NCBI RefSeq assembly: GCF_003217235.1
Contig: NZ_QJTF01000024.1
Location: 1 to 55,698 of the forward strand
Source: Paramesorhizobium leguminum
GTDB taxonomy: Bacteria; Pseudomonadota; Alphaproteobacteria; Rhizobiales; Rhizobiaceae
DNA length: 55,698 nt
Direction of reading: 5' to 3'
The translations under genes were made by a program, and so were the position numbers. Positions 1 to 55,698 of this stretch are shown piece by piece. The first letter of the stretch is position 1. The number at the start of each line of letters is the position of its first letter. The notes beneath the pieces are model-generated. The model made no database searches. It was not told the origin of the DNA and saw only the letters and a list, made by a program, of their open reading frames with translations.

Positions 1-1
1 T

Positions 2-552
2 TCAATGGGGGAAACAACTGGAGACCATGTCATAAGGCATGAGCCTAGACCATGCTCTACAAATCAAACTAGACGGCCCTCGCCGCAGGCATACGGCGAT
101 GACGAGTTTTTCCTCCCCATACCCCCTGTTTCCCACCTTTTCTTTTCGAATATTTGCTTTTCCGGTATCGACGAAGCGCGCATCGGATGGATCAATGGTG
201 GATAGAGGAACGAGTATGGCCCGTGCAACCGCCAGTTCCTGATGTTGCCGCGCGATGTCGGCCTCGATTTGTTTGATCTCGCTTCCGTTTCTCGCGGTAT
301 CCATCAATAAGAGTACATCTCCGGCTTTGACGGCTTGTCCCTCAGTTGCGAGGATTTTCGTGATCTTTCCGTTGGAGTGCGGCTGCACCACCTGGACCCT
401 GCCGGTAGGAATAACCTTTCCTTGACCGCGAGCTACGATCTCGGTCTTCCGATGTAACTGCCAACAACGACTGCGGAGAACAAAATGATCAGTAGCCATG
501 CTGTCAATCGCAACGTGGGAGACGCGGTGTTTTCATCGCTATTTCTGGTCAT
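2..552 (-). pseudogene. HlyD-type membrane fusion protein, frameshifted and truncated
   Basis: This is the remnant of a type I secretion periplasmic adaptor (HlyD family), which would link an inner-membrane ABC exporter to a TolC-type channel. The ATG at 552 overlaps the stop of the ABC gene as ATGA. It encodes a cytoplasmic tail and one membrane helix (TAWLLIILFSAVVVGSY) but hits a stop after about 39 codons. The reading continues in another frame with KTEIVARGQGKV, QVVQPHSNGKI and AVKAGDVLLLMD, the lipoyl-like hairpin typical of HlyD, then a short coiled-coil start (IEADIARQHQELAVA). Similarity fades after about residue 115 of that frame and a stop follows at 2-4. A working HlyD is about 400 residues, so this is clearly non-functional. 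The frame change lies near 445-460. Confidence 0.8.
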
Positions 553-2220
553 TTTCGGCCTCCCGATTGTGTTCGGGGTGGATTGAGATCGATCACGCCG
601 ACCGGGTCCTTGTCGAATAATTTAGGGTCATGCGAGATGACGACTAGTGTCTTGTCCTTGGCGAGCATTTTAAGCGTCTTGATGATGAGATGCGCCGATC
701 CCGGGTCGAGCGAACTCGTCGGCTCATCAAGGATCAACGCCTTAGGGTCCTGAAGCAGCGCCCTTGCCAGAGCGATACGTTGCCGTTGGCCGCCGGAGAG
801 ATGTCCACCAGCCTCACCGACCTCTGTGTGTATCCCGTTAGGAAGATCGGCAACAAAAGTGCTGGCGCTTCCAGCCAATGCTCGTGCAATTTCCATATCT
901 GTCGCGTCGGGCTTGGCCATCAGCAGATTGTCGCGGATGGACCCGGAAAAGAGGTCGGCCTCTTGTGGCAGATAGGCAATTGTCTGCCTGACACTGCGAG
1001 CCTCGTGCTCTGCCAGATCGCTGTCATTGGCAACGATATGACCATTATCGGGCATGTAAAGACCGCTTGCAAGCTTGGCCAATGTTGATTTGCCGCAGCC
1101 CGAGTTTCCAATAATGAGAGTTGGGCGCCCCGGTCCTATATCGGTGCTGAAATCCTGAATGACAGGGCGGTCGGGGGAATATCCGAATGACACCCTATGG
1201 AACCGCAAGGTCAATGGCCCCTCAATTTTAAGCGGCGGTTTATCCGTCTTTGTTTCCGGCTCAACATTCAGGAAATCGCCTAAGCGCAGGCGTGCAATCC
1301 GCAGCCCCTGCCATTGCTCCCATTAGAGAAGACAAAGACATGATCGGGCCAGAGACATAACCGGCCAGCATGTTAAAGGCGATCAGTTGACCGAGCGTGA
1401 TTTCATTGCGGAATACGAGCTGACAGCCGATATAGATCGTGATGATATTAGAAGCACTCCCCAGAATATCCCCAATGAAGCCATTCAGGATATTCAGCTT
1501 GGTGACCCGAAAGCCCATAGCAATGCTATGGCGTAACGTCTCCTGAAACCGCTCGGTCTGAAGACGCTCCGATGCCAGCGCCTTGACTGTGGTGTCGTTG
1601 CCTAACGTTTCCACCAGACGCGCCTGATGCCGTGATCCGGCCAAGAATGCTTCCTGCATTCGCCGCCTAATGAGCGGCCCCATGGCGCTGAATGTTGCGA
1701 TTTCCAGAGGGAGGGTGACCAGCATACCGCCGTCAGGAATGGGCTGATCGCCAGCATCGCCGCGAGATAGATGACGGCGAAGAGAGCGTCGAGCGCAATG
1801 CCCATCACCGTTCCCGTCAGGAAAGCGCGTACCGTGTCGATCTCGCCGATGCGGGCGAGGGTTTCGCCCACCGGCCAGCGCTGGAGAAACTGCAAAGGCA
1901 GATCGAGCACATGCGTAAAAATGCGCCGCGCCAATTCGGTGACCAGCCGCCATGTGGTTGCCGAGATAGGCCGCCAAGGCGCTTAAAGTGGCGGAGAAAA
2001 TAGTTGTCGCTATCAGGATGACGACAATAAGTGATAACGTCGCCTCGCGCTGAAAGGGGAGCACACGATCAATAATCGCCTGGAATACGAACGGTTGCAC
2101 CAAGCCCAGAAGACGCAGAACGATGGCAATGACTGCTAGTTCGACGAGGTACGGAGTATACCTGAAGGTTGATTTTGTGAACCAGGACAGCAGTGCTGGC
2201 TTGGATTGGTTTTCATTCAT
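549..2220 (-). pseudogene. Type I secretion (HlyB/PrtD-like) ABC exporter, three frameshifts
   Basis: This was a fused membrane/ATPase exporter. The start at 2220 opens directly into the membrane domain (YLVELAVIAIVLRLLGLVQP), so the N-terminal C39-like domain of HlyB-type proteins is absent. The reading changes frame near 1946-1950, returns near 1725-1737, and shifts again near 1310-1330; the other frame supplies ELARRIFTHVLDLPLQFLQR. The last 221 codons are an intact ATPase domain with Walker A GNSGCGKST, Q-loop YLPQEADLFSG, signature LSGGQRQR and Walker B ALILDEPTSSLD. Three independent frame changes in a gene whose neighbours elsewhere in the window are intact indicate real decay rather than sequencing error, although that cannot be excluded. 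It pairs with the HlyD remnant downstream. Confidence 0.85.
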
Positions 2221-2294
2221 GTAAAAATTTCGCTTGATATGATATCTTGCGAAAAATTGTAGAGCAATTTTAGGCCTAAATCAGGTTTTCTTAG

Positions 2295-2310
2295 TCACAA
2301 ATGCTTTACT
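2295..2310 (+). repeat. 16-bp direct repeat, left copy
   Basis: The sequence TCACAAATGCTTTACT here matches 2878-2893 (TCACAAACGCTTTACT) at 15 of 16 positions in the same orientation. The two copies bracket the AT-rich membrane-protein gene. The right copy ends exactly where the IS3 remnant begins, which suggests a junction left by insertion or by a deletion between repeats. Confidence 0.75.
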
Positions 2311-2378
2311 GTCGCTATAGTCATGGTTGCTTTATTGTGAAAAATCACAGGTTTCTTTCCAGAAGGAGGGGAATTGCT

Positions 2379-2762
2379 ATGTTATCCGAATTGCAATCTT
2401 GGCATTTTATGATTCCACTTGTTGGGGCGGCGGCAGTGGGTATTTCGTTATATTTATTTGAAAAATGTAAGCAAAGATGGCCGGCTATCGCTTGGGCAAA
2501 ACAGCTTTCTATTGCGGTAAGCGCTGCGATTGGCATCAGTGTAGGAGAACTTATTTTTTCAGAGGAAGGAATTTCGTTATTAGAATTTATATATATTCTA
2601 ATTATAGCAGCGATAATCGGTTTGATGTTTTCTTTGTTTGAGAGATGGGCGCAAAAACGGCCAAGGTTGGCGCGGTGGCGGATTCCCCTTGCGTTTATAA
2701 TCGCAATGGTAGCTTATTTTATAATCATTATAGTTTCTTATTATATACCAGGATTGCATTGA
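2379..2762 (+). CDS. Orphan four-helix membrane protein, AT-rich
   Basis: I do not recognise this 127-residue protein. The start at 2379 is chosen for the near-perfect Shine-Dalgarno AAGGAGGG at 2363-2370; an earlier in-frame ATG at 2301 has none. Four hydrophobic segments are visible: WHFMIPLVGAAAVGISLYLF, QLSIAVSAAIGISVGELIF, LLEFIYILIIAAIIGLMFSLF and PLAFIIAMVAYFIIIIVSYY, separated by short basic loops (KCKQRWP, RWAQKRPRLARWR). The helix pairs look internally related, each pair split by a K/R-rich, W/P-containing loop. It is much richer in A+T than the metabolic genes and lies between a dead exporter and a cut IS element, so it was probably acquired. A role as an immunity or toxin-associated membrane protein is possible but unsupported. 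Confidence 0.6.
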   Translation: MLSELQSWHFMIPLVGAAAVGISLYLFEKCKQRWPAIAWAKQLSIAVSAAIGISVGELIFSEEGISLLEFIYILIIAAIIGLMFSLFERWAQKRPRLARWRIPLAFIIAMVAYFIIIIVSYYIPGLH

Positions 2763-2877
2763 AGCTATCCGTTAGGTACGGGGTTTGGTTCCTGTGACAA
2801 ATGAGGTAAAGTATTATTTTACGCAGCATAATAACATCACATTTAAAACAAAATCCGGCCCAACTAGGTATCCAGGT

Positions 2878-2893
2878 TCACAAACGCTTTACT
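2878..2893 (+). repeat. 16-bp direct repeat, right copy
   Basis: This is the right copy of the repeat at 2295-2310, with one mismatch (C for T at the eighth base). Its last base abuts the point where the IS3-family orfB stops matching a normal transposase. It therefore marks a recombination or insertion junction. Confidence 0.7.
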
Positions 2894-3170
2894 AGAGGCC
2901 ATTTTCCCGCATCAGCCGGGCGGTTCGCCGTCGACCGATGGCAAAGCCGCTGGCCTGCAATTCCCGCGTCATGCGCGGACTGCCGTAGGTCTCATGAGAA
3001 AGCGCGTAGGCCGAACGCACATGCGCCAGCATCACCATGTCCTTCTGCTGCCGGCAACTGGCAGGTCGATCCTTCCAGGCAAAATAGCCGCTCTGGCTGA
3101 CGCCCAGAACCTTGCAAAGACGGTGTGCGGGGAATTCCGTTTTCGCCTGGTCGATGAAACGAAACTTCAT
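2892..3170 (-). pseudogene. IS3-family transposase OrfB, N-terminal fragment
   Basis: Only 92 residues remain of a protein normally around 280. The visible part is the HTH_21-type region before the catalytic core: HRLCKVLGVSQSGYFAWKDR and YGSPRMTRELQASGFAIGRRR followed by LMRENGL. The DDE integrase core (rve domain) is absent because the sequence ends at the junction beside the 16-bp direct repeat. The stop TAG at 2892-2894 is created by that junction. It overlaps orfA by 4 bp at 3167-3170. Confidence 0.85.
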
Positions 3171-3516
3171 CGACTTCCCTCCTTGGCGAAAAAAGTTGCG
3201 GCCCGCTTCAATATCTCGCGCTCCTGCCGCAGGATTTCGTTCTCCCGGCGCAACCGTTTCAGCTCGGCCGCCATATCTTCATTCTGGGCTGAATGCGCCG
3301 GATCGTCCATCGCCTGATCCCGGCTCCGGCCAATCCAGCGCACCAGCGTCGATAAGCCAATTCCAAGATCCTGTGCAATCTCACGCTGCGTCCGGCCGCT
3401 CGTCTGCGCCAGCCGGACCGCTTCCTTCTCAAATTCCTTCGTAAAATTCTTCTGCTTCGGCATCCAGGTTTCCTTTCAACTCAGGGATACCTCTCCACTT
3501 TTCCGAAGCAAGTCCA
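2894..3516 (-). mobile_element. Truncated IS3-family insertion sequence
   Basis: The fragment holds a complete orfA and the first 90 or so codons of orfB, overlapping by 4 bp as is usual for IS3-family programmed frameshifting. On the minus strand the likely outer end starts at about 3516 with TGGACTTGC followed by AAAAGTGGAGAGGT, a form familiar from IS3-family ends. The distal two thirds of orfB and the other terminus are missing, cut at 2893/2894. The element cannot transpose by itself. Confidence 0.8.
3167..3463 (-). CDS. IS3-family transposase OrfA
   Basis: This is a 98-residue DNA-binding component of an IS3-family transposase. It has a helix-turn-helix (FEKEAVRLAQTSGRTQREIA, then LGIGLSTLVRWI) followed by a leucine-zipper-like coiled coil (LKRLRRENEILRQEREILKR) that normally dimerises OrfA and OrfAB. 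It ends FFAKEGSR, overlapping orfB by 4 bp where ribosomal frameshifting would make the OrfAB transposase. The reading frame is complete, but its partner is truncated, so it can at best act as a DNA-binding or inhibitory fragment. Confidence 0.85.
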   Translation of the reverse strand: MPKQKNFTKEFEKEAVRLAQTSGRTQREIAQDLGIGLSTLVRWIGRSRDQAMDDPAHSAQNEDMAAELKRLRRENEILRQEREILKRAATFFAKEGSR

Positions 3517-3672
3517 ATCTAACTGGATTGCGGACGGGATCGAAGATATTCAGGTATGCCTACATTATGCTCCCTGTCCGCTTAGCGTTGTGCCTCGCGC
3601 CTTTATTCTACTTACAATGTTCTACGCCGCAGTACGGAATAATCGCAGCGGTCGCCGATCAGTGAGACTTGG

Positions 3673-3864
3673 TTGAGCGCAATTACCAGATCCGAGGTAA
3701 GAGGTAAGGCATTTGGACTTTATACGACGGTCCTATCATTGGGGTTCGCTATAGGCCTAGCGACAATAATGTTCTTTCACGATGCGAGGAGTAGCTTTTT
3801 TGTGGGCTTTTTTAGGCCCATCTCGTCTGCTATGCGTATACCCTTGAAAACTGACGGGCTTTAA
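3673..3864 (+). pseudogene. MFS transporter fragment
   Basis: A short in-frame stretch, EVRGKAFGLYTTVLSLGFAIGL, is the sort of sequence found at a loop-helix junction of major facilitator transporters. The frame opens with TTG at 3673 and ends after 63 codons. Upstream, about 3530-3665, another frame reads YIMLPVRLALCLAPLFYLQC, which may be a further hydrophobic piece of the same dead gene. Neither end of a 400-residue transporter is present. It lies between the IS remnant and the FAD-binding gene and adds to the picture of a decayed junction. Confidence 0.5.
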
Positions 3865-3871
3865 ATCTCAG

Positions 3872-5245
3872 TTGCTGGGACGTGATCTTTTGGTCTACGA
3901 TATCGCGGTTGTCGGTTCCGGATTTTCCGCCATTGCGGTTACGATACACCTCTTACAGCTGTTGCCGCCGACACGGTCGATCGCTGTTATCGGGGACGAT
4001 CCGGAGTTTGGCCGAGGCGCCGCCTATCGGTCAGAATTCCATCTGCATCGTTTAAACGTGCCGGCAGCGCGCATGAGCGTTTTTCCGGAATCCCCGGATG
4101 ATTTCGTCGACTGGCTGCGCCGTCGAGGGAAAAATGCTACCCTGAACGCGTTTGCGCCGCGAAGCGATTACGGTCTCTATTTGCGGGACACCTTGGCGGC
4201 ACTTTTAAGGAAACGCGACCGGGCCAGGCTGGACCTTATCCGTGCGAAGGCGACGGCATGCCTCGGACGCAGTGAAACGGGGATCGTGTTTCGGCTGGAT
4301 AATTCAGACGAATTAACCGCGCGGAACGTTGTTCTATGCGTGGGTATGAATAATGCTCGACTTCCGCTTGGGTCCGATAGAGTCGATGAACGCGCGCGGC
4401 AATCTATTGTCGATAATCCCTGGAGGCTTGGCTGGCTTTCGAAGGTGAAGCCCGACGAAACGCTATGCATCCTGGGTTCCGGTCTCACGATGATTGACCA
4501 GGTGCTTGCGCTCCGCCAGCACGGCCATCGGGGAAAGATCCACGTCCTGTCCCGTCGGGGGCTGCTTCCTCATGCCCATCTCTCCAGCGTTCCAGGCCCG
4601 GTTCCGGTACAATTACCCGAAGCTAGCCGGGAGATCAGCCATATCCTGGCCAGCCTGCGGCGGCAGGCTGGAGCCGCTGCGAATTGGCGTTGTGTCATGG
4701 ATGGGCTGCGTCCGCTCACCCGGCAACTGTGGCAGTCATTGACGGCCGAACAGCGGGCACGATTTCTACGCCATGCGCTCCCATGGTGGAATATTCATCG
4801 CCATCGCATCCCGCCGGCGATTTCTGAGCGGTTCGATAGCTTGGTCAGGGATGGGACCGTGACTATTCAAGCCGGCCTTCTGCATTCCATCTCGAAAGAA
4901 AATGGAGGGGTCAATCTTCATTATCGTCCCCGTGGAAGGTCGGATGACCTGGCGCTCCAGGTAAACCGCATCATCAATTGCACGGGGCTGGAACGGGCGG
5001 GGATCGACCATTCGCCTCTGCTCAGGGATATGCGGCAGGGCGGACTTCTGCGCGCCGACACGCTCGGTTTCGGGATCGACGTTAACGCGGCTTCCCAGGT
5101 GTTGCGCGGCAATGGAAAGCCACATCAGGACATTTTTGCAATCGGGGCGCTTACCGCCGGGCAATTTTGGGAAATCACCGCGGTGCCGGATATCCGGGTG
5201 CAGGCCCAGAAAGTCGCGCAGGCTCTGATGTCCAATTCGCTATAG
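3872..5245 (+). CDS. YdhS-like FAD/NAD(P)-binding protein
   Basis: This 457-residue flavoprotein resembles the COG4529 / NAD_binding_9 group, whose substrates are unknown. A Rossmann glycine motif opens the protein (YDIAVVGSGFSAIAVTIHLL, about residues 9-28), followed by GDDPEFGRGAAYRS. A second dinucleotide motif LCILGSGLTMIDQVLAL is near residue 200, and a closing FAD motif HQDIFAIGALTAGQFWE is near residue 420. The start is uncertain: TTG at 3872 or TTG at 3890 (six codons later), which would put the Rossmann strand close to the N-terminus as usual for the family. No operon partner is obvious; the next gene (DUF3563) is 180 bp away with its own ribosome site. It could be an oxidoreductase or monooxygenase-like enzyme. 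Confidence 0.75.
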   Translation: MLGRDLLVYDIAVVGSGFSAIAVTIHLLQLLPPTRSIAVIGDDPEFGRGAAYRSEFHLHRLNVPAARMSVFPESPDDFVDWLRRRGKNATLNAFAPRSDYGLYLRDTLAALLRKRDRARLDLIRAKATACLGRSETGIVFRLDNSDELTARNVVLCVGMNNARLPLGSDRVDERARQSIVDNPWRLGWLSKVKPDETLCILGSGLTMIDQVLALRQHGHRGKIHVLSRRGLLPHAHLSSVPGPVPVQLPEASREISHILASLRRQAGAAANWRCVMDGLRPLTRQLWQSLTAEQRARFLRHALPWWNIHRHRIPPAISERFDSLVRDGTVTIQAGLLHSISKENGGVNLHYRPRGRSDDLALQVNRIINCTGLERAGIDHSPLLRDMRQGGLLRADTLGFGIDVNAASQVLRGNGKPHQDIFAIGALTAGQFWEITAVPDIRVQAQKVAQALMSNSL

Positions 5246-5426
5246 CCCGGACGCAACCATCCGACCGCGAGCACTGCCGGCAAGATGGTTCATTATCTTT
5301 GTTAAAAATATGGAATTCCCAGCCATGCATGCATTGCAAGCCTGCATCGGACAATTCCGTAGTAGTAGCGCTGTTCATGGCAATGTATTTCTGACGAACA
5401 AGCTAACTTCCGCCAAGGAGTACCCC

Positions 5427-5576
5427 ATGATCAAGCCAATCAGACGCTTCGTAAAAGCTCTTCGCGGCCGTTCTCGAGATGAGAAAGAATTCGCATATCT
5501 TTCGGAGGCTCGCGATTTGATCGACCTGGAATACCGGCAACGTCAGATCGATCGCGGACTTTTGGGCGGACGCTAG
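5427..5576 (+). CDS. DUF3563 family small protein
   Basis: This 49-residue protein has the form of DUF3563: a short N-terminal IKPIRRFVKAL helix followed by an acidic/basic segment with the family-like core EARDLIDLEYRQRQIDRG. The function of the family is unknown; members are small and frequent in alpha- and betaproteobacteria. The ATG at 5427 is chosen for the AAGGAG at 5414-5419. The stop codon at 5574-5576 (TAG) falls inside the palindromic repeat that follows. The 180 bp upstream hold no gene I can support, only AT-rich sequence with a TGCATGCATTGCA stretch near 5327. Confidence 0.75.
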   Translation: MIKPIRRFVKALRGRSRDEKEFAYLSEARDLIDLEYRQRQIDRGLLGGR

Positions 5577-5679
5577 AGCGGTATGCAATTAAGCTGAATC
5601 GGGCATTCCGCTCTAAGTCTTTGTTTTAGCTGCATGATCTTATCCGAAAAGTCTACAACTTTTCGGGATCATGCTCTAG
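5573..5679. repeat. RIME-like double palindrome, copy 1
   Basis: This is a 107-bp intergenic element with two palindromic modules. The first has arms AGAGCGG (5575-5581) and CCGCTCT (5608-5614). The second folds as GCATGATC..CCGAAAAGT-CTACA-ACTTTTCGG..GATCATGC. The ends are CTAGAGC and GCTCTAG. A second full copy at 39458-39563 differs at about eight positions, and the second module alone occurs near 24465 and 44118. The two-palindrome layout recalls the rhizobial intergenic mosaic element RIME1. Lying between convergent genes, it may end transcription in both directions. Confidence 0.85.
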
Positions 5680-5697
5680 GGCCGCGCAGCTGGCATC

Positions 5698-6912
5698 CTA
5701 CCTGACGGCCACCACCGGCGCGGCGCTGCCCCGCGCCGACAGCTCGGACAGAATGAGGGAAATGGCCCCCGCGAGAAAAAAGCCGGCCGACAGATTGAAC
5801 GCGGTGCCGTCATAGAACACGCCCATCGCGACAGCGAACAAGGTCGCGACGAGGCTCGATCCCGACGCAATCAGCGATGCGCCCAGACCGGCGACCTCAC
5901 CGAGCGAGCGCATGGCCATGGCATTCAGATTACCGAAGAGAACGCCGATAGCGAAAAAGGCGGCGAAGCCGAGCAGCATGAGAACGGCAAGCGGTGGCCG
6001 TCCGTCCCAAAGGGTGGATGCAAGCAGCATTAAAAGACCTGTCGAGGCCAGGCCCAGAAAGGCTGGGCGCGCCATGGTGTCCATTCCAAAGCGCTGCACA
6101 AGTTTGCCATTGAGAAACGAGGCAAGTCCTATTCCCGCCGCCAGCGCCGCAAAATAGAAGGGAAAGGTTTCCGCGATCCCGTAGACATCGAGGAAGAGAT
6201 CGGCTGCCGTGCCGAGATAGAGAAGCTGCGCGCCGAACACGAAACCGGTGGCTGCAATCAGCATGACCACGCGGCGGTTCGACAGGATGCGCCGGCCATT
6301 CGTCAGGAGCAGCTTCGGGCGGAAGGCTATTCGTTTATCGACGGGTAATGTTTCCGGTTGCCGCAGCACCAGCCAAAGGCCGAGCAGGCCAGCCACCACG
6401 AGATAGAGCAGAAAAACACCGCGCCACCCTGCGACCGCGATAATGCCCTGTCCGAGGGCGGGAGCCAGCATCGGCACCAGAATGAAAAGCGTGAACATGA
6501 AGGACATGACACGCGCCATGGCATCGCCTTCGAACTGGTCACGGATCATGGCCCGCGTCGCGATCTTGGGGCCGGCAACGCCTGCGCCCTGAAGGAACCG
6601 GCCGAGGATCACCATTTCGAGCGACCCGGCCAGCATGGCTATGACCGTGCCGACGGCATAAACGCTAAGGCCGAGGACAAGCGCTTTCTTTCGCCCGATG
6701 GCGTCCGACAGTGGCCCGAGAAACAACTCGCCAAACGCCATTCCGAAGATGAAGAGCGATATGACATGCTGGGTCGACAGGGGAGGCGTGACGCCGACAT
6801 CCGCTCCGATCTGCCGCAACCCCGGCAGAAGCGCGTCGATGCTGATCGAGGTGATAGACGTCAAAAGGGCATAGAGAGCGATGCGCTCGCGGAAACTGAT
6901 CGAAAGGGTCAT
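5698..6912 (-). CDS. Bcr/CflA-type MFS multidrug efflux transporter
   Basis: This 404-residue inner-membrane proton-driven exporter has about 12 hydrophobic segments. The MFS loop 2-3 motif reads GPLSDAIGRKKALVLGL (about residues 70-85) and helix 4 has GRFLQGAGVAGPKIATRAMIRD, a pattern typical of Bcr/CflA drug exporters (bicyclomycin, chloramphenicol and similar substrates in characterised members). The ATG at 6912 is preferred over the one at 6927 because AAAAGG precedes it; the upstream ATG has no ribosome site and sits inside a 12-bp palindrome. The gene stands alone: the RIME-like repeat is downstream and the peptide-transporter operon begins 100 bp upstream on the same strand. The substrate cannot be read from the sequence. 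Confidence 0.85.
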   Translation of the reverse strand: MTLSISFRERIALYALLTSITSISIDALLPGLRQIGADVGVTPPLSTQHVISLFIFGMAFGELFLGPLSDAIGRKKALVLGLSVYAVGTVIAMLAGSLEMVILGRFLQGAGVAGPKIATRAMIRDQFEGDAMARVMSFMFTLFILVPMLAPALGQGIIAVAGWRGVFLLYLVVAGLLGLWLVLRQPETLPVDKRIAFRPKLLLTNGRRILSNRRVVMLIAATGFVFGAQLLYLGTAADLFLDVYGIAETFPFYFAALAAGIGLASFLNGKLVQRFGMDTMARPAFLGLASTGLLMLLASTLWDGRPPLAVLMLLGFAAFFAIGVLFGNLNAMAMRSLGEVAGLGASLIASGSSLVATLFAVAMGVFYDGTAFNLSAGFFLAGAISLILSELSARGSAAPVVAVR

Positions 6913-6921
6913 TGGCCTTTT

Positions 6922-6933
6922 GCACATATGTGC
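6922..6933. promoter_or_regulatory. Perfect 12-bp palindrome upstream of the efflux gene
   Basis: GCACATATGTGC lies 10 bp upstream of the preferred start of the MFS gene, in its leader or core promoter. A perfect palindrome at this place fits an operator for a small dimeric repressor, but no regulator gene is adjacent, so this rests on position and symmetry only. Confidence 0.35.
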
Positions 6934-7038
6934 CGGCTGAGCGGCGCGAAAACGAGGTGGAAGGTAATCACCCGATGGTATGGATGCTTCGGCATCTCAG
7001 CGTCAATGGCCGCGGCGAATATCCGCGAAGCGCCTGAC

Positions 7039-8040
7039 TTAAGAATTGAGGTGGCAGGCGGAGAAATGTCCCGGTGCGACCTCCCTCTTCACAGGAATTT
7101 CCTCCCTGCAACGGGCCGTAGCGAGGGGGCAACGGGGGTGAAAATGGCACCCTTTGGGGGGATTGAGGGGGCTGGGAAGTTCGCCCTCGACCGCCTTGAA
7201 GCGGCGCTTCCCCGGCTCGATGCGCGGCACCTCGGCAAGCAGGGCCCGGGTGTAGGGATGGTTGGCGTGCCTGAATATTTCCTCGACCGGAGCCTCCTCC
7301 ACGATCCGGCCCAGATACATGATCGCCACGCGATCCGATATGTGCTCGACCACGCCCAGATCATGGCTGACGAAGAGATAGGTGAGGTCGAGCTTGTCGC
7401 GCAGTTCCATGAACAAGTTGATGACCTGCGCCTGGATGGAAACGTCGAGCGCCGCAACACTTTCATCACAGACGAGGAATTTGGGCTGGACCGCGAGCGC
7501 CCGTGCGATGTTCACGCGCTGCCGCTGGCCGCCTGAAAACTGGTGCGGGAACCGTTTCTTCATCGCCGGATCGAAGCCCGCCAGCGTCAGATATCTATCG
7601 ACGTAAGCGTTTCGTTCGGGTGCCCGGGCGAGGCCATGGGTGTGGGGCGCCTCCCAGATCAGGTCTTCCACCGTCATGCGCGGATTGAGCGCCGCCATCG
7701 GGTTCTGGAAGATCATCTGGGTGGCGAGACCGAGCTCATGCCGCTGGCGGCCTGTCATCGCACCGCGATCCACACCCTTCCATAGGATGTGACCGGCGCT
7801 CGGATTTGTTATCCCCGCGATGACGCGGCCCAGCGTCGATTTTCCGCAGCCGCTTTCGCCGACGAGGCCGACGACTTCTCCTTCGCGGATGGTGAGGCTG
7901 ACATCGTCGAGCGCGTGGACGACGGGGGCGGGCTTCGCCAGTTTCAGTTTGAGCGCGATTTTTGCGGCCAGATCCGGTTTCGCGCCGAAGCGCTGCGAAA
8001 CATTTCTGGCTTCGATCAGGGGCGCACCGGTCGCCATCAT
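7039..8040 (-). CDS. Peptide ABC transporter ATP-binding protein (DppF/OppF-like)
   Basis: This 333-residue cytoplasmic ATPase of a peptide/nickel-type importer shows Walker A GESGCGKST (about residues 59-67), Q-loop MIFQNPMAALNPR, signature FSGGQRQR, Walker B FLVCDESVAALD and the H-loop YLFVSHD. The C-terminal oligopeptide extension carries the Cys cluster GCHFHPRCPLATARC, which in relatives such as DppD binds an iron-sulphur cluster. The start overlaps the stop of the partner ATPase as ATGA, so the two are translationally coupled. It is the last gene of the seven-gene operon that starts with the solute-binding protein at 14993. Confidence 0.92.
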   Translation of the reverse strand: MMATGAPLIEARNVSQRFGAKPDLAAKIALKLKLAKPAPVVHALDDVSLTIREGEVVGLVGESGCGKSTLGRVIAGITNPSAGHILWKGVDRGAMTGRQRHELGLATQMIFQNPMAALNPRMTVEDLIWEAPHTHGLARAPERNAYVDRYLTLAGFDPAMKKRFPHQFSGGQRQRVNIARALAVQPKFLVCDESVAALDVSIQAQVINLFMELRDKLDLTYLFVSHDLGVVEHISDRVAIMYLGRIVEEAPVEEIFRHANHPYTRALLAEVPRIEPGKRRFKAVEGELPSPLNPPKGCHFHPRCPLATARCREEIPVKREVAPGHFSACHLNS

Positions 8041-9017
8041 GATGCACTCTCATTCATTACGGGGTGGAAGCAGCGGAAGGACCGAGCGCCTTCCGGCGCG
8101 AGATCAGGCAGGCGCAAGCAGCCATTCGTCGCCCGATCACATCGCGCGCGGAAGCTGCAGCCCTTCGGCAGGCGGTCGATCGCCGGCGTCATGCCCCGGA
8201 TCTGGCGCAGCGGTTCTCCCCGCCGGTTCTGGGACGGGACGGAGGCGATCAGGCCTGCCGTATAGGGATGGCGCGGATCGGTCAGCACCTGGCCCACCGG
8301 CCCGGTCTCGACCAGCCGGCCCGCATACATGACAGCGATTTCGTCGGCGAGGCGCGAGACGATCGCCAGATCGTGGGTGATCCAGATCACCGCCGTGTTG
8401 GCCTCCTCGGTGAGGCGCTGGAATTCCGAGATGATCTGGCTCTGGATCGTCACGTCGAGCGCCGTGGTCGGCTCGTCGGCGATGATCAGGTCCGGCTTGT
8501 GGAGAAGCGCGATGGCAATCGCCACCCGCTGGCGCATTCCGCCGGAAAATTGATGCGGATAGGCGGACAGCCGTTCCTCGGGGCTCGGTATGCCGACCAG
8601 CCCCAGCGCATCCCGCGCCCTTTGCCGGGCGGCGTCTTTGGACACAGGATCGTGCGCCTGAACCGCTTCGATCATCTGCGTACCGATGGTGAGGACGGGA
8701 TTAAGCGTCGTCATCGGGTCCTGGAACACCATGGCGATGCGACGCCCACGCAATTGCCGCATCTCGTCGTCGGAATACCCGGCGATATCCTCGCCATCGA
8801 ACAGCACCTGGCCGCCGGCAATGCGTCCAGGCTTTTCGAGAAGCCGCATGATCGAGAAGCCGGTGACGGATTTTCCCGAGCCGGATTCGCCGACGAGGCC
8901 CAGCACCTTGCCGCGCTCGACCGTAAAGGACACTCCGTTTACAGCCCTGAGACCGGGCCGGTCCTTGCCCCCGCCGAACTCGGTGACGAGATTGCTTACC
9001 TCCAGCAGCGGCGTCAT
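8037..9017 (-). CDS. Peptide ABC transporter ATP-binding protein (DppD/OppD-like)
   Basis: This is the second ATPase of the peptide importer, 326 residues. Walker A GESGSGKSV, Q-loop MVFQDPMTTLNP, signature FSGGMRQR, Walker B LIIADEPTTALD and H-loop VIWITHD are all intact, and the C-terminal part has the GCSFRARCDRATNGC cysteine cluster of oligopeptide ATPases. A much earlier in-frame start exists, but the ATG at 9017 is right: it overlaps the permease stop as ATGA and places the N-terminus (MTPLLEVSNLVTEF) where the family begins. It would form a heterodimer with the DppF-like subunit on the cytoplasmic face of the permeases. Confidence 0.92.
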   Translation of the reverse strand: MTPLLEVSNLVTEFGGGKDRPGLRAVNGVSFTVERGKVLGLVGESGSGKSVTGFSIMRLLEKPGRIAGGQVLFDGEDIAGYSDDEMRQLRGRRIAMVFQDPMTTLNPVLTIGTQMIEAVQAHDPVSKDAARQRARDALGLVGIPSPEERLSAYPHQFSGGMRQRVAIAIALLHKPDLIIADEPTTALDVTIQSQIISEFQRLTEEANTAVIWITHDLAIVSRLADEIAVMYAGRLVETGPVGQVLTDPRHPYTAGLIASVPSQNRRGEPLRQIRGMTPAIDRLPKGCSFRARCDRATNGCLRLPDLAPEGARSFRCFHPVMNESAS

Positions 9018-9940
9018 GACATGCTCCTCGGATTGAGGACATCGCGGAGCCGGTCGCCGACGAGATTGATGGCGACGATGGTGATGAGAAGCGCGATGCC
9101 GGGGAAGAAGCTGATCCAGTAAAGGCCGGTCAGGAGATATTGATAGCCCGACGAGATCAGCATGCCGAGCGACGGCTCGGTGACCGAAGCGCCGAGACCG
9201 AGGAAGGACAGGGTCGCCTCCAGTCCGATGGCCCTTGCCACCTGCATTGTCGCGATGACGATGACGGGCGCAAGGCAGTTTGGCAGCAGGTGCCGGAAAA
9301 GAATGCGCCATCCGGGCAATCGCAACATGCGCGCCGCCTCGATATATTCCTTTTCCCGCTCCACCAGGGCGATGCCGCGCACCGTGCGGGCATAGGTGGC
9401 CCATTCGGCTATGATCAGCGCGATGACCACGTTCATAACGCCCTTGCCGAGAATAGCGAGCATCATCAACGCCATCAGGATGGTGGGCAAGGACAGTTGC
9501 AGGTCAACGAGCCGCATGATGATGGTTTCAGTGCGCCGTCCTCTATAGGCGGCGATAAGGCCGATGGTGGTCCCGATGATGGCGGCGGCGAAAGCCGAGA
9601 GCACGCCCACTATCAGCGAGGTCCTGAGTCCGTAGAGAATGCCCGACAGGATGTCGCGCCCCTGGCTATCCGTGCCAAGATGATACACAAGGCCGCTCAT
9701 GGATTCCGATCCCGGCGCCAGCCTTCCATCCATGATGTCGAGCTGCATCAGGTCATAGGGGTTCTGCGGGGAAATCCATGGCGCCAGAAGCGCCAGCCCG
9801 CAGATGATGATGAGCGTGACGAACCCGGTAGCCGCAACGGGGGAAGCGAAGAAATCCGTTATGCCTTTCCTGAGCCGGCCACGTTCGGATGCCGCGATAG
9901 TCGTGTCTTCCAGTTCGGTCATGGCTTCATGCCTTCGCAT
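9014..9940 (-). CDS. Peptide ABC transporter permease (DppC/OppC-like)
   Basis: This 308-residue inner-membrane permease has an OppC-type N-terminal helix (VTLIICGLALLAPWISP), the substrate-side segment LGTDSQGRDILSGILYG, and the coupling (EAA) loop EYIEAARMLRLPGWRILFRH that contacts the ATPases. About six membrane spans are visible. An alternative start at 9922 (MTELED) would remove six residues. The start region overlaps the DppB-like gene by 14 bp and the end overlaps the DppD-like gene by 4 bp, so the complex is made from one message. Confidence 0.92.
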   Translation of the reverse strand: MRRHEAMTELEDTTIAASERGRLRKGITDFFASPVAATGFVTLIIICGLALLAPWISPQNPYDLMQLDIMDGRLAPGSESMSGLVYHLGTDSQGRDILSGILYGLRTSLIVGVLSAFAAAIIGTTIGLIAAYRGRRTETIIMRLVDLQLSLPTILMALMMLAILGKGVMNVVIALIIAEWATYARTVRGIALVEREKEYIEAARMLRLPGWRILFRHLLPNCLAPVIVIATMQVARAIGLEATLSFLGLGASVTEPSLGMLISSGYQYLLTGLYWISFFPGIALLITIVAINLVGDRLRDVLNPRSMS

Positions 9941-10901
9941 CCAGCCGGATCCGCGGATCCAGGATTGTGTAACAAACGTCGATAATGAAATTCAGGACGA
10001 CGAAGAGCAGCACCATCATCATCAGGTAGGCGACGATAACCGGCCGATCGAGAAGGTTGATCGAGTCGATGATGAGCTTGCCCATGCCCGGCCACGCGAA
10101 GATGCTTTCCGTCACCACGGAGAAAGCGATCAGCGAGCCGAATTCAAGGCCGATGATGGTGACGACAGGGATCATCAGGTTTTTGAGCACATGCACGGCG
10201 ATGATCCGGCTTTCCCGCAATCCCTTGGCACGGGCGAATTTCACATAATCCTGCGGCAGCACTTCCTGAACCCCGGCGCGCACCAGGCGTAGGATCAGCG
10301 ATGTCTTGAACAGCGCCAGATTGAAGGCGGGAAGAATGAGGTGCCGCATTCCCTCCCATGTCAGGAAGGACCATTCCACGCCGAAAAGCGCCAGCGTCGG
10401 GCCGCGGCCATTGGTGGGCAGCCAGCCAAGCTCCACCGAGAACACCATGACCAGCATGAGCCCGACCCAGAATGTCGGCAGCGAAAAGCCCAGAACCGAG
10501 CCGCTCATGATGATTCGGGAGGAAATCCGGCCCGGATAAAGCCCGGCGTAAAGCCCCAGGGGCAGGCCGAAGACGAGCGCAATGACGAGCGCAGTGATGG
10601 CGAGCTCCAGCGTTGCCGGCAGGCGCTCGAGGATGAGGCCAAGCGCGGGGCGGCCATAGACGAAGCTGTCGCCGAAATCGCCGCGCAGCAAGCCCTGCAG
10701 GAACAGGAGATATTGCTTCCAAAGCGGCTGATCGAGGCCGTAATGGGCGATGACGCGGGCGCGCTCCGCCTGATTGGCATCCGGATTGATCAGGATGTCC
10801 ACCGGATTGCCGATTACGCTGACGCCGATGAAGACGATGACGGTCATCGCAAGGATGACGAACAGCGCCTGCATCAGCCGCCTGATGATGGATGTAACCA
10901 T
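9927..10901 (-). CDS. Peptide ABC transporter permease (DppB/OppB-like)
   Basis: This is the first permease of the importer, 324 residues. It starts with the family-typical short N-terminus IIRRLMQALFVILAMTVIVF and the periplasmic segment NPDANQAERARVIAHYGLDQ. It continues with membrane helices and the coupling loop YVKFARAKGLRESRIIAVHV near residue 220. It lies 11 bp downstream of the gamma-glutamyltransferase gene in the same operon. The substrate cannot be told from the permease; the enzyme neighbours suggest a gamma-glutamyl or otherwise amide-linked compound. Confidence 0.92.
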   Translation of the reverse strand: MVTSIIRRLMQALFVILAMTVIVFIGVSVIGNPVDILINPDANQAERARVIAHYGLDQPLWKQYLLFLQGLLRGDFGDSFVYGRPALGLILERLPATLELAITALVIALVFGLPLGLYAGLYPGRISSRIIMSGSVLGFSLPTFWVGLMLVMVFSVELGWLPTNGRGPTLALFGVEWSFLTWEGMRHLILPAFNLALFKTSLILRLVRAGVQEVLPQDYVKFARAKGLRESRIIAVHVLKNLMIPVVTIIGLEFGSLIAFSVVTESIFAWPGMGKLIIDSINLLDRPVIVAYLMMMVLLFVVLNFIIDVCYTILDPRIRLDAKA

Positions 10902-10912
10902 GCTAGTCCTCC

Positions 10913-12523
10913 TTACGCCACGGAGATGGCTACCCCGTCGCGCTGCGGATCGGCGGCGCCCCTGGAGACGCCGTCCTCGATCTTGATCGCATGGACCGCG
11001 GCGAAGGCATAGGTTTGCGGCGACCGCGCGACTTTATAGCCCAGCGCCCGCAACTCGCGTTCCACCGAGCGGCGGATGCGGTTGCAGATGTCTATGGTGT
11101 TCGACACGCCCACGACCCTTGGCGCGGAAACGGCCTCGAGCACGGGCATGTCGAAATCGATCATGTTCATCAGGCATTGTGCAACAGAAGGCGCGATATA
11201 GCTGCCGCCCGGCGCGCCGATGACGATGCTGGGCTCGTCACCCTTGAAGACGATCGTCGGGGCCGCGGAGCTGGGCCGGCGCTTGCCCGGCGCGATGGAA
11301 CCCGGCTTGCCGGGAACCGGATTGAAGCGGCTCATGGTGCCGTTATACATGAAGCCAAGCCCGTCCGTGATCGCGCCCGAGGGGCTGCCGAGCGTATGGG
11401 TCAGGGCGACGGCGTTGCCATCCTTGTCCACTACGGAAATATGCGTCGTGTCGCGCTGGGAGCGATCGAGACGCGATACATTGGCGATTTTCTCCGCCCG
11501 GATCGAGCGGGCATGTTCCGCGGCATGATCTCTCGACAGCAACTTCCCATAGGGCACTTCCACATAGGCCGGATCGCCCATATGGGCGTCCTTGTCGATG
11601 GTCATGCGCTTCATGGCCTCGAAGAGGATGCGCACATGCTCGGTACTGCCATGCCGCATCGCGCCCACATCGAACTCTTCCATGATGTGCAGCAGTTCCA
11701 GCATCGGGAAACCGGAACCCGGGGGCGGCGACGACGCAATCCGGTTGCCGCGATACTCGCCCCAGATCGGCGCAACCCGTGACAATTCATAGCGGGCCAG
11801 GTCCTCGCGACCGATCAGTCCGCCATTGGCCTTGAAGTCATCAGCGATCTCATCGGCGATTTCGCCATGATAGAAGATGTCCGCCCCGCCGCTTCGTGCG
11901 ATCCTTTCGAGCGTTCGGGCCATGTCGGTGTTGACGAGGGTGTCGCCGACATTCCTGACCTGGCCGTCCTCATGGAAATAGACGCGGCGCCCCGTGGACG
12001 AGAAGCGCAGCTTGTCCAGCGTGTTGGCGAAGCCGTCGTCCGACTGGTCCTTGGTCCAGTACCAGTGCATGTGGTTGCGGATCATGAAGCCGTCGCGCGC
12101 GTAGCGGATCGCGGGCGCGATCAAATCGGCCCAGTCGAATGTGCCGTAATCGCGGAGCGCCGTCTCGTAGCCCTTGAGCGAGCCGGGCGTGCAGACCGCC
12201 AGATAGCCGATGTCGGAGATATTGTCCTCGAGGACATAGCCGAAGCCGTCGCGGCTCTGGTGCCTGATCTTGTCCACCCACATATCGGGCGTCGCCTTGA
12301 GGGGGGCTCGGGCATAGAATTCGAGGATCTCGTGCACGCCCTTCTTCGGCATATAGACATGCATGGAGCCGAAGCCCCCGATGCCGGCCATCTGCGGATC
12401 CACCACGCCTTGCGTGAAGGCGCAGGCGAGCGCCGCATCCACGGCGTTGCCGCCACGCTCCAGAACTTCCGCGCCCGCCTCGACCGCCTCGGGTTGAGGC
12501 GCAACAATCGTTCCATTCTTCAT
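10913..12523 (-). CDS. ggt: Gamma-glutamyltransferase family enzyme, no signal peptide
   Basis: This 536-residue N-terminal-nucleophile hydrolase belongs to the gamma-glutamyltransferase family, which cleaves or transfers gamma-glutamyl groups from glutathione-like substrates. The self-processing site is DTTHISVVDKDGNAVALTH; by analogy with E. coli the nucleophile is the first Thr of TTH (Thr359). The small subunit keeps GSPSGAITDGLGFMYNG and the glycine pair IGAPGGSYI. Most bacterial members are exported, but this one starts MKNGTIVAPQPEAVEAGAEV with no signal sequence, so it should act in the cytoplasm on imported substrate. It overlaps the hydrolase gene by 4 bp (ATGA) and precedes the permeases. 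An upstream start supplying a signal peptide is ruled out by that overlap unless translation starts inside the hydrolase gene. Confidence 0.9.
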   Translation of the reverse strand: MKNGTIVAPQPEAVEAGAEVLERGGNAVDAALACAFTQGVVDPQMAGIGGFGSMHVYMPKKGVHEILEFYARAPLKATPDMWVDKIRHQSRDGFGYVLEDNISDIGYLAVCTPGSLKGYETALRDYGTFDWADLIAPAIRYARDGFMIRNHMHWYWTKDQSDDGFANTLDKLRFSSTGRRVYFHEDGQVRNVGDTLVNTDMARTLERIARSGGADIFYHGEIADEIADDFKANGGLIGREDLARYELSRVAPIWGEYRGNRIASSPPPGSGFPMLELLHIMEEFDVGAMRHGSTEHVRILFEAMKRMTIDKDAHMGDPAYVEVPYGKLLSRDHAAEHARSIRAEKIANVSRLDRSQRDTTHISVVDKDGNAVALTHTLGSPSGAITDGLGFMYNGTMSRFNPVPGKPGSIAPGKRRPSSAAPTIVFKGDEPSIVIGAPGGSYIAPSVAQCLMNMIDFDMPVLEAVSAPRVVGVSNTIDICNRIRRSVERELRALGYKVARSPQTYAFAAVHAIKIEDGVSRGAADPQRDGVAISVA

Positions 12524-13374
12524 TTTTCGCGACGGTCCTTCAGCACCTTTGCGAGGAAAGCCTTGACCTGGCTCAGCACCTTGATCCGGTCGTGGGAAAC
12601 GCCCGGCACGCGGTCGAACGTCACGTCGACACCGGCATCGCGGAAGGATTGCGCCAGCGCGGCGAGGCGTTCGGGGCGGGTTCCGCCCGCGTCGTTCGCG
12701 CCGTCCATGTAATATTTGCCGCCCGGTCTATGGGTGATTTCCCAGGTTTCGAGATCGGCATCGCCGACGACCATATGGACCGGCACCTTGGCGAGTTCCT
12801 CGGGCCGGAACGGTTTGCCGAAACGGCTCTCGATGTCGCGGATGCCGACCCACCAGTCGCGGGTAGGGTCCAACAGCGTGACGGAGCCCGGCGCGCCGAT
12901 GGACGCCGCCCAGAGCTTTTCGGGATGCAGGATTGCGAAGCGATGGGTGAAATGGCCGCCGCCGGAAAAGCCGAACATGGCGAATTTCGCCCAGTCCTGC
13001 CGGTATTTGGCCGCCATTTCCGCGACCATGGCGATGACCGTCTGATCGTAGCGGATATCGCCTTCTTCCATAAATTTGTAGCCGGAGCGCGCGCCGTCAC
13101 CGAAGATGCCGACGGGAAAGATCGGGCACAGGATGGCGCAGTCATTATAGAGCCCGAATTCGGCAAAGCCGTCGCGGAAATCGATGGCCGAGGTGCGGCC
13201 CGTGCCATGCACCGCCACCAGGAGGTCGAGCTTGCGCCCGTCGGCGGCGGTTGGCGGCACATAGAGCACCATATGGAGGCGGGGATCGACCTTGGAGGCG
13301 AAGATGGCCGTCTGGCCATAATCATAGACGGCCGCCGCCCGGGCGACGGCTTCGCCCGTTCCGAGTTCCTGCAT
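12520..13374 (-). CDS. Alpha/beta hydrolase of the peptide-transporter operon
   Basis: This 284-residue alpha/beta-hydrolase has a nucleophile elbow FGFSGGGHF (Ser137), an oxyanion-type VAVHGTGR strand-turn near residue 53, a candidate acid in MVVGDADLETWE (Asp205 or Asp207) and a candidate His in VPGVSHD (His261). There is no signal peptide. It lies between the solute-binding protein and the gamma-glutamyltransferase, coupled to the latter by a 4-bp overlap, so it probably acts on the imported compound or its product. Esterase, amidase or peptidase activity are all possible; the sequence does not decide. Confidence 0.8.
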   Translation of the reverse strand: MQELGTGEAVARAAAVYDYGQTAIFASKVDPRLHMVLYVPPTAADGRKLDLLVAVHGTGRTSAIDFRDGFAEFGLYNDCAILCPIFPVGIFGDGARSGYKFMEEGDIRYDQTVIAMVAEMAAKYRQDWAKFAMFGFSGGGHFTHRFAILHPEKLWAASIGAPGSVTLLDPTRDWWVGIRDIESRFGKPFRPEELAKVPVHMVVGDADLETWEITHRPGGKYYMDGANDAGGTRPERLAALAQSFRDAGVDVTFDRVPGVSHDRIKVLSQVKAFLAKVLKDRREK

Positions 13375-13430
13375 GAATGTCTCCTGGAGAAATGGAGAGG
13401 GCCGCTGATGGCGCAGCCCTCAAATAATGA

Positions 13431-14993
13431 TTAGTTCGCCGGCTTCACTTCGTAAGCGAGCGTGTATTTGTCGCCGCGCGGGGTGTAGGCGACGGTCTTC
13501 TTCGCGCCCAGCACCACGTTTTCGTAATGCAGCGGAAGGAGCCAGAGATTGTTGAAGGTCCGCACCGACAAGTCTTCCAGCAATGGCTCGCGCTCCGCTT
13601 CGGCGAGCGTGGAACTGGCCTTGGCGAGAACCTCGTCGATCTGAGGATCGGAGATTCCGCCGCCATTATAGCGTCCGGTGCCCTTCTTCTCGTCGCGGGT
13701 GGCGACGACGGCCACCGTCGGATTGGTGGTCTCGCCGGAATTGACGCCCCAGGAGCCGAAGTAGACGCTGTAATCGCCCCTCGCATAGGCATCCGAATAC
13801 ATCGCCCAGGGCAGCACCTCGACCTTCGTCTTGATGCCGATGCGGGTGAACATCTGGCCTACGGCCTGCAGGACTTCCGCATCCTTGACGTAGCGTCCGG
13901 AAGGACCGTGAATGGTCAGGCTGAATCCGTCAGGGTAACCGGCTTCCGCCAGAAGGGCTTTTGCCGCAGCGGCATCGTAACCAACCTTTTCAACCTTGCC
14001 GGAATGGCCGGCATAACCCTCGGCGACGAACTGGTCTGCAAGCGTGCCGTTCTTCTGCATGACGCGGTCGACGATTGCCGGACGGTTGATCGACATCAGC
14101 ATGGCGCGGCGCACACGAACGTCCTTGAGCGGATTCTTGCCGTCCGCGGCCTGCACGAAGGGCGAGGCGTCGCGGCTGACATCCATGCCGAGATAGACGA
14201 AACGCGAGGACTGGCCATTGATGATCTGCAAATCGCCGCTCGATTCCACGCGGGCCATGCCATCGGCGGGCAGGGTTTCGATAATGTCGATCTCATTGGA
14301 GAGAAGCGAGGCGAGACGGGCGCCATCGTCGGGCAGGAAGCGCAAGGTGACGCCAGACCAATGCGAGGGGCCGGCGAAATAATTGTCGTTACGCTTCAGC
14401 GTCAGATTGCTGCCGGGCGCATAGGAAGCGAACGAGAAAGCGCCCGTGCCGGTCGCGCATTTGCCATTGTCGAAATCCTGCACCGGCGCATCCTTGCAAT
14501 CGGCGCTGATGATGCGGATGCGGCTGATCGAATTGAGGAGCAGCGGATCCGGAACCTTGGTTTCGACGATGACCGTGTACGGATCTTTCGCCGTCACGCC
14601 CGCAATGCTGCGGGTATAGGACGCAAAGCCCTGGCTCGGCTTTTCGCGCGCGCGCAACAGAGAGGCTATGACATCGTCGGCATTGAAGTCGCTGCCGTCA
14701 TGGAATTTGACGCCTTCGCGCAGCTTGAATTCCCAATGGGTCGGATCGACAGTCTTCCATTGCGTAGCCAGTTCCGGCGCATTGGCGGACTTGCCGGTCA
14801 GGTTGATGAGGCTGTCCCAGATATGCCGAGACGTGGCATTGTTGGGGGCGGAACTGTCCTCGTGGGGATCAAGCGTTGTCGGTGTCGTGGACATGCCGAT
14901 GGTGAGAGGTGTTTCCTGTGCCGCCGCCAAGGCCGGGATGGCGATGGTTCCTAGCAGCGCAAAGGCTGCGCGCATCAATATCGATTGGTTCAT
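13431..14993 (-). CDS. Extracellular solute-binding protein, family 5 (peptide type)
   Basis: This is the periplasmic receptor of the importer, 520 residues from the ATG at 14993, chosen because it opens a clean signal peptide (SILMRAAFALLGTIAIPALA, then AAAQET). An in-frame upstream start at 15020 would add nine residues ahead of it. The SBP_bac_5 pattern is clear: TTPTTLDPHEDSSAPN near the mature N-terminus, the DPTHWEFKLREGVKFHDG block and FNADDVIASLLRARE. It is the first gene of the seven-gene operon, 56 bp ahead of the hydrolase. The binding pocket is too variable in this family for a ligand to be named. Confidence 0.92.
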   Translation of the reverse strand: MNQSILMRAAFALLGTIAIPALAAAQETPLTIGMSTTPTTLDPHEDSSAPNNATSRHIWDSLINLTGKSANAPELATQWKTVDPTHWEFKLREGVKFHDGSDFNADDVIASLLRAREKPSQGFASYTRSIAGVTAKDPYTVIVETKVPDPLLLNSISRIRIISADCKDAPVQDFDNGKCATGTGAFSFASYAPGSNLTLKRNDNYFAGPSHWSGVTLRFLPDDGARLASLLSNEIDIIETLPADGMARVESSGDLQIINGQSSRFVYLGMDVSRDASPFVQAADGKNPLKDVRVRRAMLMSINRPAIVDRVMQKNGTLADQFVAEGYAGHSGKVEKVGYDAAAAKALLAEAGYPDGFSLTIHGPSGRYVKDAEVLQAVGQMFTRIGIKTKVEVLPWAMYSDAYARGDYSVYFGSWGVNSGETTNPTVAVVATRDEKKGTGRYNGGGISDPQIDEVLAKASSTLAEAEREPLLEDLSVRTFNNLWLLPLHYENVVLGAKKTVAYTPRGDKYTLAYEVKPAN

Positions 14994-15118
14994 TGTTCCC
15001 GCTTCCATTTTTGTAAACAAGGCGACCGGTCTTGCTGCCGGCTTGATGAGCGCGCTTGTGCCGCTCTTGGAGGGGAAGCCTAGGAACGGGGGAGGGGGGT
15101 GTCAAACACAAAAATCTG

Positions 15119-15139
15119 ATGTTACAGTCATCGTAACAT
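15119..15139. promoter_or_regulatory. Palindromic operator candidate between IclR gene and operon
   Basis: A perfect 7-7-7 palindrome, ATGTTAC-N7-GTAACAT, sits in the divergent intergenic region, 52 bp before the IclR start and 126 bp before the solute-binding protein start. Size and symmetry suit a dimeric winged-helix regulator. The simplest reading is that the IclR protein binds here and controls both its own gene and the transporter operon. Confidence 0.6.
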
Positions 15140-15190
15140 GATTGGGCGACGTTGCCGCGCGTGGGGAAGCAGAGCGGAAAAGGGGGGTGA

Positions 15191-15958
15191 ATGGGCGATT
15201 CTGGGGTAAATTCCGATAAAAATGTGCTGGAATCGGTGAACGCGGCGATCAGTGTTCTCATGTATGTCGCCAAGCAGCCGGATGTCAGGCTATCGGAAAT
15301 CGCGCGGGCCTTGAGCGAAACCAAGCCAAGAATCTTGCGAATGTTACGTACACTGGAACACCGCGGGCTGGTTCGGAAGGACAAAAGCGGCACCTACCGT
15401 TTGGGCAACACCGCCATCGTGCTCGGCACCGCCGCCTCGACGCAGGTCGATCTGGTCAGGGTGGCCAATCCCATCCTTGAGCGGTTGGGGCAGAAGGTGA
15501 ATGAGACGGCCTTTCTGCGGATCATCGATAATGGCGAATCCCTGTGCATCGCAAAATTCGAGCCGATGCGGGATCTGCGTGTGCACTCCCTGATCGGACG
15601 GCGGCGACCGCTCTATGCGGGTTCCTACAAACTGCTGCTGGCGTTCCTGCCGCCCCAGGTTCAGGACCAGCTCATTCCCGCCGAGATCAAGAAATTCACC
15701 GCAAGGACGATCGTCGACAGGGCGAAGCTGAAGGCCGAGCTGCAGCGCATCCGGGAGGCGGGCCACTGCGTCAGCCAGGGCGAAGTGAGCGAGCAACTCG
15801 TGTCGGTTGCCGTGCCGGTATTGGCCTTCGACGGTTCTGTCATCGCTTCCGTCAACATCGCCGCCCCGGCCTTTCGCACGAGCGACAGCGACGTTCAGCG
15901 CTACGCGCTTCTGCTGAAAGACGCGGCGAAGAAAATCTCCGAGGGCCTCGGCTGGTAG
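15191..15958 (+). CDS. IclR family transcriptional regulator
   Basis: This 255-residue regulator has an N-terminal winged helix (SVNAAISVLMYVAKQP, then LSEIARALSETKPRILRMLR and TLEHRGLVRKD, about residues 15-65). A C-terminal IclR effector domain follows, with typical stretches RRRPLYAGSYKLLLAFLPP, REAGHCVSQGEVSEQLVSVA and VPVLAFDGSVIASVNIAAPA. It is divergent from the peptide-transporter/ggt operon and probably senses the imported compound or a breakdown product. The 195 bp downstream, before the efflux operon, hold no supported gene. Confidence 0.9.
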   Translation: MGDSGVNSDKNVLESVNAAISVLMYVAKQPDVRLSEIARALSETKPRILRMLRTLEHRGLVRKDKSGTYRLGNTAIVLGTAASTQVDLVRVANPILERLGQKVNETAFLRIIDNGESLCIAKFEPMRDLRVHSLIGRRRPLYAGSYKLLLAFLPPQVQDQLIPAEIKKFTARTIVDRAKLKAELQRIREAGHCVSQGEVSEQLVSVAVPVLAFDGSVIASVNIAAPAFRTSDSDVQRYALLLKDAAKKISEGLGW

Positions 15959-16171
15959 CTCGTTTTTCAATTTCGCGTTCCATGATCTACATGAAAGTCG
16001 ACGGACATTGCGGAGCTCAATTTGGTTGCGAGACGCGCGCTTCCTTATAATGTAGTGTTACACCTGATTCTGGTCGCTCCCTGGGATTTCGTTGGCACTG
16101 GAAATCTATCGACATGCCTGAAACCCGCCTTACTTTCAGAGCGCTGAATATCAATGCCGCCATGGTGCCGA

Positions 16172-17653
16172 ATGAATTGCCGTATACTGCGATTGGGGGT
16201 GGTTTTCACTTCCCCTTTCTTATTGGCGGCATGTGTTGCGGTCGGTCCGGATTACCATAAGCCGGTGGTTCTGGCGCCGGCGGGCTGGAATAGCAAGGCC
16301 GACACGCGGGCGCACCGGCTTGGGGAGTGGTGGCGAAACCTCGGGGATCCGGTTCTCGACCGGCTGATAGCGGACGGCATTTCCGGCAGCACCGATGTTG
16401 CGACGGCGAAGGCGAAAGTGCGCCAGGCGCGCGCCAATTTCGTCTCCGCTGGAGGCGTACTTTATCCGCAGCTCGATGGTGACGGCAGCTATACGCGGTC
16501 GGACATCGGGGCGACAAGAGCGTCGAACCAATTCAGCATGGGTTTCATTACCAAATGGGAGCTCGACCTCTTCGGCGGCAACAAGCGCAGCGTCGAAGCG
16601 GCCTATTACAATGCCGAATCCGCCAACGAACAATTGCGCGCGGCCCTCGTAACGCTGATCGGCGATATCGCCACCAACTATGCGAATTTGCGCGGCGCGC
16701 AAGCCGATATCGCCATCGCGCAGCGCAATGCGGCGTCACAGCGGCAAACGGTGGCGCTGACGCGCAACCGGCTCGAGGCCGGGCAGATTTCCCAAGTCGA
16801 TCTCCTGAGCGCCGAAACCGAGGCCGCTTCGACACAGGCGCAAATCCCGGCTCTGCGGATCAGTTACGCGCGATATCTGAACCAGTTATCGGTGCTGACG
16901 GGCACCTCTTCACAGGCGCTAGCGGATATTCTCGATAAAGCGCGGCCTATTCCAGCCGTCCCGCGCGGGCTTGCCGCCGGGCTCCCCGCCGATATGCTTC
17001 TGAGCCGTCCGGATGTTCGCGCGGCTGAACGCGCCTATGCGAGCGCTACGGCCAGTGTCGGGCAGAAGCAGTCCCTGCTTTATCCGAGCGTTTCGCTGAC
17101 CGGCAACATCAATACGGGCGGTTCCAATTTCGGCGATCTCGCCAGGCTGTCCACGATCAGCTGGAATTTCGGACCGAGCCTCAGCGTGCCGATTTTCCAT
17201 GGCGGTCAACTGAGTGCTAACGTAGATGCCGCGCGGGCCGTGCGCGATCAGTCTCTGATTGCCTATCGCAAGGCTGTTCTGACGGCCCTGAGCGAGGTGG
17301 AAAATGCCAGCGTTTCGCTCAATCAGAACCGCCTGCGGGCAGCGCAATTACAGAAAATCGTCGCCAATAACCGCAAGATCGTCGCCTTGACCATCGACCA
17401 GTACAAGGCCGGCACCAAGGCGTTTTCCGATGTCCTGATCGCACAGCGCAATCTCTTGAGCGCGGAAACCAATCTGAGCCAGGCCAGAATGGACATGGTG
17501 GTGAATTATGTGGCCTTGCAAAAAGCGCTGGGCGGCGGCTGGGACGGTTTCATCGACGTCGAAAAACCTGAAGTCGTCGATGGCCCTACCGGTCCGCACA
17601 TTGTCCAACCGGCTCCGGCGCCCCTGCTTGCAACCGATAAGAGGCCGCTATGA
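16172..17653 (+). CDS. NodT-type outer membrane efflux lipoprotein
   Basis: This is the outer-membrane channel of a tripartite pump, 493 residues from the ATG at 16172. That start gives a tight lipoprotein signal with lipobox LLAAC (ILRLGVVFTSPFLLAACVAV); a start at 16154 adds six residues. RND/NodT family marks are VGPDYHKP right after the lipidated Cys, GEWWRNLGDPVLDRLI, the repeated helical-hairpin motifs and RPDVRAAERAYASATASVG. Its stop overlaps the macA start as ATGA, so it belongs to the same transcript as macA and macB. The promoter lies in the 195 bp after the IclR gene. Confidence 0.9.
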   Translation: MNCRILRLGVVFTSPFLLAACVAVGPDYHKPVVLAPAGWNSKADTRAHRLGEWWRNLGDPVLDRLIADGISGSTDVATAKAKVRQARANFVSAGGVLYPQLDGDGSYTRSDIGATRASNQFSMGFITKWELDLFGGNKRSVEAAYYNAESANEQLRAALVTLIGDIATNYANLRGAQADIAIAQRNAASQRQTVALTRNRLEAGQISQVDLLSAETEAASTQAQIPALRISYARYLNQLSVLTGTSSQALADILDKARPIPAVPRGLAAGLPADMLLSRPDVRAAERAYASATASVGQKQSLLYPSVSLTGNINTGGSNFGDLARLSTISWNFGPSLSVPIFHGGQLSANVDAARAVRDQSLIAYRKAVLTALSEVENASVSLNQNRLRAAQLQKIVANNRKIVALTIDQYKAGTKAFSDVLIAQRNLLSAETNLSQARMDMVVNYVALQKALGGGWDGFIDVEKPEVVDGPTGPHIVQPAPAPLLATDKRPL

Positions 17654-18846
17654 AGCGCAAGCCGCAACGCCGTTTTCGCTGGCGCCTCTGGCTCGCCGTC
17701 CTCACCGCATTGCTGGTCGCGGGATATTTTATCGTCCGCTCCCTGACCAGGGAAGAACCGCTGCCGCCGACAATCGCGATCAAGCGCGGCGACATCGAAA
17801 GCTCGGTGCTTGCCACCGGCACGCTGCGGCCGAAGAAGCTGGTCGCCATCGGCGCGCAGGCGACGGGGCGCATCCTGTCGCTCAAGGTGCAGCCGGGCCA
17901 GCAGGTCAAGGCCGGTGAGGTCGTCGCGCTGATCGACTCGACCAATCAGCTGAACCAGCTGAACAAGGCGCAGGCGACGCTTCGCCAGAACGAAGCCACC
18001 CGCGATCAAAATATGGCCGATCTGGAACTTGCGAAAGAGGACCTCGCCCGGAACCAGATGATGATCGGCAAGAATGCCGTCGCGCGCGCGGACTACGACA
18101 AGGCGGTCAGCACGGTGAAATCCAAGCAGGCGCAGGTTGCCAATAGCGAAGCGGCGATCGACGCTGCCCAGGTCGATGTGCAGATCGCGGAAACGAACCT
18201 CACTTACACGCGCATAACGGCGCCGATCGGTGGAACGATCCTCGCAACCGTCGTTCAGGAGGGCCAGACCGTCAACGCCCAACAGAGCGCTCCGACCATT
18301 GCGATCCTCGGCCAGCTCGATACCATGGCCGTGGAAGCCGATATTTCGGAAGCGGACATAACCAAGGTTCGCGTAGGAATGCCGCTCTATTTCACGATAG
18401 CCGGCCAGGATTTCAAGCGTTACGACGCCAAGCTTGAAAAGATCGAGCCGGCGCCGGATTCCATCGTCAACGACAAGAGTTTTTCCACGACGGCTTCGGT
18501 TGCCTCCTCCGCTTCGCCGTCCGCTTCGGCCATCTATTACAAGGGCATTTTCAACGTTCCCAATCCCGATGGATTGCTTCGAACCTATATGACGGCTGAG
18601 GTCCATATCATTCTTGCCAATGCGAAGAATGTCCTGATCGCACCGGTTTCCGCCCTCAAGGACACCGATCAGCCGAACAAGGCGACGGTTCAGGTGCTGG
18701 TGGGCAACAAGCTCGAAGAGCGAACCGTCGAGACAGGCATTACCGACAAGATCAACACGGAAATCCTGTCGGGCCTGAAGGAGGGCGACAAGGTGGTCGT
18801 CGATGCCAATGCGCCTGTCTCGTCGCGCGGCGCCCTGATGCTGTGA
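17650..18846 (+). CDS. macA: MacA-like periplasmic adaptor
   Basis: This 398-residue membrane-fusion protein bridges MacB and the outer-membrane channel. It has a basic N-terminus (KRKPQRRFRWRLW) and one anchor helix (LAVLTALLVAGYFIV). A lipoyl half-motif follows (LVAIGAQATGRILSLKVQPG), then a long coiled-coil hairpin from about residue 95 to 175 (ending AAIDAAQVDVQIAETNLTYT), the second lipoyl half (ITAPIGGTILATVVQEGQTV) and the beta-barrel domains. A Ser/Ala-rich insert (SVASSASPSASA) sits near residue 285. Partners are immediately adjacent: the outer-membrane gene overlaps by 4 bp and macB starts 1 bp after the stop. Confidence 0.92.
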   Translation: MKRKPQRRFRWRLWLAVLTALLVAGYFIVRSLTREEPLPPTIAIKRGDIESSVLATGTLRPKKLVAIGAQATGRILSLKVQPGQQVKAGEVVALIDSTNQLNQLNKAQATLRQNEATRDQNMADLELAKEDLARNQMMIGKNAVARADYDKAVSTVKSKQAQVANSEAAIDAAQVDVQIAETNLTYTRITAPIGGTILATVVQEGQTVNAQQSAPTIAILGQLDTMAVEADISEADITKVRVGMPLYFTIAGQDFKRYDAKLEKIEPAPDSIVNDKSFSTTASVASSASPSASAIYYKGIFNVPNPDGLLRTYMTAEVHIILANAKNVLIAPVSALKDTDQPNKATVQVLVGNKLEERTVETGITDKINTEILSGLKEGDKVVVDANAPVSSRGALML

Positions 18847-18847
18847 C

Positions 18848-20812
18848 ATGAAAAAAGCTCCACTCATTTCGCTGAAGGGCGTTTCCCGGCATTATCCATC
18901 CGGCGATGGCTTCACGACGGTGCTCGACCATGTCGATCTCGCCATCGAGCGCGGCGAAATGGTCGCCATCATCGGCGCTTCCGGCTCGGGCAAATCCACG
19001 CTGATGAACATTCTCGGCTGCCTGGACCGGCCCTCCGAAGGGGAGTACCTCATCTCCGGCCGTCCCACATTCGAGCTGGAGCCCGACGAACTGGCGGAGT
19101 TGAGGCGCGAGCATTTCGGCTTCATCTTCCAGCGGTACCATCTGCTGGGCGAACTGGATGCGGTCGGCAATGTGGAAATCCCCGCGATCTATGCGGGGCA
19201 GAACCGCGACGCCAGACGCGAAAAAGCCGAAACCATTCTCGATCGGCTCGGCATGAGCGACCGGACGCACCATAGGCCAAGCCAGCTTTCCGGCGGCCAG
19301 CAGCAGCGCGTCTCCATTGCCCGCGCGCTGGTCAACGACGCGGATGTCATTCTCGCCGACGAGCCGACCGGCGCGCTCGATAGCCATAGCGGCGAGGAAG
19401 TTCTCGGCATCCTTCAGGAGTTGAACCGCGAAGGCCACACCATCGTCATCGTCACCCATGATCGCAACGTCGCCGCGCGGGCGGGACGCATCATCGAAAT
19501 TCGCGATGGCGAGATCATTTCCGATACGAGAAAGGGCGATACTTCAAAAAGTTCGCCCGAAGGTCCGGTCAAGCACGGCAAGCCCAAAAAGCCCCGGTTC
19601 CTTGGCGGCATTCGCGATCGCTTCAGCGAGGCCTTCGCCATGGCCCTGCGTTCGATGAACGCGCATCGCCTGCGAACCTTCCTCACCATGCTCGGTATCA
19701 TTATCGGCACCGCATCGGTCGTGTGCGTCGTCGCGCTCGGGCAGGGCTCGCAGCAGCAAATTCTCAAGCAGATAAGCGATCTGGGCACGAATACGCTTTA
19801 TATCAGCCCCGGCAAGGGCTTCGGCGATCTGAAAGCCGCGCAGATCACCACGCTGACCTTGAGCGACGCCGGCGAAATCGCCAAGCTGCCCTATGTGCTG
19901 GCCGCGACACCGCTGAACACGACGTCCTCGACCATCCGTGTCGGCGACAAGGAGGTCAGCGTTTCGGTCAATGGCGTCGGCGCCGAATATTTCGCCACCC
20001 GCAACAGCAAGCTCCTGGAGGGGCGCTTCTTCGACCAGCACAGCGTCGAAGATCTGGCGCAGGTTGCCGACATCGACGACACAGCCCGCAATACGCTTTT
20101 CCCGCATGAAACCGGTTCGGTGATCGGCAAGATCATCCTTCTGGGAAAGGTGCCCGTGCGTATCGTCGGCGTGGTCAAGGCTGAGGAACGGGGGATGGGC
20201 GGTGCCACGACGCTGGAAGCCTATCTTCCCTATACGACCGTCCAGACCCGCATGACGGGCTCGCGTTCGCTGCAGATGATCATGGTCCGCGTCGCCGATA
20301 CGATGGACCCCGCCGAAGCCGAAAAGATGATAACGGAGTTTTTGACCAAAAGGCATGGAGAGAAGGATTTCTCGATCTTCAACACCGGAACGTTGCAGAA
20401 AGCAGTTCAGGCGACGACGGCGATGCTCTCCCTTCTCGTTTCCAGCATTGCGGCCATATCGCTCTTCGTCGGCGGCATCGGCGTGATGAACATCATGCTC
20501 GTCGCCGTTTCGGAACGGATCAACGAAATCGGCGTGCGCATGGCCATCGGCGCGCGGCAGAGCGATATTCTCCAGCAGTTTCTGATCGAGGCCGTTCTGG
20601 TGTGTCTTATCGGCGGCGTGCTCGGTGTCCTGCTGGCAGCGGGCTTCGGCCTGTTGTTCGCGCAGTTCGGATCGCCGTTCCATCTCATCTATTCGCCCAC
20701 GTCCATCGTCGTGGCGCTGCTCTGCTCCAGCCTCATCGGCATCGGTTTCGGCTTCATTCCAGCCCGCAATGCCTCGAAACTCGATCCAGTCGTGGCGCTG
20801 GCCCGCGATTGA
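18848..20812 (+). CDS. macB: MacB-like ABC efflux transporter
   Basis: This 654-residue fused ABC transporter is of the MacB mechanotransmission type. The N-terminal ATPase has Walker [11 protein letters not shown]-loop FIFQRYHLL, signature LSGGQQQR, Walker [12 protein letters not shown] and H-loop VTHD. A linker leads to the first membrane helix ([20 protein letters not shown], near residue 285), a large periplasmic domain, and three C-terminal helices of the FtsX type ([20 protein letters not shown], then [20 protein letters not shown]). Length and order match characterised MacB (about 650 residues). Family substrates include macrolides, lipopeptide siderophores and peptides; nothing here fixes the substrate. 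Confidence 0.93.
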
Positions 20813-20905
20813 CGTTCTATCTCAAGATGCGTATTGCCCCATGGTTGTCGTACCGGTCGCTTCCGGAACGGCGGCAGTAAACCATTCCTTTCGAACCGAG
20901 GTAGC

Positions 20906-21211
20906 ATGGCCAACGACAACGATGATTACATCTACGACGAAGTAACCGGTGAGTGGCGTCCGGCTTCGGAGATAGCAGAATCCTCCGATACGGGCCAAGT
21001 GGTCGTTCGAGATGCGATTGGCAATGTTCTTTCCGACGGCGATTCCGTTGCTCTTATCAAGGATCTAAAAGTCAAAGGAGCGAACCAGACGCTAAAACAG
21101 GGCACGGTGATCCGATCGATCCGGCTTACAGCCAATCCGGAGGAAATTGACTGTCGCTTCGAGGGGATTAAAGGCTTGGTCTTGCGCACTGAGTTCGTCC
21201 GCAAACGTTAA
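20906..21211 (+). CDS. Short YjdM/PhnA-type protein without zinc ribbon
   Basis: This 101-residue protein is built on the YjdM/PhnA C-terminal beta domain: VRDAIGNVLSDGDSVALIKD, LKVKGANQTLKQGTVIRSIR, IDCRFEGIKGLVLRTEFVRK. The N-terminus (DDYIYDEVTGEWRPASE) aligns with the zinc-ribbon region of longer members but has no cysteine pairs. The start at 20906 follows CGAGGTAGC; an in-frame ATG at 20834 adds 24 residues without family resemblance. The name alkylphosphonate-utilisation protein is historical and no C-P lyase genes are here. It converges on the LysR gene, and the two stop codons overlap by 4 bp. Confidence 0.75.
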   Translation: MANDNDDYIYDEVTGEWRPASEIAESSDTGQVVVRDAIGNVLSDGDSVALIKDLKVKGANQTLKQGTVIRSIRLTANPEEIDCRFEGIKGLVLRTEFVRKR

Positions 21212-22149
21212 ATTCCCCGGTGCGCGGGCAGGGCATGAGCGCGGCGGCAATGGGCGATCAATGCGCGTATGGCGGGCGAGGTTTCCGTCTTGCGATAAGC
21301 GACGGCGAGGTCCGAAGTGGTGCGCGATTTCGAGATCGGGACATAGGCGATTGCCGGCAAGCGGAGGCAATCGAGCGATTTTGGCACCAGCGCGATACCG
21401 AGGCCGAGGGCGACCATGCTGCCGATCGCGGTGAAATCCCGGCCGAGCGGGTTGACCGCCGGTTGAAAACCGGCCTCCCGGCAAGCGGCAATCGTGTTGC
21501 TGTGAAAACCGACATCCGATGGCTGGCGCGGCGTGATGAAGGTTTCGCCGGATAGCGCGGCGAGATCGATTTCCCCGGCATTCGCCAATTCATGCGTTTC
21601 GGCCAGGGCGACAACCATCGGTTCTCTCAGGATGATTGTCGTGGCGATACCGTCGGGAAGCGCGATAGGCGGCCTTATATAGCCGAAATCCAGTACTCCA
21701 TCGCGGATATGCTCAAGCTGTTGCCGCATTTCCATTTCGGTGAGCTGCAATTCGACGTGCGGATGGGCGGACCTGAAAGAGGAGATAGAACCGACGAGCG
21801 CGCCGGAATAGGCCGCCGAGGCGACATAGCCGATGGAAATCCGTCCGCTTTCGCCACGGTCAGTCCGGGTGACAGCGGTCAGCGCCGCATTGGATTGGGC
21901 GAGCACTTTCTTTGCCTCCGCGAAGAAAACCTCGCCAGCCGCCGTCAGCCGTACGAGACGCTTGCTCCGGTCGAGCAGGGAAACTCCGAGGATCGCCTCG
22001 AGCTTCAATATCTGCTGGCTCAGGCCGGGCTGCGCGATCCGCAAGCGGCTGGCCGCGCGCTCGAAGTTCCGCTCTTCCGCCAGGGCGACGAAATAGCGAA
22101 GATGGCGGAGTTCGAAGCCTGCGGAACGGGGTGTCTCGATCATGCTCAT
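21208..22149 (-). CDS. LysR family transcriptional regulator
   Basis: This LysR-type regulator of about 313 residues has an N-terminal helix-turn-helix (FELRHLRYFVALAEERNFER, then AASRLRIAQPGLSQQILKLE), the family L-x-R spacing RSKRLVRLTAAGEVF, and an effector domain starting GRISIGYVASAAYSGALVG. Starts at 22149 or 22143 place the HTH near the N-terminus; an in-frame start at 22218 would overlap the receptor gene. It diverges from the TonB receptor of siderophore locus 1, so it could regulate that locus, but LysR genes near TonB receptors vary and the target is not shown. Confidence 0.88.
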   Translation of the reverse strand: MSMIETPRSAGFELRHLRYFVALAEERNFERAASRLRIAQPGLSQQILKLEAILGVSLLDRSKRLVRLTAAGEVFFAEAKKVLAQSNAALTAVTRTDRGESGRISIGYVASAAYSGALVGSISSFRSAHPHVELQLTEMEMRQQLEHIRDGVLDFGYIRPPIALPDGIATTIILREPMVVALAETHELANAGEIDLAALSGETFITPRQPSDVGFHSNTIAACREAGFQPAVNPLGRDFTAIGSMVALGLGIALVPKSLDCLRLPAIAYVPISKSRTTSDLAVAYRKTETSPAIRALIAHCRRAHALPAHRGI

Positions 22150-22255
22150 GACTGGTCGATAGTGCAGCCTATCAGACACCGCAAGTTTCATAAGCGATAA
22201 TTCTGAAAATTGCTCCAATCGCTTATTGGATTTGGCAGCGCCAACCCTCTAAAGA

Positions 22256-22270
22256 TGACTATTATTGTCA
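22256..22270. promoter_or_regulatory. Iron-responsive operator candidate (TGA-N9-TCA), locus 1
   Basis: TGACTATTATTGTCA has the TGA-N9-TCA form described for RirA-type iron boxes in rhizobia. It lies just upstream of the TonB receptor start. The same pattern occurs at 50358-50372 before the second receptor, which strengthens both. The 6-bp constraint occurs often by chance, so the weight comes from paired placement. Confidence 0.6.
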
Positions 22271-22278
22271 TATTTATC

Positions 22279-24444
22279 ATGCGAGGGGTCGCACGAGTGA
22301 AGCGGACTACAGGATTGGGATCGACGCTGGCAGCCACGGCGCTTGCCGGTTGCACGGCGGTTTTTCATTGTTCAATCGCCTTGGCGCAGGAAAGCGGCGG
22401 CACGATCACGCTGGCGCCGATCGTCGTCGAAGGCAATGCGGACGAAGACCCCAAGGGGCCCATCAAGGGCTATGTGGCCAGATCAAGCACGACGGCGACG
22501 AAGACGGGGACGCCGCTTCTCGAAACGCAGCAGTCGATTTCCGTGATCACGGCCAATGAGATGAAGGCGCAAGGCGCCCAAAATCTCGGACAGGCGCTCA
22601 GTTATACGCCGGGGGTGGTTGGAACACCCTTCGGCGCCGACCCGCGCTTCGATTCTTCGAAGATCCGCGGCTTCGACAGCCGGCAGAGCCAGTTTCTCAA
22701 CGGCCTCAAGATGATGCGCACGGCCGGTGCTCCGGCTCTCGATATTTACGGCATGGAACGGGTCGAGGTCCTGCGCGGGCCGGCCTCGGTGATGTACGGC
22801 CAGGGCAATCCCGGCGGCATGATCAACATGATCAGCAAGCGCCCGACCTTCGAGCGCTTCGGCGAGATCGGCGTCCAGGGCGGCAGCTTTGAGACCTATG
22901 GCACCTATTTCGATTTCGGCGGTCCGCTCGCCGGGAGCCCGGACTTTGCCTATCGCCTGACGGGCGTGGCGCGAAAGGGTGGAGAGCAGACCGATTTCCT
23001 CGACAATGACCGCTATTTCATCGCTCCGGCCCTCACATGGAAACCGGACGAAGACACGTCGCTGACAATCCTGACGAGCCTGCAGCATGACAATCCGAGC
23101 TCGCCATCGGGGCTCCCGCCGCAACTGACGCTGAATGCTGATGGCAAGCGGTTGGGACGCGATTTCTTCGTCGGCGACAAGAGCTTCGACGAATCCGACC
23201 GGACGCTGGCGAATATCGGCTATGAATTCGAGCATCGCTTCAGCGATGTCTGGACCTTCAGGCAGAATGCCCGCTACTCTGATTTTGATTGGCAATATCA
23301 GGCGCTCGGCATGGCGACCGCCGGGCTGGCGCCTGATGGACACACCATTCGCCGCAATGCGACATTCCAGGACGAACGGCTCAAGACCTTCAACATCGAT
23401 AACAATTTGCAGGCGGAGTTTTCGACCGGAGGCATCGATCATAGCGTTCTGATGGGGCTCGATTATCGCTATTTCAGCAATGATGTGACGACCGAATTCT
23501 GGACGGCAACGCCGATTGATGCATTCAGTCCCGTATATGGGGGGCCGATTAATCTGGGGCCGAGGACGCTCTATGCGGCTGTTGATTCCGACATGACGCA
23601 GGTTGGCGTCTATGTTCAGGATGAGATGTCCTATGAGAATTGGCGCGCCACGCTTGGGCTGCGGCATGACTGGGCGAGCACAGGCGGCGGCTCCACCAAT
23701 GCCGCCGGCGTCACGCGTTCGCTCGACAAGGACGACCGGAAGCCGACCGGTCGCGTGGGGCTCAGCTATGTCTTCGACAATGGCCTTGCGCCCTATATCA
23801 GCTACGCCACGTCCTTCGAACCGGTGCCTGTGCCGGCAAGCGGGCAATTGCTGGAGCCGACAACCGGCGAACAGATCGAACTGGGTATAAAATACCAGCC
23901 GGAGGGCTGGAACGGCTTCTTCTCGGCGGCTGTCTTCGATCTCAGGCAGAAGAACGTGCTGACCACGACGGTCGTCAACGGAAACCCGGTGAGCAGCCAG
24001 ATTGGCGAGGTTCAGGTCAAGGGGCTGGAACTGGAGGGCGTCGCCAGCCTTGCGCAAGGGCTCGATCTTCACGCCGCCTACACATATATGGATGCCACGA
24101 TCGTCGAAGGCGCCGATGACGGCAATCGCCCTGACAATGCTCCCGAACATGCCGCTAGCCTCTGGCTCGACTATACGTTCCAGGAAGGATCCGCGCTTGA
24201 AGGCTTCGGCATCGGTGGCGGTGTCCGCTATGTCGGCCAACGCTATGGGAACACGGCCAACACTTACGACCTCGATCCCGTCACCCTCGTCGATGCGGCG
24301 CTCCACTATCAGAAGGACGGCATTCGCGCCTCCCTTAATCTGACCAACCTTGCCGACAAGGATTATGTCTCGAGCTGCAGCAGCTTCGGCTGTTTCTATG
24401 GCGAGGGGCGAAAGGTGATGGGCAAGGTGAGCTTCGGGTGGTAG
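22279..24444 (+). CDS. TonB-dependent siderophore receptor (locus 1)
   Basis: This is an outer-membrane ferric-siderophore receptor of about 720 residues. The start is either ATG 22279 or GTG 22297; the GTG has the better ribosome site (GAGGGG at 22283-22288), and both give a signal peptide ending near SIALAQE. There is no STN domain, so it is a non-signalling receptor. The plug domain runs from about ETQQSISVITANEMKAQG, with the plug motif MERVEVLRGPASVMYGQGNP and GGMINMISKRP. A 22-strand barrel follows, ending KVSFGW. Near the end the motif CSSFGCFYGEG has two Cys, a feature I associate with hydroxamate-type receptors (FhuA/FoxA-like). FhuD- and FhuB-like genes follow. Confidence 0.9.
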   Translation: MRGVARVKRTTGLGSTLAATALAGCTAVFHCSIALAQESGGTITLAPIVVEGNADEDPKGPIKGYVARSSTTATKTGTPLLETQQSISVITANEMKAQGAQNLGQALSYTPGVVGTPFGADPRFDSSKIRGFDSRQSQFLNGLKMMRTAGAPALDIYGMERVEVLRGPASVMYGQGNPGGMINMISKRPTFERFGEIGVQGGSFETYGTYFDFGGPLAGSPDFAYRLTGVARKGGEQTDFLDNDRYFIAPALTWKPDEDTSLTILTSLQHDNPSSPSGLPPQLTLNADGKRLGRDFFVGDKSFDESDRTLANIGYEFEHRFSDVWTFRQNARYSDFDWQYQALGMATAGLAPDGHTIRRNATFQDERLKTFNIDNNLQAEFSTGGIDHSVLMGLDYRYFSNDVTTEFWTATPIDAFSPVYGGPINLGPRTLYAAVDSDMTQVGVYVQDEMSYENWRATLGLRHDWASTGGGSTNAAGVTRSLDKDDRKPTGRVGLSYVFDNGLAPYISYATSFEPVPVPASGQLLEPTTGEQIELGIKYQPEGWNGFFSAAVFDLRQKNVLTTTVVNGNPVSSQIGEVQVKGLELEGVASLAQGLDLHAAYTYMDATIVEGADDGNRPDNAPEHAASLWLDYTFQEGSALEGFGIGGGVRYVGQRYGNTANTYDLDPVTLVDAALHYQKDGIRASLNLTNLADKDYVSSCSSFGCFYGEGRKVMGKVSFGW

Positions 24445-24464
24445 GGGGTCCGGTGAGCGCTGAA

Positions 24465-24506
24465 GCATGATCCTGAAAAGTTGCAGACTTCCAGGTAAGA
24501 TCATGC
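24465..24506. terminator. Hairpin of the RIME-like second module
   Basis: Arms GCATGATC (24465-24472) and GATCATGC (24499-24506) enclose a second pairing, CCTG/CAGG and AAGT/ACTT around a TGCAG loop. It is the second module of the 107-bp repeat without the first. It sits between the receptor stop and the fhuD-like start and could reduce read-through or stabilise the receptor message. Confidence 0.6.
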
Positions 24507-24540
24507 GGCTACAAAGACTTGAAGCATGACGGAGAGAATG

Positions 24541-25422
24541 ATGTCCATGGCGATGGGACGGCGGCGGATGCTTGGCCTGCTTGCCGCCCTGGCATTTCCA
24601 ACGCCGGCGCGTTCAGCCGTGCCAAGCCGGATGGCGGCCATCGACTGGGCCATGCTGGAGACCGCGATGGCGCTGGGCGTTACGCCCGTTGCGGCCACCG
24701 AGCTCATCCAGTTCCGGAAGGACGCGGTCGAGCCGGTGATTCCGGGTAGCGTTGCCGATCTCGGTTTGCGCGGCTCGCCGAATTTCGAGCGTCTCTATCT
24801 CCTGAAACCCGATCTCATCCTCATCTCACCCTTCTATACACGCCACCAATCGCGTCTGGAGGCGATCGCTCCGGTTTTCTCTCTTCCGTTTTATGCCAAG
24901 GGCGAGCCGCCCTTCGAGAAAGCGCTGAAAGCGGTATCGGCGCTTGGGGCCCGGCTCGGAAGAAGCGAGCAAGCCGCTGCGGTGCTGCAACAACAGGAGC
25001 AGACGCTCGCCGCCATCAAGGCAGCGCTCGTGCCCTTCGCGACAAGACCTGTCTATGTGATCAATATCGGCGATGCCAGGCATTTCCGTGCTTTCGGCGC
25101 CGACAGCATGTTTGGCGATGTTCTCCAGCGCCTTGGCCTTGCGAACGCATGGACCGACCGCTCCCGCTATACTTTCGCCGCACCCGTGCCGCTGGAGAAT
25201 CTGGCGGCCAAGCCGGATGCCATTATCGTCATCGTCTCCGATATTCCGGTGGAGGCCCGCACCGGCCTTGAGAACAGCATGATCTGGCGCTCTCTCATGC
25301 CCGTTAAAGAAAACCGCGTTATCCGTCTCGCCAACATCAATCCTTATGGCGGGATCATTGCTGGCATGCGTTTTGCCGGATTGTTGCATGAGGCCCTGCT
25401 TTCGAGCGGAGAGGCCATTTGA
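24541..25422 (+). CDS. fhuD: FhuD-like periplasmic siderophore-binding protein (locus 1)
   Basis: This is a periplasmic receptor for an iron-siderophore ABC importer, about 293 residues. Several in-frame ATGs crowd the start (24526, 24538, 24541, 24547); GGAGAG at 24531-24536 favours 24541 or 24547. The N-terminus GRRRMLGLLAALAFPTPARS looks like a signal, possibly Tat (RR). Periplasmic_binding_2 features include AMALGVTPVAATELIQFRKD, the DLGLRGSPNFERLYLLKPDL block, LQRLGLANAWTDRSRY and NSMIWRSLMPVKENRVIRL. It overlaps the permease gene by 3 bp. It resembles the paralogue at 46757-47794, with a shared RLGLANAW motif. Confidence 0.88.
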   Translation: MSMAMGRRRMLGLLAALAFPTPARSAVPSRMAAIDWAMLETAMALGVTPVAATELIQFRKDAVEPVIPGSVADLGLRGSPNFERLYLLKPDLILISPFYTRHQSRLEAIAPVFSLPFYAKGEPPFEKALKAVSALGARLGRSEQAAAVLQQQEQTLAAIKAALVPFATRPVYVINIGDARHFRAFGADSMFGDVLQRLGLANAWTDRSRYTFAAPVPLENLAAKPDAIIVIVSDIPVEARTGLENSMIWRSLMPVKENRVIRLANINPYGGIIAGMRFAGLLHEALLSSGEAI

Positions 25423-27383
25423 GACCCGCCGCGTATTGGGTGCTCCCGCTGTTTATTTCCATCGGGGCGGCGGCGCTGCTTGGCCATGCGGCCATATCAT
25501 TGCTGCCGATGGCAAGCTGGCCCGCATTCCCCTTCGATCCGGACCGGATGACGACGCAGCAGATCATCCTTGCCTATGGTCTTTTTCCGAGAGCGGCGGT
25601 GGCGGTTCTGGCAGGGGCAGCGCTCGGTCTCGCCGGAGCGCTTCTCCAGCAACTTCTTCATAACCCGATCGCCGACCCGTCAACTTTAGGCGTCTCGTCG
25701 GGAGCACAGCTTGCCATTGTTGCCGCCACGCTGTTCTTTCCCTCGGTGCTGGACGGCCATCGTGAACTCGTCGCGCTCGGCGGCGCTGCAATAGCCGCCG
25801 GTATCGTCTTTTCGATTGGCTGGCGTCGCTCCTTCGATCCGGTCTCGATGGTCGTATCGGGGTTGCTGGTCGGCATCACTGCAAGCGCCTTGTCGGCGGC
25901 ACTGACGCTCTCCCAAGGGGAATATCTGATGTCGCTCGTCACATGGAATGGCGGCGCGCTCAGCCAGCAGGACTGGTCGGTTGCGCAACGGCTTGCCGTG
26001 GAACTTGTCATCGGCGGCGCAATCGCGCTTCTGCTGGCGCGCCCGCTCCATCTGCTCAGCCTTGGCGATACGGGCGCTCGTTCGCTCGGCATATCGCTCA
26101 CCTGGCTTAGGCTCGCGGTCTCATCGCTCGCCGTTTGCCTCGCAGCCGGTGTCGCGGCAAGCGTCGGGCTGGTCAGTTTCATCGGGCTCGCCGCGCCGAC
26201 GCTGGTCAGAAGCTGCGGCTTGCGGCGGCCCGTTGCCGTGCTTCTTGCCTCAGCTGCGGCTGGCGGGATACTGCTATGGTTCTGCGACGGCGTGGTGCAG
26301 TTGCTGGCGGCGACGACGAGTGAGACCTTCCCGACAGGGGCGATAACCGGGCTGCTCGGCGCTCCACTCCTGCTCTGGCTTCTCCCCAGGATAAGCATCG
26401 TCGCGGTTCCGCAGAACGGGGCGGTTTCGATCAACCGGCGGAGGCGCAGCGCGCTTGTCCTGCCCCTCATCCTGTTGCTGGCTGTGGCATCCATCGGACT
26501 TCTGATCGGAAAGATGGCGCATGGCTGGCAGATATTGCCGGCAACGGAAGTGCGCGATCTTCTCCCCCTGCGCTGGCCCCGGCTGCTCGCTGCGGCTGCG
26601 GCGGGCAGTCTTCTAGCCATGGCCGGCACGCTGCTTCAGCGCCTGACGGCCAATCCGATGGCGAGCCCGGAGGTCATCGGAGTGAGCGGCGGCGCCGGCA
26701 TCGGCTTTGCGGCGGCGATCACCATCTTCCCCGCCGCTGGCATGGCGGCGCTGTTCACCGGCGCCGGCCTTGGAGCGATATTGGTGATGGGCGTCGTGCT
26801 GCTCTATGCCAGTCAGAGGCACCTGGCGCCGGAGAGGCTTCTCCTTGCCGGCATCGCGGTCAGTTCATTCACGTCAGCCGTGCTGAGCGCGCTGCTGGCG
26901 GTCGGCGATCAGCGTTCCTGGCAGATATTGGCGTGGCTCGGCGGCTCGGCTTCGGCGGCGACGCCGGGCTCCGCCCTCATTCTTGCGATGCTCGCCTTAT
27001 TCGTGCTGGCAATCAGCCTCCTGCTCGCGCGCTGGCTTTCCGTATTGCCGCTGGGGCAAGCCGTTCCTCCCGCGCTCGGCGTGCCCCTGCGACCGGCGCG
27101 GCTTGCGATCATCCTAGTTGCAGGTTTGGCCACGGGCGCCGCTTCCATGCTGGTCGGTCCTTTAAGTTTCGTAGGCCTGATGGGCCCGCATATCGCCCTG
27201 AAAGCGGGCTTTGCCCGAGCGCAAGACCAAGTGCTCGCCGCCTGCCTGATCGGCGCTCTCCTGATGACGCTTGCCGATCTTGGCGCAAGGACGCTGACCT
27301 TCCCCTACGAGCTGCCGCTCGGCCTGTTCGCCGCCCTGGCGGGCGCGCCCTATCTTGCCTGGCTGATCGGGTGGCGGAAATAA
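25419..27383 (+). CDS. fhuB: FhuB-like fused siderophore permease (locus 1)
   Basis: This 654-residue inner-membrane permease is made of two FecCD units in tandem, as in E. coli FhuB. The first unit has ALGLAGALLQQLLHNPIADP and TLGVSSGAQLAIV; the second repeats the pattern as AMAGTLLQRLTANPMASPEV and IGVSGGAGIGFAAAI. Each half ends with a typical GLAAPTLVRSCGLRR or GLMGPHIALKAGF coupling region. The start is the TTG at 25419, forced by overlap with the FhuD-like stop (TTGA). No ATPase gene (FhuC) follows, so the transporter must borrow one encoded elsewhere. Confidence 0.9.
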   Translation: MRPAAYWVLPLFISIGAAALLGHAAISLLPMASWPAFPFDPDRMTTQQIILAYGLFPRAAVAVLAGAALGLAGALLQQLLHNPIADPSTLGVSSGAQLAIVAATLFFPSVLDGHRELVALGGAAIAAGIVFSIGWRRSFDPVSMVVSGLLVGITASALSAALTLSQGEYLMSLVTWNGGALSQQDWSVAQRLAVELVIGGAIALLLARPLHLLSLGDTGARSLGISLTWLRLAVSSLAVCLAAGVAASVGLVSFIGLAAPTLVRSCGLRRPVAVLLASAAAGGILLWFCDGVVQLLAATTSETFPTGAITGLLGAPLLLWLLPRISIVAVPQNGAVSINRRRRSALVLPLILLLAVASIGLLIGKMAHGWQILPATEVRDLLPLRWPRLLAAAAAGSLLAMAGTLLQRLTANPMASPEVIGVSGGAGIGFAAAITIFPAAGMAALFTGAGLGAILVMGVVLLYASQRHLAPERLLLAGIAVSSFTSAVLSALLAVGDQRSWQILAWLGGSASAATPGSALILAMLALFVLAISLLLARWLSVLPLGQAVPPALGVPLRPARLAIILVAGLATGAASMLVGPLSFVGLMGPHIALKAGFARAQDQVLAACLIGALLMTLADLGARTLTFPYELPLGLFAALAGAPYLAWLIGWRK

Positions 27384-27536
27384 CGGTCGGAATGATGTCT
27401 TCCTTCTCCGTCCCCGCCGGTCATCCTGACAATACCGTTCTTTATCTTTTCCTTATGTGGCCGCCGAACCATCCCAATCGATAATTGACTCGATGAGCGT
27501 GCATCATCCGGATCTCGAAAGATCTGGAGAATACCC

Positions 27537-27620
27537 GTGTCTGATTTTCTTTTTCTCGCGACCGGCATCGGCAGCCTTGCCGTCCTTGGCCTTTATGCTC
27601 GCGTACTGAGCCGGCTTTAG
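27537..27620 (+). CDS. 27-residue kdp leader membrane peptide
   Basis: This tiny reading frame starts with GTG at 27537 behind CTGGAGA (27524-27530) and encodes one membrane helix (FLFLATGIGSLAVLGLYARV) ending in LSRL. Similar 25-30 residue single-span peptides stand just before kdpF in many proteobacteria and usually go unannotated. Its stop lies 9 bp before the kdpF start, and kdpF's ribosome site AGGAGG begins at its last base. The product may be a small accessory subunit, or the frame may only couple translation into kdpF. The 153 bp upstream should hold the kdp promoter. Confidence 0.6.
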   Translation: MSDFLFLATGIGSLAVLGLYARVLSRL

Positions 27621-27629
27621 GAGGCTCCA

Positions 27630-27716
27630 ATGTTTGAAGCTCTCATTGGGCTTGCCGTCGCCATCGCGCTCGCGGCCTATCTCATCGTGACGCTCGTGCG
27701 CCCGGAGCGGTTCTAA
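27630..27716 (+). CDS. kdpF: KdpF, small subunit of the K+-transporting ATPase
   Basis: This 28-residue single-span peptide, [20 protein letters not shown] followed by TLVRPERF, has the length and C-terminal ending (hydrophobic helix, then R-P-E-[RK]-F) of KdpF, which stabilises the KdpABC complex. A strong AGGAGG lies at 27620-27625. It is followed 25 bp later by kdpA. It is easily missed because of its size. Confidence 0.9.
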
Positions 27717-27741
27717 CCGCTCCCTTCCTCGGAGAATTATC

Positions 27742-29451
27742 ATGTCCGTTATCGGCTGGCTGCAGATCGGCCTGCTTTTTGTCGCCGTCCTCCTCGTCAT
27801 CAAGCCACTCGGGCTTTATATGGCGCGGGTCTTTTCCGGCGAGCGCACTATCTTTTCGCCTGTTTTCGCTCCCGTCGAGCATGGCCTCTATAAGGCCGCT
27901 GGCATCGATCCGGCAAGGGAGCAGGGCTGGCTCGTCTATGCGCTTTCGATGCTTGTCTTCAGCGTCGCGGGTTTTGCGCTCCTCTATGCCATTTTGAGGC
28001 TGCAGGCGTTCTTGCCCTTGAACCCGCAAGGCTTCGGCAATGTGCCGCCGGATCTGGCGTTCAACACCGCCGTCAGCTTCGTCACCAACACCAATTGGCA
28101 GAATTATGCGGGCGAGACGACGATGAGTCATCTCAGCCAGATGATGGGCCTCAATGTTCAAAACTTCGTCTCGGCCGCCACCGGCATTGCCATCGCGCTA
28201 GCGGTCACGCGGGCCTTCGCGCGTTCCGCCGTCTCGACAATCGGCAATTTCTGGGTCGATCTTACCCGCGCGACGCTCTATGTGCTCCTGCCGCTCGCCA
28301 TCGTCGTGGCGCTCGCCTTCGTGGCGATGGGCCTGCCGCAGACGCTGAGCGCATCCGTCGATGCAACCACGCTCGAAGGCGCCAGGCAGACGATTGCGCT
28401 TGGCCCGGTCGCCAGCCAGGAGGCCATCAAGCAGCTTGGCACCAATGGCGGCGGGTTCTTCAACGTCAATGCCGCGCATCCGTTCGAAAACCCGACGGCG
28501 CTTTCGAACTATCTCAACATCTTCGCGATGCTGTCCATCTCGGCGGCGCTGCTCTACACTTTCGGCCAGCTCGTCGGCAATCGCCGCCAGGGCTGGGCCT
28601 TCATCGCTGTAACCGCGATCTTCCTGATTGCCGGTTCTGGAATCGTCTATTGGGCAGAAACGCAGGGCAATCCGATCCTGTCCGCGCAAGGCCTCGATCC
28701 GGCGCTCGGCAATATGGAGGGCAAGGAGGTCCGCTTCGGGCAGGCGATGACGGCGCTCTACGCCACGGTCACGACCGGTCTTTCCGATGGCGGCGTCAAC
28801 GGCATGCACGGCTCGTTCACCGGGCTTGGCGGTCTCGTTCCGATGTTCCTGATCCAGCTCGGCGAAGTTCTGCCGGGCGGCGTTGGCTCAGGGCTCTACG
28901 GCATGATCGTCTTTACGATCCTCGCCGTCTTCGTGGCCGGGCTCATGGTCGGGCGCACGCCGGAACTGCTCGGCAAGAAGATCGAAGCGCGCGAGATGAA
29001 ATTCGCGATGTTGGCCGTGCTGATCCTGCCGCTCGTCATCCTCGGTTTCACCGCCGTTTCCGCTGTCCTGCCCGTGGCGGTCGCCAGCATAGGCACACCC
29101 GGCCCGCACGGGCTGTCGGAAATCCTCTATGCCTACACATCCGCCGCAGGCAATAACGGCTCGGCCTTCGGCGGCCTCTCCGGCAACACGCCCTGGTACA
29201 ACACGACGCTGGGTATCGCGATGCTGCTTGGCCGTTTCGCCTATGCCGTTCCGGTGCTGGCCATTGCCGGCTCCATTGCCGCCAAGACGCGTGCCCCGGC
29301 CTCGAAGGGAACTTTCCCGACCGACACGCCGCTCTTCGTCGGCCTGCTCATCGGCATCATCCTCATTCTCGGCGGGCTCCAGTTCTTCCCGGCGCTCGCG
29401 CTCGGTCCGATCATCGAGCATTTCGCCATGCTCGCGGGCCAGACTTTTTAA
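27742..29451 (+). CDS. kdpA: KdpA, K+-binding channel-like subunit
   Basis: This 569-residue inner-membrane subunit binds and translocates K+; E. coli KdpA has 557 residues. It has four repeated channel-like units of the superfamily of K+ transporters: [39 protein letters not shown] (the TNGGG selectivity region), [20 protein letters not shown] and [20 protein letters not shown]. The order, lengths and ribosome site (TCGGAGA) leave little doubt. kdpB follows 12 bp later. Confidence 0.97.
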
Positions 29452-29463
29452 GGAACTCAGCTC

Positions 29464-31506
29464 ATGTCCCATAAACCCGTCGCACCCGGCCTGTTCGACC
29501 CGTCGATCCTCGTTCCGGCCATCAAAGGCGCCTTCGTCAAGCTCGACCCGCGCCAACTTATCCGCAATCCGGTGATCTTCGTGACCGAGATGGTGGCGGC
29601 GCTTGTGAGCGTCTTCTTCATCCGCGACCTCGTTTCCGCAGGTGGGGATCCGCTCTTTTCGGGCCAGATCGCCGCGTGGCTCTGGTTCACCGTGCTCTTC
29701 GCGACATTCGCGGAAGCCGTGGCCGAAGGGCGCGGCAAGGCGCAGGCCGATAGCCTTCGCCGCACCAAATCGGAACTGACCGCCCGCAAGCTCGCGTCGC
29801 AAAATTCGCGCGAGACCGAAGCGATACCGGCGACGATGCTGAAGGTCGGCGATCTCGTTCTCGTCGAGGCGGGCGAGTTGATCCCCGGCGATGGCGAGGT
29901 CATCGAAGGCGTGGCTTCGGTCAACGAAAGCGCGATTACCGGCGAATCCGCGCCTGTCATTCGCGAAGCGGGCGGCGACCGCTCCGCCGTAACCGGTGGT
30001 ACGCAGGTTCTTTCCGACTGGATCAAGGTCCGCATCACCGTCGCTCCCGGTTCCACTTTCGTCGATCGCATGATCGCGCTGATCGAGGGCGCGCAGCGTC
30101 AGAAGACGCCGAACGAGATCGCGCTGTCGATCCTGCTTTCCGGCCTGACGCTGATTTTCCTCATTGCCGTGGTCACGCTCTGGGGGCTTGCCGGTTATTC
30201 CGCAACCGTACTCTCGGTTACGGTGCTGGCGGCGCTGCTTGTGACACTCATCCCGACCACCATCGGCGGACTGCTCTCCGCCATCGGCATCGCCGGCATG
30301 GACCGGCTGGTGCGTTTCAACGTCATCGCCACGTCCGGCCGCGCGGTCGAAGCGGCGGGGGACGTGGACACGCTGCTGCTCGACAAGACCGGCACGATCA
30401 CCTTCGGCAACCGCATGGCCAGCGATTTCCTGCCCGTACCTGAGGTTACGCAGGAGGAGCTTAGCCATGCCGCGCTGCTGGCAAGCCTCGCGGACGAAAC
30501 ACCCGAAGGCCGCTCGATTGTGGCGCTGGCCACGGGAGAGTTCAGTCGCAAGGCGCCTGACGTCGAGATGGACACGGTCGTGCCCTTTGCCGCGGAAACC
30601 CGGCTTTCCGGCGTCGATCATGCCGGCCGCCGTCTGCGCAAGGGCGCGGTGGATTCAGTGCTGAAATTTGCAGGCCTCACCGATTACACGGTTCCGGCCG
30701 CCTTCAGGCAGTCGGTCGAGCGGGTCGCCCGCACCGGCGGCACGCCGTTGGCCGTTGCCGACGGCAACCGGCTGCTTGGCGTTATCCACCTGAAGGACAT
30801 CGTCAAGCCTGATATCAAGGAACGTTTCGCTGCCTTGCGCGCCATGGGCATCCGCACCGTGATGGTGACGGGCGACAACCCGATCACCGCGGCGGCAATC
30901 GCCTCGGAGGCCGGTGTCGATGATTTCCTCGCCGAAGCGACGCCGGAGGACAAGCTCGGCTATATCCGCAAGGAACAGAAAGGCGGACGGCTTATCGCCA
31001 TGTGCGGCGATGGCACCAACGACGCGCCGGCGCTGGCGCAGGCTGACGTGGGCGTTGCGATGCAGACCGGAACCCAGGCTGCCCGCGAGGCCGCCAACAT
31101 GGTCGACCTCGATTCCAGCCCGACGAAGCTGATCGAGATCGTCGAGATCGGCAAGCAACTCCTGATGACGCGCGGCTCGCTTACCACCTTCTCCATCGCC
31201 AATGATGTGGCGAAGTATTTCGCCATCATCCCGGCGCTGTTCATAACCACGTACCCGGCGCTCGGTGCCCTCAACGTCATGGGGCTGGCTTCGCCTCAGT
31301 CAGCCATTCTTTCAGCCGTTATCTTCAACGCGCTGATCATCATTGCGCTCATTCCATTGGCGTTGAAGGGCATCAAATATCGCCCCGTCGGCGCGGCTGC
31401 CCTGCTACGCCGCAATCTCCTGGTTTACGGCCTTGGCGGCCTGATCCTGCCCTTCGCCGGGATCAAGCTGATCGATCTTGCCGTTTCAACTCTCAATCTG
31501 GTGTGA
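29464..31506 (+). CDS. kdpB: KdpB, catalytic P-type ATPase subunit
   Basis: This 680-residue P-type ATPase drives K+ uptake. The phosphorylation motif [14 protein letters not shown] puts the aspartate at residue 307, the same number as in E. coli KdpB. The actuator TGES loop ([10 protein letters not shown]), the hinge motif [14 protein letters not shown] and the [17 protein letters not shown] Mg-binding motif are intact. A degenerate unwound-helix motif [14 protein letters not shown] is typical of Kdp. It sits between kdpA and kdpC. Confidence 0.97.
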
Positions 31507-31508
31507 TC

Positions 31509-32090
31509 ATGCTTCAACAACTCCGCCCTGCAATCGTTTTGACACTGGCACTGACAGTCATTACCGGGCTCGCCTATCCCCTGCTGATCACCGGTGTGGC
31601 GCAAACGGTGATGCCGTCGCAGGCCAATGGCAGCCTCATCCGCGAAGACGGCGCCGTCATCGGCTCCGAACTGATCGGGCAGAACTTCACGTCGGACAAA
31701 TATTTCTGGCCACGCCCATCGGCGACGGGGCCGGAACCGTACAATGCCAGCGCATCTGGTGGCTCCAACCTCGGCACCACCTCCGCCAAGCTGAAGGAGC
31801 GCGTTGCCGCCGACATCGAACGGCTGCGCGCTGCAGGCGTAGCGGGGGAAATTCCCGCCGATGCCGGAACGGCTTCAGGTTCCGGCCTCGACCCGGATAT
31901 CTCGCCGGAATTCGCAAAGGCTCAAATTGCCCGCGTCGCCAAGGCGCGCGGCTTGCCGGAGACCCAGGTCGCCGCTCTGGTTGAGAGCACGATGGAAGGC
32001 CGTCTATTGGGCATCATAGGCGAGCCTCGCGTCAATGTGCTAAGACTGAACCTCGTTTTGGATACTGCAAAGGCTGAACCGAAACCTTGA
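31509..32090 (+). CDS. kdpC: KdpC, periplasmic/anchoring subunit
   Basis: This 193-residue subunit has one N-terminal helix ([20 protein letters not shown]) and a periplasmic domain with the family marks [26 protein letters not shown] and SGGSNLG, ending in [12 protein letters not shown]. The start ATG at 31509 lies 2 bp after the kdpB stop; an in-frame GTG 6 bp earlier overlaps kdpB. Its stop shares a base with the start of kdpD (TGATG). KdpC is thought to raise ATP affinity or K+ binding in the complex. Confidence 0.95.
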
Positions 32091-34771
32091 TGGCTGACCG
32101 CGACCCGACGAACCGCCCCGACCCCGATGCCCTGCTGGCGCTGGCCGAACAGGACCGGCGGGGGAAGCTTACGGTTTTTCTGGGCGCGGCCCCTGGTGTA
32201 GGAAAAACCTACGCCATGCTGATGCGCGCGCAGCGTTTGAGGCAAGAGGGCATCGACATCGTCATCGGCCTTGTCGAAACCCACGGGCGCAGTGAAACGG
32301 CTGCCCTGCTTCACGGGCTGGAGGTTCTGCCGCGCCGGGAGGTGATTCATAACGGAAAGTGCCTCCAGGAATTCGATCTGGATAGCGCGCTGGCGCGGCG
32401 CCCACGCATTATCATCGTCGATGAGCTTGCGCATACCAATCTGGGAGAGGTCCGTCATCCCAAGCGCTATCAGGATATCGAGGAACTCATCGACGCCGGC
32501 ATCGATGTCTGGACGGCGCTCAACATCCAGCATCTGGAAAGCCTATCGGATGTTGTCGCACAGATCGCCGGGGTGCCCGTGCGGGAACGTATTCCCGATA
32601 CCGTGCTCAAGCGCGCCGACGACGTGCTTCTGGTGGATCTGCCACCAGCTGAGCTGATCGAGCGGCTGAAAGAAGGAAAGGTCTATCTGCCTGACAATGC
32701 CAGGCGCGCCACCGACCGTTTCTTCCGGCTGGGCAATCTTACGGCTCTGCGCGAACTGGCTCTCAGGCGCACCGCCGACCGGGTCGATGACCAGATGGTC
32801 GACTATTTGCGCCAGAATGCCATCGAAGGCCCTTGGGCGACGGGCGAAAGGCTCCTTGTCTGTGTAGGCCCCGATCCGCTGTCGGAAAAGGTTGTGAGGA
32901 CGGCTGCCAGGCTCGCATCCGGCCTTAACGCCGACTGGATTGTCGTGTCGGTGGAGCATGTGGAGGCGGCGCCTAAAAGCAGCGAAGGACTGCGGCAGCT
33001 TGATGAGACTCTTCGCCTCGCCGAACAATTGGGCGCGGAAACACGTCGCATAACCGGGAGTGATTTTGTCGAGGAGATACTGAAGCTCGCCCGGCGGGAA
33101 CACGCCACGCAGATCGTCATCGGCGCGCGGCGCGACCGTTTGCCTTATCGGCTCTTCCGCCGCTCTCTCGCTGACGCCCTGGCGGCACGGGTCCCGGGAA
33201 TCGGTATCCATCTCGTCACCGATAAGTGCGACGCCGCTTCAAAACCAAAGGCGAGGCGCGGCAAAAGGGTCCTTGCCGCCGGTAGCGCCCGCGCGCTTGC
33301 TATCGCCATAGCATCCGTCACCGTGGCAACCGCGCTGGGACTGGGACTCGACCGGTTCCTCCCGCTGCAGAACATTTCGCTGCTCTATATGCTGGCCGTG
33401 CTCGTCTCGGCGGCTTATGCCGGCTATCTCGCGGCCATTTCAGCGGCGATCATATCGGCCCTGGCCTATAATTTCTGTTTCATCGAGCCGGTCGGTACCT
33501 TCACCATCGCCAAGCCGCACGAGGTCTTCGCGCTCTTCATCTTCCTCGCCGCCGCGATGCTTGCCGGGGGGCTCGCCTCGCGCGTCCGCGAACAGGCTAC
33601 GACCGCGCGGCGGCGGGCGGCGGCGGCGCAGGCGCTTTACGATTTCTCCCGCAAACTCTCCGGCGCCGCCAAGGCGGAGGACGTGCTCTGGGCAGCGGTA
33701 AACCAGATGCATACGACCTTCCGGCGCAGCGCGGTGTTGCTACTGCCGAAAGATGGCGACGTCGCCGTGATGGCGGCCTGGCCGCCGGACACCGAACTAA
33801 GCGTCACCGATATGACCGCCGCCCGCTGGGCCTTCGAAAAGAAGGAAGCGGCCGGGAACGACACCGGCACGCTGCCGAACAGCCCATTTCAGTTCAGGCC
33901 GCTGAAAAGCCCGCAAGGCATCGCCGGCGTGTGCGGATTTTTACAGGACGGCAAGCCGCTGGAGCCGGATGAGGAACGCCTTCTCTCGGCGGTTCTCGAC
34001 CAGACCGCAATCGCAATCGACCGGGCGCGGCTTTCACGCGAAAGTCTCGATCAGGCCGCACGGCTGGAGGGGGAGAAATTCCGCGCCGCGCTGCTTTCCT
34101 CACTCTCCCACGATCTTCGAACGCCGCTGGCGACGATCACCGGAGCGGTGACGACTTTGCGCCAGTTCGGCGAGCGGATGTCTCTTGAGAGCCGCGACGA
34201 TCTTTTGAAATCGATCGAGGAGGAGGGGGACAGGCTCATGCGGTTTGTCGCCAATCTGCTCGACATGACCCGTATCGAGGCCGGAACGATCAATGCCCGG
34301 CGTGACTGGGTGGATGTTGCCGATGTTGTGCACGGGGCTGTCGAGCGGGCGCGAAAATATTTCCCCGGCCGCGTCTTCGAGACGAGCCTTTCCCCCGATC
34401 TGCCGTTGATGCGCGGCGACGGCGTGCTTTTGGGTCAGGTGCTGTTTAACCTGCTCGATAACGCCAACCGGTTCGGCGGCGATGAGCCGGTCAGCATCTA
34501 TGCGCGGCGGCATGAGGACGAGATCGTGGTCTCCGTGACCGATCTTGGCAAAGGCATCCCGCCAGCCGATCTTGGCCATGTTTTCGATAGATTCTTCCGG
34601 AAAGGAAAACCCGATGGTCGCTCGCCCGGTATGGGCCTTGGCCTCTCGATAGCCAAGGGTTTCGTCGAGGCGATGGGCGGGCGCATCAAGGCGGAGAGTC
34701 CGGCGTGGAAGCGTCGCGGCACACGTATGACCATGCGGTTTCCTGTTGCCGAGACCAAGGAGCGCCGATGA
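32090..34771 (+). CDS. kdpD: KdpD, K+ limitation sensor histidine kinase
   Basis: This sensor kinase of about 893 residues has the full Kdp architecture. An N-terminal KdpD domain carries a Walker A-like FLGAAPGVGKTYAML and IIIVDELAHTNLGEVRHPKR, and is followed by a universal-stress-protein domain (ATQIVIGARRDRLPYRLFR). Four membrane helices lie around residues 405-500 (NISLLYMLAVLVSAAYAGYL), then a GAF-like region. The phosphoacceptor block is LLSSLSHDLRTPLATITGAV (His near residue 673), and the ATPase lobe has LLDNANRF, DLGKGIPP and GMGLGLSIAKGF. It is coupled to kdpE by an ATGA overlap. Confidence 0.95.
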   Translation: MADRDPTNRPDPDALLALAEQDRRGKLTVFLGAAPGVGKTYAMLMRAQRLRQEGIDIVIGLVETHGRSETAALLHGLEVLPRREVIHNGKCLQEFDLDSALARRPRIIIVDELAHTNLGEVRHPKRYQDIEELIDAGIDVWTALNIQHLESLSDVVAQIAGVPVRERIPDTVLKRADDVLLVDLPPAELIERLKEGKVYLPDNARRATDRFFRLGNLTALRELALRRTADRVDDQMVDYLRQNAIEGPWATGERLLVCVGPDPLSEKVVRTAARLASGLNADWIVVSVEHVEAAPKSSEGLRQLDETLRLAEQLGAETRRITGSDFVEEILKLARREHATQIVIGARRDRLPYRLFRRSLADALAARVPGIGIHLVTDKCDAASKPKARRGKRVLAAGSARALAIAIASVTVATALGLGLDRFLPLQNISLLYMLAVLVSAAYAGYLAAISAAIISALAYNFCFIEPVGTFTIAKPHEVFALFIFLAAAMLAGGLASRVREQATTARRRAAAAQALYDFSRKLSGAAKAEDVLWAAVNQMHTTFRRSAVLLLPKDGDVAVMAAWPPDTELSVTDMTAARWAFEKKEAAGNDTGTLPNSPFQFRPLKSPQGIAGVCGFLQDGKPLEPDEERLLSAVLDQTAIAIDRARLSRESLDQAARLEGEKFRAALLSSLSHDLRTPLATITGAVTTLRQFGERMSLESRDDLLKSIEEEGDRLMRFVANLLDMTRIEAGTINARRDWVDVADVVHGAVERARKYFPGRVFETSLSPDLPLMRGDGVLLGQVLFNLLDNANRFGGDEPVSIYARRHEDEIVVSVTDLGKGIPPADLGHVFDRFFRKGKPDGRSPGMGLGLSIAKGFVEAMGGRIKAESPAWKRRGTRMTMRFPVAETKERR

Positions 34772-35460
34772 CGACCGAACGCATACTTGTCGTGGATGAC
34801 GAACCGCAAATCCAACGGTTCCTTCGTCCCGCGCTTATCGCCGCAGGCTATGAAGTGCTGGAGGCGGAAAACGGTACGCAGGCCCTCAAGGCAGCCGCGA
34901 CGGCGGCACCCGACATCGTTATCCTCGATCTCGGCCTTCCCGACATGGACGGTAAGGATGTGGTCGCCAATATCCGGGCCTGGTCACAGGTGCCGATCAT
35001 CATCCTTTCGGCGCGCGACCGGGAAAGTGAAAAGATCGCCGCGCTCGACCTGGGCGCTGATGATTATATCGAAAAACCTTTCAGAATCGGGGAGCTGACC
35101 GCGCGCATCCGCGCGGCGTTGCGCCATCGCATCCAGATGGAGGGAGGTCAGGCGCAGCTCATCGCCGATGGCCTCTCTATCGATATCGTCAAGCGTATCG
35201 TGACCCGCGACGGTGAGGCATTGCGGCTGACGCCAAAGGAATATGACCTCCTGGTCATGCTGGCGCGCCATGCGGGCCGCGTGGTCACGCACAGGACGCT
35301 TTTAACTTCGATATGGGGGGCGGCGCATGGCGATGATTTGCATTACTTAAGGGTCTTCATCGGCCAGTTGCGCGGCAAGATCGAACGCGATCCCGGTAAT
35401 CCGAAGGTTGTGCGCACCGAACCGGGGGTCGGTTATCGGTTCGTCGGCGACGAAGACTGA
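34768..35460 (+). CDS. kdpE: KdpE, response regulator of the kdp operon
   Basis: This 230-residue OmpR/PhoB-type regulator has a receiver domain with acidic pocket DDE (residues 10-12), phosphoacceptor Asp54 in VILDLGLPDMDG and a conserved Lys in DYIEKPF. The winged-helix C-terminal domain contains LRLTPKEYDLLVMLARHAGR and ends VRTEPGVGYRFVG. The ATG at 34768 overlaps the kdpD stop by 4 bp; a longer in-frame opening exists but has no support. A kdpE cistron directly after kdpD is standard. It precedes the lanthipeptide locus by 275 bp. Confidence 0.95.
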   Translation: MTTERILVVDDEPQIQRFLRPALIAAGYEVLEAENGTQALKAAATAAPDIVILDLGLPDMDGKDVVANIRAWSQVPIIILSARDRESEKIAALDLGADDYIEKPFRIGELTARIRAALRHRIQMEGGQAQLIADGLSIDIVKRIVTRDGEALRLTPKEYDLLVMLARHAGRVVTHRTLLTSIWGAAHGDDLHYLRVFIGQLRGKIERDPGNPKVVRTEPGVGYRFVGDED

Positions 35461-35580
35461 GAGGGCGTCAAGACCGCCATTACATGCTTCCACATCCATG
35501 GGCAGTTCATCCGCAAGGGCGCATTATTAAAACCATATATTCGCCATTGTTCGGTCCGATTCATTAATGAAGATGGTTTC

Positions 35581-35647
35581 CCCTTTCATAGTAAAGGGTA
35601 TGTCTCCGCCGCACTATCCGGAGCGAAGTATCCGGTCCTGCGGCGGA
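35581..35647 (+). promoter_or_regulatory. Two nested inverted repeats upstream of the lanthipeptide locus
   Basis: CCCTTT-N6-AAAGGG (35581-35598) is followed by a longer stem TCCGCCGCA (35605-35613) / TGCGGCGGA (35639-35647), whose loop holds a direct repeat TATCCGG (35615-35621 and 35629-35635). The region lies between kdpE and the first precursor gene. It may end the kdp message, bind a regulator, or both. No U-tract follows, so a classical terminator is not certain. Confidence 0.45.
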
Positions 35648-35735
35648 ATAATGTGCGTGTACTGTGTCGTTTACTCACCGACACCGACGTATCGGCGAAT
35701 AACGCACGATCACGCCCGAGAAACGGAGTAAAAAA

Positions 35736-35903
35736 ATGATCTCGAACACTTTCAACAGACAGTTGGCTGCAAGCGTCATTGGGCGCCGCATGCAGATTGA
35801 AACAAACAATGCGCTCTGCAGCGATGGTTGTAGCACGGGATGTACAGAGGCGGGGCGTTGCCATCAGGCCAGGATTGGTGAGGCGAACAAAGCGTCCTCA
35901 TGA
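35736..35903 (+). CDS. Lanthipeptide precursor peptide 1
   Basis: This 55-residue peptide is preceded by CGGAG ten bases before the ATG. Its first 28 residues share 16 identities without gaps with the second small gene: MIS--FN--LA--VIGRR-----NN-LC. The C-terminal part has Cys at 28, 32, 36 and 42 with Ser29, Ser33, Thr34, Thr37, Ser54 and Ser55, a composition suited to thioether rings. A LanM synthetase gene 0.8 kb downstream on the same strand makes a class II lanthipeptide precursor the best reading. There is no double-glycine leader cleavage motif, so where the leader ends is unknown; the shared block stops around residue 28. No homologue is known to me. Confidence 0.78.
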   Translation: MISNTFNRQLAASVIGRRMQIETNNALCSDGCSTGCTEAGRCHQARIGEANKASS

Positions 35904-35922
35904 ATCTTGAGTGTCTAGGGTG

Positions 35923-35970
35923 TGCGTGCCGTTAGTCTTGCCTGGTACCCAGCGCGGCTGACGGCACGCA
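35923..35970 (+). terminator. Hairpin between the two precursor genes
   Basis: Thirteen-base arms TGCGTGCCGTTAG (35923-35935) and CTGACGGCACGCA (35958-35970) pair with a single T-G wobble around a 22-base loop. It lies 19 bp after the stop of precursor 1 and 41 bp before precursor 2. There is no U-run, so it may attenuate or protect the precursor 1 message, lowering expression of the downstream enzymes relative to the first peptide, a usual arrangement in RiPP operons. Confidence 0.55.
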
Positions 35971-36011
35971 TCACATGCGAACAATCGAGAATGCGAACAA
36001 TGGAGAAAAAA

Positions 36012-36149
36012 ATGATTTCGACAAAATTCAACGACAAATTGGCCGAGGCGGTGATCGGCCGCCGTCAGCGGGTCGCTGCAAACAACCCGCTTTGTACCGG
36101 CGATCATACTTATTGCTGGAATGCCTGTTTACAGTCCCGCAGGAACTGA
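36012..36149 (+). CDS. Lanthipeptide precursor peptide 2
   Basis: This 45-residue peptide has GGAGA at 36002-36006 before the ATG. Its leader is a clear duplicate of precursor 1 (FNDKLAEAVIGRR, then NNPLC), and even the sequence around the two start codons is similar. The C-terminal part reads CTGDHTYCWNACLQSRRN from residue 28, with Cys28, Cys35, Cys39 and dehydratable Thr29, Thr33, Ser42: enough for up to three thioether rings. Cys28 and a Ser/Thr at 29 are shared with precursor 1; the rest of the core differs. Two different cores under one leader suggest either a two-component product or a diversified pair made by one LanM. Confidence 0.78.
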   Translation: MISTKFNDKLAEAVIGRRQRVAANNPLCTGDHTYCWNACLQSRRN

Positions 36150-36193
36150 CAAGGATTTTTCAGATCCGCGGGCAATGGTGAGCGAGGTCTATC

Positions 36194-36694
36194 ATGACCA
36201 TGGAAATTATGAGGGCATCCTCTGCCCCCGTCGATATCGCCGGCCAGATATTCCAATACGACTATTTCACCGATCATTTCAGGGATGAGACGTTTTCGTT
36301 TAGGGAGTTTTTGATCGACGCTGAAAGCGTGTCCTGCATTGTCGATCTCGATAGCTACGAGCCGACGAATGTCTCCTTGCTGTTGCTGGATAGAATTTTG
36401 CAATCCCTGGGCTTTGCCGTATCTGCCTATATTCTCCAGCAGCAAGGACGACAATTCAAGTTTCTGTTCATCAAGGGCATCCGGTGGAATTTTGCCGGTC
36501 CGATCAGGCCTGGCCGTCCTGTCAGGCTGCAGTCAACCTACGACATGCAATTTCTTTCTCCCCGGAAAGCCGTTTGCACTTTCGACGGCACGGTGAACGA
36601 CGGCAAGGCTGCTTTCAATGTCGCCATCGAGATTTTCAGTCCTCATGAGGCTCCGTGGGATATCGAAACAAGCCCAATTCCAGCGTCCAATTGA
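36194..36694 (+). CDS. FabA/FabZ-like hotdog protein, catalytic His missing
   Basis: This 166-residue protein looks like a beta-hydroxyacyl-ACP dehydratase fold. The helix LLLLDRILQSLGFAVSAY (residues 62-79) matches the FabA central helix with its catalytic Asp (here Asp66) and the following Gln (Gln70) and GF. The C-terminal strands IRWNFAGPIRPGRPVRLQST and VCTFDGTVNDGKAAFNVAIE follow the FabA/FabZ order. The catalytic His should lie 14 residues before the Asp; position 52 is Leu and no HFPG motif is present, so dehydratase activity is unlikely. It sits 44 bp after precursor 2 and 40 bp before lanM, so it is a dedicated part of the locus. Acyl-chain or carrier-protein binding is the natural guess, not shown. 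Confidence 0.65.
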   Translation: MTMEIMRASSAPVDIAGQIFQYDYFTDHFRDETFSFREFLIDAESVSCIVDLDSYEPTNVSLLLLDRILQSLGFAVSAYILQQQGRQFKFLFIKGIRWNFAGPIRPGRPVRLQSTYDMQFLSPRKAVCTFDGTVNDGKAAFNVAIEIFSPHEAPWDIETSPIPASN

Positions 36695-36734
36695 GTTTTG
36701 GAGAGGAGAGAAGGGGGACGAAAGGAGAAGGCAG

Positions 36735-39476
36735 ATGCCATCGACAGATTCCCCCTTCGAACAGGAGGTTTTTGCTGACCTCTACCGTCATCTGATTATC
36801 GACGGCTACAATCAACTCCAGCGGCTTCGAACCCGGCTTGTTCCGGAGGCGACGCTGCAAGACCTTGCCGAAACGGCCTTCGTGCCGCTCGCGCGCAAAG
36901 CGTGGGAACGCTTGTTCATGGTTGAAATGAACTTCGCTGATCAGGAAGGCCTGCTCCAGGGAAGGACGGAAGCCGAGCGCTTCGAATTCTTCGTGGACGA
37001 AGTTATGAAGCCGGAGAATTTTGCCCTGCTCTTGCGCAAATATCCCGGCCTTGAGGAGCAATGGCAGCGGGACATTTCGACATATACGACAGCTCTCGTC
37101 CAACTCATCGAGCGTATCGAACAAGATATCGGACGTGTTGCGCGGGAGTTTTACGGTGACGAATCCATCGGCGAGGTCAGAAAAATCAGTCTGGTCGGAG
37201 ACCCGCACCGAGGCATGCAGCAATCGGCGAGAATAGACTATGCCGATGGCGAGGGGAAAGCCCGAACAGTCTATTACAAGGCCCGAAACCTCGCCATCGA
37301 TGAGGGGTTTTTCAACTTCATCGCGTGGTGGAACCAGCACGCTCCGATCGAACATCGCGCTCCGCGTGTTCTGAACCGCGGGGAATACGGGTGGGCCGAA
37401 GCCATCCCCCGGAAGGAATGCGAGAACCAGGATCAAGTTCGCGCCTTTTATCGTCGCTACGGGTCCATCCTGGCTTTCGCTCAAATCTTTGCCGCGAGAG
37501 ATCTTCACATGGAAAATATCATCGCCAGCGGCGAATACCCTGTTATCGTCGATCTCGAAACGCTGTTTTCATGCACGCTGGCATATGAACAGCATAGCCC
37601 AGCAATTCATCATCTCTACTCGTCCCTGCTTTTGCCGGCCCGTTTCAGCGAAGACGAAATGGAGGTCAGCCCGCTTGGCGCTCAAGCCAACACGATGACG
37701 ACGATCGAGGTGCTTGCCAACCCACAGCGGCGCAGCAGCGCGCTCAAGATGGAATCCCGGAAATGGGTCACGGGAGATTACGGCTCCAAGGTGTTTCTTG
37801 TGGGCGAGACGGTCGACTTTGTTCAGTACGAAGACTGTCTGGTCGAGGGATTGCGCGACACCCTAAATTATTTCAACGAAAACCGGGCCAGCCTTCAGGA
37901 GATCCTCACCCGGGTCATGAGCGGCGCCTGGGTTCGCATCGTCCGCCGCGCGACGGCGGAATACATCAAGGTTCTGAATAATGTCTATCACCCGGAATCC
38001 CTCGCTTATCAGGAAGCGCGCCGGGATATCCGCGCGCTAACCTGCGATATGAAGGACGGAGATATCCTGGCGTCGGAATTGGAGGAGCTGGAGCGCGGAG
38101 ATGTCCCTTATTTTCAGATGCCCTTTGACGAAGCCGTTCTGTTCGATGGTCGCGGACGAGCGCTGGCGACGCCGGTATTCCACTCGCCACGCCAGAACGT
38201 TGAATATGAACTCTCGCGTCTGACAGGGGCATTCATCGACCAGGTGACGGAAGATATCCGCTTTTCTTTCCTGATCTATCGCGCCAACAAGCGGCAGGGC
38301 GCTGTGGCGCTTGGACCAGCCTATGACAATCTTGCCGGCGTCCCGGACGACCGGTGGCTCGGTGAACTCGGACGTATCGTGCTGGGTCACTTGATGGACA
38401 GGGCGATGGTTCTGGAAGACTATCGGTATTGGCGCAATGTCGATATGGTGGACGAAAGCACGGTGCGCATGGGGCTGAGCGGTATCGATCTCTATGACGG
38501 CACCGCCGGCCTCGCGCTTGCCTTCCATGCCGTCGGACGATGGCTATCCTGCGAACGGTTCCTCGATTTCGCACGCGTGCTGACAAACCAGACGATCCGC
38601 GCGCTTGAGAAAGTGAAGAACGCCACGCCGGGTGCTTACTCCGGTACCATCGGAGTTTTGTGGGCGGCGAGTGTCGCCCAATCGGATCGGCTGCCCCAAC
38701 TGTTGCCGCCGCTTGACCGCGAGCTCGCCAATTTGTCCCGCCATCTCATCACGAACGAATGGATCGATTATAAGGATCTGGATATCATCGGCGGCGTGGC
38801 GGGTATGCTGCAGATGCTTCTGAGATTGCACCGTATCTATCGAGACTTTCCCGTTGCCGATGTCATCGAGAAGCTCTCAGGTTTCGCATTCGAGCTTTTA
38901 AAGGAGAAATCCCCGGTTCTTCTCAATGATGAAACGTTGCTCGGTTTCGCTCACGGGACAGCCGGGGTTTCCGCGGTGCTTGCCGAGTATATGACGTATT
39001 TCGGTCAACACGATCCGGAGGCGGTCGCGACGATCATGCGCCACATTGCCCATGAGACCCGTTACCGGACCGATGCCGGTTGGCGGCGGCTGGACAAAGG
39101 TGGCGGGTGCAACACGTCCTGGTGTCATGGCACCGTGGGAATAGGTTTTTCGCGGCTGCAATGCCGGCCTTATATTCCTGATGATGTCTATGAGGCCGAT
39201 ATGGGGATAGTCACTGCCCGGCTGGGCGAGAGACAGCCCTCCTTATGCCTGTGTCATGGCATGATTGCGGATTACTGGCTCGCGCGCGCCCTCGGTCTTG
39301 ACTGTGCCGGTATCCTGCATCGAATCCGCCGGGAAACCGAACTCCACGGCATCAGCACCGATATGGGGCTGAACGGATTCGAGCTTGTAGGCGCCATGAG
39401 TGGCGTCAGCAGCCTCTTTGTCGGGGAAACACTGTTTCTGACCGGAGAGGGCTCTCTTAGAGCGGTATGTAATTAA
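36735..39476 (+). CDS. lanM: LanM-type class II lanthipeptide synthetase
   Basis: This 913-residue enzyme is of the family that phosphorylates and dehydrates Ser/Thr of a precursor, then closes Cys thioether rings. The start at 36735 follows AAGGAGAAGG. The dehydratase half has GDPHRG (155-160), VYYKARNLAIDEGFF (179-193), the kinase-like DLHMENIIA (256-264) and VIVDLETLF (270-278). The LanC-like cyclase half has the GFAHGTAG motif (His740) and zinc ligands in SWCHG (Cys797) and LCLCHG (Cys840, His841). The C-terminus AMSGVSSLFVGETLFLTGEG is near the normal family end, and the final residues and stop codon are supplied by the palindromic repeat. No LanT or protease gene is adjacent. LanM is uncommon in alphaproteobacteria. 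Confidence 0.93.
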   Translation: MPSTDSPFEQEVFADLYRHLIIDGYNQLQRLRTRLVPEATLQDLAETAFVPLARKAWERLFMVEMNFADQEGLLQGRTEAERFEFFVDEVMKPENFALLLRKYPGLEEQWQRDISTYTTALVQLIERIEQDIGRVAREFYGDESIGEVRKISLVGDPHRGMQQSARIDYADGEGKARTVYYKARNLAIDEGFFNFIAWWNQHAPIEHRAPRVLNRGEYGWAEAIPRKECENQDQVRAFYRRYGSILAFAQIFAARDLHMENIIASGEYPVIVDLETLFSCTLAYEQHSPAIHHLYSSLLLPARFSEDEMEVSPLGAQANTMTTIEVLANPQRRSSALKMESRKWVTGDYGSKVFLVGETVDFVQYEDCLVEGLRDTLNYFNENRASLQEILTRVMSGAWVRIVRRATAEYIKVLNNVYHPESLAYQEARRDIRALTCDMKDGDILASELEELERGDVPYFQMPFDEAVLFDGRGRALATPVFHSPRQNVEYELSRLTGAFIDQVTEDIRFSFLIYRANKRQGAVALGPAYDNLAGVPDDRWLGELGRIVLGHLMDRAMVLEDYRYWRNVDMVDESTVRMGLSGIDLYDGTAGLALAFHAVGRWLSCERFLDFARVLTNQTIRALEKVKNATPGAYSGTIGVLWAASVAQSDRLPQLLPPLDRELANLSRHLITNEWIDYKDLDIIGGVAGMLQMLLRLHRIYRDFPVADVIEKLSGFAFELLKEKSPVLLNDETLLGFAHGTAGVSAVLAEYMTYFGQHDPEAVATIMRHIAHETRYRTDAGWRRLDKGGGCNTSWCHGTVGIGFSRLQCRPYIPDDVYEADMGIVTARLGERQPSLCLCHGMIADYWLARALGLDCAGILHRIRRETELHGISTDMGLNGFELVGAMSGVSSLFVGETLFLTGEGSLRAVCN

Positions 39477-39563
39477 GCCGAATCGGGCATCCCGCTCTAA
39501 GTCTTTGTTTTAACTGCATGATCTTGTTCGAAAAGTCTGCAACTTTTCGGGATCATGCTCTAG
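39458..39563. repeat. RIME-like double palindrome, copy 2
   Basis: This full-length copy of the element at 5573-5679 has about eight differences over 107 positions. It overlaps the last codons of lanM on the left (stop at 39474-39476) and the stop of the DUF411 gene on the right (39560-39562). Both convergent genes therefore end inside the repeat, which probably also folds as a bidirectional terminator. Confidence 0.88.
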
Positions 39564-40033
39564 TTCCGCACCGGGCTTGCGCCGCGAAAGCGCATGAACA
39601 TTGTCGGAGCCGCCGTACCGAACGCCATCACATCATAAGTCGCGGGCTCGGTGCCCGTTACTTCCATGCCCGGCGATCCCGCGGGCATCCCCGGCACGGC
39701 GAGGCCGCGTATGGATGGCCGGGTGGCGAGCAGGTGCTCCAGCGCTTGCGCAGGCACATGTCCTTCGAGAATGTAACCGTCCACCTCGGCCGTATGGCAG
39801 GACTGGACAGCGGATGGCACGCCCAGCCGCTCCTTTAGCGCGCTGATATCGGCTTCCTCGATGATCTTTGTCGGAAATCCGGCCTTCTTGATATGCTCGG
39901 CCCAGGCGCCGCAGCATCCGCAGGACGGGTCCTTATATATGGTGACAAGGGGACGATTGACTGCCCTTGCACCCGTCGGCGCGATGAGCACTGCGCCTGT
40001 AAGCAGCAATAAACGTCTGCGATCTATTTTCAT
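39560..40033 (-). CDS. DUF411 copper-associated metal-binding protein
   Basis: This 157-residue exported protein has the N-terminus KIDRRRLLLLTGAVLIAPTG, a likely Tat or Sec signal. The DUF411 core follows: TIYKDPSCGCCGAWAEHIKK (CxCC metal-binding motif, residues 38-41), SCHTAEVDGYILEGHVPAQA and GLAVPGMPAGSPGME. DUF411 proteins are frequent in copper and silver resistance operons; the CGCC and the C-H pair are likely metal ligands. It is the last gene of the copper operon, 55 bp after the CusF-like gene. Its stop codon lies in the palindromic repeat. Confidence 0.88.
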   Translation of the reverse strand: MKIDRRRLLLLTGAVLIAPTGARAVNRPLVTIYKDPSCGCCGAWAEHIKKAGFPTKIIEEADISALKERLGVPSAVQSCHTAEVDGYILEGHVPAQALEHLLATRPSIRGLAVPGMPAGSPGMEVTGTEPATYDVMAFGTAAPTMFMRFRGASPVRN

Positions 40034-40088
40034 GCCGGTTTCTCCTTAAAACAGGGATGCGCTGTTCGCACGCATCCCTGAGGTGGGT

Positions 40089-40373
40089 TTACTTCGCTTT
40101 GGATATCTTCGTCACGGTGAGACGACCGTTGACGCGGTCGGCCTCGAACTTGACCTTGTCGCCGACCTTGACGGTCTTCAGCATCGCCGGGTCGCCGACG
40201 GCGAAAACCATCGTCATTCCGTCCATGTCAAGATTCTTGATCGGCCCATGCTTGAGGGTGATCTTGCCCTGGGCTTCATTGATTTTGGTCACCTGCCCGT
40301 CGACCGGCGCGGCCTGCGCCAGCGCGACGGTCGAAAACAGGGCGATTGCAGCCGTCATCAAGAATTTACGCAT
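40089..40373 (-). CDS. CusF-like periplasmic copper-binding protein
   Basis: This 94-residue small periplasmic chaperone starts at the ATG at 40373, giving a signal peptide (RKFLMTAAIALFSTVALA); a start ten codons upstream adds a basic tail. The OB-fold CusF/CopK-type domain has GQVTKINEAQGKITLKHGPI, NLDMDGMTMVFAV and VGDKVKFEADRVNGRL. The Cu(I) ligands expected of CusF (a His and two Met) are seen as KHGPI and DMDGMTM. It would hand copper to an efflux pump or the oxidase. It is the fifth gene of the operon. Confidence 0.88.
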   Translation of the reverse strand: MRKFLMTAAIALFSTVALAQAAPVDGQVTKINEAQGKITLKHGPIKNLDMDGMTMVFAVGDPAMLKTVKVGDKVKFEADRVNGRLTVTKISKAK

Positions 40374-40399
40374 CGTTTTATTCCTTTTCCTTCGTTCGA

Positions 40400-40882
40400 T
40401 CACTTGACCACGATCGTTCCGGTCATGCCGGATTCGCGGTGGCCGGGGATAAGGCAGGAGAAGTCGAACTCGCCCGCCTTGGTGAACTTCCAGACGATTT
40501 CTCCCGTCTTGCTTGGAGCCAGACGCTTTGCGTTCGGGTCGTCGTGCTCCATGTCGGGGTTCTTGGCCATCTCTTCACCGTGCTTGAGATTCTCGTCGAG
40601 CGTGGCGAGAACGATCTCATGATCCATCTCGCCGCCATTGCGCAGGACGAACTTGACCTGCTCGCCCTTCTTGATGGCGATGCGATCGGGGATGAAACGC
40701 ATCTTGCCATCGGCATCGCTCATCGTGATCTGCACGATGCGCGCGGGCTTTTTCGGATTGCCCGGTTCGCCATAGGCGCGATCGTCATGGCCTTCGCCGG
40801 ACCCATGTCCGGGGCTGGCGAGAGCCGGTCCGAGCAAGGCCGCACTCACCATCAGCGTGAGCAGAAAGCGTTTTGCTTGCAT
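40400..40882 (-). CDS. Plastocyanin/azurin-like cupredoxin
   Basis: This 160-residue periplasmic blue-copper-like protein has a signal peptide ending GPALASPGHG, then a His-rich linker (HGSGEGHDD). The cupredoxin fold carries the usual ligands: His in GGEMDHEIVL and the C-terminal loop FSCLIPGHRESGM with Cys, His and Met. It resembles the CopI-type proteins of copper operons. It stands between the multicopper oxidase (27 bp upstream) and the CusF-like gene (26 bp downstream) and may carry copper or electrons between them. Confidence 0.88.
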   Translation of the reverse strand: MQAKRFLLTLMVSAALLGPALASPGHGSGEGHDDRAYGEPGNPKKPARIVQITMSDADGKMRFIPDRIAIKKGEQVKFVLRNGGEMDHEIVLATLDENLKHGEEMAKNPDMEHDDPNAKRLAPSKTGEIVWKFTKAGEFDFSCLIPGHRESGMTGTIVVK

Positions 40883-40909
40883 ATTGTCTTCTCCTTTTTG
40901 TCGTGAACT

Positions 40910-42304
40910 TTAGTGGTTGTCGTGGCCGCCACTGGCGCGTTTTCCCGGTTTCACCACCTGAAATTCCGTAGTCTTCGCGGGGTCGAAACTCGGTTCCGGT
41001 GCCCGCACGGCGGCCTTGCTCTCGCCCTTCCACTCGAAGGCGACAGTTCCTTCCGGGTTCTTGAACCAGCCCGGATCCTTGTAGTCGCCGCTGGGCAGGC
41101 CCTCGCGGACCTTGACCACCGAGAACATGCCGCCCATCTCCACCGCGCCGAACTGGGCAAAGCCCGTCATCATCGGCAGGGTGTTGTCGGGCAGCGGCAT
41201 TTCCATTTCGCCCATGTCGGCCATGCCGGCGGAGCCCATCGGCATGTAGTCCGGCGCGAGCTTGCGCATCTTCTTGGCGATCTCCTTCTTGTCGACGCCG
41301 ATGAAGTTCCTGACGTTGTGGCCCATGGCGTTCATGGTGTGGTGCGACTTGTGGCAGTGGATCGCCCAGTCGCCGGGCGCATCGGCGACGAAGTCGAAGG
41401 CGCGCATCTGCCCGACGGCGCAGTCGATCGTCACCTCCGGCCACGCAGCCGCCTCCGGCACCCAGCCGCCATCGGTGCATGACACCTTGAAGTCATAGCC
41501 ATGCATGTGGATCGGATGGTTGGTCATGGTGAGATTGCCGAAGCGGACACGCACCTTGTCGCCCTTGGCGGCGACGAGGTGGTCGATGCCGGGGAAAACC
41601 CGGCTGTTCCAGGTCCACAGGTTGAAGTCGGTCATCTCGGCGACCTTTGGCACATAGGAACCGGGGTCGATGTCGTAGGCCGCCATGAGAAACACGAAAT
41701 CCCGATCGACACGGCGGAAGGCGGGGTCCTTCGGATGCACCACGAAAAAGCCCATCATCCCCATCGCCATCTGCACCATCTCATCGGCATGCGGATGGTA
41801 CATGAAGGTACCGCTCTTCTGGAGCTGGAACTCGTAGACGAAGGTCTGGCCCGGCTTGATATGCGGCTGCGTCAGCCCGCCGACGCCGTCCATGCCATTG
41901 GGCAGAAGCTGCCCGTGCCAGTGGATGGTGGTGTGCTCCGGCAGCTTGTTGGTGACGAAGATGCGCACCTTGTCGCCCTCGACCGCCTCGAGGGTAGGAC
42001 CCGGCGACTGGCCGTTATAGCCCCAGAGATGCGCGACCATGCCGGGCGCCATCTCGCGAACTACCGGTTCAGCGACGAGATGGAACTCCTTCCAGTCGCC
42101 ATTCATCCGCCATGGCAGCGTCCAGCCATTGAGGGTGACGACCGGCTGGTAATCCGGGCCGCTCAATGGGACGAGGGGCGGTTGCATGGTGGGCTCTTTC
42201 ATCGTGGCGGCCTCGGGAATCGAAGCCGCCTGGACGCGGCCCGAAACCGCGCCCGCGCTGATCAGCGCCGCTGCGCCTAGGAAATTGCGACGGGAAACTG
42301 TCAT
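40910..42304 (-). CDS. Tat-exported multicopper oxidase (CopA/CueO-like)
   Basis: This 464-residue periplasmic oxidase probably converts toxic Cu(I) to Cu(II). The ATG at 42304 opens a Tat signal (VSRRNFLGAAALISAGAVSG); a TTG seven codons upstream is less likely. All copper sites are visible: TIHWHGQLLPNG, YHPHADEMVQM, NHPIHMHGYDF and the type 1/3 block IHCHKSHHTMNAMGHN. The Met-rich segment MPMGSAGMADMGEMEMP near residue 355 is typical of cuprous oxidases. Between the TolC-type gene and the cupredoxin, it is the third gene of the operon. Confidence 0.93.
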   Translation of the reverse strand: MTVSRRNFLGAAALISAGAVSGRVQAASIPEAATMKEPTMQPPLVPLSGPDYQPVVTLNGWTLPWRMNGDWKEFHLVAEPVVREMAPGMVAHLWGYNGQSPGPTLEAVEGDKVRIFVTNKLPEHTTIHWHGQLLPNGMDGVGGLTQPHIKPGQTFVYEFQLQKSGTFMYHPHADEMVQMAMGMMGFFVVHPKDPAFRRVDRDFVFLMAAYDIDPGSYVPKVAEMTDFNLWTWNSRVFPGIDHLVAAKGDKVRVRFGNLTMTNHPIHMHGYDFKVSCTDGGWVPEAAAWPEVTIDCAVGQMRAFDFVADAPGDWAIHCHKSHHTMNAMGHNVRNFIGVDKKEIAKKMRKLAPDYMPMGSAGMADMGEMEMPLPDNTLPMMTGFAQFGAVEMGGMFSVVKVREGLPSGDYKDPGWFKNPEGTVAFEWKGESKAAVRAPEPSFDPAKTTEFQVVKPGKRASGGHDNH

Positions 42305-42321
42305 ATTACGTACCTCATTGT

Positions 42322-43776
42322 TCAATGCCCGCCGCTCTCGCCGCCCGCAGCGACGACAGCGCCTTCGCCAGCTTCGCCGGCGGAGCCGCCTCCGCCGATG
42401 ATCGCGGTTTCGAAATCGACGTCTGCGATGAAGAAGTCGCGCTTGGCGTTGATCGCCGCGACATTGCTGGCGATGCTTTCGCGCGCTGTGGTGAGCAACT
42501 CGAACTCATCGATCAGCATGCCGTTATATTCGAGCATGGCCTGTTCATTGACCGTCCGGCGCAGCGGCAGGATGCTGTTCTGGTATTGCCGGGCGATATC
42601 GTATGTGCCGCGATAGGTGAGATAGGCGGAACGCGCCTGCGACCGCACATTGACGGCCTTCTCCAGCAGCCGATTGACTGCCTGCATATAGGTCTCGCGC
42701 GCCTGACGGGTTTTGGTCTCGCCGAGATCGAAGATGGGGATCTGGACTTCGAGCTCGAAGCCCTTCGGTGAGGACTTTTCCCGCTCGCCATCCACGGTCT
42801 CTCGCTCGGTATTGCCGCGCCAGCCGCCATCGAGCATGGAGACGAAGCGCGTCGCCTGGGTGAGCCCGAGCGATTTGGCCATGGCGTCGAGCTCAAGCCG
42901 TGCCGCGATCAGATCGACGCGCTTGCGCACCGCTTCCGCCTCGACTTGGCTTTCCGTCTGGATGCGCGGCAAACCCGGAAGCTGTGCGGGCAGCTTGTAG
43001 TCCAGATCTGCTCCCCATAGACCCAGCATACGGGTGAGGGCCTCGCGCTCCGTGCCCGCTTTCAGGCGTGCCTGAGCCAGTTCGTTCGACACTTCCGCGT
43101 AGAAAGCTCCGGCCCGCGCCTGGTCGAGCTTTTTCGTGGCGCCGGTCTCGCCAAGCTTGCGGGTGATGTCTGCGGCAGCATCCGCCGAGACTCGCGCCTG
43201 CTCGAGGAACGAGACGGTTTGCCGGGCGGCGACCGCGTTGTAATAGGCGCGACGCGTCTCCGCTGCGGTGCGGAAGGTGGCTTCGATCGCCTTCTGCCGC
43301 GCCGCCTCGAACTGCGTCTTGGCAATGTCGCTGCGTTTCGGCAGCGTGAAGAGCGCCAGAATATCGGCAACCAGCCGGCGCTCGATCTCCAGCGAGCCGC
43401 CCGTTGCAAGCCGCTCCACCCCGATAACCGGGTTCGGCGGCAGGCTCGCTTCGATATAGGCCGCTTCGGAAATCCCGAGCGCGTTGTATTCGGCCTGCAG
43501 GCCGCGATTGTTGATGAGCGCCAGTTGGACGGCGCCGTCGGCGGTCAAGGGCTTCGCCAGCAGAGCCTTGACGCGGCTCTGAACAGCGGCGGCTTCCGCC
43601 GGTGATGTAATCTTGACCGCGTCCTTGCCGATCGCGGCGCTGACCTGGCTCGCAACCGGGCTCATGCCGCCATCCGGCGTGAAGCTGGCGCAGCCGCTGA
43701 GCGTGGCGGCAACCGCGCCGATTGCGGCGAACCGCTTCCATGGCAGCGCTGCGAATGCGTTGATTTGCGCCATCAT
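42322..43776 (-). CDS. TolC-family outer membrane lipoprotein (copper operon)
   Basis: This 484-residue channel protein has a lipobox LSGC in its signal (RFAAIGAVAATLSGCASF). The outer-membrane-efflux repeats begin AVQLALINNRGLQAEYNALG and recur with long amphipathic helices (EATFRTAAETRRAYYNAVAA, ARSAYLTYRGTYDIARQYQN). The C-terminus is Gly/Glu/His-rich. No RND pump or adaptor gene is in the operon, so it either pairs with a pump encoded elsewhere or acts in another way, as TolC-like genes beside copper oxidases often do. It overlaps the small lipoprotein gene by 4 bp (ATGA). Confidence 0.88.
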   Translation of the reverse strand: MMAQINAFAALPWKRFAAIGAVAATLSGCASFTPDGGMSPVASQVSAAIGKDAVKITSPAEAAAVQSRVKALLAKPLTADGAVQLALINNRGLQAEYNALGISEAAYIEASLPPNPVIGVERLATGGSLEIERRLVADILALFTLPKRSDIAKTQFEAARQKAIEATFRTAAETRRAYYNAVAARQTVSFLEQARVSADAAADITRKLGETGATKKLDQARAGAFYAEVSNELAQARLKAGTEREALTRMLGLWGADLDYKLPAQLPGLPRIQTESQVEAEAVRKRVDLIAARLELDAMAKSLGLTQATRFVSMLDGGWRGNTERETVDGEREKSSPKGFELEVQIPIFDLGETKTRQARETYMQAVNRLLEKAVNVRSQARSAYLTYRGTYDIARQYQNSILPLRRTVNEQAMLEYNGMLIDEFELLTTARESIASNVAAINAKRDFFIADVDFETAIIGGGGSAGEAGEGAVVAAGGESGGH

Positions 43777-43991
43777 TCGCCCCCCTTTTTGGGAGCGACC
43801 AGCTCATTGCGCTCGATCCACGGCTTGGGCTCGACGGGCCGATAATTGATGGTTCCCGCCGTCACGGACATATGCCGCATGGCGGGCACGGGTATGGCCG
43901 CGTCGGACGGATCGGCCCCGGCGCTGATGAGGGGCGGGCTTGAACATGCGGACAGGGTGACGGCGACGGCCGTCAGTAAAATGGGCTTCAT
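43773..43991 (-). CDS. Small lipoprotein heading the copper operon
   Basis: This 72-residue putative lipoprotein has the signal KPILLTAVAVTLSACSSPPL with lipobox LSAC, and a mature part of about 56 residues rich in Pro (PVPAMRHMSVTAGTINYRPV). The stop overlaps the start of the TolC-family gene by 4 bp, so it is translated with it. Function unknown; similar small lipoproteins precede copper TolC/oxidase genes in related bacteria. The operon promoter should lie in 43992-44221, which otherwise holds only the palindrome at 44118-44158. Confidence 0.7.
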   Translation of the reverse strand: MKPILLTAVAVTLSACSSPPLISAGADPSDAAIPVPAMRHMSVTAGTINYRPVEPKPWIERNELVAPKKGGE

Positions 43992-44117
43992 TGTATCCTC
44001 GGAATCGGCCGGTTCGGTCGAGCGGCAGCGCGCGCGACGTTAAACAGCATACTTCAGCGGCGCATGGCGCAGCGGTGAAGGCCGTCGGCAGATACCCGGT
44101 GACAGCTTTGTTTCAGC

Positions 44118-44158
44118 GCATGATCACTCCAAAAGTCTGCGACTTTTCGGAATCATGC
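44118..44158. repeat. RIME-like second module, solitary copy
   Basis: The hairpin GCATGAT..AAAAGTC-TGC-GACTTTT..ATCATGC is the fourth occurrence of the second module. It lies between the His/Cys-rich gene and the copper operon, both on the minus strand. It may separate the two transcription units. Confidence 0.6.
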
Positions 44159-44221
44159 TCTGAACGGAGACGGAACAAATCCATCAGCAGTCGGTAGTCG
44201 TGAAAGGGGATCGGCCGACGA

Positions 44222-44644
44222 TCAGGCGTCGAGCGATCTCGGGGGACGATCGAGGCGCGTGGAGGGCGCTTCCTCCAGCCCGGCTTCCAGCAGCGGGCGA
44301 TCGACGGTACGTGCAAAGACGAGGACCGCCATATCGCATCCCAAGGCGGGAATGACGGTGTGGCACGCGGCAGCGCAGCAGGAACTCGTCAGATCGATAC
44401 GCTTGTGCTTGCCGGCGCAATTGGGATCAGCCTGAACACATTCCGCCTTCTTGGCCGATTTCTGCTCGCCATGTTCGTGCTGCCCGCCGGAGAGCCCATG
44501 GGGGTGACTATCCGCGCTCAGCGCGTGATGTCCCGCGCCACCGTTCGATGCCCCGGAGGTGCCCGCAACGCTCCAGCTCGTGCTCGTTGCCGAAAAGGCA
44601 AGCGCGATCATGAGAATCAAAAAGGAGCGAAGCAGGCGCATCAT
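44222..44644 (-). CDS. Exported His/Cys-rich protein near copper operon
   Basis: This 140-residue protein starts at the ATG at 44644, giving an N-terminal hydrophobic signal (LLRSFLILMIALAFSATSTS). The mature part has a His-rich stretch (GHHALSADSHPHGLSGGQHE) and a Cys cluster (ECVQADPNCAGKHKR, then SSCCAAACHTVIPALGC) that look like metal ligands. I do not recognise a named family. Its position just upstream of the copper operon, on the same strand, suggests periplasmic copper sensing or buffering. The upstream 90 bp hold no gene. Confidence 0.55.
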   Translation of the reverse strand: MMRLLRSFLILMIALAFSATSTSWSVAGTSGASNGGAGHHALSADSHPHGLSGGQHEHGEQKSAKKAECVQADPNCAGKHKRIDLTSSCCAAACHTVIPALGCDMAVLVFARTVDRPLLEAGLEEAPSTRLDRPPRSLDA

Positions 44645-44771
44645 GGTTGAATAGGATATCGGCGATTGTTGAAATGGCAAGAGTGAATATGTTGCACTGC
44701 CATCGGATGCCTAAGTCCGCGTTTTTGGCCGGTCCGTCCATGGCGCTAATTATTGGAGTATGTAAGCAACC

Positions 44772-46760
44772 TTATTCGCTTTTTGCCCAACGTCGTATCA
44801 TGAAATACGGTCCGCCGATGAAGGCGGCGAGCAGGCCGGCCGGCACCTGCCATGGAAAGATCACGGTTCGTCCCAGCCAGTCGGCGGCCAGCAGGATGAA
44901 ACCGCCTGTTAGCGCCGAGGCGAGAAGCTGGGGCAGGGCGCGCTGGAAGCCGAGTGTGCGAGCAAGGTGCGGCGCCATTAGACCGACGAAGCTCAATGGG
45001 CCGATGAGCAGGGTGGCGACGCCGGTCGGGATGGCGATCAGCAGCATGAGGATCAGGCGCGTGCGTTTCAGCGTGACGCCCAAGGCGCGTGTGCTGGTTT
45101 CACCGAGCGGCAGGATGTCCAGCCAGCGGGCGGTCAGGGGGAGTACTCCGAGAAGGAGGAGCGCTGTTGTCACGGCAGTGATGGCGTCGGGCCATGTGGC
45201 GCGGTAGGTCGAGCCGGCCATCCATGCCAGCAGATATTCGACCCGCTGATCGCCGGACGCGATGAACAGCGCCGAAAAGGTCGAGGCGATGGTCGTCAGC
45301 GAAACGCCGGCAAGCAGCAATTGGTCGCTGGAGAAATGGTTGCGGCGACCGACTGCCAGCAATGTGACAAGCGCGGCGAATGAGCCGGCGAGAGCGGCTG
45401 CGAGCATTGCGATATGATCGATGCCCCCGGTGAACAGCATGAGCGCGAGCACGCCGATGGTGGCGCCTCCCGATATGCCGAGGACCTCAGGCGCGGCCAT
45501 CGGGTTGCCGGTCATGCGCTGCATCAGCGTGCCGGCGAGCGCCAGCATGATGCCGCAGCCCAACGCGGTGAAGACGCGCGGAGCCCGCAGTTCCAAAAGC
45601 TCAGCCGAAAAGATCCAATGCCAGCCGCCGATGCCCCGGCCGAATGCCAGGGCAATGAGGAGCGTACCAACGAGTACGGCAATACCGATGCAGATATGTT
45701 TCCATGTGCCGCGCCGCACGGATGCATCAGCGGATTGAGCCGGACTGGGAATCGTGCGCAGCCTCGCCAGCAGAAACAGAAGCAGCGGCGCGCCGAGCAG
45801 GGCCGTTGCCGTACCGGTGGGTACTTCCGAGGGGAAAGGGGCGATCTGCACGAGGCGGTCGGTCAGCCACAGTAGCGAGGCTCCAGTCAGCGGCGCCCAT
45901 ATCAGCCGCTTACGCAGGGATCGCGCGCCCAGGAGATGCACGAGGGCGGGCGCGGCAAGCGCGACGAAGCTGATGACGCCGACATAGGCGACGACGACGC
46001 TGCTCAAGACGATGGCCACACCCAAGCCCGCCATGCGGATCAAGGCGGGACGAGAGCCCAGGCTCTGCACGCTTTCGCTGCCAAGTTCGAGCAGGATGAG
46101 CGGGCGCAGCATCGCGGAAGCTGCAACGAGGCTCACGGCGAGCCAGGGGATCAGGGATATGACGTCGGCATCGCCGTTCTGGATGAGCGATCCGCTTTGC
46201 CAGATGAACAGTTCCTCGGAATATTCATGGTTGAGCGCCATCAGCAAGGCGCCGGCGGAGCTGCAGGTCAGGCTGACGATCAAGCCTGACATGATGACGG
46301 CGACCGGCGAGAAAGCACGGCCCCGTGCCGTCATGAAGACGATGGCCGTCGTTACCGCTCCGCCCAGAAGCGCGACCCAGACCCTGCCGCCGTCGAGCAT
46401 TGAGGGCGCATAAAGCGTGGCAACCGTTATGGCGAGGCTTGCCCCGGCATTGGTGCCGATGGTGGTCGGTTCCGCCAGCGGGTTACGCAGGATCTGTTGA
46501 AGGAGCACCCCGGTCAATCCCAGAGCCGCGCCCACGAGCGGCGCGATGAAAAGGCGTGGTAGCGCGGCGTATCGGAAAAGCAGTTGCTGCGGATTGTTGA
46601 GATCGGTTGAAGCAACAGCGTTCCACCAGAGGCCCAGCGGCAGGAGTTGCAAAAGGCCTGATATCGTCAGGGCCGCCGCGAGCAAAGCGGGGAGGGCGAC
46701 CAGAACGGTCAGCTTTCTCTGTTTGCCTGCCAGCGGTATCGAAGGGGATGCCATGCTCAT
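44772..46760 (-). CDS. fhuB: FhuB-like fused siderophore permease (locus 2)
   Basis: This 662-residue tandem FecCD permease is parallel to the one in locus 1. First half: ALGLTGVLLQQILRNPLAEP and TIGTNAGASLAITVATLYAP; second half: ALAGTLMQRMTGNPMAAPEV and LGISGGATIGVLALMLF. The ATG at 46760 overlaps the FhuD-like stop by 4 bp; an open frame continues much further upstream but is the FhuD gene in another frame. As in locus 1 no ATPase gene accompanies it. It ends the locus 2 transcript, about 90 bp before the exported His/Cys-rich protein. Confidence 0.9.
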   Translation of the reverse strand: MSMASPSIPLAGKQRKLTVLVALPALLAAALTISGLLQLLPLGLWWNAVASTDLNNPQQLLFRYAALPRLFIAPLVGAALGLTGVLLQQILRNPLAEPTTIGTNAGASLAITVATLYAPSMLDGGRVWVALLGGAVTTAIVFMTARGRAFSPVAVIMSGLIVSLTCSSAGALLMALNHEYSEELFIWQSGSLIQNGDADVISLIPWLAVSLVAASAMLRPLILLELGSESVQSLGSRPALIRMAGLGVAIVLSSVVVAYVGVISFVALAAPALVHLLGARSLRKRLIWAPLTGASLLWLTDRLVQIAPFPSEVPTGTATALLGAPLLLFLLARLRTIPSPAQSADASVRRGTWKHICIGIAVLVGTLLIALAFGRGIGGWHWIFSAELLELRAPRVFTALGCGIMLALAGTLMQRMTGNPMAAPEVLGISGGATIGVLALMLFTGGIDHIAMLAAALAGSFAALVTLLAVGRRNHFSSDQLLLAGVSLTTIASTFSALFIASGDQRVEYLLAWMAGSTYRATWPDAITAVTTALLLLGVLPLTARWLDILPLGETSTRALGVTLKRTRLILMLLIAIPTGVATLLIGPLSFVGLMAPHLARTLGFQRALPQLLASALTGGFILLAADWLGRTVIFPWQVPAGLLAAFIGGPYFMIRRWAKSE

Positions 46761-47794
46761 ATATTCGCCAGAAGTGCCGCGAAGCGTTGCGCGGCGAGGA
46801 GGGCGCCGAAGGGCCAGACCGGCGCAATCCTGATGACCTTGCCGTTCCTGACGCAGGGAAGGTTGTTCCAGAGCGAGCTGTTGTCGATGCGGATCTGGAC
46901 ATGTCGCGGGATGGGATCGAGCGAAATCAGGGTGGCATCGCCGATCGAGACCAGTTCCTCGATGCCGGCCTGCGCAAAGCCCCAATCCGTGGTTGGCCGA
47001 ACCCACGCATTGGCGAGCCCCAGCCTGTCCATCACATCCTGAAACAGGCTCCCCGCACCGTAGACGCGAACATGGCGGTCATCGAACATGCTGACCACGC
47101 AAAGCGGACGCGCCGCGCGGGGGGCAAGCTTCGTCCGCGCTTGGGCAATGGAATTTTCCACATTCGTAATCAATTGGTCCGCTTGTCGCTCACGGTCCAG
47201 CACGGTCCCCAGCCGCCGGGTTTCCGCGACGGCCTGTGCGTAGGGCGAAGACGTGCCGTCATAAAAGGGGATATTGAACACCGGCGCGAAGCGGATGAAG
47301 TCATTCGCGTCCAGCCCATAGCCATAGGCGCCGACGATGAGATCCGGTTGAAGCTCCGCCAGCAATTCGAGATTGGGCTCGCTGCGTGATCCGAGATCCA
47401 TGACGGATGCCGGCAATTGCGGTTCGACCACCCAGTCGCGATAGCCTCTTATGTCACCAACGGCGATGGGTGTTATTCCGAGCGATATCACCATCTCCGC
47501 CGACGTCCATTCGAGGCACACGACACGGCGCGGACGCGTTTCTGCAATGGCGGGACTGCCGCCGAACGATGCCAGCGCCAACCCGCCAAGAAATGCCCGC
47601 CTTGTGATGACTGGAGATACCCCCCTCTGCCCTGCCGGGCATCTCCCCCTCAAGGGGGGAGATTGGCTGGCATGGCTCACCGCACCCATCCAGCAATGTT
47701 GGCGATTGGCACCAACCGTCGGTGAAGGCGTAATCTCCCCCCTTGAGGGGGAGATGGCTGGCAAGCCAGAGGGGGGTGCCTCGAACGCAGTCAC
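46757..47794 (-). CDS. fhuD: FhuD-like siderophore-binding protein with repeat-derived 5' end (locus 2)
   Basis: The recognisable protein begins with a Tat-type signal ITRRAFLGGLALASFGGSPA (about residues 64-83 of the full frame) and continues as a FhuD-like receptor: RVVCLEWTSAEMVISLGITP, VMDLGSRSEPNLELLAELQP, RLGLANAWVRPTTDWG and PIPRHVQIRIDNSSLWNNLP. No ATG or GTG stands at the signal. The frame stays open through the palindromic repeat to ATG 47689 or GTG 47794, so the first 28 to 63 codons are repeat sequence. Either translation starts inside the repeat or the natural start was lost when it inserted. It overlaps the permease by 4 bp. Confidence 0.8.
   Translation of the reverse strand: MTAFEAPPSGLPAISPSRGEITPSPTVGANRQHCWMGAVSHASQSPPLRGRCPAGQRGVSPVITRRAFLGGLALASFGGSPAIAETRPRRVVCLEWTSAEMVISLGITPIAVGDIRGYRDWVVEPQLPASVMDLGSRSEPNLELLAELQPDLIVGAYGYGLDANDFIRFAPVFNIPFYDGTSSPYAQAVAETRRLGTVLDRERQADQLITNVENSIAQARTKLAPRAARPLCVVSMFDDRHVRVYGAGSLFQDVMDRLGLANAWVRPTTDWGFAQAGIEELVSIGDATLISLDPIPRHVQIRIDNSSLWNNLPCVRNGKVIRIAPVWPFGALLAAQRFAALLANI
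47619..47777. repeat. Second repeat family, copy A (inside fhuD-like 5' end)
   Basis: This 159-bp element has long inverted ends: ACCCCCCTCTG...GCATCTCCCCCTCAAG on the left, and CTTGAGGGGGAGAT...AGAGGGGGGT on the right. The centre includes GATTGGCACCAACCGTCG and AAGGCGTAATCTCCCC. It shares these blocks with 50420-50562. Elements of this look (CCCTCTGCCCTGCCGGGCATC at the ends) are familiar between genes of Brucella, Mesorhizobium and relatives. Confidence 0.85.
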
Positions 47795-47798
47795 GAAC

Positions 47799-50258
47799 CT
47801 ACCAGCTAACTTTCAACGTGCCGGTCACCCGGCGCCCCTCGCCATAGAAGCAGCCGAAACTTTCGGCGAAGCAGGAGGCGACGTAGGTCTTGTCGAAGAG
47901 ATTGCTGGCGCCGAGCTGCAATTGGACGTTCTTCCAATCGTAGCTGACAGAAGCATCGACCAGGGTCACGGCAGGCACCTTGAACGTATTCGCGTCGTCG
48001 CCATAAGTGGATCCGACATAGCGCACGCCCGCGCCAAGCCCGAGACCTTCGAGAGCGCCGCTCTGGACCTTATAGTTCGCCCAGAGCGATGCGCTGTGGG
48101 TGGGTACGCCGAATGGCGTGTTACCCTGATTGCTCGATCCGTCCTCGTTGACGGTGGTCGCCTTCGAAATCTCGGTATCGAGATAGGTATAGGCGAGCCG
48201 CAGATCGACGCCTGAAGCAACGCTGGCGACGCCCTCCAACTCGATGCCCCTAGAGGTGATCTCACCGGTCTGGAAGACCTCGTCGCCGGCGGAGCGCATG
48301 ACGTTCTGGCGGGTCAGTTCGAACGCGGAAAGCGTGATGAAGGAATTCCAGCCGACAGGCTGATATTTTACGCCCACCTCATATTGCCGGCCTGTTTCCG
48401 GCTCGAACGGGTTTCCGGCGCTATCGAACCCGGCCTCCGGCAGGAAGGACTCCGAGTAGCTGATATAGGGGGCAAGTCCATTGTCGGCGAGATAGACCAG
48501 TCCGGCGCGGCCGGTGAAGGCCTTGTCCTTCTGTTCTATATGCTGGTCGGCAATCGGATCGCTTACCTCGGAATTCACCCAGTCCTGACGTCCGCCAAGC
48601 GTCAGGTGCCATTTGTCGAGCGTGATCTGGTTCTGCGCGTAGAGGCCGATCTGCTCCTGAATGGTGGTGGTGTTCTGATAGGGCGTCAACTCACCGATCG
48701 GGCTGCCATAGACCGGATTCCAGATATCGAGCGGCTCAGCTGTCCCCTCGGCGGCGAAATCGCGGTATTTGTAACGGGAATAATCCAGCCCCATCAGGAA
48801 TTTGTGTTCCAGAGCGCCGGTCTCGAAATCGGCGAGCGCTTGCGTATCGATGGTCACGCCATGCAAGCGGCTGCCGCCGGCATCGGCATAACGGTCATAG
48901 GTGCGGCCATCTTCCTGCAGTCCGCCACCGAAAACACCTTCCTCATCATGCTTCATCCAGACATAGCGGGCGTTCTGCTTGATCTGCCACGTCTCATTGA
49001 AACGATGCTCGAACTCGTAGCCGATGGAGGCCTGCGTGTTGTTGTAGGTATCGAACCCCGGCTCGCCGACGAAACGGCTCGAAGGCAGCTTGCCGAAGCC
49101 GTGCGGGCTTGGCCTTATCGTGCCGTCGGCGGGCAGATATTGCATCGCCCAGCCCGACCGGTCGCGCTGGTAGTTGGAGAGGACCGTCAGCTTGGTGTCC
49201 TCATCGGGCTTCCAGGTCACCGATGGGGCGATGAAGACGCGATCTTCATTGACGTAATCGATCTGGGTATCGCCCTTTCGGACAAGCCCGACCAAGCGGT
49301 AATACAGGTCGCTTTCCGGCGACGCCTGCCCGCTGAAATCGAACCGTCCTTCCTTGCGGTTAAAGTTGCCGACGCTGAACGAAACATCGTTGATCCGCTC
49401 CTCGGTCGGCCGCTTGCTCACATAGTTGATGATGCCGCCCGGACCGGTCTGTCCATAGAGCACGGAAGCGGGGCCGCGCAGGATCTCGTAGCGCTCCGCG
49501 CCGAAGGGATCGAGCCCGGTGAAGAACACATACTGGCTTTCCTTCAGTTTCAGGCCGTCGCGGTAGAAGACGCCATGCGCGCTGGAAAGACCGCGCAACT
49601 GCACGCCCATGCCGCGATTGTCCGTGCCGTAGACATTGCCGTTCACGCCGGGGGTATAGCGCAGCACGCTGTTGAGGCTGTCCATGTTCATCGTGTCCAT
49701 CTGGTCGCGCGTGACGACGGAGACGGACTGCGGCGTTTCGATCAAGGGGGTATCGGTCTTCATGCCGGTGGAGCCCTGCTTGGCGACATAACCCTTGACC
49801 GGTCCCCAGGCGCTCTCGATGCGGGAATCGATGGTAATGGGGTTGAGAACGATCGCCCCCTCGGCTGCCGCACCGGTATCCCCCGTGGTCGCGCCGGTCG
49901 TCTCGATGAGCGTCACCGTTTTGGCATTGGTGAAGCGGTAGCTGAGGCCTGTACCGCTAAGAAGTTTGCCCAAGGCTTGCTCGCGCGTGAGACTTCCCGA
50001 AACGCCGCGCGAATTGCGGCCTCGGGCGAGATCGGCGGGGTAAAGCACCTGCAGATTGCTGCGCTCGCCGAACTGGGCAATCGCATTGCCGAGCGATGTA
50101 GCGGGAATGGCGTAGCTGACCCGGTTGGTGGTCGCCTGCTGCGCCGTTTGGGCGTTTGCCATGGCGGGATAGATTGCCGCCGTTGCCAGAAGCGCCACAT
50201 TCAAACGCGCCAGCGTTGCGCCGATCGCGCCAGTCAAACCTCTTCCAGTCCCCTGCAT
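47799..50258 (-). CDS. Transducing TonB-dependent siderophore receptor with STN domain (locus 2)
   Basis: This 819-residue receptor starts at the ATG at 50258, which has GAGGGAC before it. After the signal (to about AMANAQTAQQ) comes an STN/secretin domain (VSYAIPATSLGNAIAQFGER, SGSLTREQALGKLLSGTGLS, near residues 45-100), the mark of receptors that signal to a FecR anti-sigma factor. The plug has TPQSVSVVTRDQMDTM, AERYEILRGPASVLYGQTGP and GGIINYVSKRP; the barrel ends TLKVSW. Near the end CFAESFGCFYGEGRR parallels locus 1 and suggests a hydroxamate siderophore. fecR and fecI are upstream, separated by a repeat; FhuD/FhuB-like genes follow. Confidence 0.92.
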   Translation of the reverse strand: MQGTGRGLTGAIGATLARLNVALLATAAIYPAMANAQTAQQATTNRVSYAIPATSLGNAIAQFGERSNLQVLYPADLARGRNSRGVSGSLTREQALGKLLSGTGLSYRFTNAKTVTLIETTGATTGDTGAAAEGAIVLNPITIDSRIESAWGPVKGYVAKQGSTGMKTDTPLIETPQSVSVVTRDQMDTMNMDSLNSVLRYTPGVNGNVYGTDNRGMGVQLRGLSSAHGVFYRDGLKLKESQYVFFTGLDPFGAERYEILRGPASVLYGQTGPGGIINYVSKRPTEERINDVSFSVGNFNRKEGRFDFSGQASPESDLYYRLVGLVRKGDTQIDYVNEDRVFIAPSVTWKPDEDTKLTVLSNYQRDRSGWAMQYLPADGTIRPSPHGFGKLPSSRFVGEPGFDTYNNTQASIGYEFEHRFNETWQIKQNARYVWMKHDEEGVFGGGLQEDGRTYDRYADAGGSRLHGVTIDTQALADFETGALEHKFLMGLDYSRYKYRDFAAEGTAEPLDIWNPVYGSPIGELTPYQNTTTIQEQIGLYAQNQITLDKWHLTLGGRQDWVNSEVSDPIADQHIEQKDKAFTGRAGLVYLADNGLAPYISYSESFLPEAGFDSAGNPFEPETGRQYEVGVKYQPVGWNSFITLSAFELTRQNVMRSAGDEVFQTGEITSRGIELEGVASVASGVDLRLAYTYLDTEISKATTVNEDGSSNQGNTPFGVPTHSASLWANYKVQSGALEGLGLGAGVRYVGSTYGDDANTFKVPAVTLVDASVSYDWKNVQLQLGASNLFDKTYVASCFAESFGCFYGEGRRVTGTLKVSW

Positions 50259-50357
50259 GCCGTCCCTCTTAAACTCTTGAACACGTTCCCCGTGGCGCAA
50301 CAAAATGCGCCTGTCGATGGCATGACGAGTCCGGGCGGGGAGTCCCTCACCTAAATA

Positions 50358-50372
50358 TGAAAATAAAAGTCA
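50358..50372. promoter_or_regulatory. Iron-responsive operator candidate (TGA-N9-TCA), locus 2
   Basis: TGAAAATAAAAGTCA fits the TGA-N9-TCA rhizobial iron box and stands 100 bp upstream of the start of the second TonB receptor. The 328 bp between the receptor and fecR hold only this box and the palindromic repeat. It matches the position of the box before the first receptor. Confidence 0.6.
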
Positions 50373-50419
50373 TGATAAGTCGAGAGGGCGCTGTTTTGAT
50401 GGAATAGCTTCACGTTCTC

Positions 50420-50562
50420 ACCCCCCTCTGCCCTGCCGGGCATCTCCCCGTCAGGTGGGGAGATTGGCTTAACTTCGACGTTTGCGATTGGTGCGAGAGC
50501 GGTCATGAAGGCGTAATCTCCCGCCCTTGAGGGGGAGATGCCCGGCAGGGCAGAGGGGGGTA
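50420..50562. repeat. Second repeat family, copy B (between receptor and fecR)
   Basis: This 143-bp copy has the same inverted ends as copy A (CCCCCCTCTGCCCTGCCGGG and its complement at the right end). The central GAAGGCGTAATCTCCC block is conserved but the middle is shorter. It ends 24 bp before the fecR stop codon. With copy A it frames the receptor gene exactly. Confidence 0.85.
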
Positions 50563-50586
50563 CTTAGCGCCCGCGTTTCTAGTGGC

Positions 50587-51513
50587 TCACGCCGGGCGAA
50601 GCAGCACCAGATAGGGCGTCAATGTGGTGCTTCTGACCGGCAGCGTTCCGGTGATGGCGTCGAGCACGCCGTCGGGATTGCGGATGTCGAAAATGCCGCT
50701 GACGCGCAAGTTCAGCAGGCTTTTGTCGAGGATGCGGATCGTGCCGCGGCGATACCGGTTCACGTCGGCGATCACGCGGCGCAGGGGCTGGTCGTCGAAA
50801 ATCAGCTTGCCGCGCCGCCATGCGGTTTCCGCCGATGTTGCTCTCCTGATATCGCCAAGGCGGCCATTCTGGTAGGAAACGCTTTCGCCGGCTTGGAGCC
50901 GCGCATCCATCGCTCCGGGCGATGGCGCCACCGAAACGGCGCTTTCTTCAACGGCGACGATGACGTCGTCATCGGTGAGATGCACGACGAATTCCGTGCC
51001 GAGGGCAGCGGTGCTTCCACCCGAGGCTTCGACGATGAAGGGGCGGTGCGCATCCTTTGCCACCTTGAAGAAGGCGCGTCCCCGCTGCAACCGAAGCCGC
51101 CGGGCCGACGCCGTATAATTGACAGAGATGGCGCTGTCGGCATCCAGATCGACCACGCTGCCATCGGCCAGCGTCAGCGATTTCAGCTCGGATGTGCCGG
51201 TATAGTGGTCGCTGGCGATAAAGTCCGGCATGCCGTTAAGCGCCATGACACCCCCCGCCAGCGCAAGCGCACCCCCACCCAGGAACATCCGCCGCGAGGT
51301 GAGGGGGGTGTGCGTGACTCGCCGGGGGTCGGCGATGCCGTCCAAAGTGGACCAGACGCCGGCGAGCTTCTCATATTCTTGGACATGCGCGGCATCGAGG
51401 CCACGCCAGCGCTCGAATTCCCGGTGCTCCTGCGCCGTGGCGTCACCGGAATTGATCCGCACGAACCATGCAAGCGCCGCGTCACGGACAATAGTGTTGG
51501 TGCTTCTGGCCAT
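50587..51513 (-). CDS. fecR: FecR-like anti-sigma factor
   Basis: This 308-residue inner-membrane signal transducer starts at the ATG at 51513, which puts the DUF4880 cytoplasmic helix domain at the N-terminus (DAALAWFVRINSGDATAQEH, AAHVQEYEKLAGVWSTLDG). One membrane helix with an adjacent RR pair follows (SRRMFLGGGALALAGGVMAL, residues 73-92). The FecR domain has LADGSVVDLDADSAISVNYT, RAFFKVAKDAHRPFIVEA and GTEFVVHLTDDDVIVAVEE, and a C-terminal STN-like region is GKLIFDDQPLRRVIADVNRY. It should relay ligand binding from the STN receptor to the ECF sigma factor encoded just upstream. Confidence 0.92.
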   Translation of the reverse strand: MARSTNTIVRDAALAWFVRINSGDATAQEHREFERWRGLDAAHVQEYEKLAGVWSTLDGIADPRRVTHTPLTSRRMFLGGGALALAGGVMALNGMPDFIASDHYTGTSELKSLTLADGSVVDLDADSAISVNYTASARRLRLQRGRAFFKVAKDAHRPFIVEASGGSTAALGTEFVVHLTDDDVIVAVEESAVSVAPSPGAMDARLQAGESVSYQNGRLGDIRRATSAETAWRRGKLIFDDQPLRRVIADVNRYRRGTIRILDKSLLNLRVSGIFDIRNPDGVLDAITGTLPVRSTTLTPYLVLLRPA

Positions 51514-51610
51514 CGGAAACCGGGTTTGAAATGGAGCGGAGCCGAAATTTTCGGTCGCTTTTGAGAATAAGACGGCTGCGGAGGCGCTTTCCCTCACGCC
51601 GTCGCTAAAA

Positions 51611-52123
51611 TTAATCGAGAAGATCCGCCATGCGGTCACGGCAATGGGAAAGCGCCTTCATGATGTGTTTTTCCACCATGCTGCGCGAAATGCCGAGTTC
51701 GCCGGCGATTTCCATATGACTCAAGCCGTCGAACTTGTGCATCAGAAACACCTCGCGGCACCGGTCGGGCAGTTCGGCAACGGCTTTTTCCAGAATCTCC
51801 AGCCGCTGGCGATAATCGATGACGCTATCGGCAGGCGGCTCGTCCAGCGCCTGATCGGGAGCCAGCGCGGAGGTGAAGTAGCGGGCGCGGGAGGCCTCGC
51901 TGCGAAGATGATCGACGGCGATATTGTTGGCGACACGGAAGATATACGCGCGCGGGCTGTGAACCGGCGTTTCGGCTGGCAGGTGCTGCAATCGCAGATA
52001 CGTATCCTGCACAACGTCCCGCGCCGAGGCGGCGCTGCCGAGCTTTCTGGTCAGATGCCTGACCAGATCGGCATAATGCAGGGTCAGCATATGCAGCAGC
52101 GGAGACTTTTCGTCCGTAACCAT
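51611..52123 (-). CDS. fecI: FecI-like ECF sigma factor
   Basis: This 170-residue ECF sigma factor has region 2 as LVRHLTRKLGSAASARDVVQ, DTYLRLQHL and ARAYIFRVANNIAVDHLR-like sequence (SPRAYIFRVANNIAVDHLRS). Region 4 is LEKAVAELPDRCREVFLMHK, then GLSHMEIAGELGISRSMVEK, both typical of FecI. It heads the fecI-fecR pair and would direct transcription of the receptor locus when released by FecR. The 129 bp before it hold no gene; no clear TGA-N9-TCA box is seen there. Confidence 0.93.
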   Translation of the reverse strand: MVTDEKSPLLHMLTLHYADLVRHLTRKLGSAASARDVVQDTYLRLQHLPAETPVHSPRAYIFRVANNIAVDHLRSEASRARYFTSALAPDQALDEPPADSVIDYRQRLEILEKAVAELPDRCREVFLMHKFDGLSHMEIAGELGISRSMVEKHIMKALSHCRDRMADLLD

Positions 52124-52252
52124 CCTGGCACCAGTTTGCGCTTCAATTGTCCGTGAGGCAAAGCAGCTTTAGGCATCTTTAATGAATGAGTAAAGCTGTA
52201 CGCGCGTGAGGCCGGCTGCCTGCGAAAAGCCATTCAAGCGGTCATCCGATGC

Positions 52253-53440
52253 CTAAAGCACAAACGCTGATATCAGCGCCAAGGCGACTAATAAGCTGGA
52301 CGCGCTTAGAAGGGATGATGATATCCCGAACTGGTCAGCTAAAACGCCGACTATCAAGCTACCGAGTCCCATACCGACATACATTGCCAAGATGTTAAGA
52401 GAGATGGCTCTTGCTCGGACTTGGGAAGAAAAGATCGACTGCGTCTTACCATTCAGAATAGCCACCATCGCGCCCCATCCGATACCGAACAGCCCACATG
52501 CTCCCAACGCCTGCAAAAATCCGGTTCCTTTCGTCAACCCCGCCAGACCGAGAGCGCACGCGATACAAAGAAAAAATGCGACCCAGCCGTCCGACATCCG
52601 CATCCTAAGCCGCTTCAGAAATCCCGTCGCTACGACCGCACCTAGCCCAGTAGATCCCATGCACCAACCCAACAAGTTTGCGGATTCGCCCGGCATTGTT
52701 GTGTTCGCATAGACTGGCAGAAGAGCCCAAAAAGCGCTTCCGCTGAGGAATAATAAGAATGTGACCGAGAGTGTGGGGATAAACGCCTGCTGCTTGAGTA
52801 TACCGCCAAAACTCATTGGCGGTTGCTTTCGGTCATCGAACCCAACAAGGCGACTTTCAGAGGCGGGCCAAAACCAATACATAATTCCCAATGCAGCTCT
52901 CGATAACATCCCGTAGGCAAATACGGCTATTGGACCCGCGATCGTCAGGATTGCCGCACCCGCAGGGGGACCAAAAGACCTGGCCAAATTGGAGCCGAGT
53001 GTGTTCAATGCTGCAGCCTCCATGATTTTTGGGGGCTCGACGATATCCGCAGACATTGCTTGCGAGGCAGGAAAATTTGCCCCCATGCCAACTGCCATCA
53101 GGGCCGCGAACACGAGTAGAATTGCGGGAGTGACCGCTCCAATTGCGTAAGTTATGACCATGGCGGCGCCGACCGCTGTCATCCAGGCGTTGACCCAAAA
53201 GAGGAATCGGCGTCTTTCCCAGCGATCGGCAAGGATGCCGGCGGGAAGCGCCGCGAAAGCGACGGGGAGCGACGCTGCCGCTTGGACAGAAGCTACCATG
53301 AACGTCGACGCCGACATCTGGGTCATGGACCAGCCAATCGCAACTGTGTTCATCCAGACTGAGAAATATGCAAACTCGTTGAAGACCCAGTACGTGCGAA
53401 ATGGCCGCTCAAGCAAAAGCGTCATTTGTGGCTGCCGCAT
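52253..53440 (-). CDS. EntS-like MFS exporter (MFS_3 group)
   Basis: This 395-residue, about 12-span transporter of the major facilitator type resembles the EntS/MFS_3 group, whose best-known member exports enterobactin. Visible marks are FRTYWVFNEFAYFSVWMNTV at the N-terminus, PAGILADRWERRRFLFWVNA in loop 2-3, the FPASQAMSADIVEPPKIMEA and LNTLGSNLARSFGPPAGAAI stretches, and SSQVRARAISLNILAMYVGM in the second half. The start is ATG 53440, or ATG 53425 (MTLLLERPF). Base composition is noticeably less GC-rich than its neighbours, suggesting acquisition. No siderophore biosynthesis gene is in the window, so the substrate is open. Confidence 0.82.
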   Translation of the reverse strand: MRQPQMTLLLERPFRTYWVFNEFAYFSVWMNTVAIGWSMTQMSASTFMVASVQAAASLPVAFAALPAGILADRWERRRFLFWVNAWMTAVGAAMVITYAIGAVTPAILLVFAALMAVGMGANFPASQAMSADIVEPPKIMEAAALNTLGSNLARSFGPPAGAAILTIAGPIAVFAYGMLSRAALGIMYWFWPASESRLVGFDDRKQPPMSFGGILKQQAFIPTLSVTFLLFLSGSAFWALLPVYANTTMPGESANLLGWCMGSTGLGAVVATGFLKRLRMRMSDGWVAFFLCIACALGLAGLTKGTGFLQALGACGLFGIGWGAMVAILNGKTQSIFSSQVRARAISLNILAMYVGMGLGSLIVGVLADQFGISSSLLSASSLLVALALISAFVL

Positions 53441-53537
53441 GTTGCCAAGAGGTCGTGGCCCTTACCCATTCACGGAGTTCCTCATATTTTTCCTGCAGCC
53501 CCTCATAGGATTCCGCGGTAAATATAATGCTCTGCAT
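53409..53537 (-). CDS. Possible 42-residue protein overlapping the MFS start
   Basis: This frame starts at ATG 53537 and reads MQSIIFTAESYEGLQEKYEE, then LREWVRATTSWQHAAATNDA, ending 32 bp inside the MFS gene. The same reading continues three codons upstream of a stop as HAFLDTRCNAE, so it may be the C-terminal scrap of an older gene. The sequence looks protein-like (balanced helix EGLQEKYEELREWV) but I recognise no family, and the ribosome site (GCGGAA) is weak and too close. The remaining 53538-53679 holds nothing I can support. Confidence 0.25.
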   Translation of the reverse strand: MQSIIFTAESYEGLQEKYEELREWVRATTSWQHAAATNDAFA

Positions 53538-53679
53538 TTCCGCGTTGCAACGCGTGTCGAGAAAAGCATGTCAGCCAATGAAGGCAGACGGTTCGTGGGC
53601 AGCAGAATATGCTTGAGCACAGCCTTCAATCGTGCGCTACGGAATGCCATAAGGATGGCCTTCCCTAGAGAGCGATTCC

Positions 53680-55539
53680 ATGGTGCAGATACATACCCGT
53701 TTCGATCCAGAATTTGACGGCGAGGCGGCGAAAGAGCCGCTTGCCGTCCTGAAGCGCGTCTACGGTTACCCCGCCTTCCGTGGCAAGCAGGCCGATGTCG
53801 TCGAACGGGTCGTGTCGGGTGGCGACGCGGTCGTCCTGTTTCCGACCGGTGCAGGAAAATCCCTTTGCTACCAGATTCCGGCGCTCTGTCGTGATGGCGT
53901 CGGGATTGTGGTTTCACCTTTGATCGCGCTGATGCGGGATCAGGTGGAAGCGCTCAAGCAACTTGGCGTGCGCGCCGCCGCGCTGAACTCCTCGCTGACG
54001 CGCGAGGAATTCGTCGAGGTGCGCCGGGCGGTTGCCGATGGCGAACTCGATCTTCTCTATGTGACACCCGAACGCATTGTGACATCCGCCTTCAAGGACA
54101 TGGTCCGCAATGCGCGGATCGCCTTGTTCGCCATAGACGAGGCGCATTGCGTTTCCCAATGGGGGCATGATTTCCGCCCGGAATATCGCGAACTCGGCCA
54201 CCTCGCCGAGGAATATCCCGGCGTGCCGCGGATGGCGCTGACGGCGACAGCCGATCCGCATACCCGCGAAGATATCATCGACAAGCTCCACCTGCATTCG
54301 GCGGAAGTTTTTACCACCTCGTTCGACCGTCCGAATATCGCCTATGAAATCGTCGAGCGCGACCAGCCCCGGCAGCAACTCCTGCGTTTCCTCTCGCGCC
54401 ACAAGGGTTCGAGCGGCATCGTCTATTGCCTGTCGCGCGCCAAGGTGGAGGACACGGCGGAATGGCTGAACGGGCAGGGGATATACGCGCTTGCCTATCA
54501 TGCGGGCATGGACCGCGCCGTTCGCGATACCAATCAGGATGCCTTCCTGAAGGAGGAGGGCCTTTGCCTCGTCGCCACCGTGGCCTTCGGCATGGGCATC
54601 GACAAGCCGAATGTGCGCTATGTTGCGCATCTCGACCTGCCCGGCTCCGTCGAAGCCTATTATCAGGAAACGGGCCGCGCCGGGCGGGACGGGCTACCAT
54701 CGGATGTCTGGATGGCCTATGGCATGGCCGATGTCATCCAGCGCGGACGGATGATCGACGAAGGAAATTCAGGCGACGATATCAAGCGCGTCGAACGCGC
54801 CAAGCTCAATGCGCTGCTCGGTATCTGCGAAACGCCGGGTTGCCGCAGGCAGGCGATTCTCGCGCATTTCGGCGAGGCGCATGGGGGTCAATGCGGCAAT
54901 TGCGATACCTGCCTCAAGCCGGTGGAGACCTGGGACGGAACGGATGCCGCCATCAAGGCGCTGGCGGCGATCTACCGGACCGGCGAGCGCTTCGGCACCG
55001 GCCACCTCATCGACGTGCTGCTCGGCAATGAGAACGAGAAGACCACCCGCTTCGGCCATACTACCATGCCGGTTTTCGGGGCCGGTAAGGATATTGCGTC
55101 CAAGACCTGGCAGTCGGTCTACCGCCAGCTCCTGGCTGCCGGCCTTGTCAGCGTCGATCATGGCGCCTTCGGTGCGCTGAAACTGGAGCCGGGGGCCCGC
55201 GCCGTCTTCAAGCGCGAGCGCGAGGTTCGCTTCCGCAAGGACCGGCCCACGGGGAGGAAGGCAGCGAAGGGCGGGTCACTGCGTTCAGAAAACGCCAAAG
55301 CCGCGCTGGAAGGCGCTGATATGGAGCTTTTCATGGCGCTTCGCGCGGCCAGAATGCTTATCGCCAAGGAGCTCTCGGTTCCGCCCTATGTCGTCTTTCC
55401 AGACACGACGCTGGTTGCCTTCGCCACCGAGCGACCGACGACCCGCGATGCGCTCCTTGGCATCTCAGGTGTCGGTCAGTCGAAATTGGAGCGCTATGGC
55501 GATGCCTTCCTGAAGGTGATACGCGCGCACCGGAATTAG
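53680..55539 (+). CDS. recQ: RecQ family ATP-dependent DNA helicase
   Basis: This 619-residue 3'-5' helicase acts in recombination and fork repair. Motif I is [17 protein letters not shown], Ia [35 protein letters not shown] (DEAH plus the RecQ aromatic loop), [30 protein letters not shown] and [17 protein letters not shown]. The zinc-binding RQC region has [12 protein letters not shown] and [10 protein letters not shown]. The C-terminal HRDC domain runs from about [20 protein letters not shown] to [20 protein letters not shown]. Length and order match E. coli RecQ (about 610). It stands alone, with hairpins downstream. Confidence 0.96.
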
Positions 55540-55606
55540 GGCATTTCACTTTTGGATGGAACGATACTTTTTTGCCGGGTGCGGCAACTTCACCGTTGAG
55601 GCATGG

Positions 55607-55629
55607 ATTCCTGTGACAAGCACAGGAAT
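55607..55629 (+). terminator. Perfect hairpin downstream of recQ
   Basis: Nine-base arms ATTCCTGTG (55607-55615) and CACAGGAAT (55621-55629) pair perfectly around ACAAG. It lies 67 bp after the recQ stop and is followed by a T-rich run (TGTCTGTTTGTTTC), fitting an intrinsic terminator. A similar motif is a common intergenic repeat in rhizobial genomes. Confidence 0.6.
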
Positions 55630-55672
55630 TGTCTGTTTGTTTCATGCTTAATTGGCGCTGAGGCTGGATGCG

Positions 55673-55698
55673 ATTCCCGGGATGGCCACCCCGGGAAT
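55673..55698. repeat. Palindrome at the window end
   Basis: Arms ATTCCCGGG (55673-55681) and CCCGGGAAT (55690-55698) pair perfectly around an 8-base loop. The right arm ends at the last base of the window, so the element may extend further. With the hairpin at 55607 it probably forms one composite intergenic repeat. Confidence 0.6.

Follow-up and report, generated by a model that had tools for sequence, protein, structure and literature searches.

A putative class II lanthipeptide locus with a predicted hotdog-fold accessory protein in a rhizobial-type alphaproteobacterium

Within a window of 55,698 nucleotides from Paramesorhizobium leguminum (the whole stretch of contig NZ_QJTF01000024.1 analysed here), four genes occupy positions 35736..39476 of the + strand. 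Two code for short peptides (lanA1, lanA2), one for a protein with a predicted hotdog fold and one for a class II lanthionine synthetase, LanM (Table 1). An earlier note on this DNA had described two related small peptides, a hotdog-fold protein and a LanM running in one direction, and all four lie where it had placed them, separated by successive gaps of 108, 44 and 40 bp. The reading frames are intact throughout, and a GGAG-type ribosome site is found at every start except that of the hotdog gene. By eye, no U-run follows on the 3' side of the stem-loop in the lanA1/lanA2 spacer, a structure that may govern how much precursor 1 is made compared with the products of the other genes. The host is a rhizobial-type alphaproteobacterium, congeneric with Phyllobacterium (now Paramesorhizobium) salinisoli.

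Table 1. Genes and RNA structure of the putative lanthipeptide locus (window positions)
Feature	Position	Strand	Details
lanA1	35736..35903	+	55 aa; leader MISNTFNRQLAASVIG; core with 4 Cys and an LCS motif; leave-one-out leader profile E 4.8e-6
Stem-loop, lanA1/lanA2 spacer	35920..35974	+	z -4.0; 0/200 shuffles fold equally well
lanA2	36012..36149	+	45 aa; leader MISTKFNDKLAEAVIG; core with 3 Cys and an LCT motif; leader profile E 1.2e-6
Hotdog-fold accessory protein (predicted)	36194..36694	+	166 aa; Asp66 common to relative, no common His
lanM, class II lanthionine synthetase	36735..39476	+	913 aa

With 445 bits against the NCBIfam model TIGR03897 (cut-off 304), LanM combines a DUF4135 dehydratase domain (253 bits) with a LanC-like cyclase domain (108 bits), and the LanMs of three related loci (see below) likewise exceed the curated cut-offs and have both domains. 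Among the solved enzymes it aligns to LicM2 (285 bits) and CylM (174 bits). The dehydratase residues named for CylM in the accessible part of PMC4550811 (Asp252, His254, Lys274, Asp347, His349, Asn352, Asp364, Arg506, Thr512) have their equivalents in D156, H158, K182, D256, H258, N261, D273, R401 and T407, which are invariant across the four LanMs, and the cyclase zinc ligands (C797, C840, H841) are kept in all of them. Judged from its sequence, LanM is complete and its active sites are intact. That it might only phosphorylate and dehydrate its substrates and form no rings has a parallel in phospeptin, a phosphorylated peptide from a minimal locus of precursor plus one maturase, as described in the accessible part of PMC9505594. 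Yet nothing is missing from the LanC-like domain, all four LanMs keep its three zinc ligands, and Cys together with Ser/Thr occurs in each of the five precursors, so to our minds such a ring-free outcome is most improbable.

The two short peptides are related, aligning with a local score of 92 where the best of 2000 shuffles reached 45, and share a leader of about 16 residues, [MV]-[IV]-S-x-[KTL]-[FY]-[ND]-x-x-[LI]-[AS]-x-x-[VL]-[IV]-G. When this leader was searched for in leave-one-out fashion among 8815 frames from 29 sequences (the window plus 28 loci), all five precursors of four loci were recovered at E 4.1e-9 to 0.013, and none of the other frames reached E <1. Homologous loci lacking the peptides, which the earlier note had named as evidence against its reading, were looked for, and a peptide of the leader family turned up in all four loci of the clade, lying just 5' of LanM or of the hotdog gene. 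Since the leader thus stands 5' of LanM in every locus, the short peptides look like genuine lanthipeptide precursors. Their leader family is absent from NCBIfam and passes no Pfam cut-off; two Pfam matches of lanA1 (14.6 and 13.5 bits) were set aside as below the cut-offs of 27. The lanA2 core has three Ser/Thr for three Cys and no Ser/Thr ahead of its first Cys, a number and placing that make a standard ring impossible for some of its Cys residues. As for the type of core, an L-C-[S/T] motif is present in 3/3 peptides from loci with the hotdog gene and in 0/2 from loci lacking it, a correlation drawn from five peptides of four loci. In addition, the stretch 3' of the precursor folds stably in three of the four loci, where 0, 5 and 0 of 200 shuffles did as well (40/200 in the fourth). 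Together with the genus and a LanM above its curated cut-off, the conserved leader bears out the earlier assignment of a class II lanthipeptide locus in a rhizobial-type alphaproteobacterium.

The three further loci have LanMs 43-54% identical to that of the window, and all four group as one deep clade (support 100/100) whose stem, at 2.25 changes per column, is long. The tree comprised 23 LanMs and was built without CylM, LicM2, a LanM split over two overlapping frames (L047) and a LanC-only protein (L027). Branching inside the clade is not resolved by this tree, so loss and gain of the hotdog gene cannot be told apart. Whole-genome searches for LanM covered overlapping sets of 394, 397, 6, 7, 2, 385 and 395 genomes. 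Matches were found in 9/394 genomes of the family (one of them, in G295, to a LanC-only protein), 7/397 of the order and 8/385 of the class, the window's genome being counted each time; a scan of genome contigs found one locus only, and with its single query sequence it may have missed more distant relatives. The earlier view that a LanM is unusual in an alphaproteobacterium therefore stands as far as rarity goes but not as a matter of precedent: the accessible part of PMC9505594 already describes a class II synthetase from such a bacterium, that of phaeornamide, and LanM in Alphaproteobacteria is rare yet already known.

G+C content is 0.556 in the locus, compared with 0.615 upstream and 0.612 downstream, and the flanking kdp and copper modules are each conserved elsewhere without a lanthipeptide locus. 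The P. salinisoli copy sits on a 5 kb contig between an integrase-core piece and, by eye, a transposase-like piece. From these sequence features we consider the locus to be probably horizontally acquired and mobile. No LanT/C39 exporter, protease or immunity gene is found in the locus, whose neighbours are kdp genes and the copper module, and no further long frame lies on the coding strand from kdpE to the copper module, hence no GNAT acyltransferase as in the selidamide pathway. A PHROGs scan returned nothing for the window proteins, its single weak match (P0005, E 0.009) being set aside. We rejected the idea that a linked C39 transporter both exports and cleaves the peptides, because the locus has none; the window's genome has one active-looking C39 exporter, on another contig. 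Elsewhere, G206 has one active-looking C39 exporter plus a second match of 37.7 bits, G170 has a single 26-bit match to a frame that by eye is without the catalytic Cys, and no C39 exporter was found in G158 (89% complete). C39 exporters prefer Gly-Gly ends, and only 1/5 leaders has one. Sigma-70 and terminator scans gave no more hits than shuffles, and no promoter-like site stands out. A missing promoter signal, a missing linked exporter and the setting of the P. salinisoli copy are what might be expected if the locus were decaying or silent and its short frames were not true precursors. We nonetheless think this very unlikely, given four intact frames with GGAG sites at 3/4 starts, a leader retained in 4/4 loci, preserved LanM catalytic residues and the stretch after the precursor that folds better than nearly all shuffles in 3/4 loci.

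The hotdog gene is present in 2/4 clade loci and in 2/394 genomes of the family. Both copies lie directly 5' of LanM and in the same order, between precursor and LanM with short gaps. A profile search run on 20 LanM-like loci, two of them in the clade, found no hotdog gene near the 18 others (the P. salinisoli locus, L002, was covered by the 394-genome search instead), and plasmid and phage records gave no match either. Being missing from two loci of the clade, the hotdog gene is not needed by LanM in general, and of the four-gene locus proposed earlier what holds is that the genes are present, not that the hotdog gene is a fixed part. Its patchy occurrence, in the company of no other immunity candidate, might also fit a passenger, or a self-protection or regulatory gene whose product leaves the peptide untouched. 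A passenger, however, would be expected elsewhere too and would not need to lie between precursor and LanM in both hotdog loci, and we regard this explanation as rather doubtful.

Two AlphaFold models match solved hotdog proteins, which predicts a hotdog fold for the accessory protein. To this extent the earlier label 'FabA-like' is apt, but it applies to the fold only. Scores against Pfam FabA (PF07977) are 17.0 bits for the window protein and 12.1 bits for its relative (cut-off 23), and a FabA family search of the own genome recovers the genome's FabA and FabZ but not the hotdog protein. No column of the alignment of the two proteins has a common His; 14 residues before the shared Asp66 there are Leu52 and Ile48 rather than His, and where one weak alignment has His28 of the window protein coincide with the FabZ His, the relative carries Gln. 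We therefore rejected a FabA-type dehydratase function on the grounds of the sub-threshold score and the missing common His. Asp66, in contrast, is invariant with its surroundings (VS-LLLLDRI-QSLGF) in two proteins that are 38% identical, and both hhalign runs place it on the FabA/FabZ catalytic acid, though at the low probabilities of 5.7% and 0.8%. A four-sequence MAFFT alignment instead pairs LLLLDRI with LL-DRI in the N-terminal part of FabZ and FabA, whose catalytic helix then stays unmatched. We favour the former placing, since the model folds residues 62-83 into the central helix and the Pfam alignment follows the same course; hence Asp66 probably occupies the catalytic-acid position (FabA Asp / FabZ Glu), albeit less surely than one would wish. 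Profile searches of PDB sequences returned chance-level matches to G proteins only (best E 0.14).

The same data could describe a non-catalytic binder, that is, a chaperone or scaffold for the precursor, LanM or an acyl group. As the two members have no His in common, the His-acid pair of FabA/FabZ is no family feature, and for the second model Foldseek ranks first Cj0977 of Campylobacter (E 1.8e-4, TM-score only 0.37), a hotdog protein that is not known to have an enzymatic activity. An Asp66 region that stays invariant at 38% identity is, on the other hand, what an active-site acid would lead one to expect, even if two sequences cannot separate catalysis from structure; such a binder is possible, though we would not bet on it. 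A bolder proposal makes the hotdog protein the founding member of a novel type of lanthipeptide-tailoring enzyme, in which the conserved Asp, without the FabA/FabZ His, would let water or a Cys thiol attack dehydrated Ser/Thr near L-C-[S/T] as the nucleophile, or would reverse such an addition. In this specific form we hold it to be speculative and unlikely.

Taken as a whole, we read the locus as a class II lanthipeptide operon that is self-contained and was probably acquired horizontally, with the hotdog protein as an accessory for the L-C-[S/T] type of core, and give this reading a probability of roughly 70%. LanM would recognise the shared leader, phosphorylate and dehydrate core Ser/Thr and join some of the dehydrated residues to Cys via thioether rings, turning both precursors into lanthipeptides. 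The hotdog protein, tied as it is to L-C-[S/T] cores, would most likely have these modified peptides as its target, whether it tailors them by means of its conserved Asp or binds them as a partner. Leader removal by a host protease and secretion by a host exporter would follow, both invoked because neither is encoded in the locus. The closing of rings, the removal of the leader and secretion are what we infer, and so is each step assigned to the hotdog protein.

What emerges is a distinct small clade of LanM loci in Hyphomicrobiales, with a leader family of its own and mobile-looking surroundings, in which natural loci with and without the hotdog gene offer a test system for the role of the hotdog protein in peptide modification. 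The hotdog fold is known mainly for thioester substrates; if the tailoring reading is true, it would have been recruited here to act on a ribosomal peptide. An unstudied hotdog-fold protein encoded in the loci of some relatives may help to modify lanthipeptides. A search of the open literature, of limited depth, found no RiPP locus, of lanthipeptides or otherwise, reported to encode a stand-alone hotdog protein; the nearest precedent is MbnF of methanobactin synthesis, a flavin monooxygenase with an internal hotdog motif according to the accessible part of PMC10167746.

Among proteins of similar fold, FabA and FabZ have their catalytic acid at what is probably the position of Asp66 in the hotdog pair, and differ from the pair by the His and by the Pfam cut-off that the pair does not reach. 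Small accessory proteins of class II lanthipeptide loci are exemplified by DurN/Cinorf7, which promotes an extra cross-link by Michael addition (lysinoalanine); its fold differs from that of the hotdog protein, and the lanA2 core is without Lys. The thioesterase CmiS1/SAV606 is 8 and 14% identical, tied with many other hotdog proteins, and its substrate, going by the accessible part of PMC11284099, is a thioester, not a dehydrated peptide.

LanM itself has the domain order and the dehydratase and zinc residues of LicM2 and CylM, whose solved chains are longer (979 and 993 aa versus 902-913 aa in the clade) and match it at modest scores only. Lichenicidin is a two-peptide class II lantibiotic, and in roseocin a single LanM serves both precursors. 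Roseocin-type loci, to judge from the accessible portion of their description, likewise combine two precursors, their leader conserved and their cores different, with a LanM in the operon, but the window locus departs from two-peptide class II lantibiotic loci in lacking LanT, protease and immunity gene and in its leader family outside NCBIfam. Closest in host is the phaeornamide pathway of Pseudophaeobacter, likewise an alphaproteobacterial LanM peptide pathway with accessory enzymes; in the accessible part of PMC9505594 these are an arginase, a hydroxylase and a GNAT acyltransferase, along with transporter genes, whereas in the window locus the hotdog protein is the only accessory.

Our reading frames bear out an earlier note that saw four genes on one strand at 40-110 bp from each other, as lanA1, lanA2, the hotdog gene and LanM all lie on the plus strand with intergenic gaps of 108, 44 and 40 bp. 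The long LanM frame would also allow an alternative start at 36618; a good ribosome site precedes 36735, which is also the start that agrees with the N-termini of relatives. The genome carrying this locus measures 3.73 Mb in 67 contigs and shares its genus with G206, a genome whose lan locus has the same sequence as a contig of Paramesorhizobium salinisoli (formerly Phyllobacterium salinisoli).

Features of the lan locus and its immediate flanks
Feature	Position	Strand	Remark
kdpE	34705-35460		flanks lan genes on one side
lanA1	35736-35903	+	reading frame
lanA2	36012-36149	+	reading frame
hotdog protein, 166 residues	36194-36694	+	reading frame
LanM	36735-39476	+	reading frame
copper module, first gene	39560-40033	-	flanks lan genes on other side

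The LanM carries both the DUF4135 and the LanC-like domain and scores 445 bits against TIGR03897 (cut-off 304). Aligning its profile with LicM2 and CylM, whose structures are solved, and applying the residue roles in CylM as described in PMC4550811 places its dehydratase residues at D156, H158, K182, D256, H258, N261, D273, R401 and T407 and its cyclase residues at C797, C840 and H841. Since all twelve are invariant across four close LanMs, with the motifs recovered on a repeat check, we predict from sequence that the enzyme is active.

How far such enzymes spread was assessed in several ways. A contig scan with the single LanM sequence returned one locus, that of P. salinisoli (54% identity), and LanM searches matched 9/394 sampled genomes of the family, 7/397 of the order and 8/385 of the class, each count including the window's own genome. 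One of the nine family matches (G295) is a LanC-only protein of 424 residues (locus L027, 7985-9259, minus strand), its match being confined to the cyclase part (query residues 580-852). Among relatives of G170 matches came from 7 of 395 genomes, and within three genera from 2/6, 1/7 and 1/2. Only three matched genomes hold a LanM close to that of the window, namely G206 (54%), G158 (46-47%) and G170 (43-44%), and in a tree of 23 LanMs these four form a fully supported clade, its stem 2.25 changes per column long, with no settled branching order inside it. Plasmid-borne LanMs are distant, the best identity being 26.6% among the 40 listed of 191 matching records. The LanM of another genome, G1115, is spread over two frames that overlap, 676 and 930 residues long (locus L047, 6090-9433, minus strand), and may be split or frameshifted.

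The earlier note suggested checking whether the leader motif and the hotdog gene both accompany this LanM. The leader does, as a short frame carrying it sits upstream in all four clade loci; the hotdog gene is missing at two of the four. When each precursor in turn was left out and a leader profile from the other four was searched against 8815 frames (window plus 28 loci), the omitted peptide was recovered with E values of 4.8e-6 (P0003, lanA1), 1.2e-6 (P0004, lanA2) and, for precursors of the other loci, 0.013 (P0006), 3.7e-5 (P0010) and 4.1e-9 (P0011); no other frame reached E < 1. Whole-peptide shuffle tests put 7 of 10 precursor pairs above all 2000 shuffles, the weakest pair (P0003-P0010) being equalled by 18 of 2000. 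None of the five precursors matched an NCBIfam model, and for P0003, P0004 and P0006 Pfam gave nothing above cut-off and PHROGs no match.

A FabA identity for the hotdog gene was considered and rejected: the Pfam FabA model scores the window's protein and the other known family member, P0005, at 17.0 and 12.1 bits (cut-off 23), and a FabA family search of the window's genome recovered its FabA and FabZ, not the hotdog gene. Asp66 aligns with the catalytic acid in both hhalign runs, albeit at low probabilities (5.7% and 0.8%), a placing with which a four-protein MAFFT alignment disagrees. At the expected His position, 14 residues before the shared Asp, stand Leu52 (window) and Ile48 (P0005); the second hhalign run, by opening a long gap, pairs the window's His28 with the FabZ His, a position at which P0005 has Gln. 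Because the two-protein comparison finds no common His, a His-acid pair is, as judged from these alignments, not a feature of the hotdog family; a shared acid is likely. After the leader, the three peptides of hotdog-bearing loci read ALCS, PLCT and SLCT, while the two from loci without the gene lack such a motif and have their Cys within the final ten residues. With five peptides from four loci only, we regard this association of the hotdog gene with L-C-[S/T] cores as a lead rather than a statistic.

The stretch following the precursor folds better than shuffles in three of the four loci, with z of -4.0 after lanA1 in the window, -2.3 for P. salinisoli and -3.7 for G158; folding is not distinct from shuffles in G170 (z -0.9) or in the 44 bp that separate lanA2 from the hotdog gene in the window (z -0.5). 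By eye, no U-run is seen at the window's stem-loop. Lantibiotic operons usually have such an element behind their precursor gene. In P. salinisoli a strong hairpin, CCCTGTCAGGCCCGTGTAAGGGGCCTGACAGG, immediately preceded by a partial second copy, separates the precursor from LanM (locus L002, 1020-1110).

The lan locus has a G+C of 0.556 vs 0.615 upstream and 0.612 downstream. Matches of kdpDE to Sinorhizobium plasmids end at 35461 and a Xanthobacter plasmid match over the copper module starts at 39557; no lan genes appear among the annotated neighbours on these plasmids, whose gene tables are incomplete. VirB4- and VirB6-type conjugation genes adjoin the G170 lanthipeptide genes (locus L022, 120-6207), where the hotdog gene has a G+C of 0.34, and the P. 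salinisoli locus is flanked by an integrase-core piece and, by eye, a transposase-like piece. Two siderophore uptake sets with TonB receptor and FecCD/FecB-type genes (by eye; 22210-27383 and 44772-50303), in opposite directions, flank the window's lan locus at a distance.

In the working we consider most likely, LanM would bind the leader, dehydrate the cores and form their thioether rings, the hotdog protein would serve L-C-[S/T] cores through chemistry or binding, and a host protease and host exporter would release the product. The window's genome has a C39 exporter unlinked to the lan locus. This ABC-type protein, encoded on contig 21 (locus L058, 8380-10554, minus strand) with its C39 peptidase domain complete (125 bits), adjoins a 391-residue protein without Pfam match at E 0.001, and the pair may form a separate bacteriocin export locus. 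C39 exporters prefer Gly-Gly leader ends; the five leaders end in G-R, G-R, G-E, G-G and G-D, Gly-Gly in one only, and do not fit this exporter well. The lan locus holds no immunity-like gene, unless the hotdog gene serves as one. Elsewhere in the window, an apparently broken type I secretion ABC transporter (549-2220, minus strand) lies beside an HlyD-like piece (2-499), and by eye its frame 1261-2220 switches partway to unrelated letters, as in a frameshift.

LanM loci are already known in Alphaproteobacteria, as parts of PMC9505594 describe, and large-scale lanthipeptide mining exists (PMC7268733), in the main text of which neither hotdog nor words starting with rhizob occur. A full-text search with a FabA-like query matched no paper, and literature on lanthipeptides with Phyllobacterium or rhizobial terms held, among the matches listed, nothing we recognised as this locus. 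A hotdog motif does occur internally in MbnF, the methanobactin flavin monooxygenase, according to sections of PMC10167746. The novelty of the locus lies in its leader family, in the divergent clade to which its LanM belongs and in its hotdog partner.
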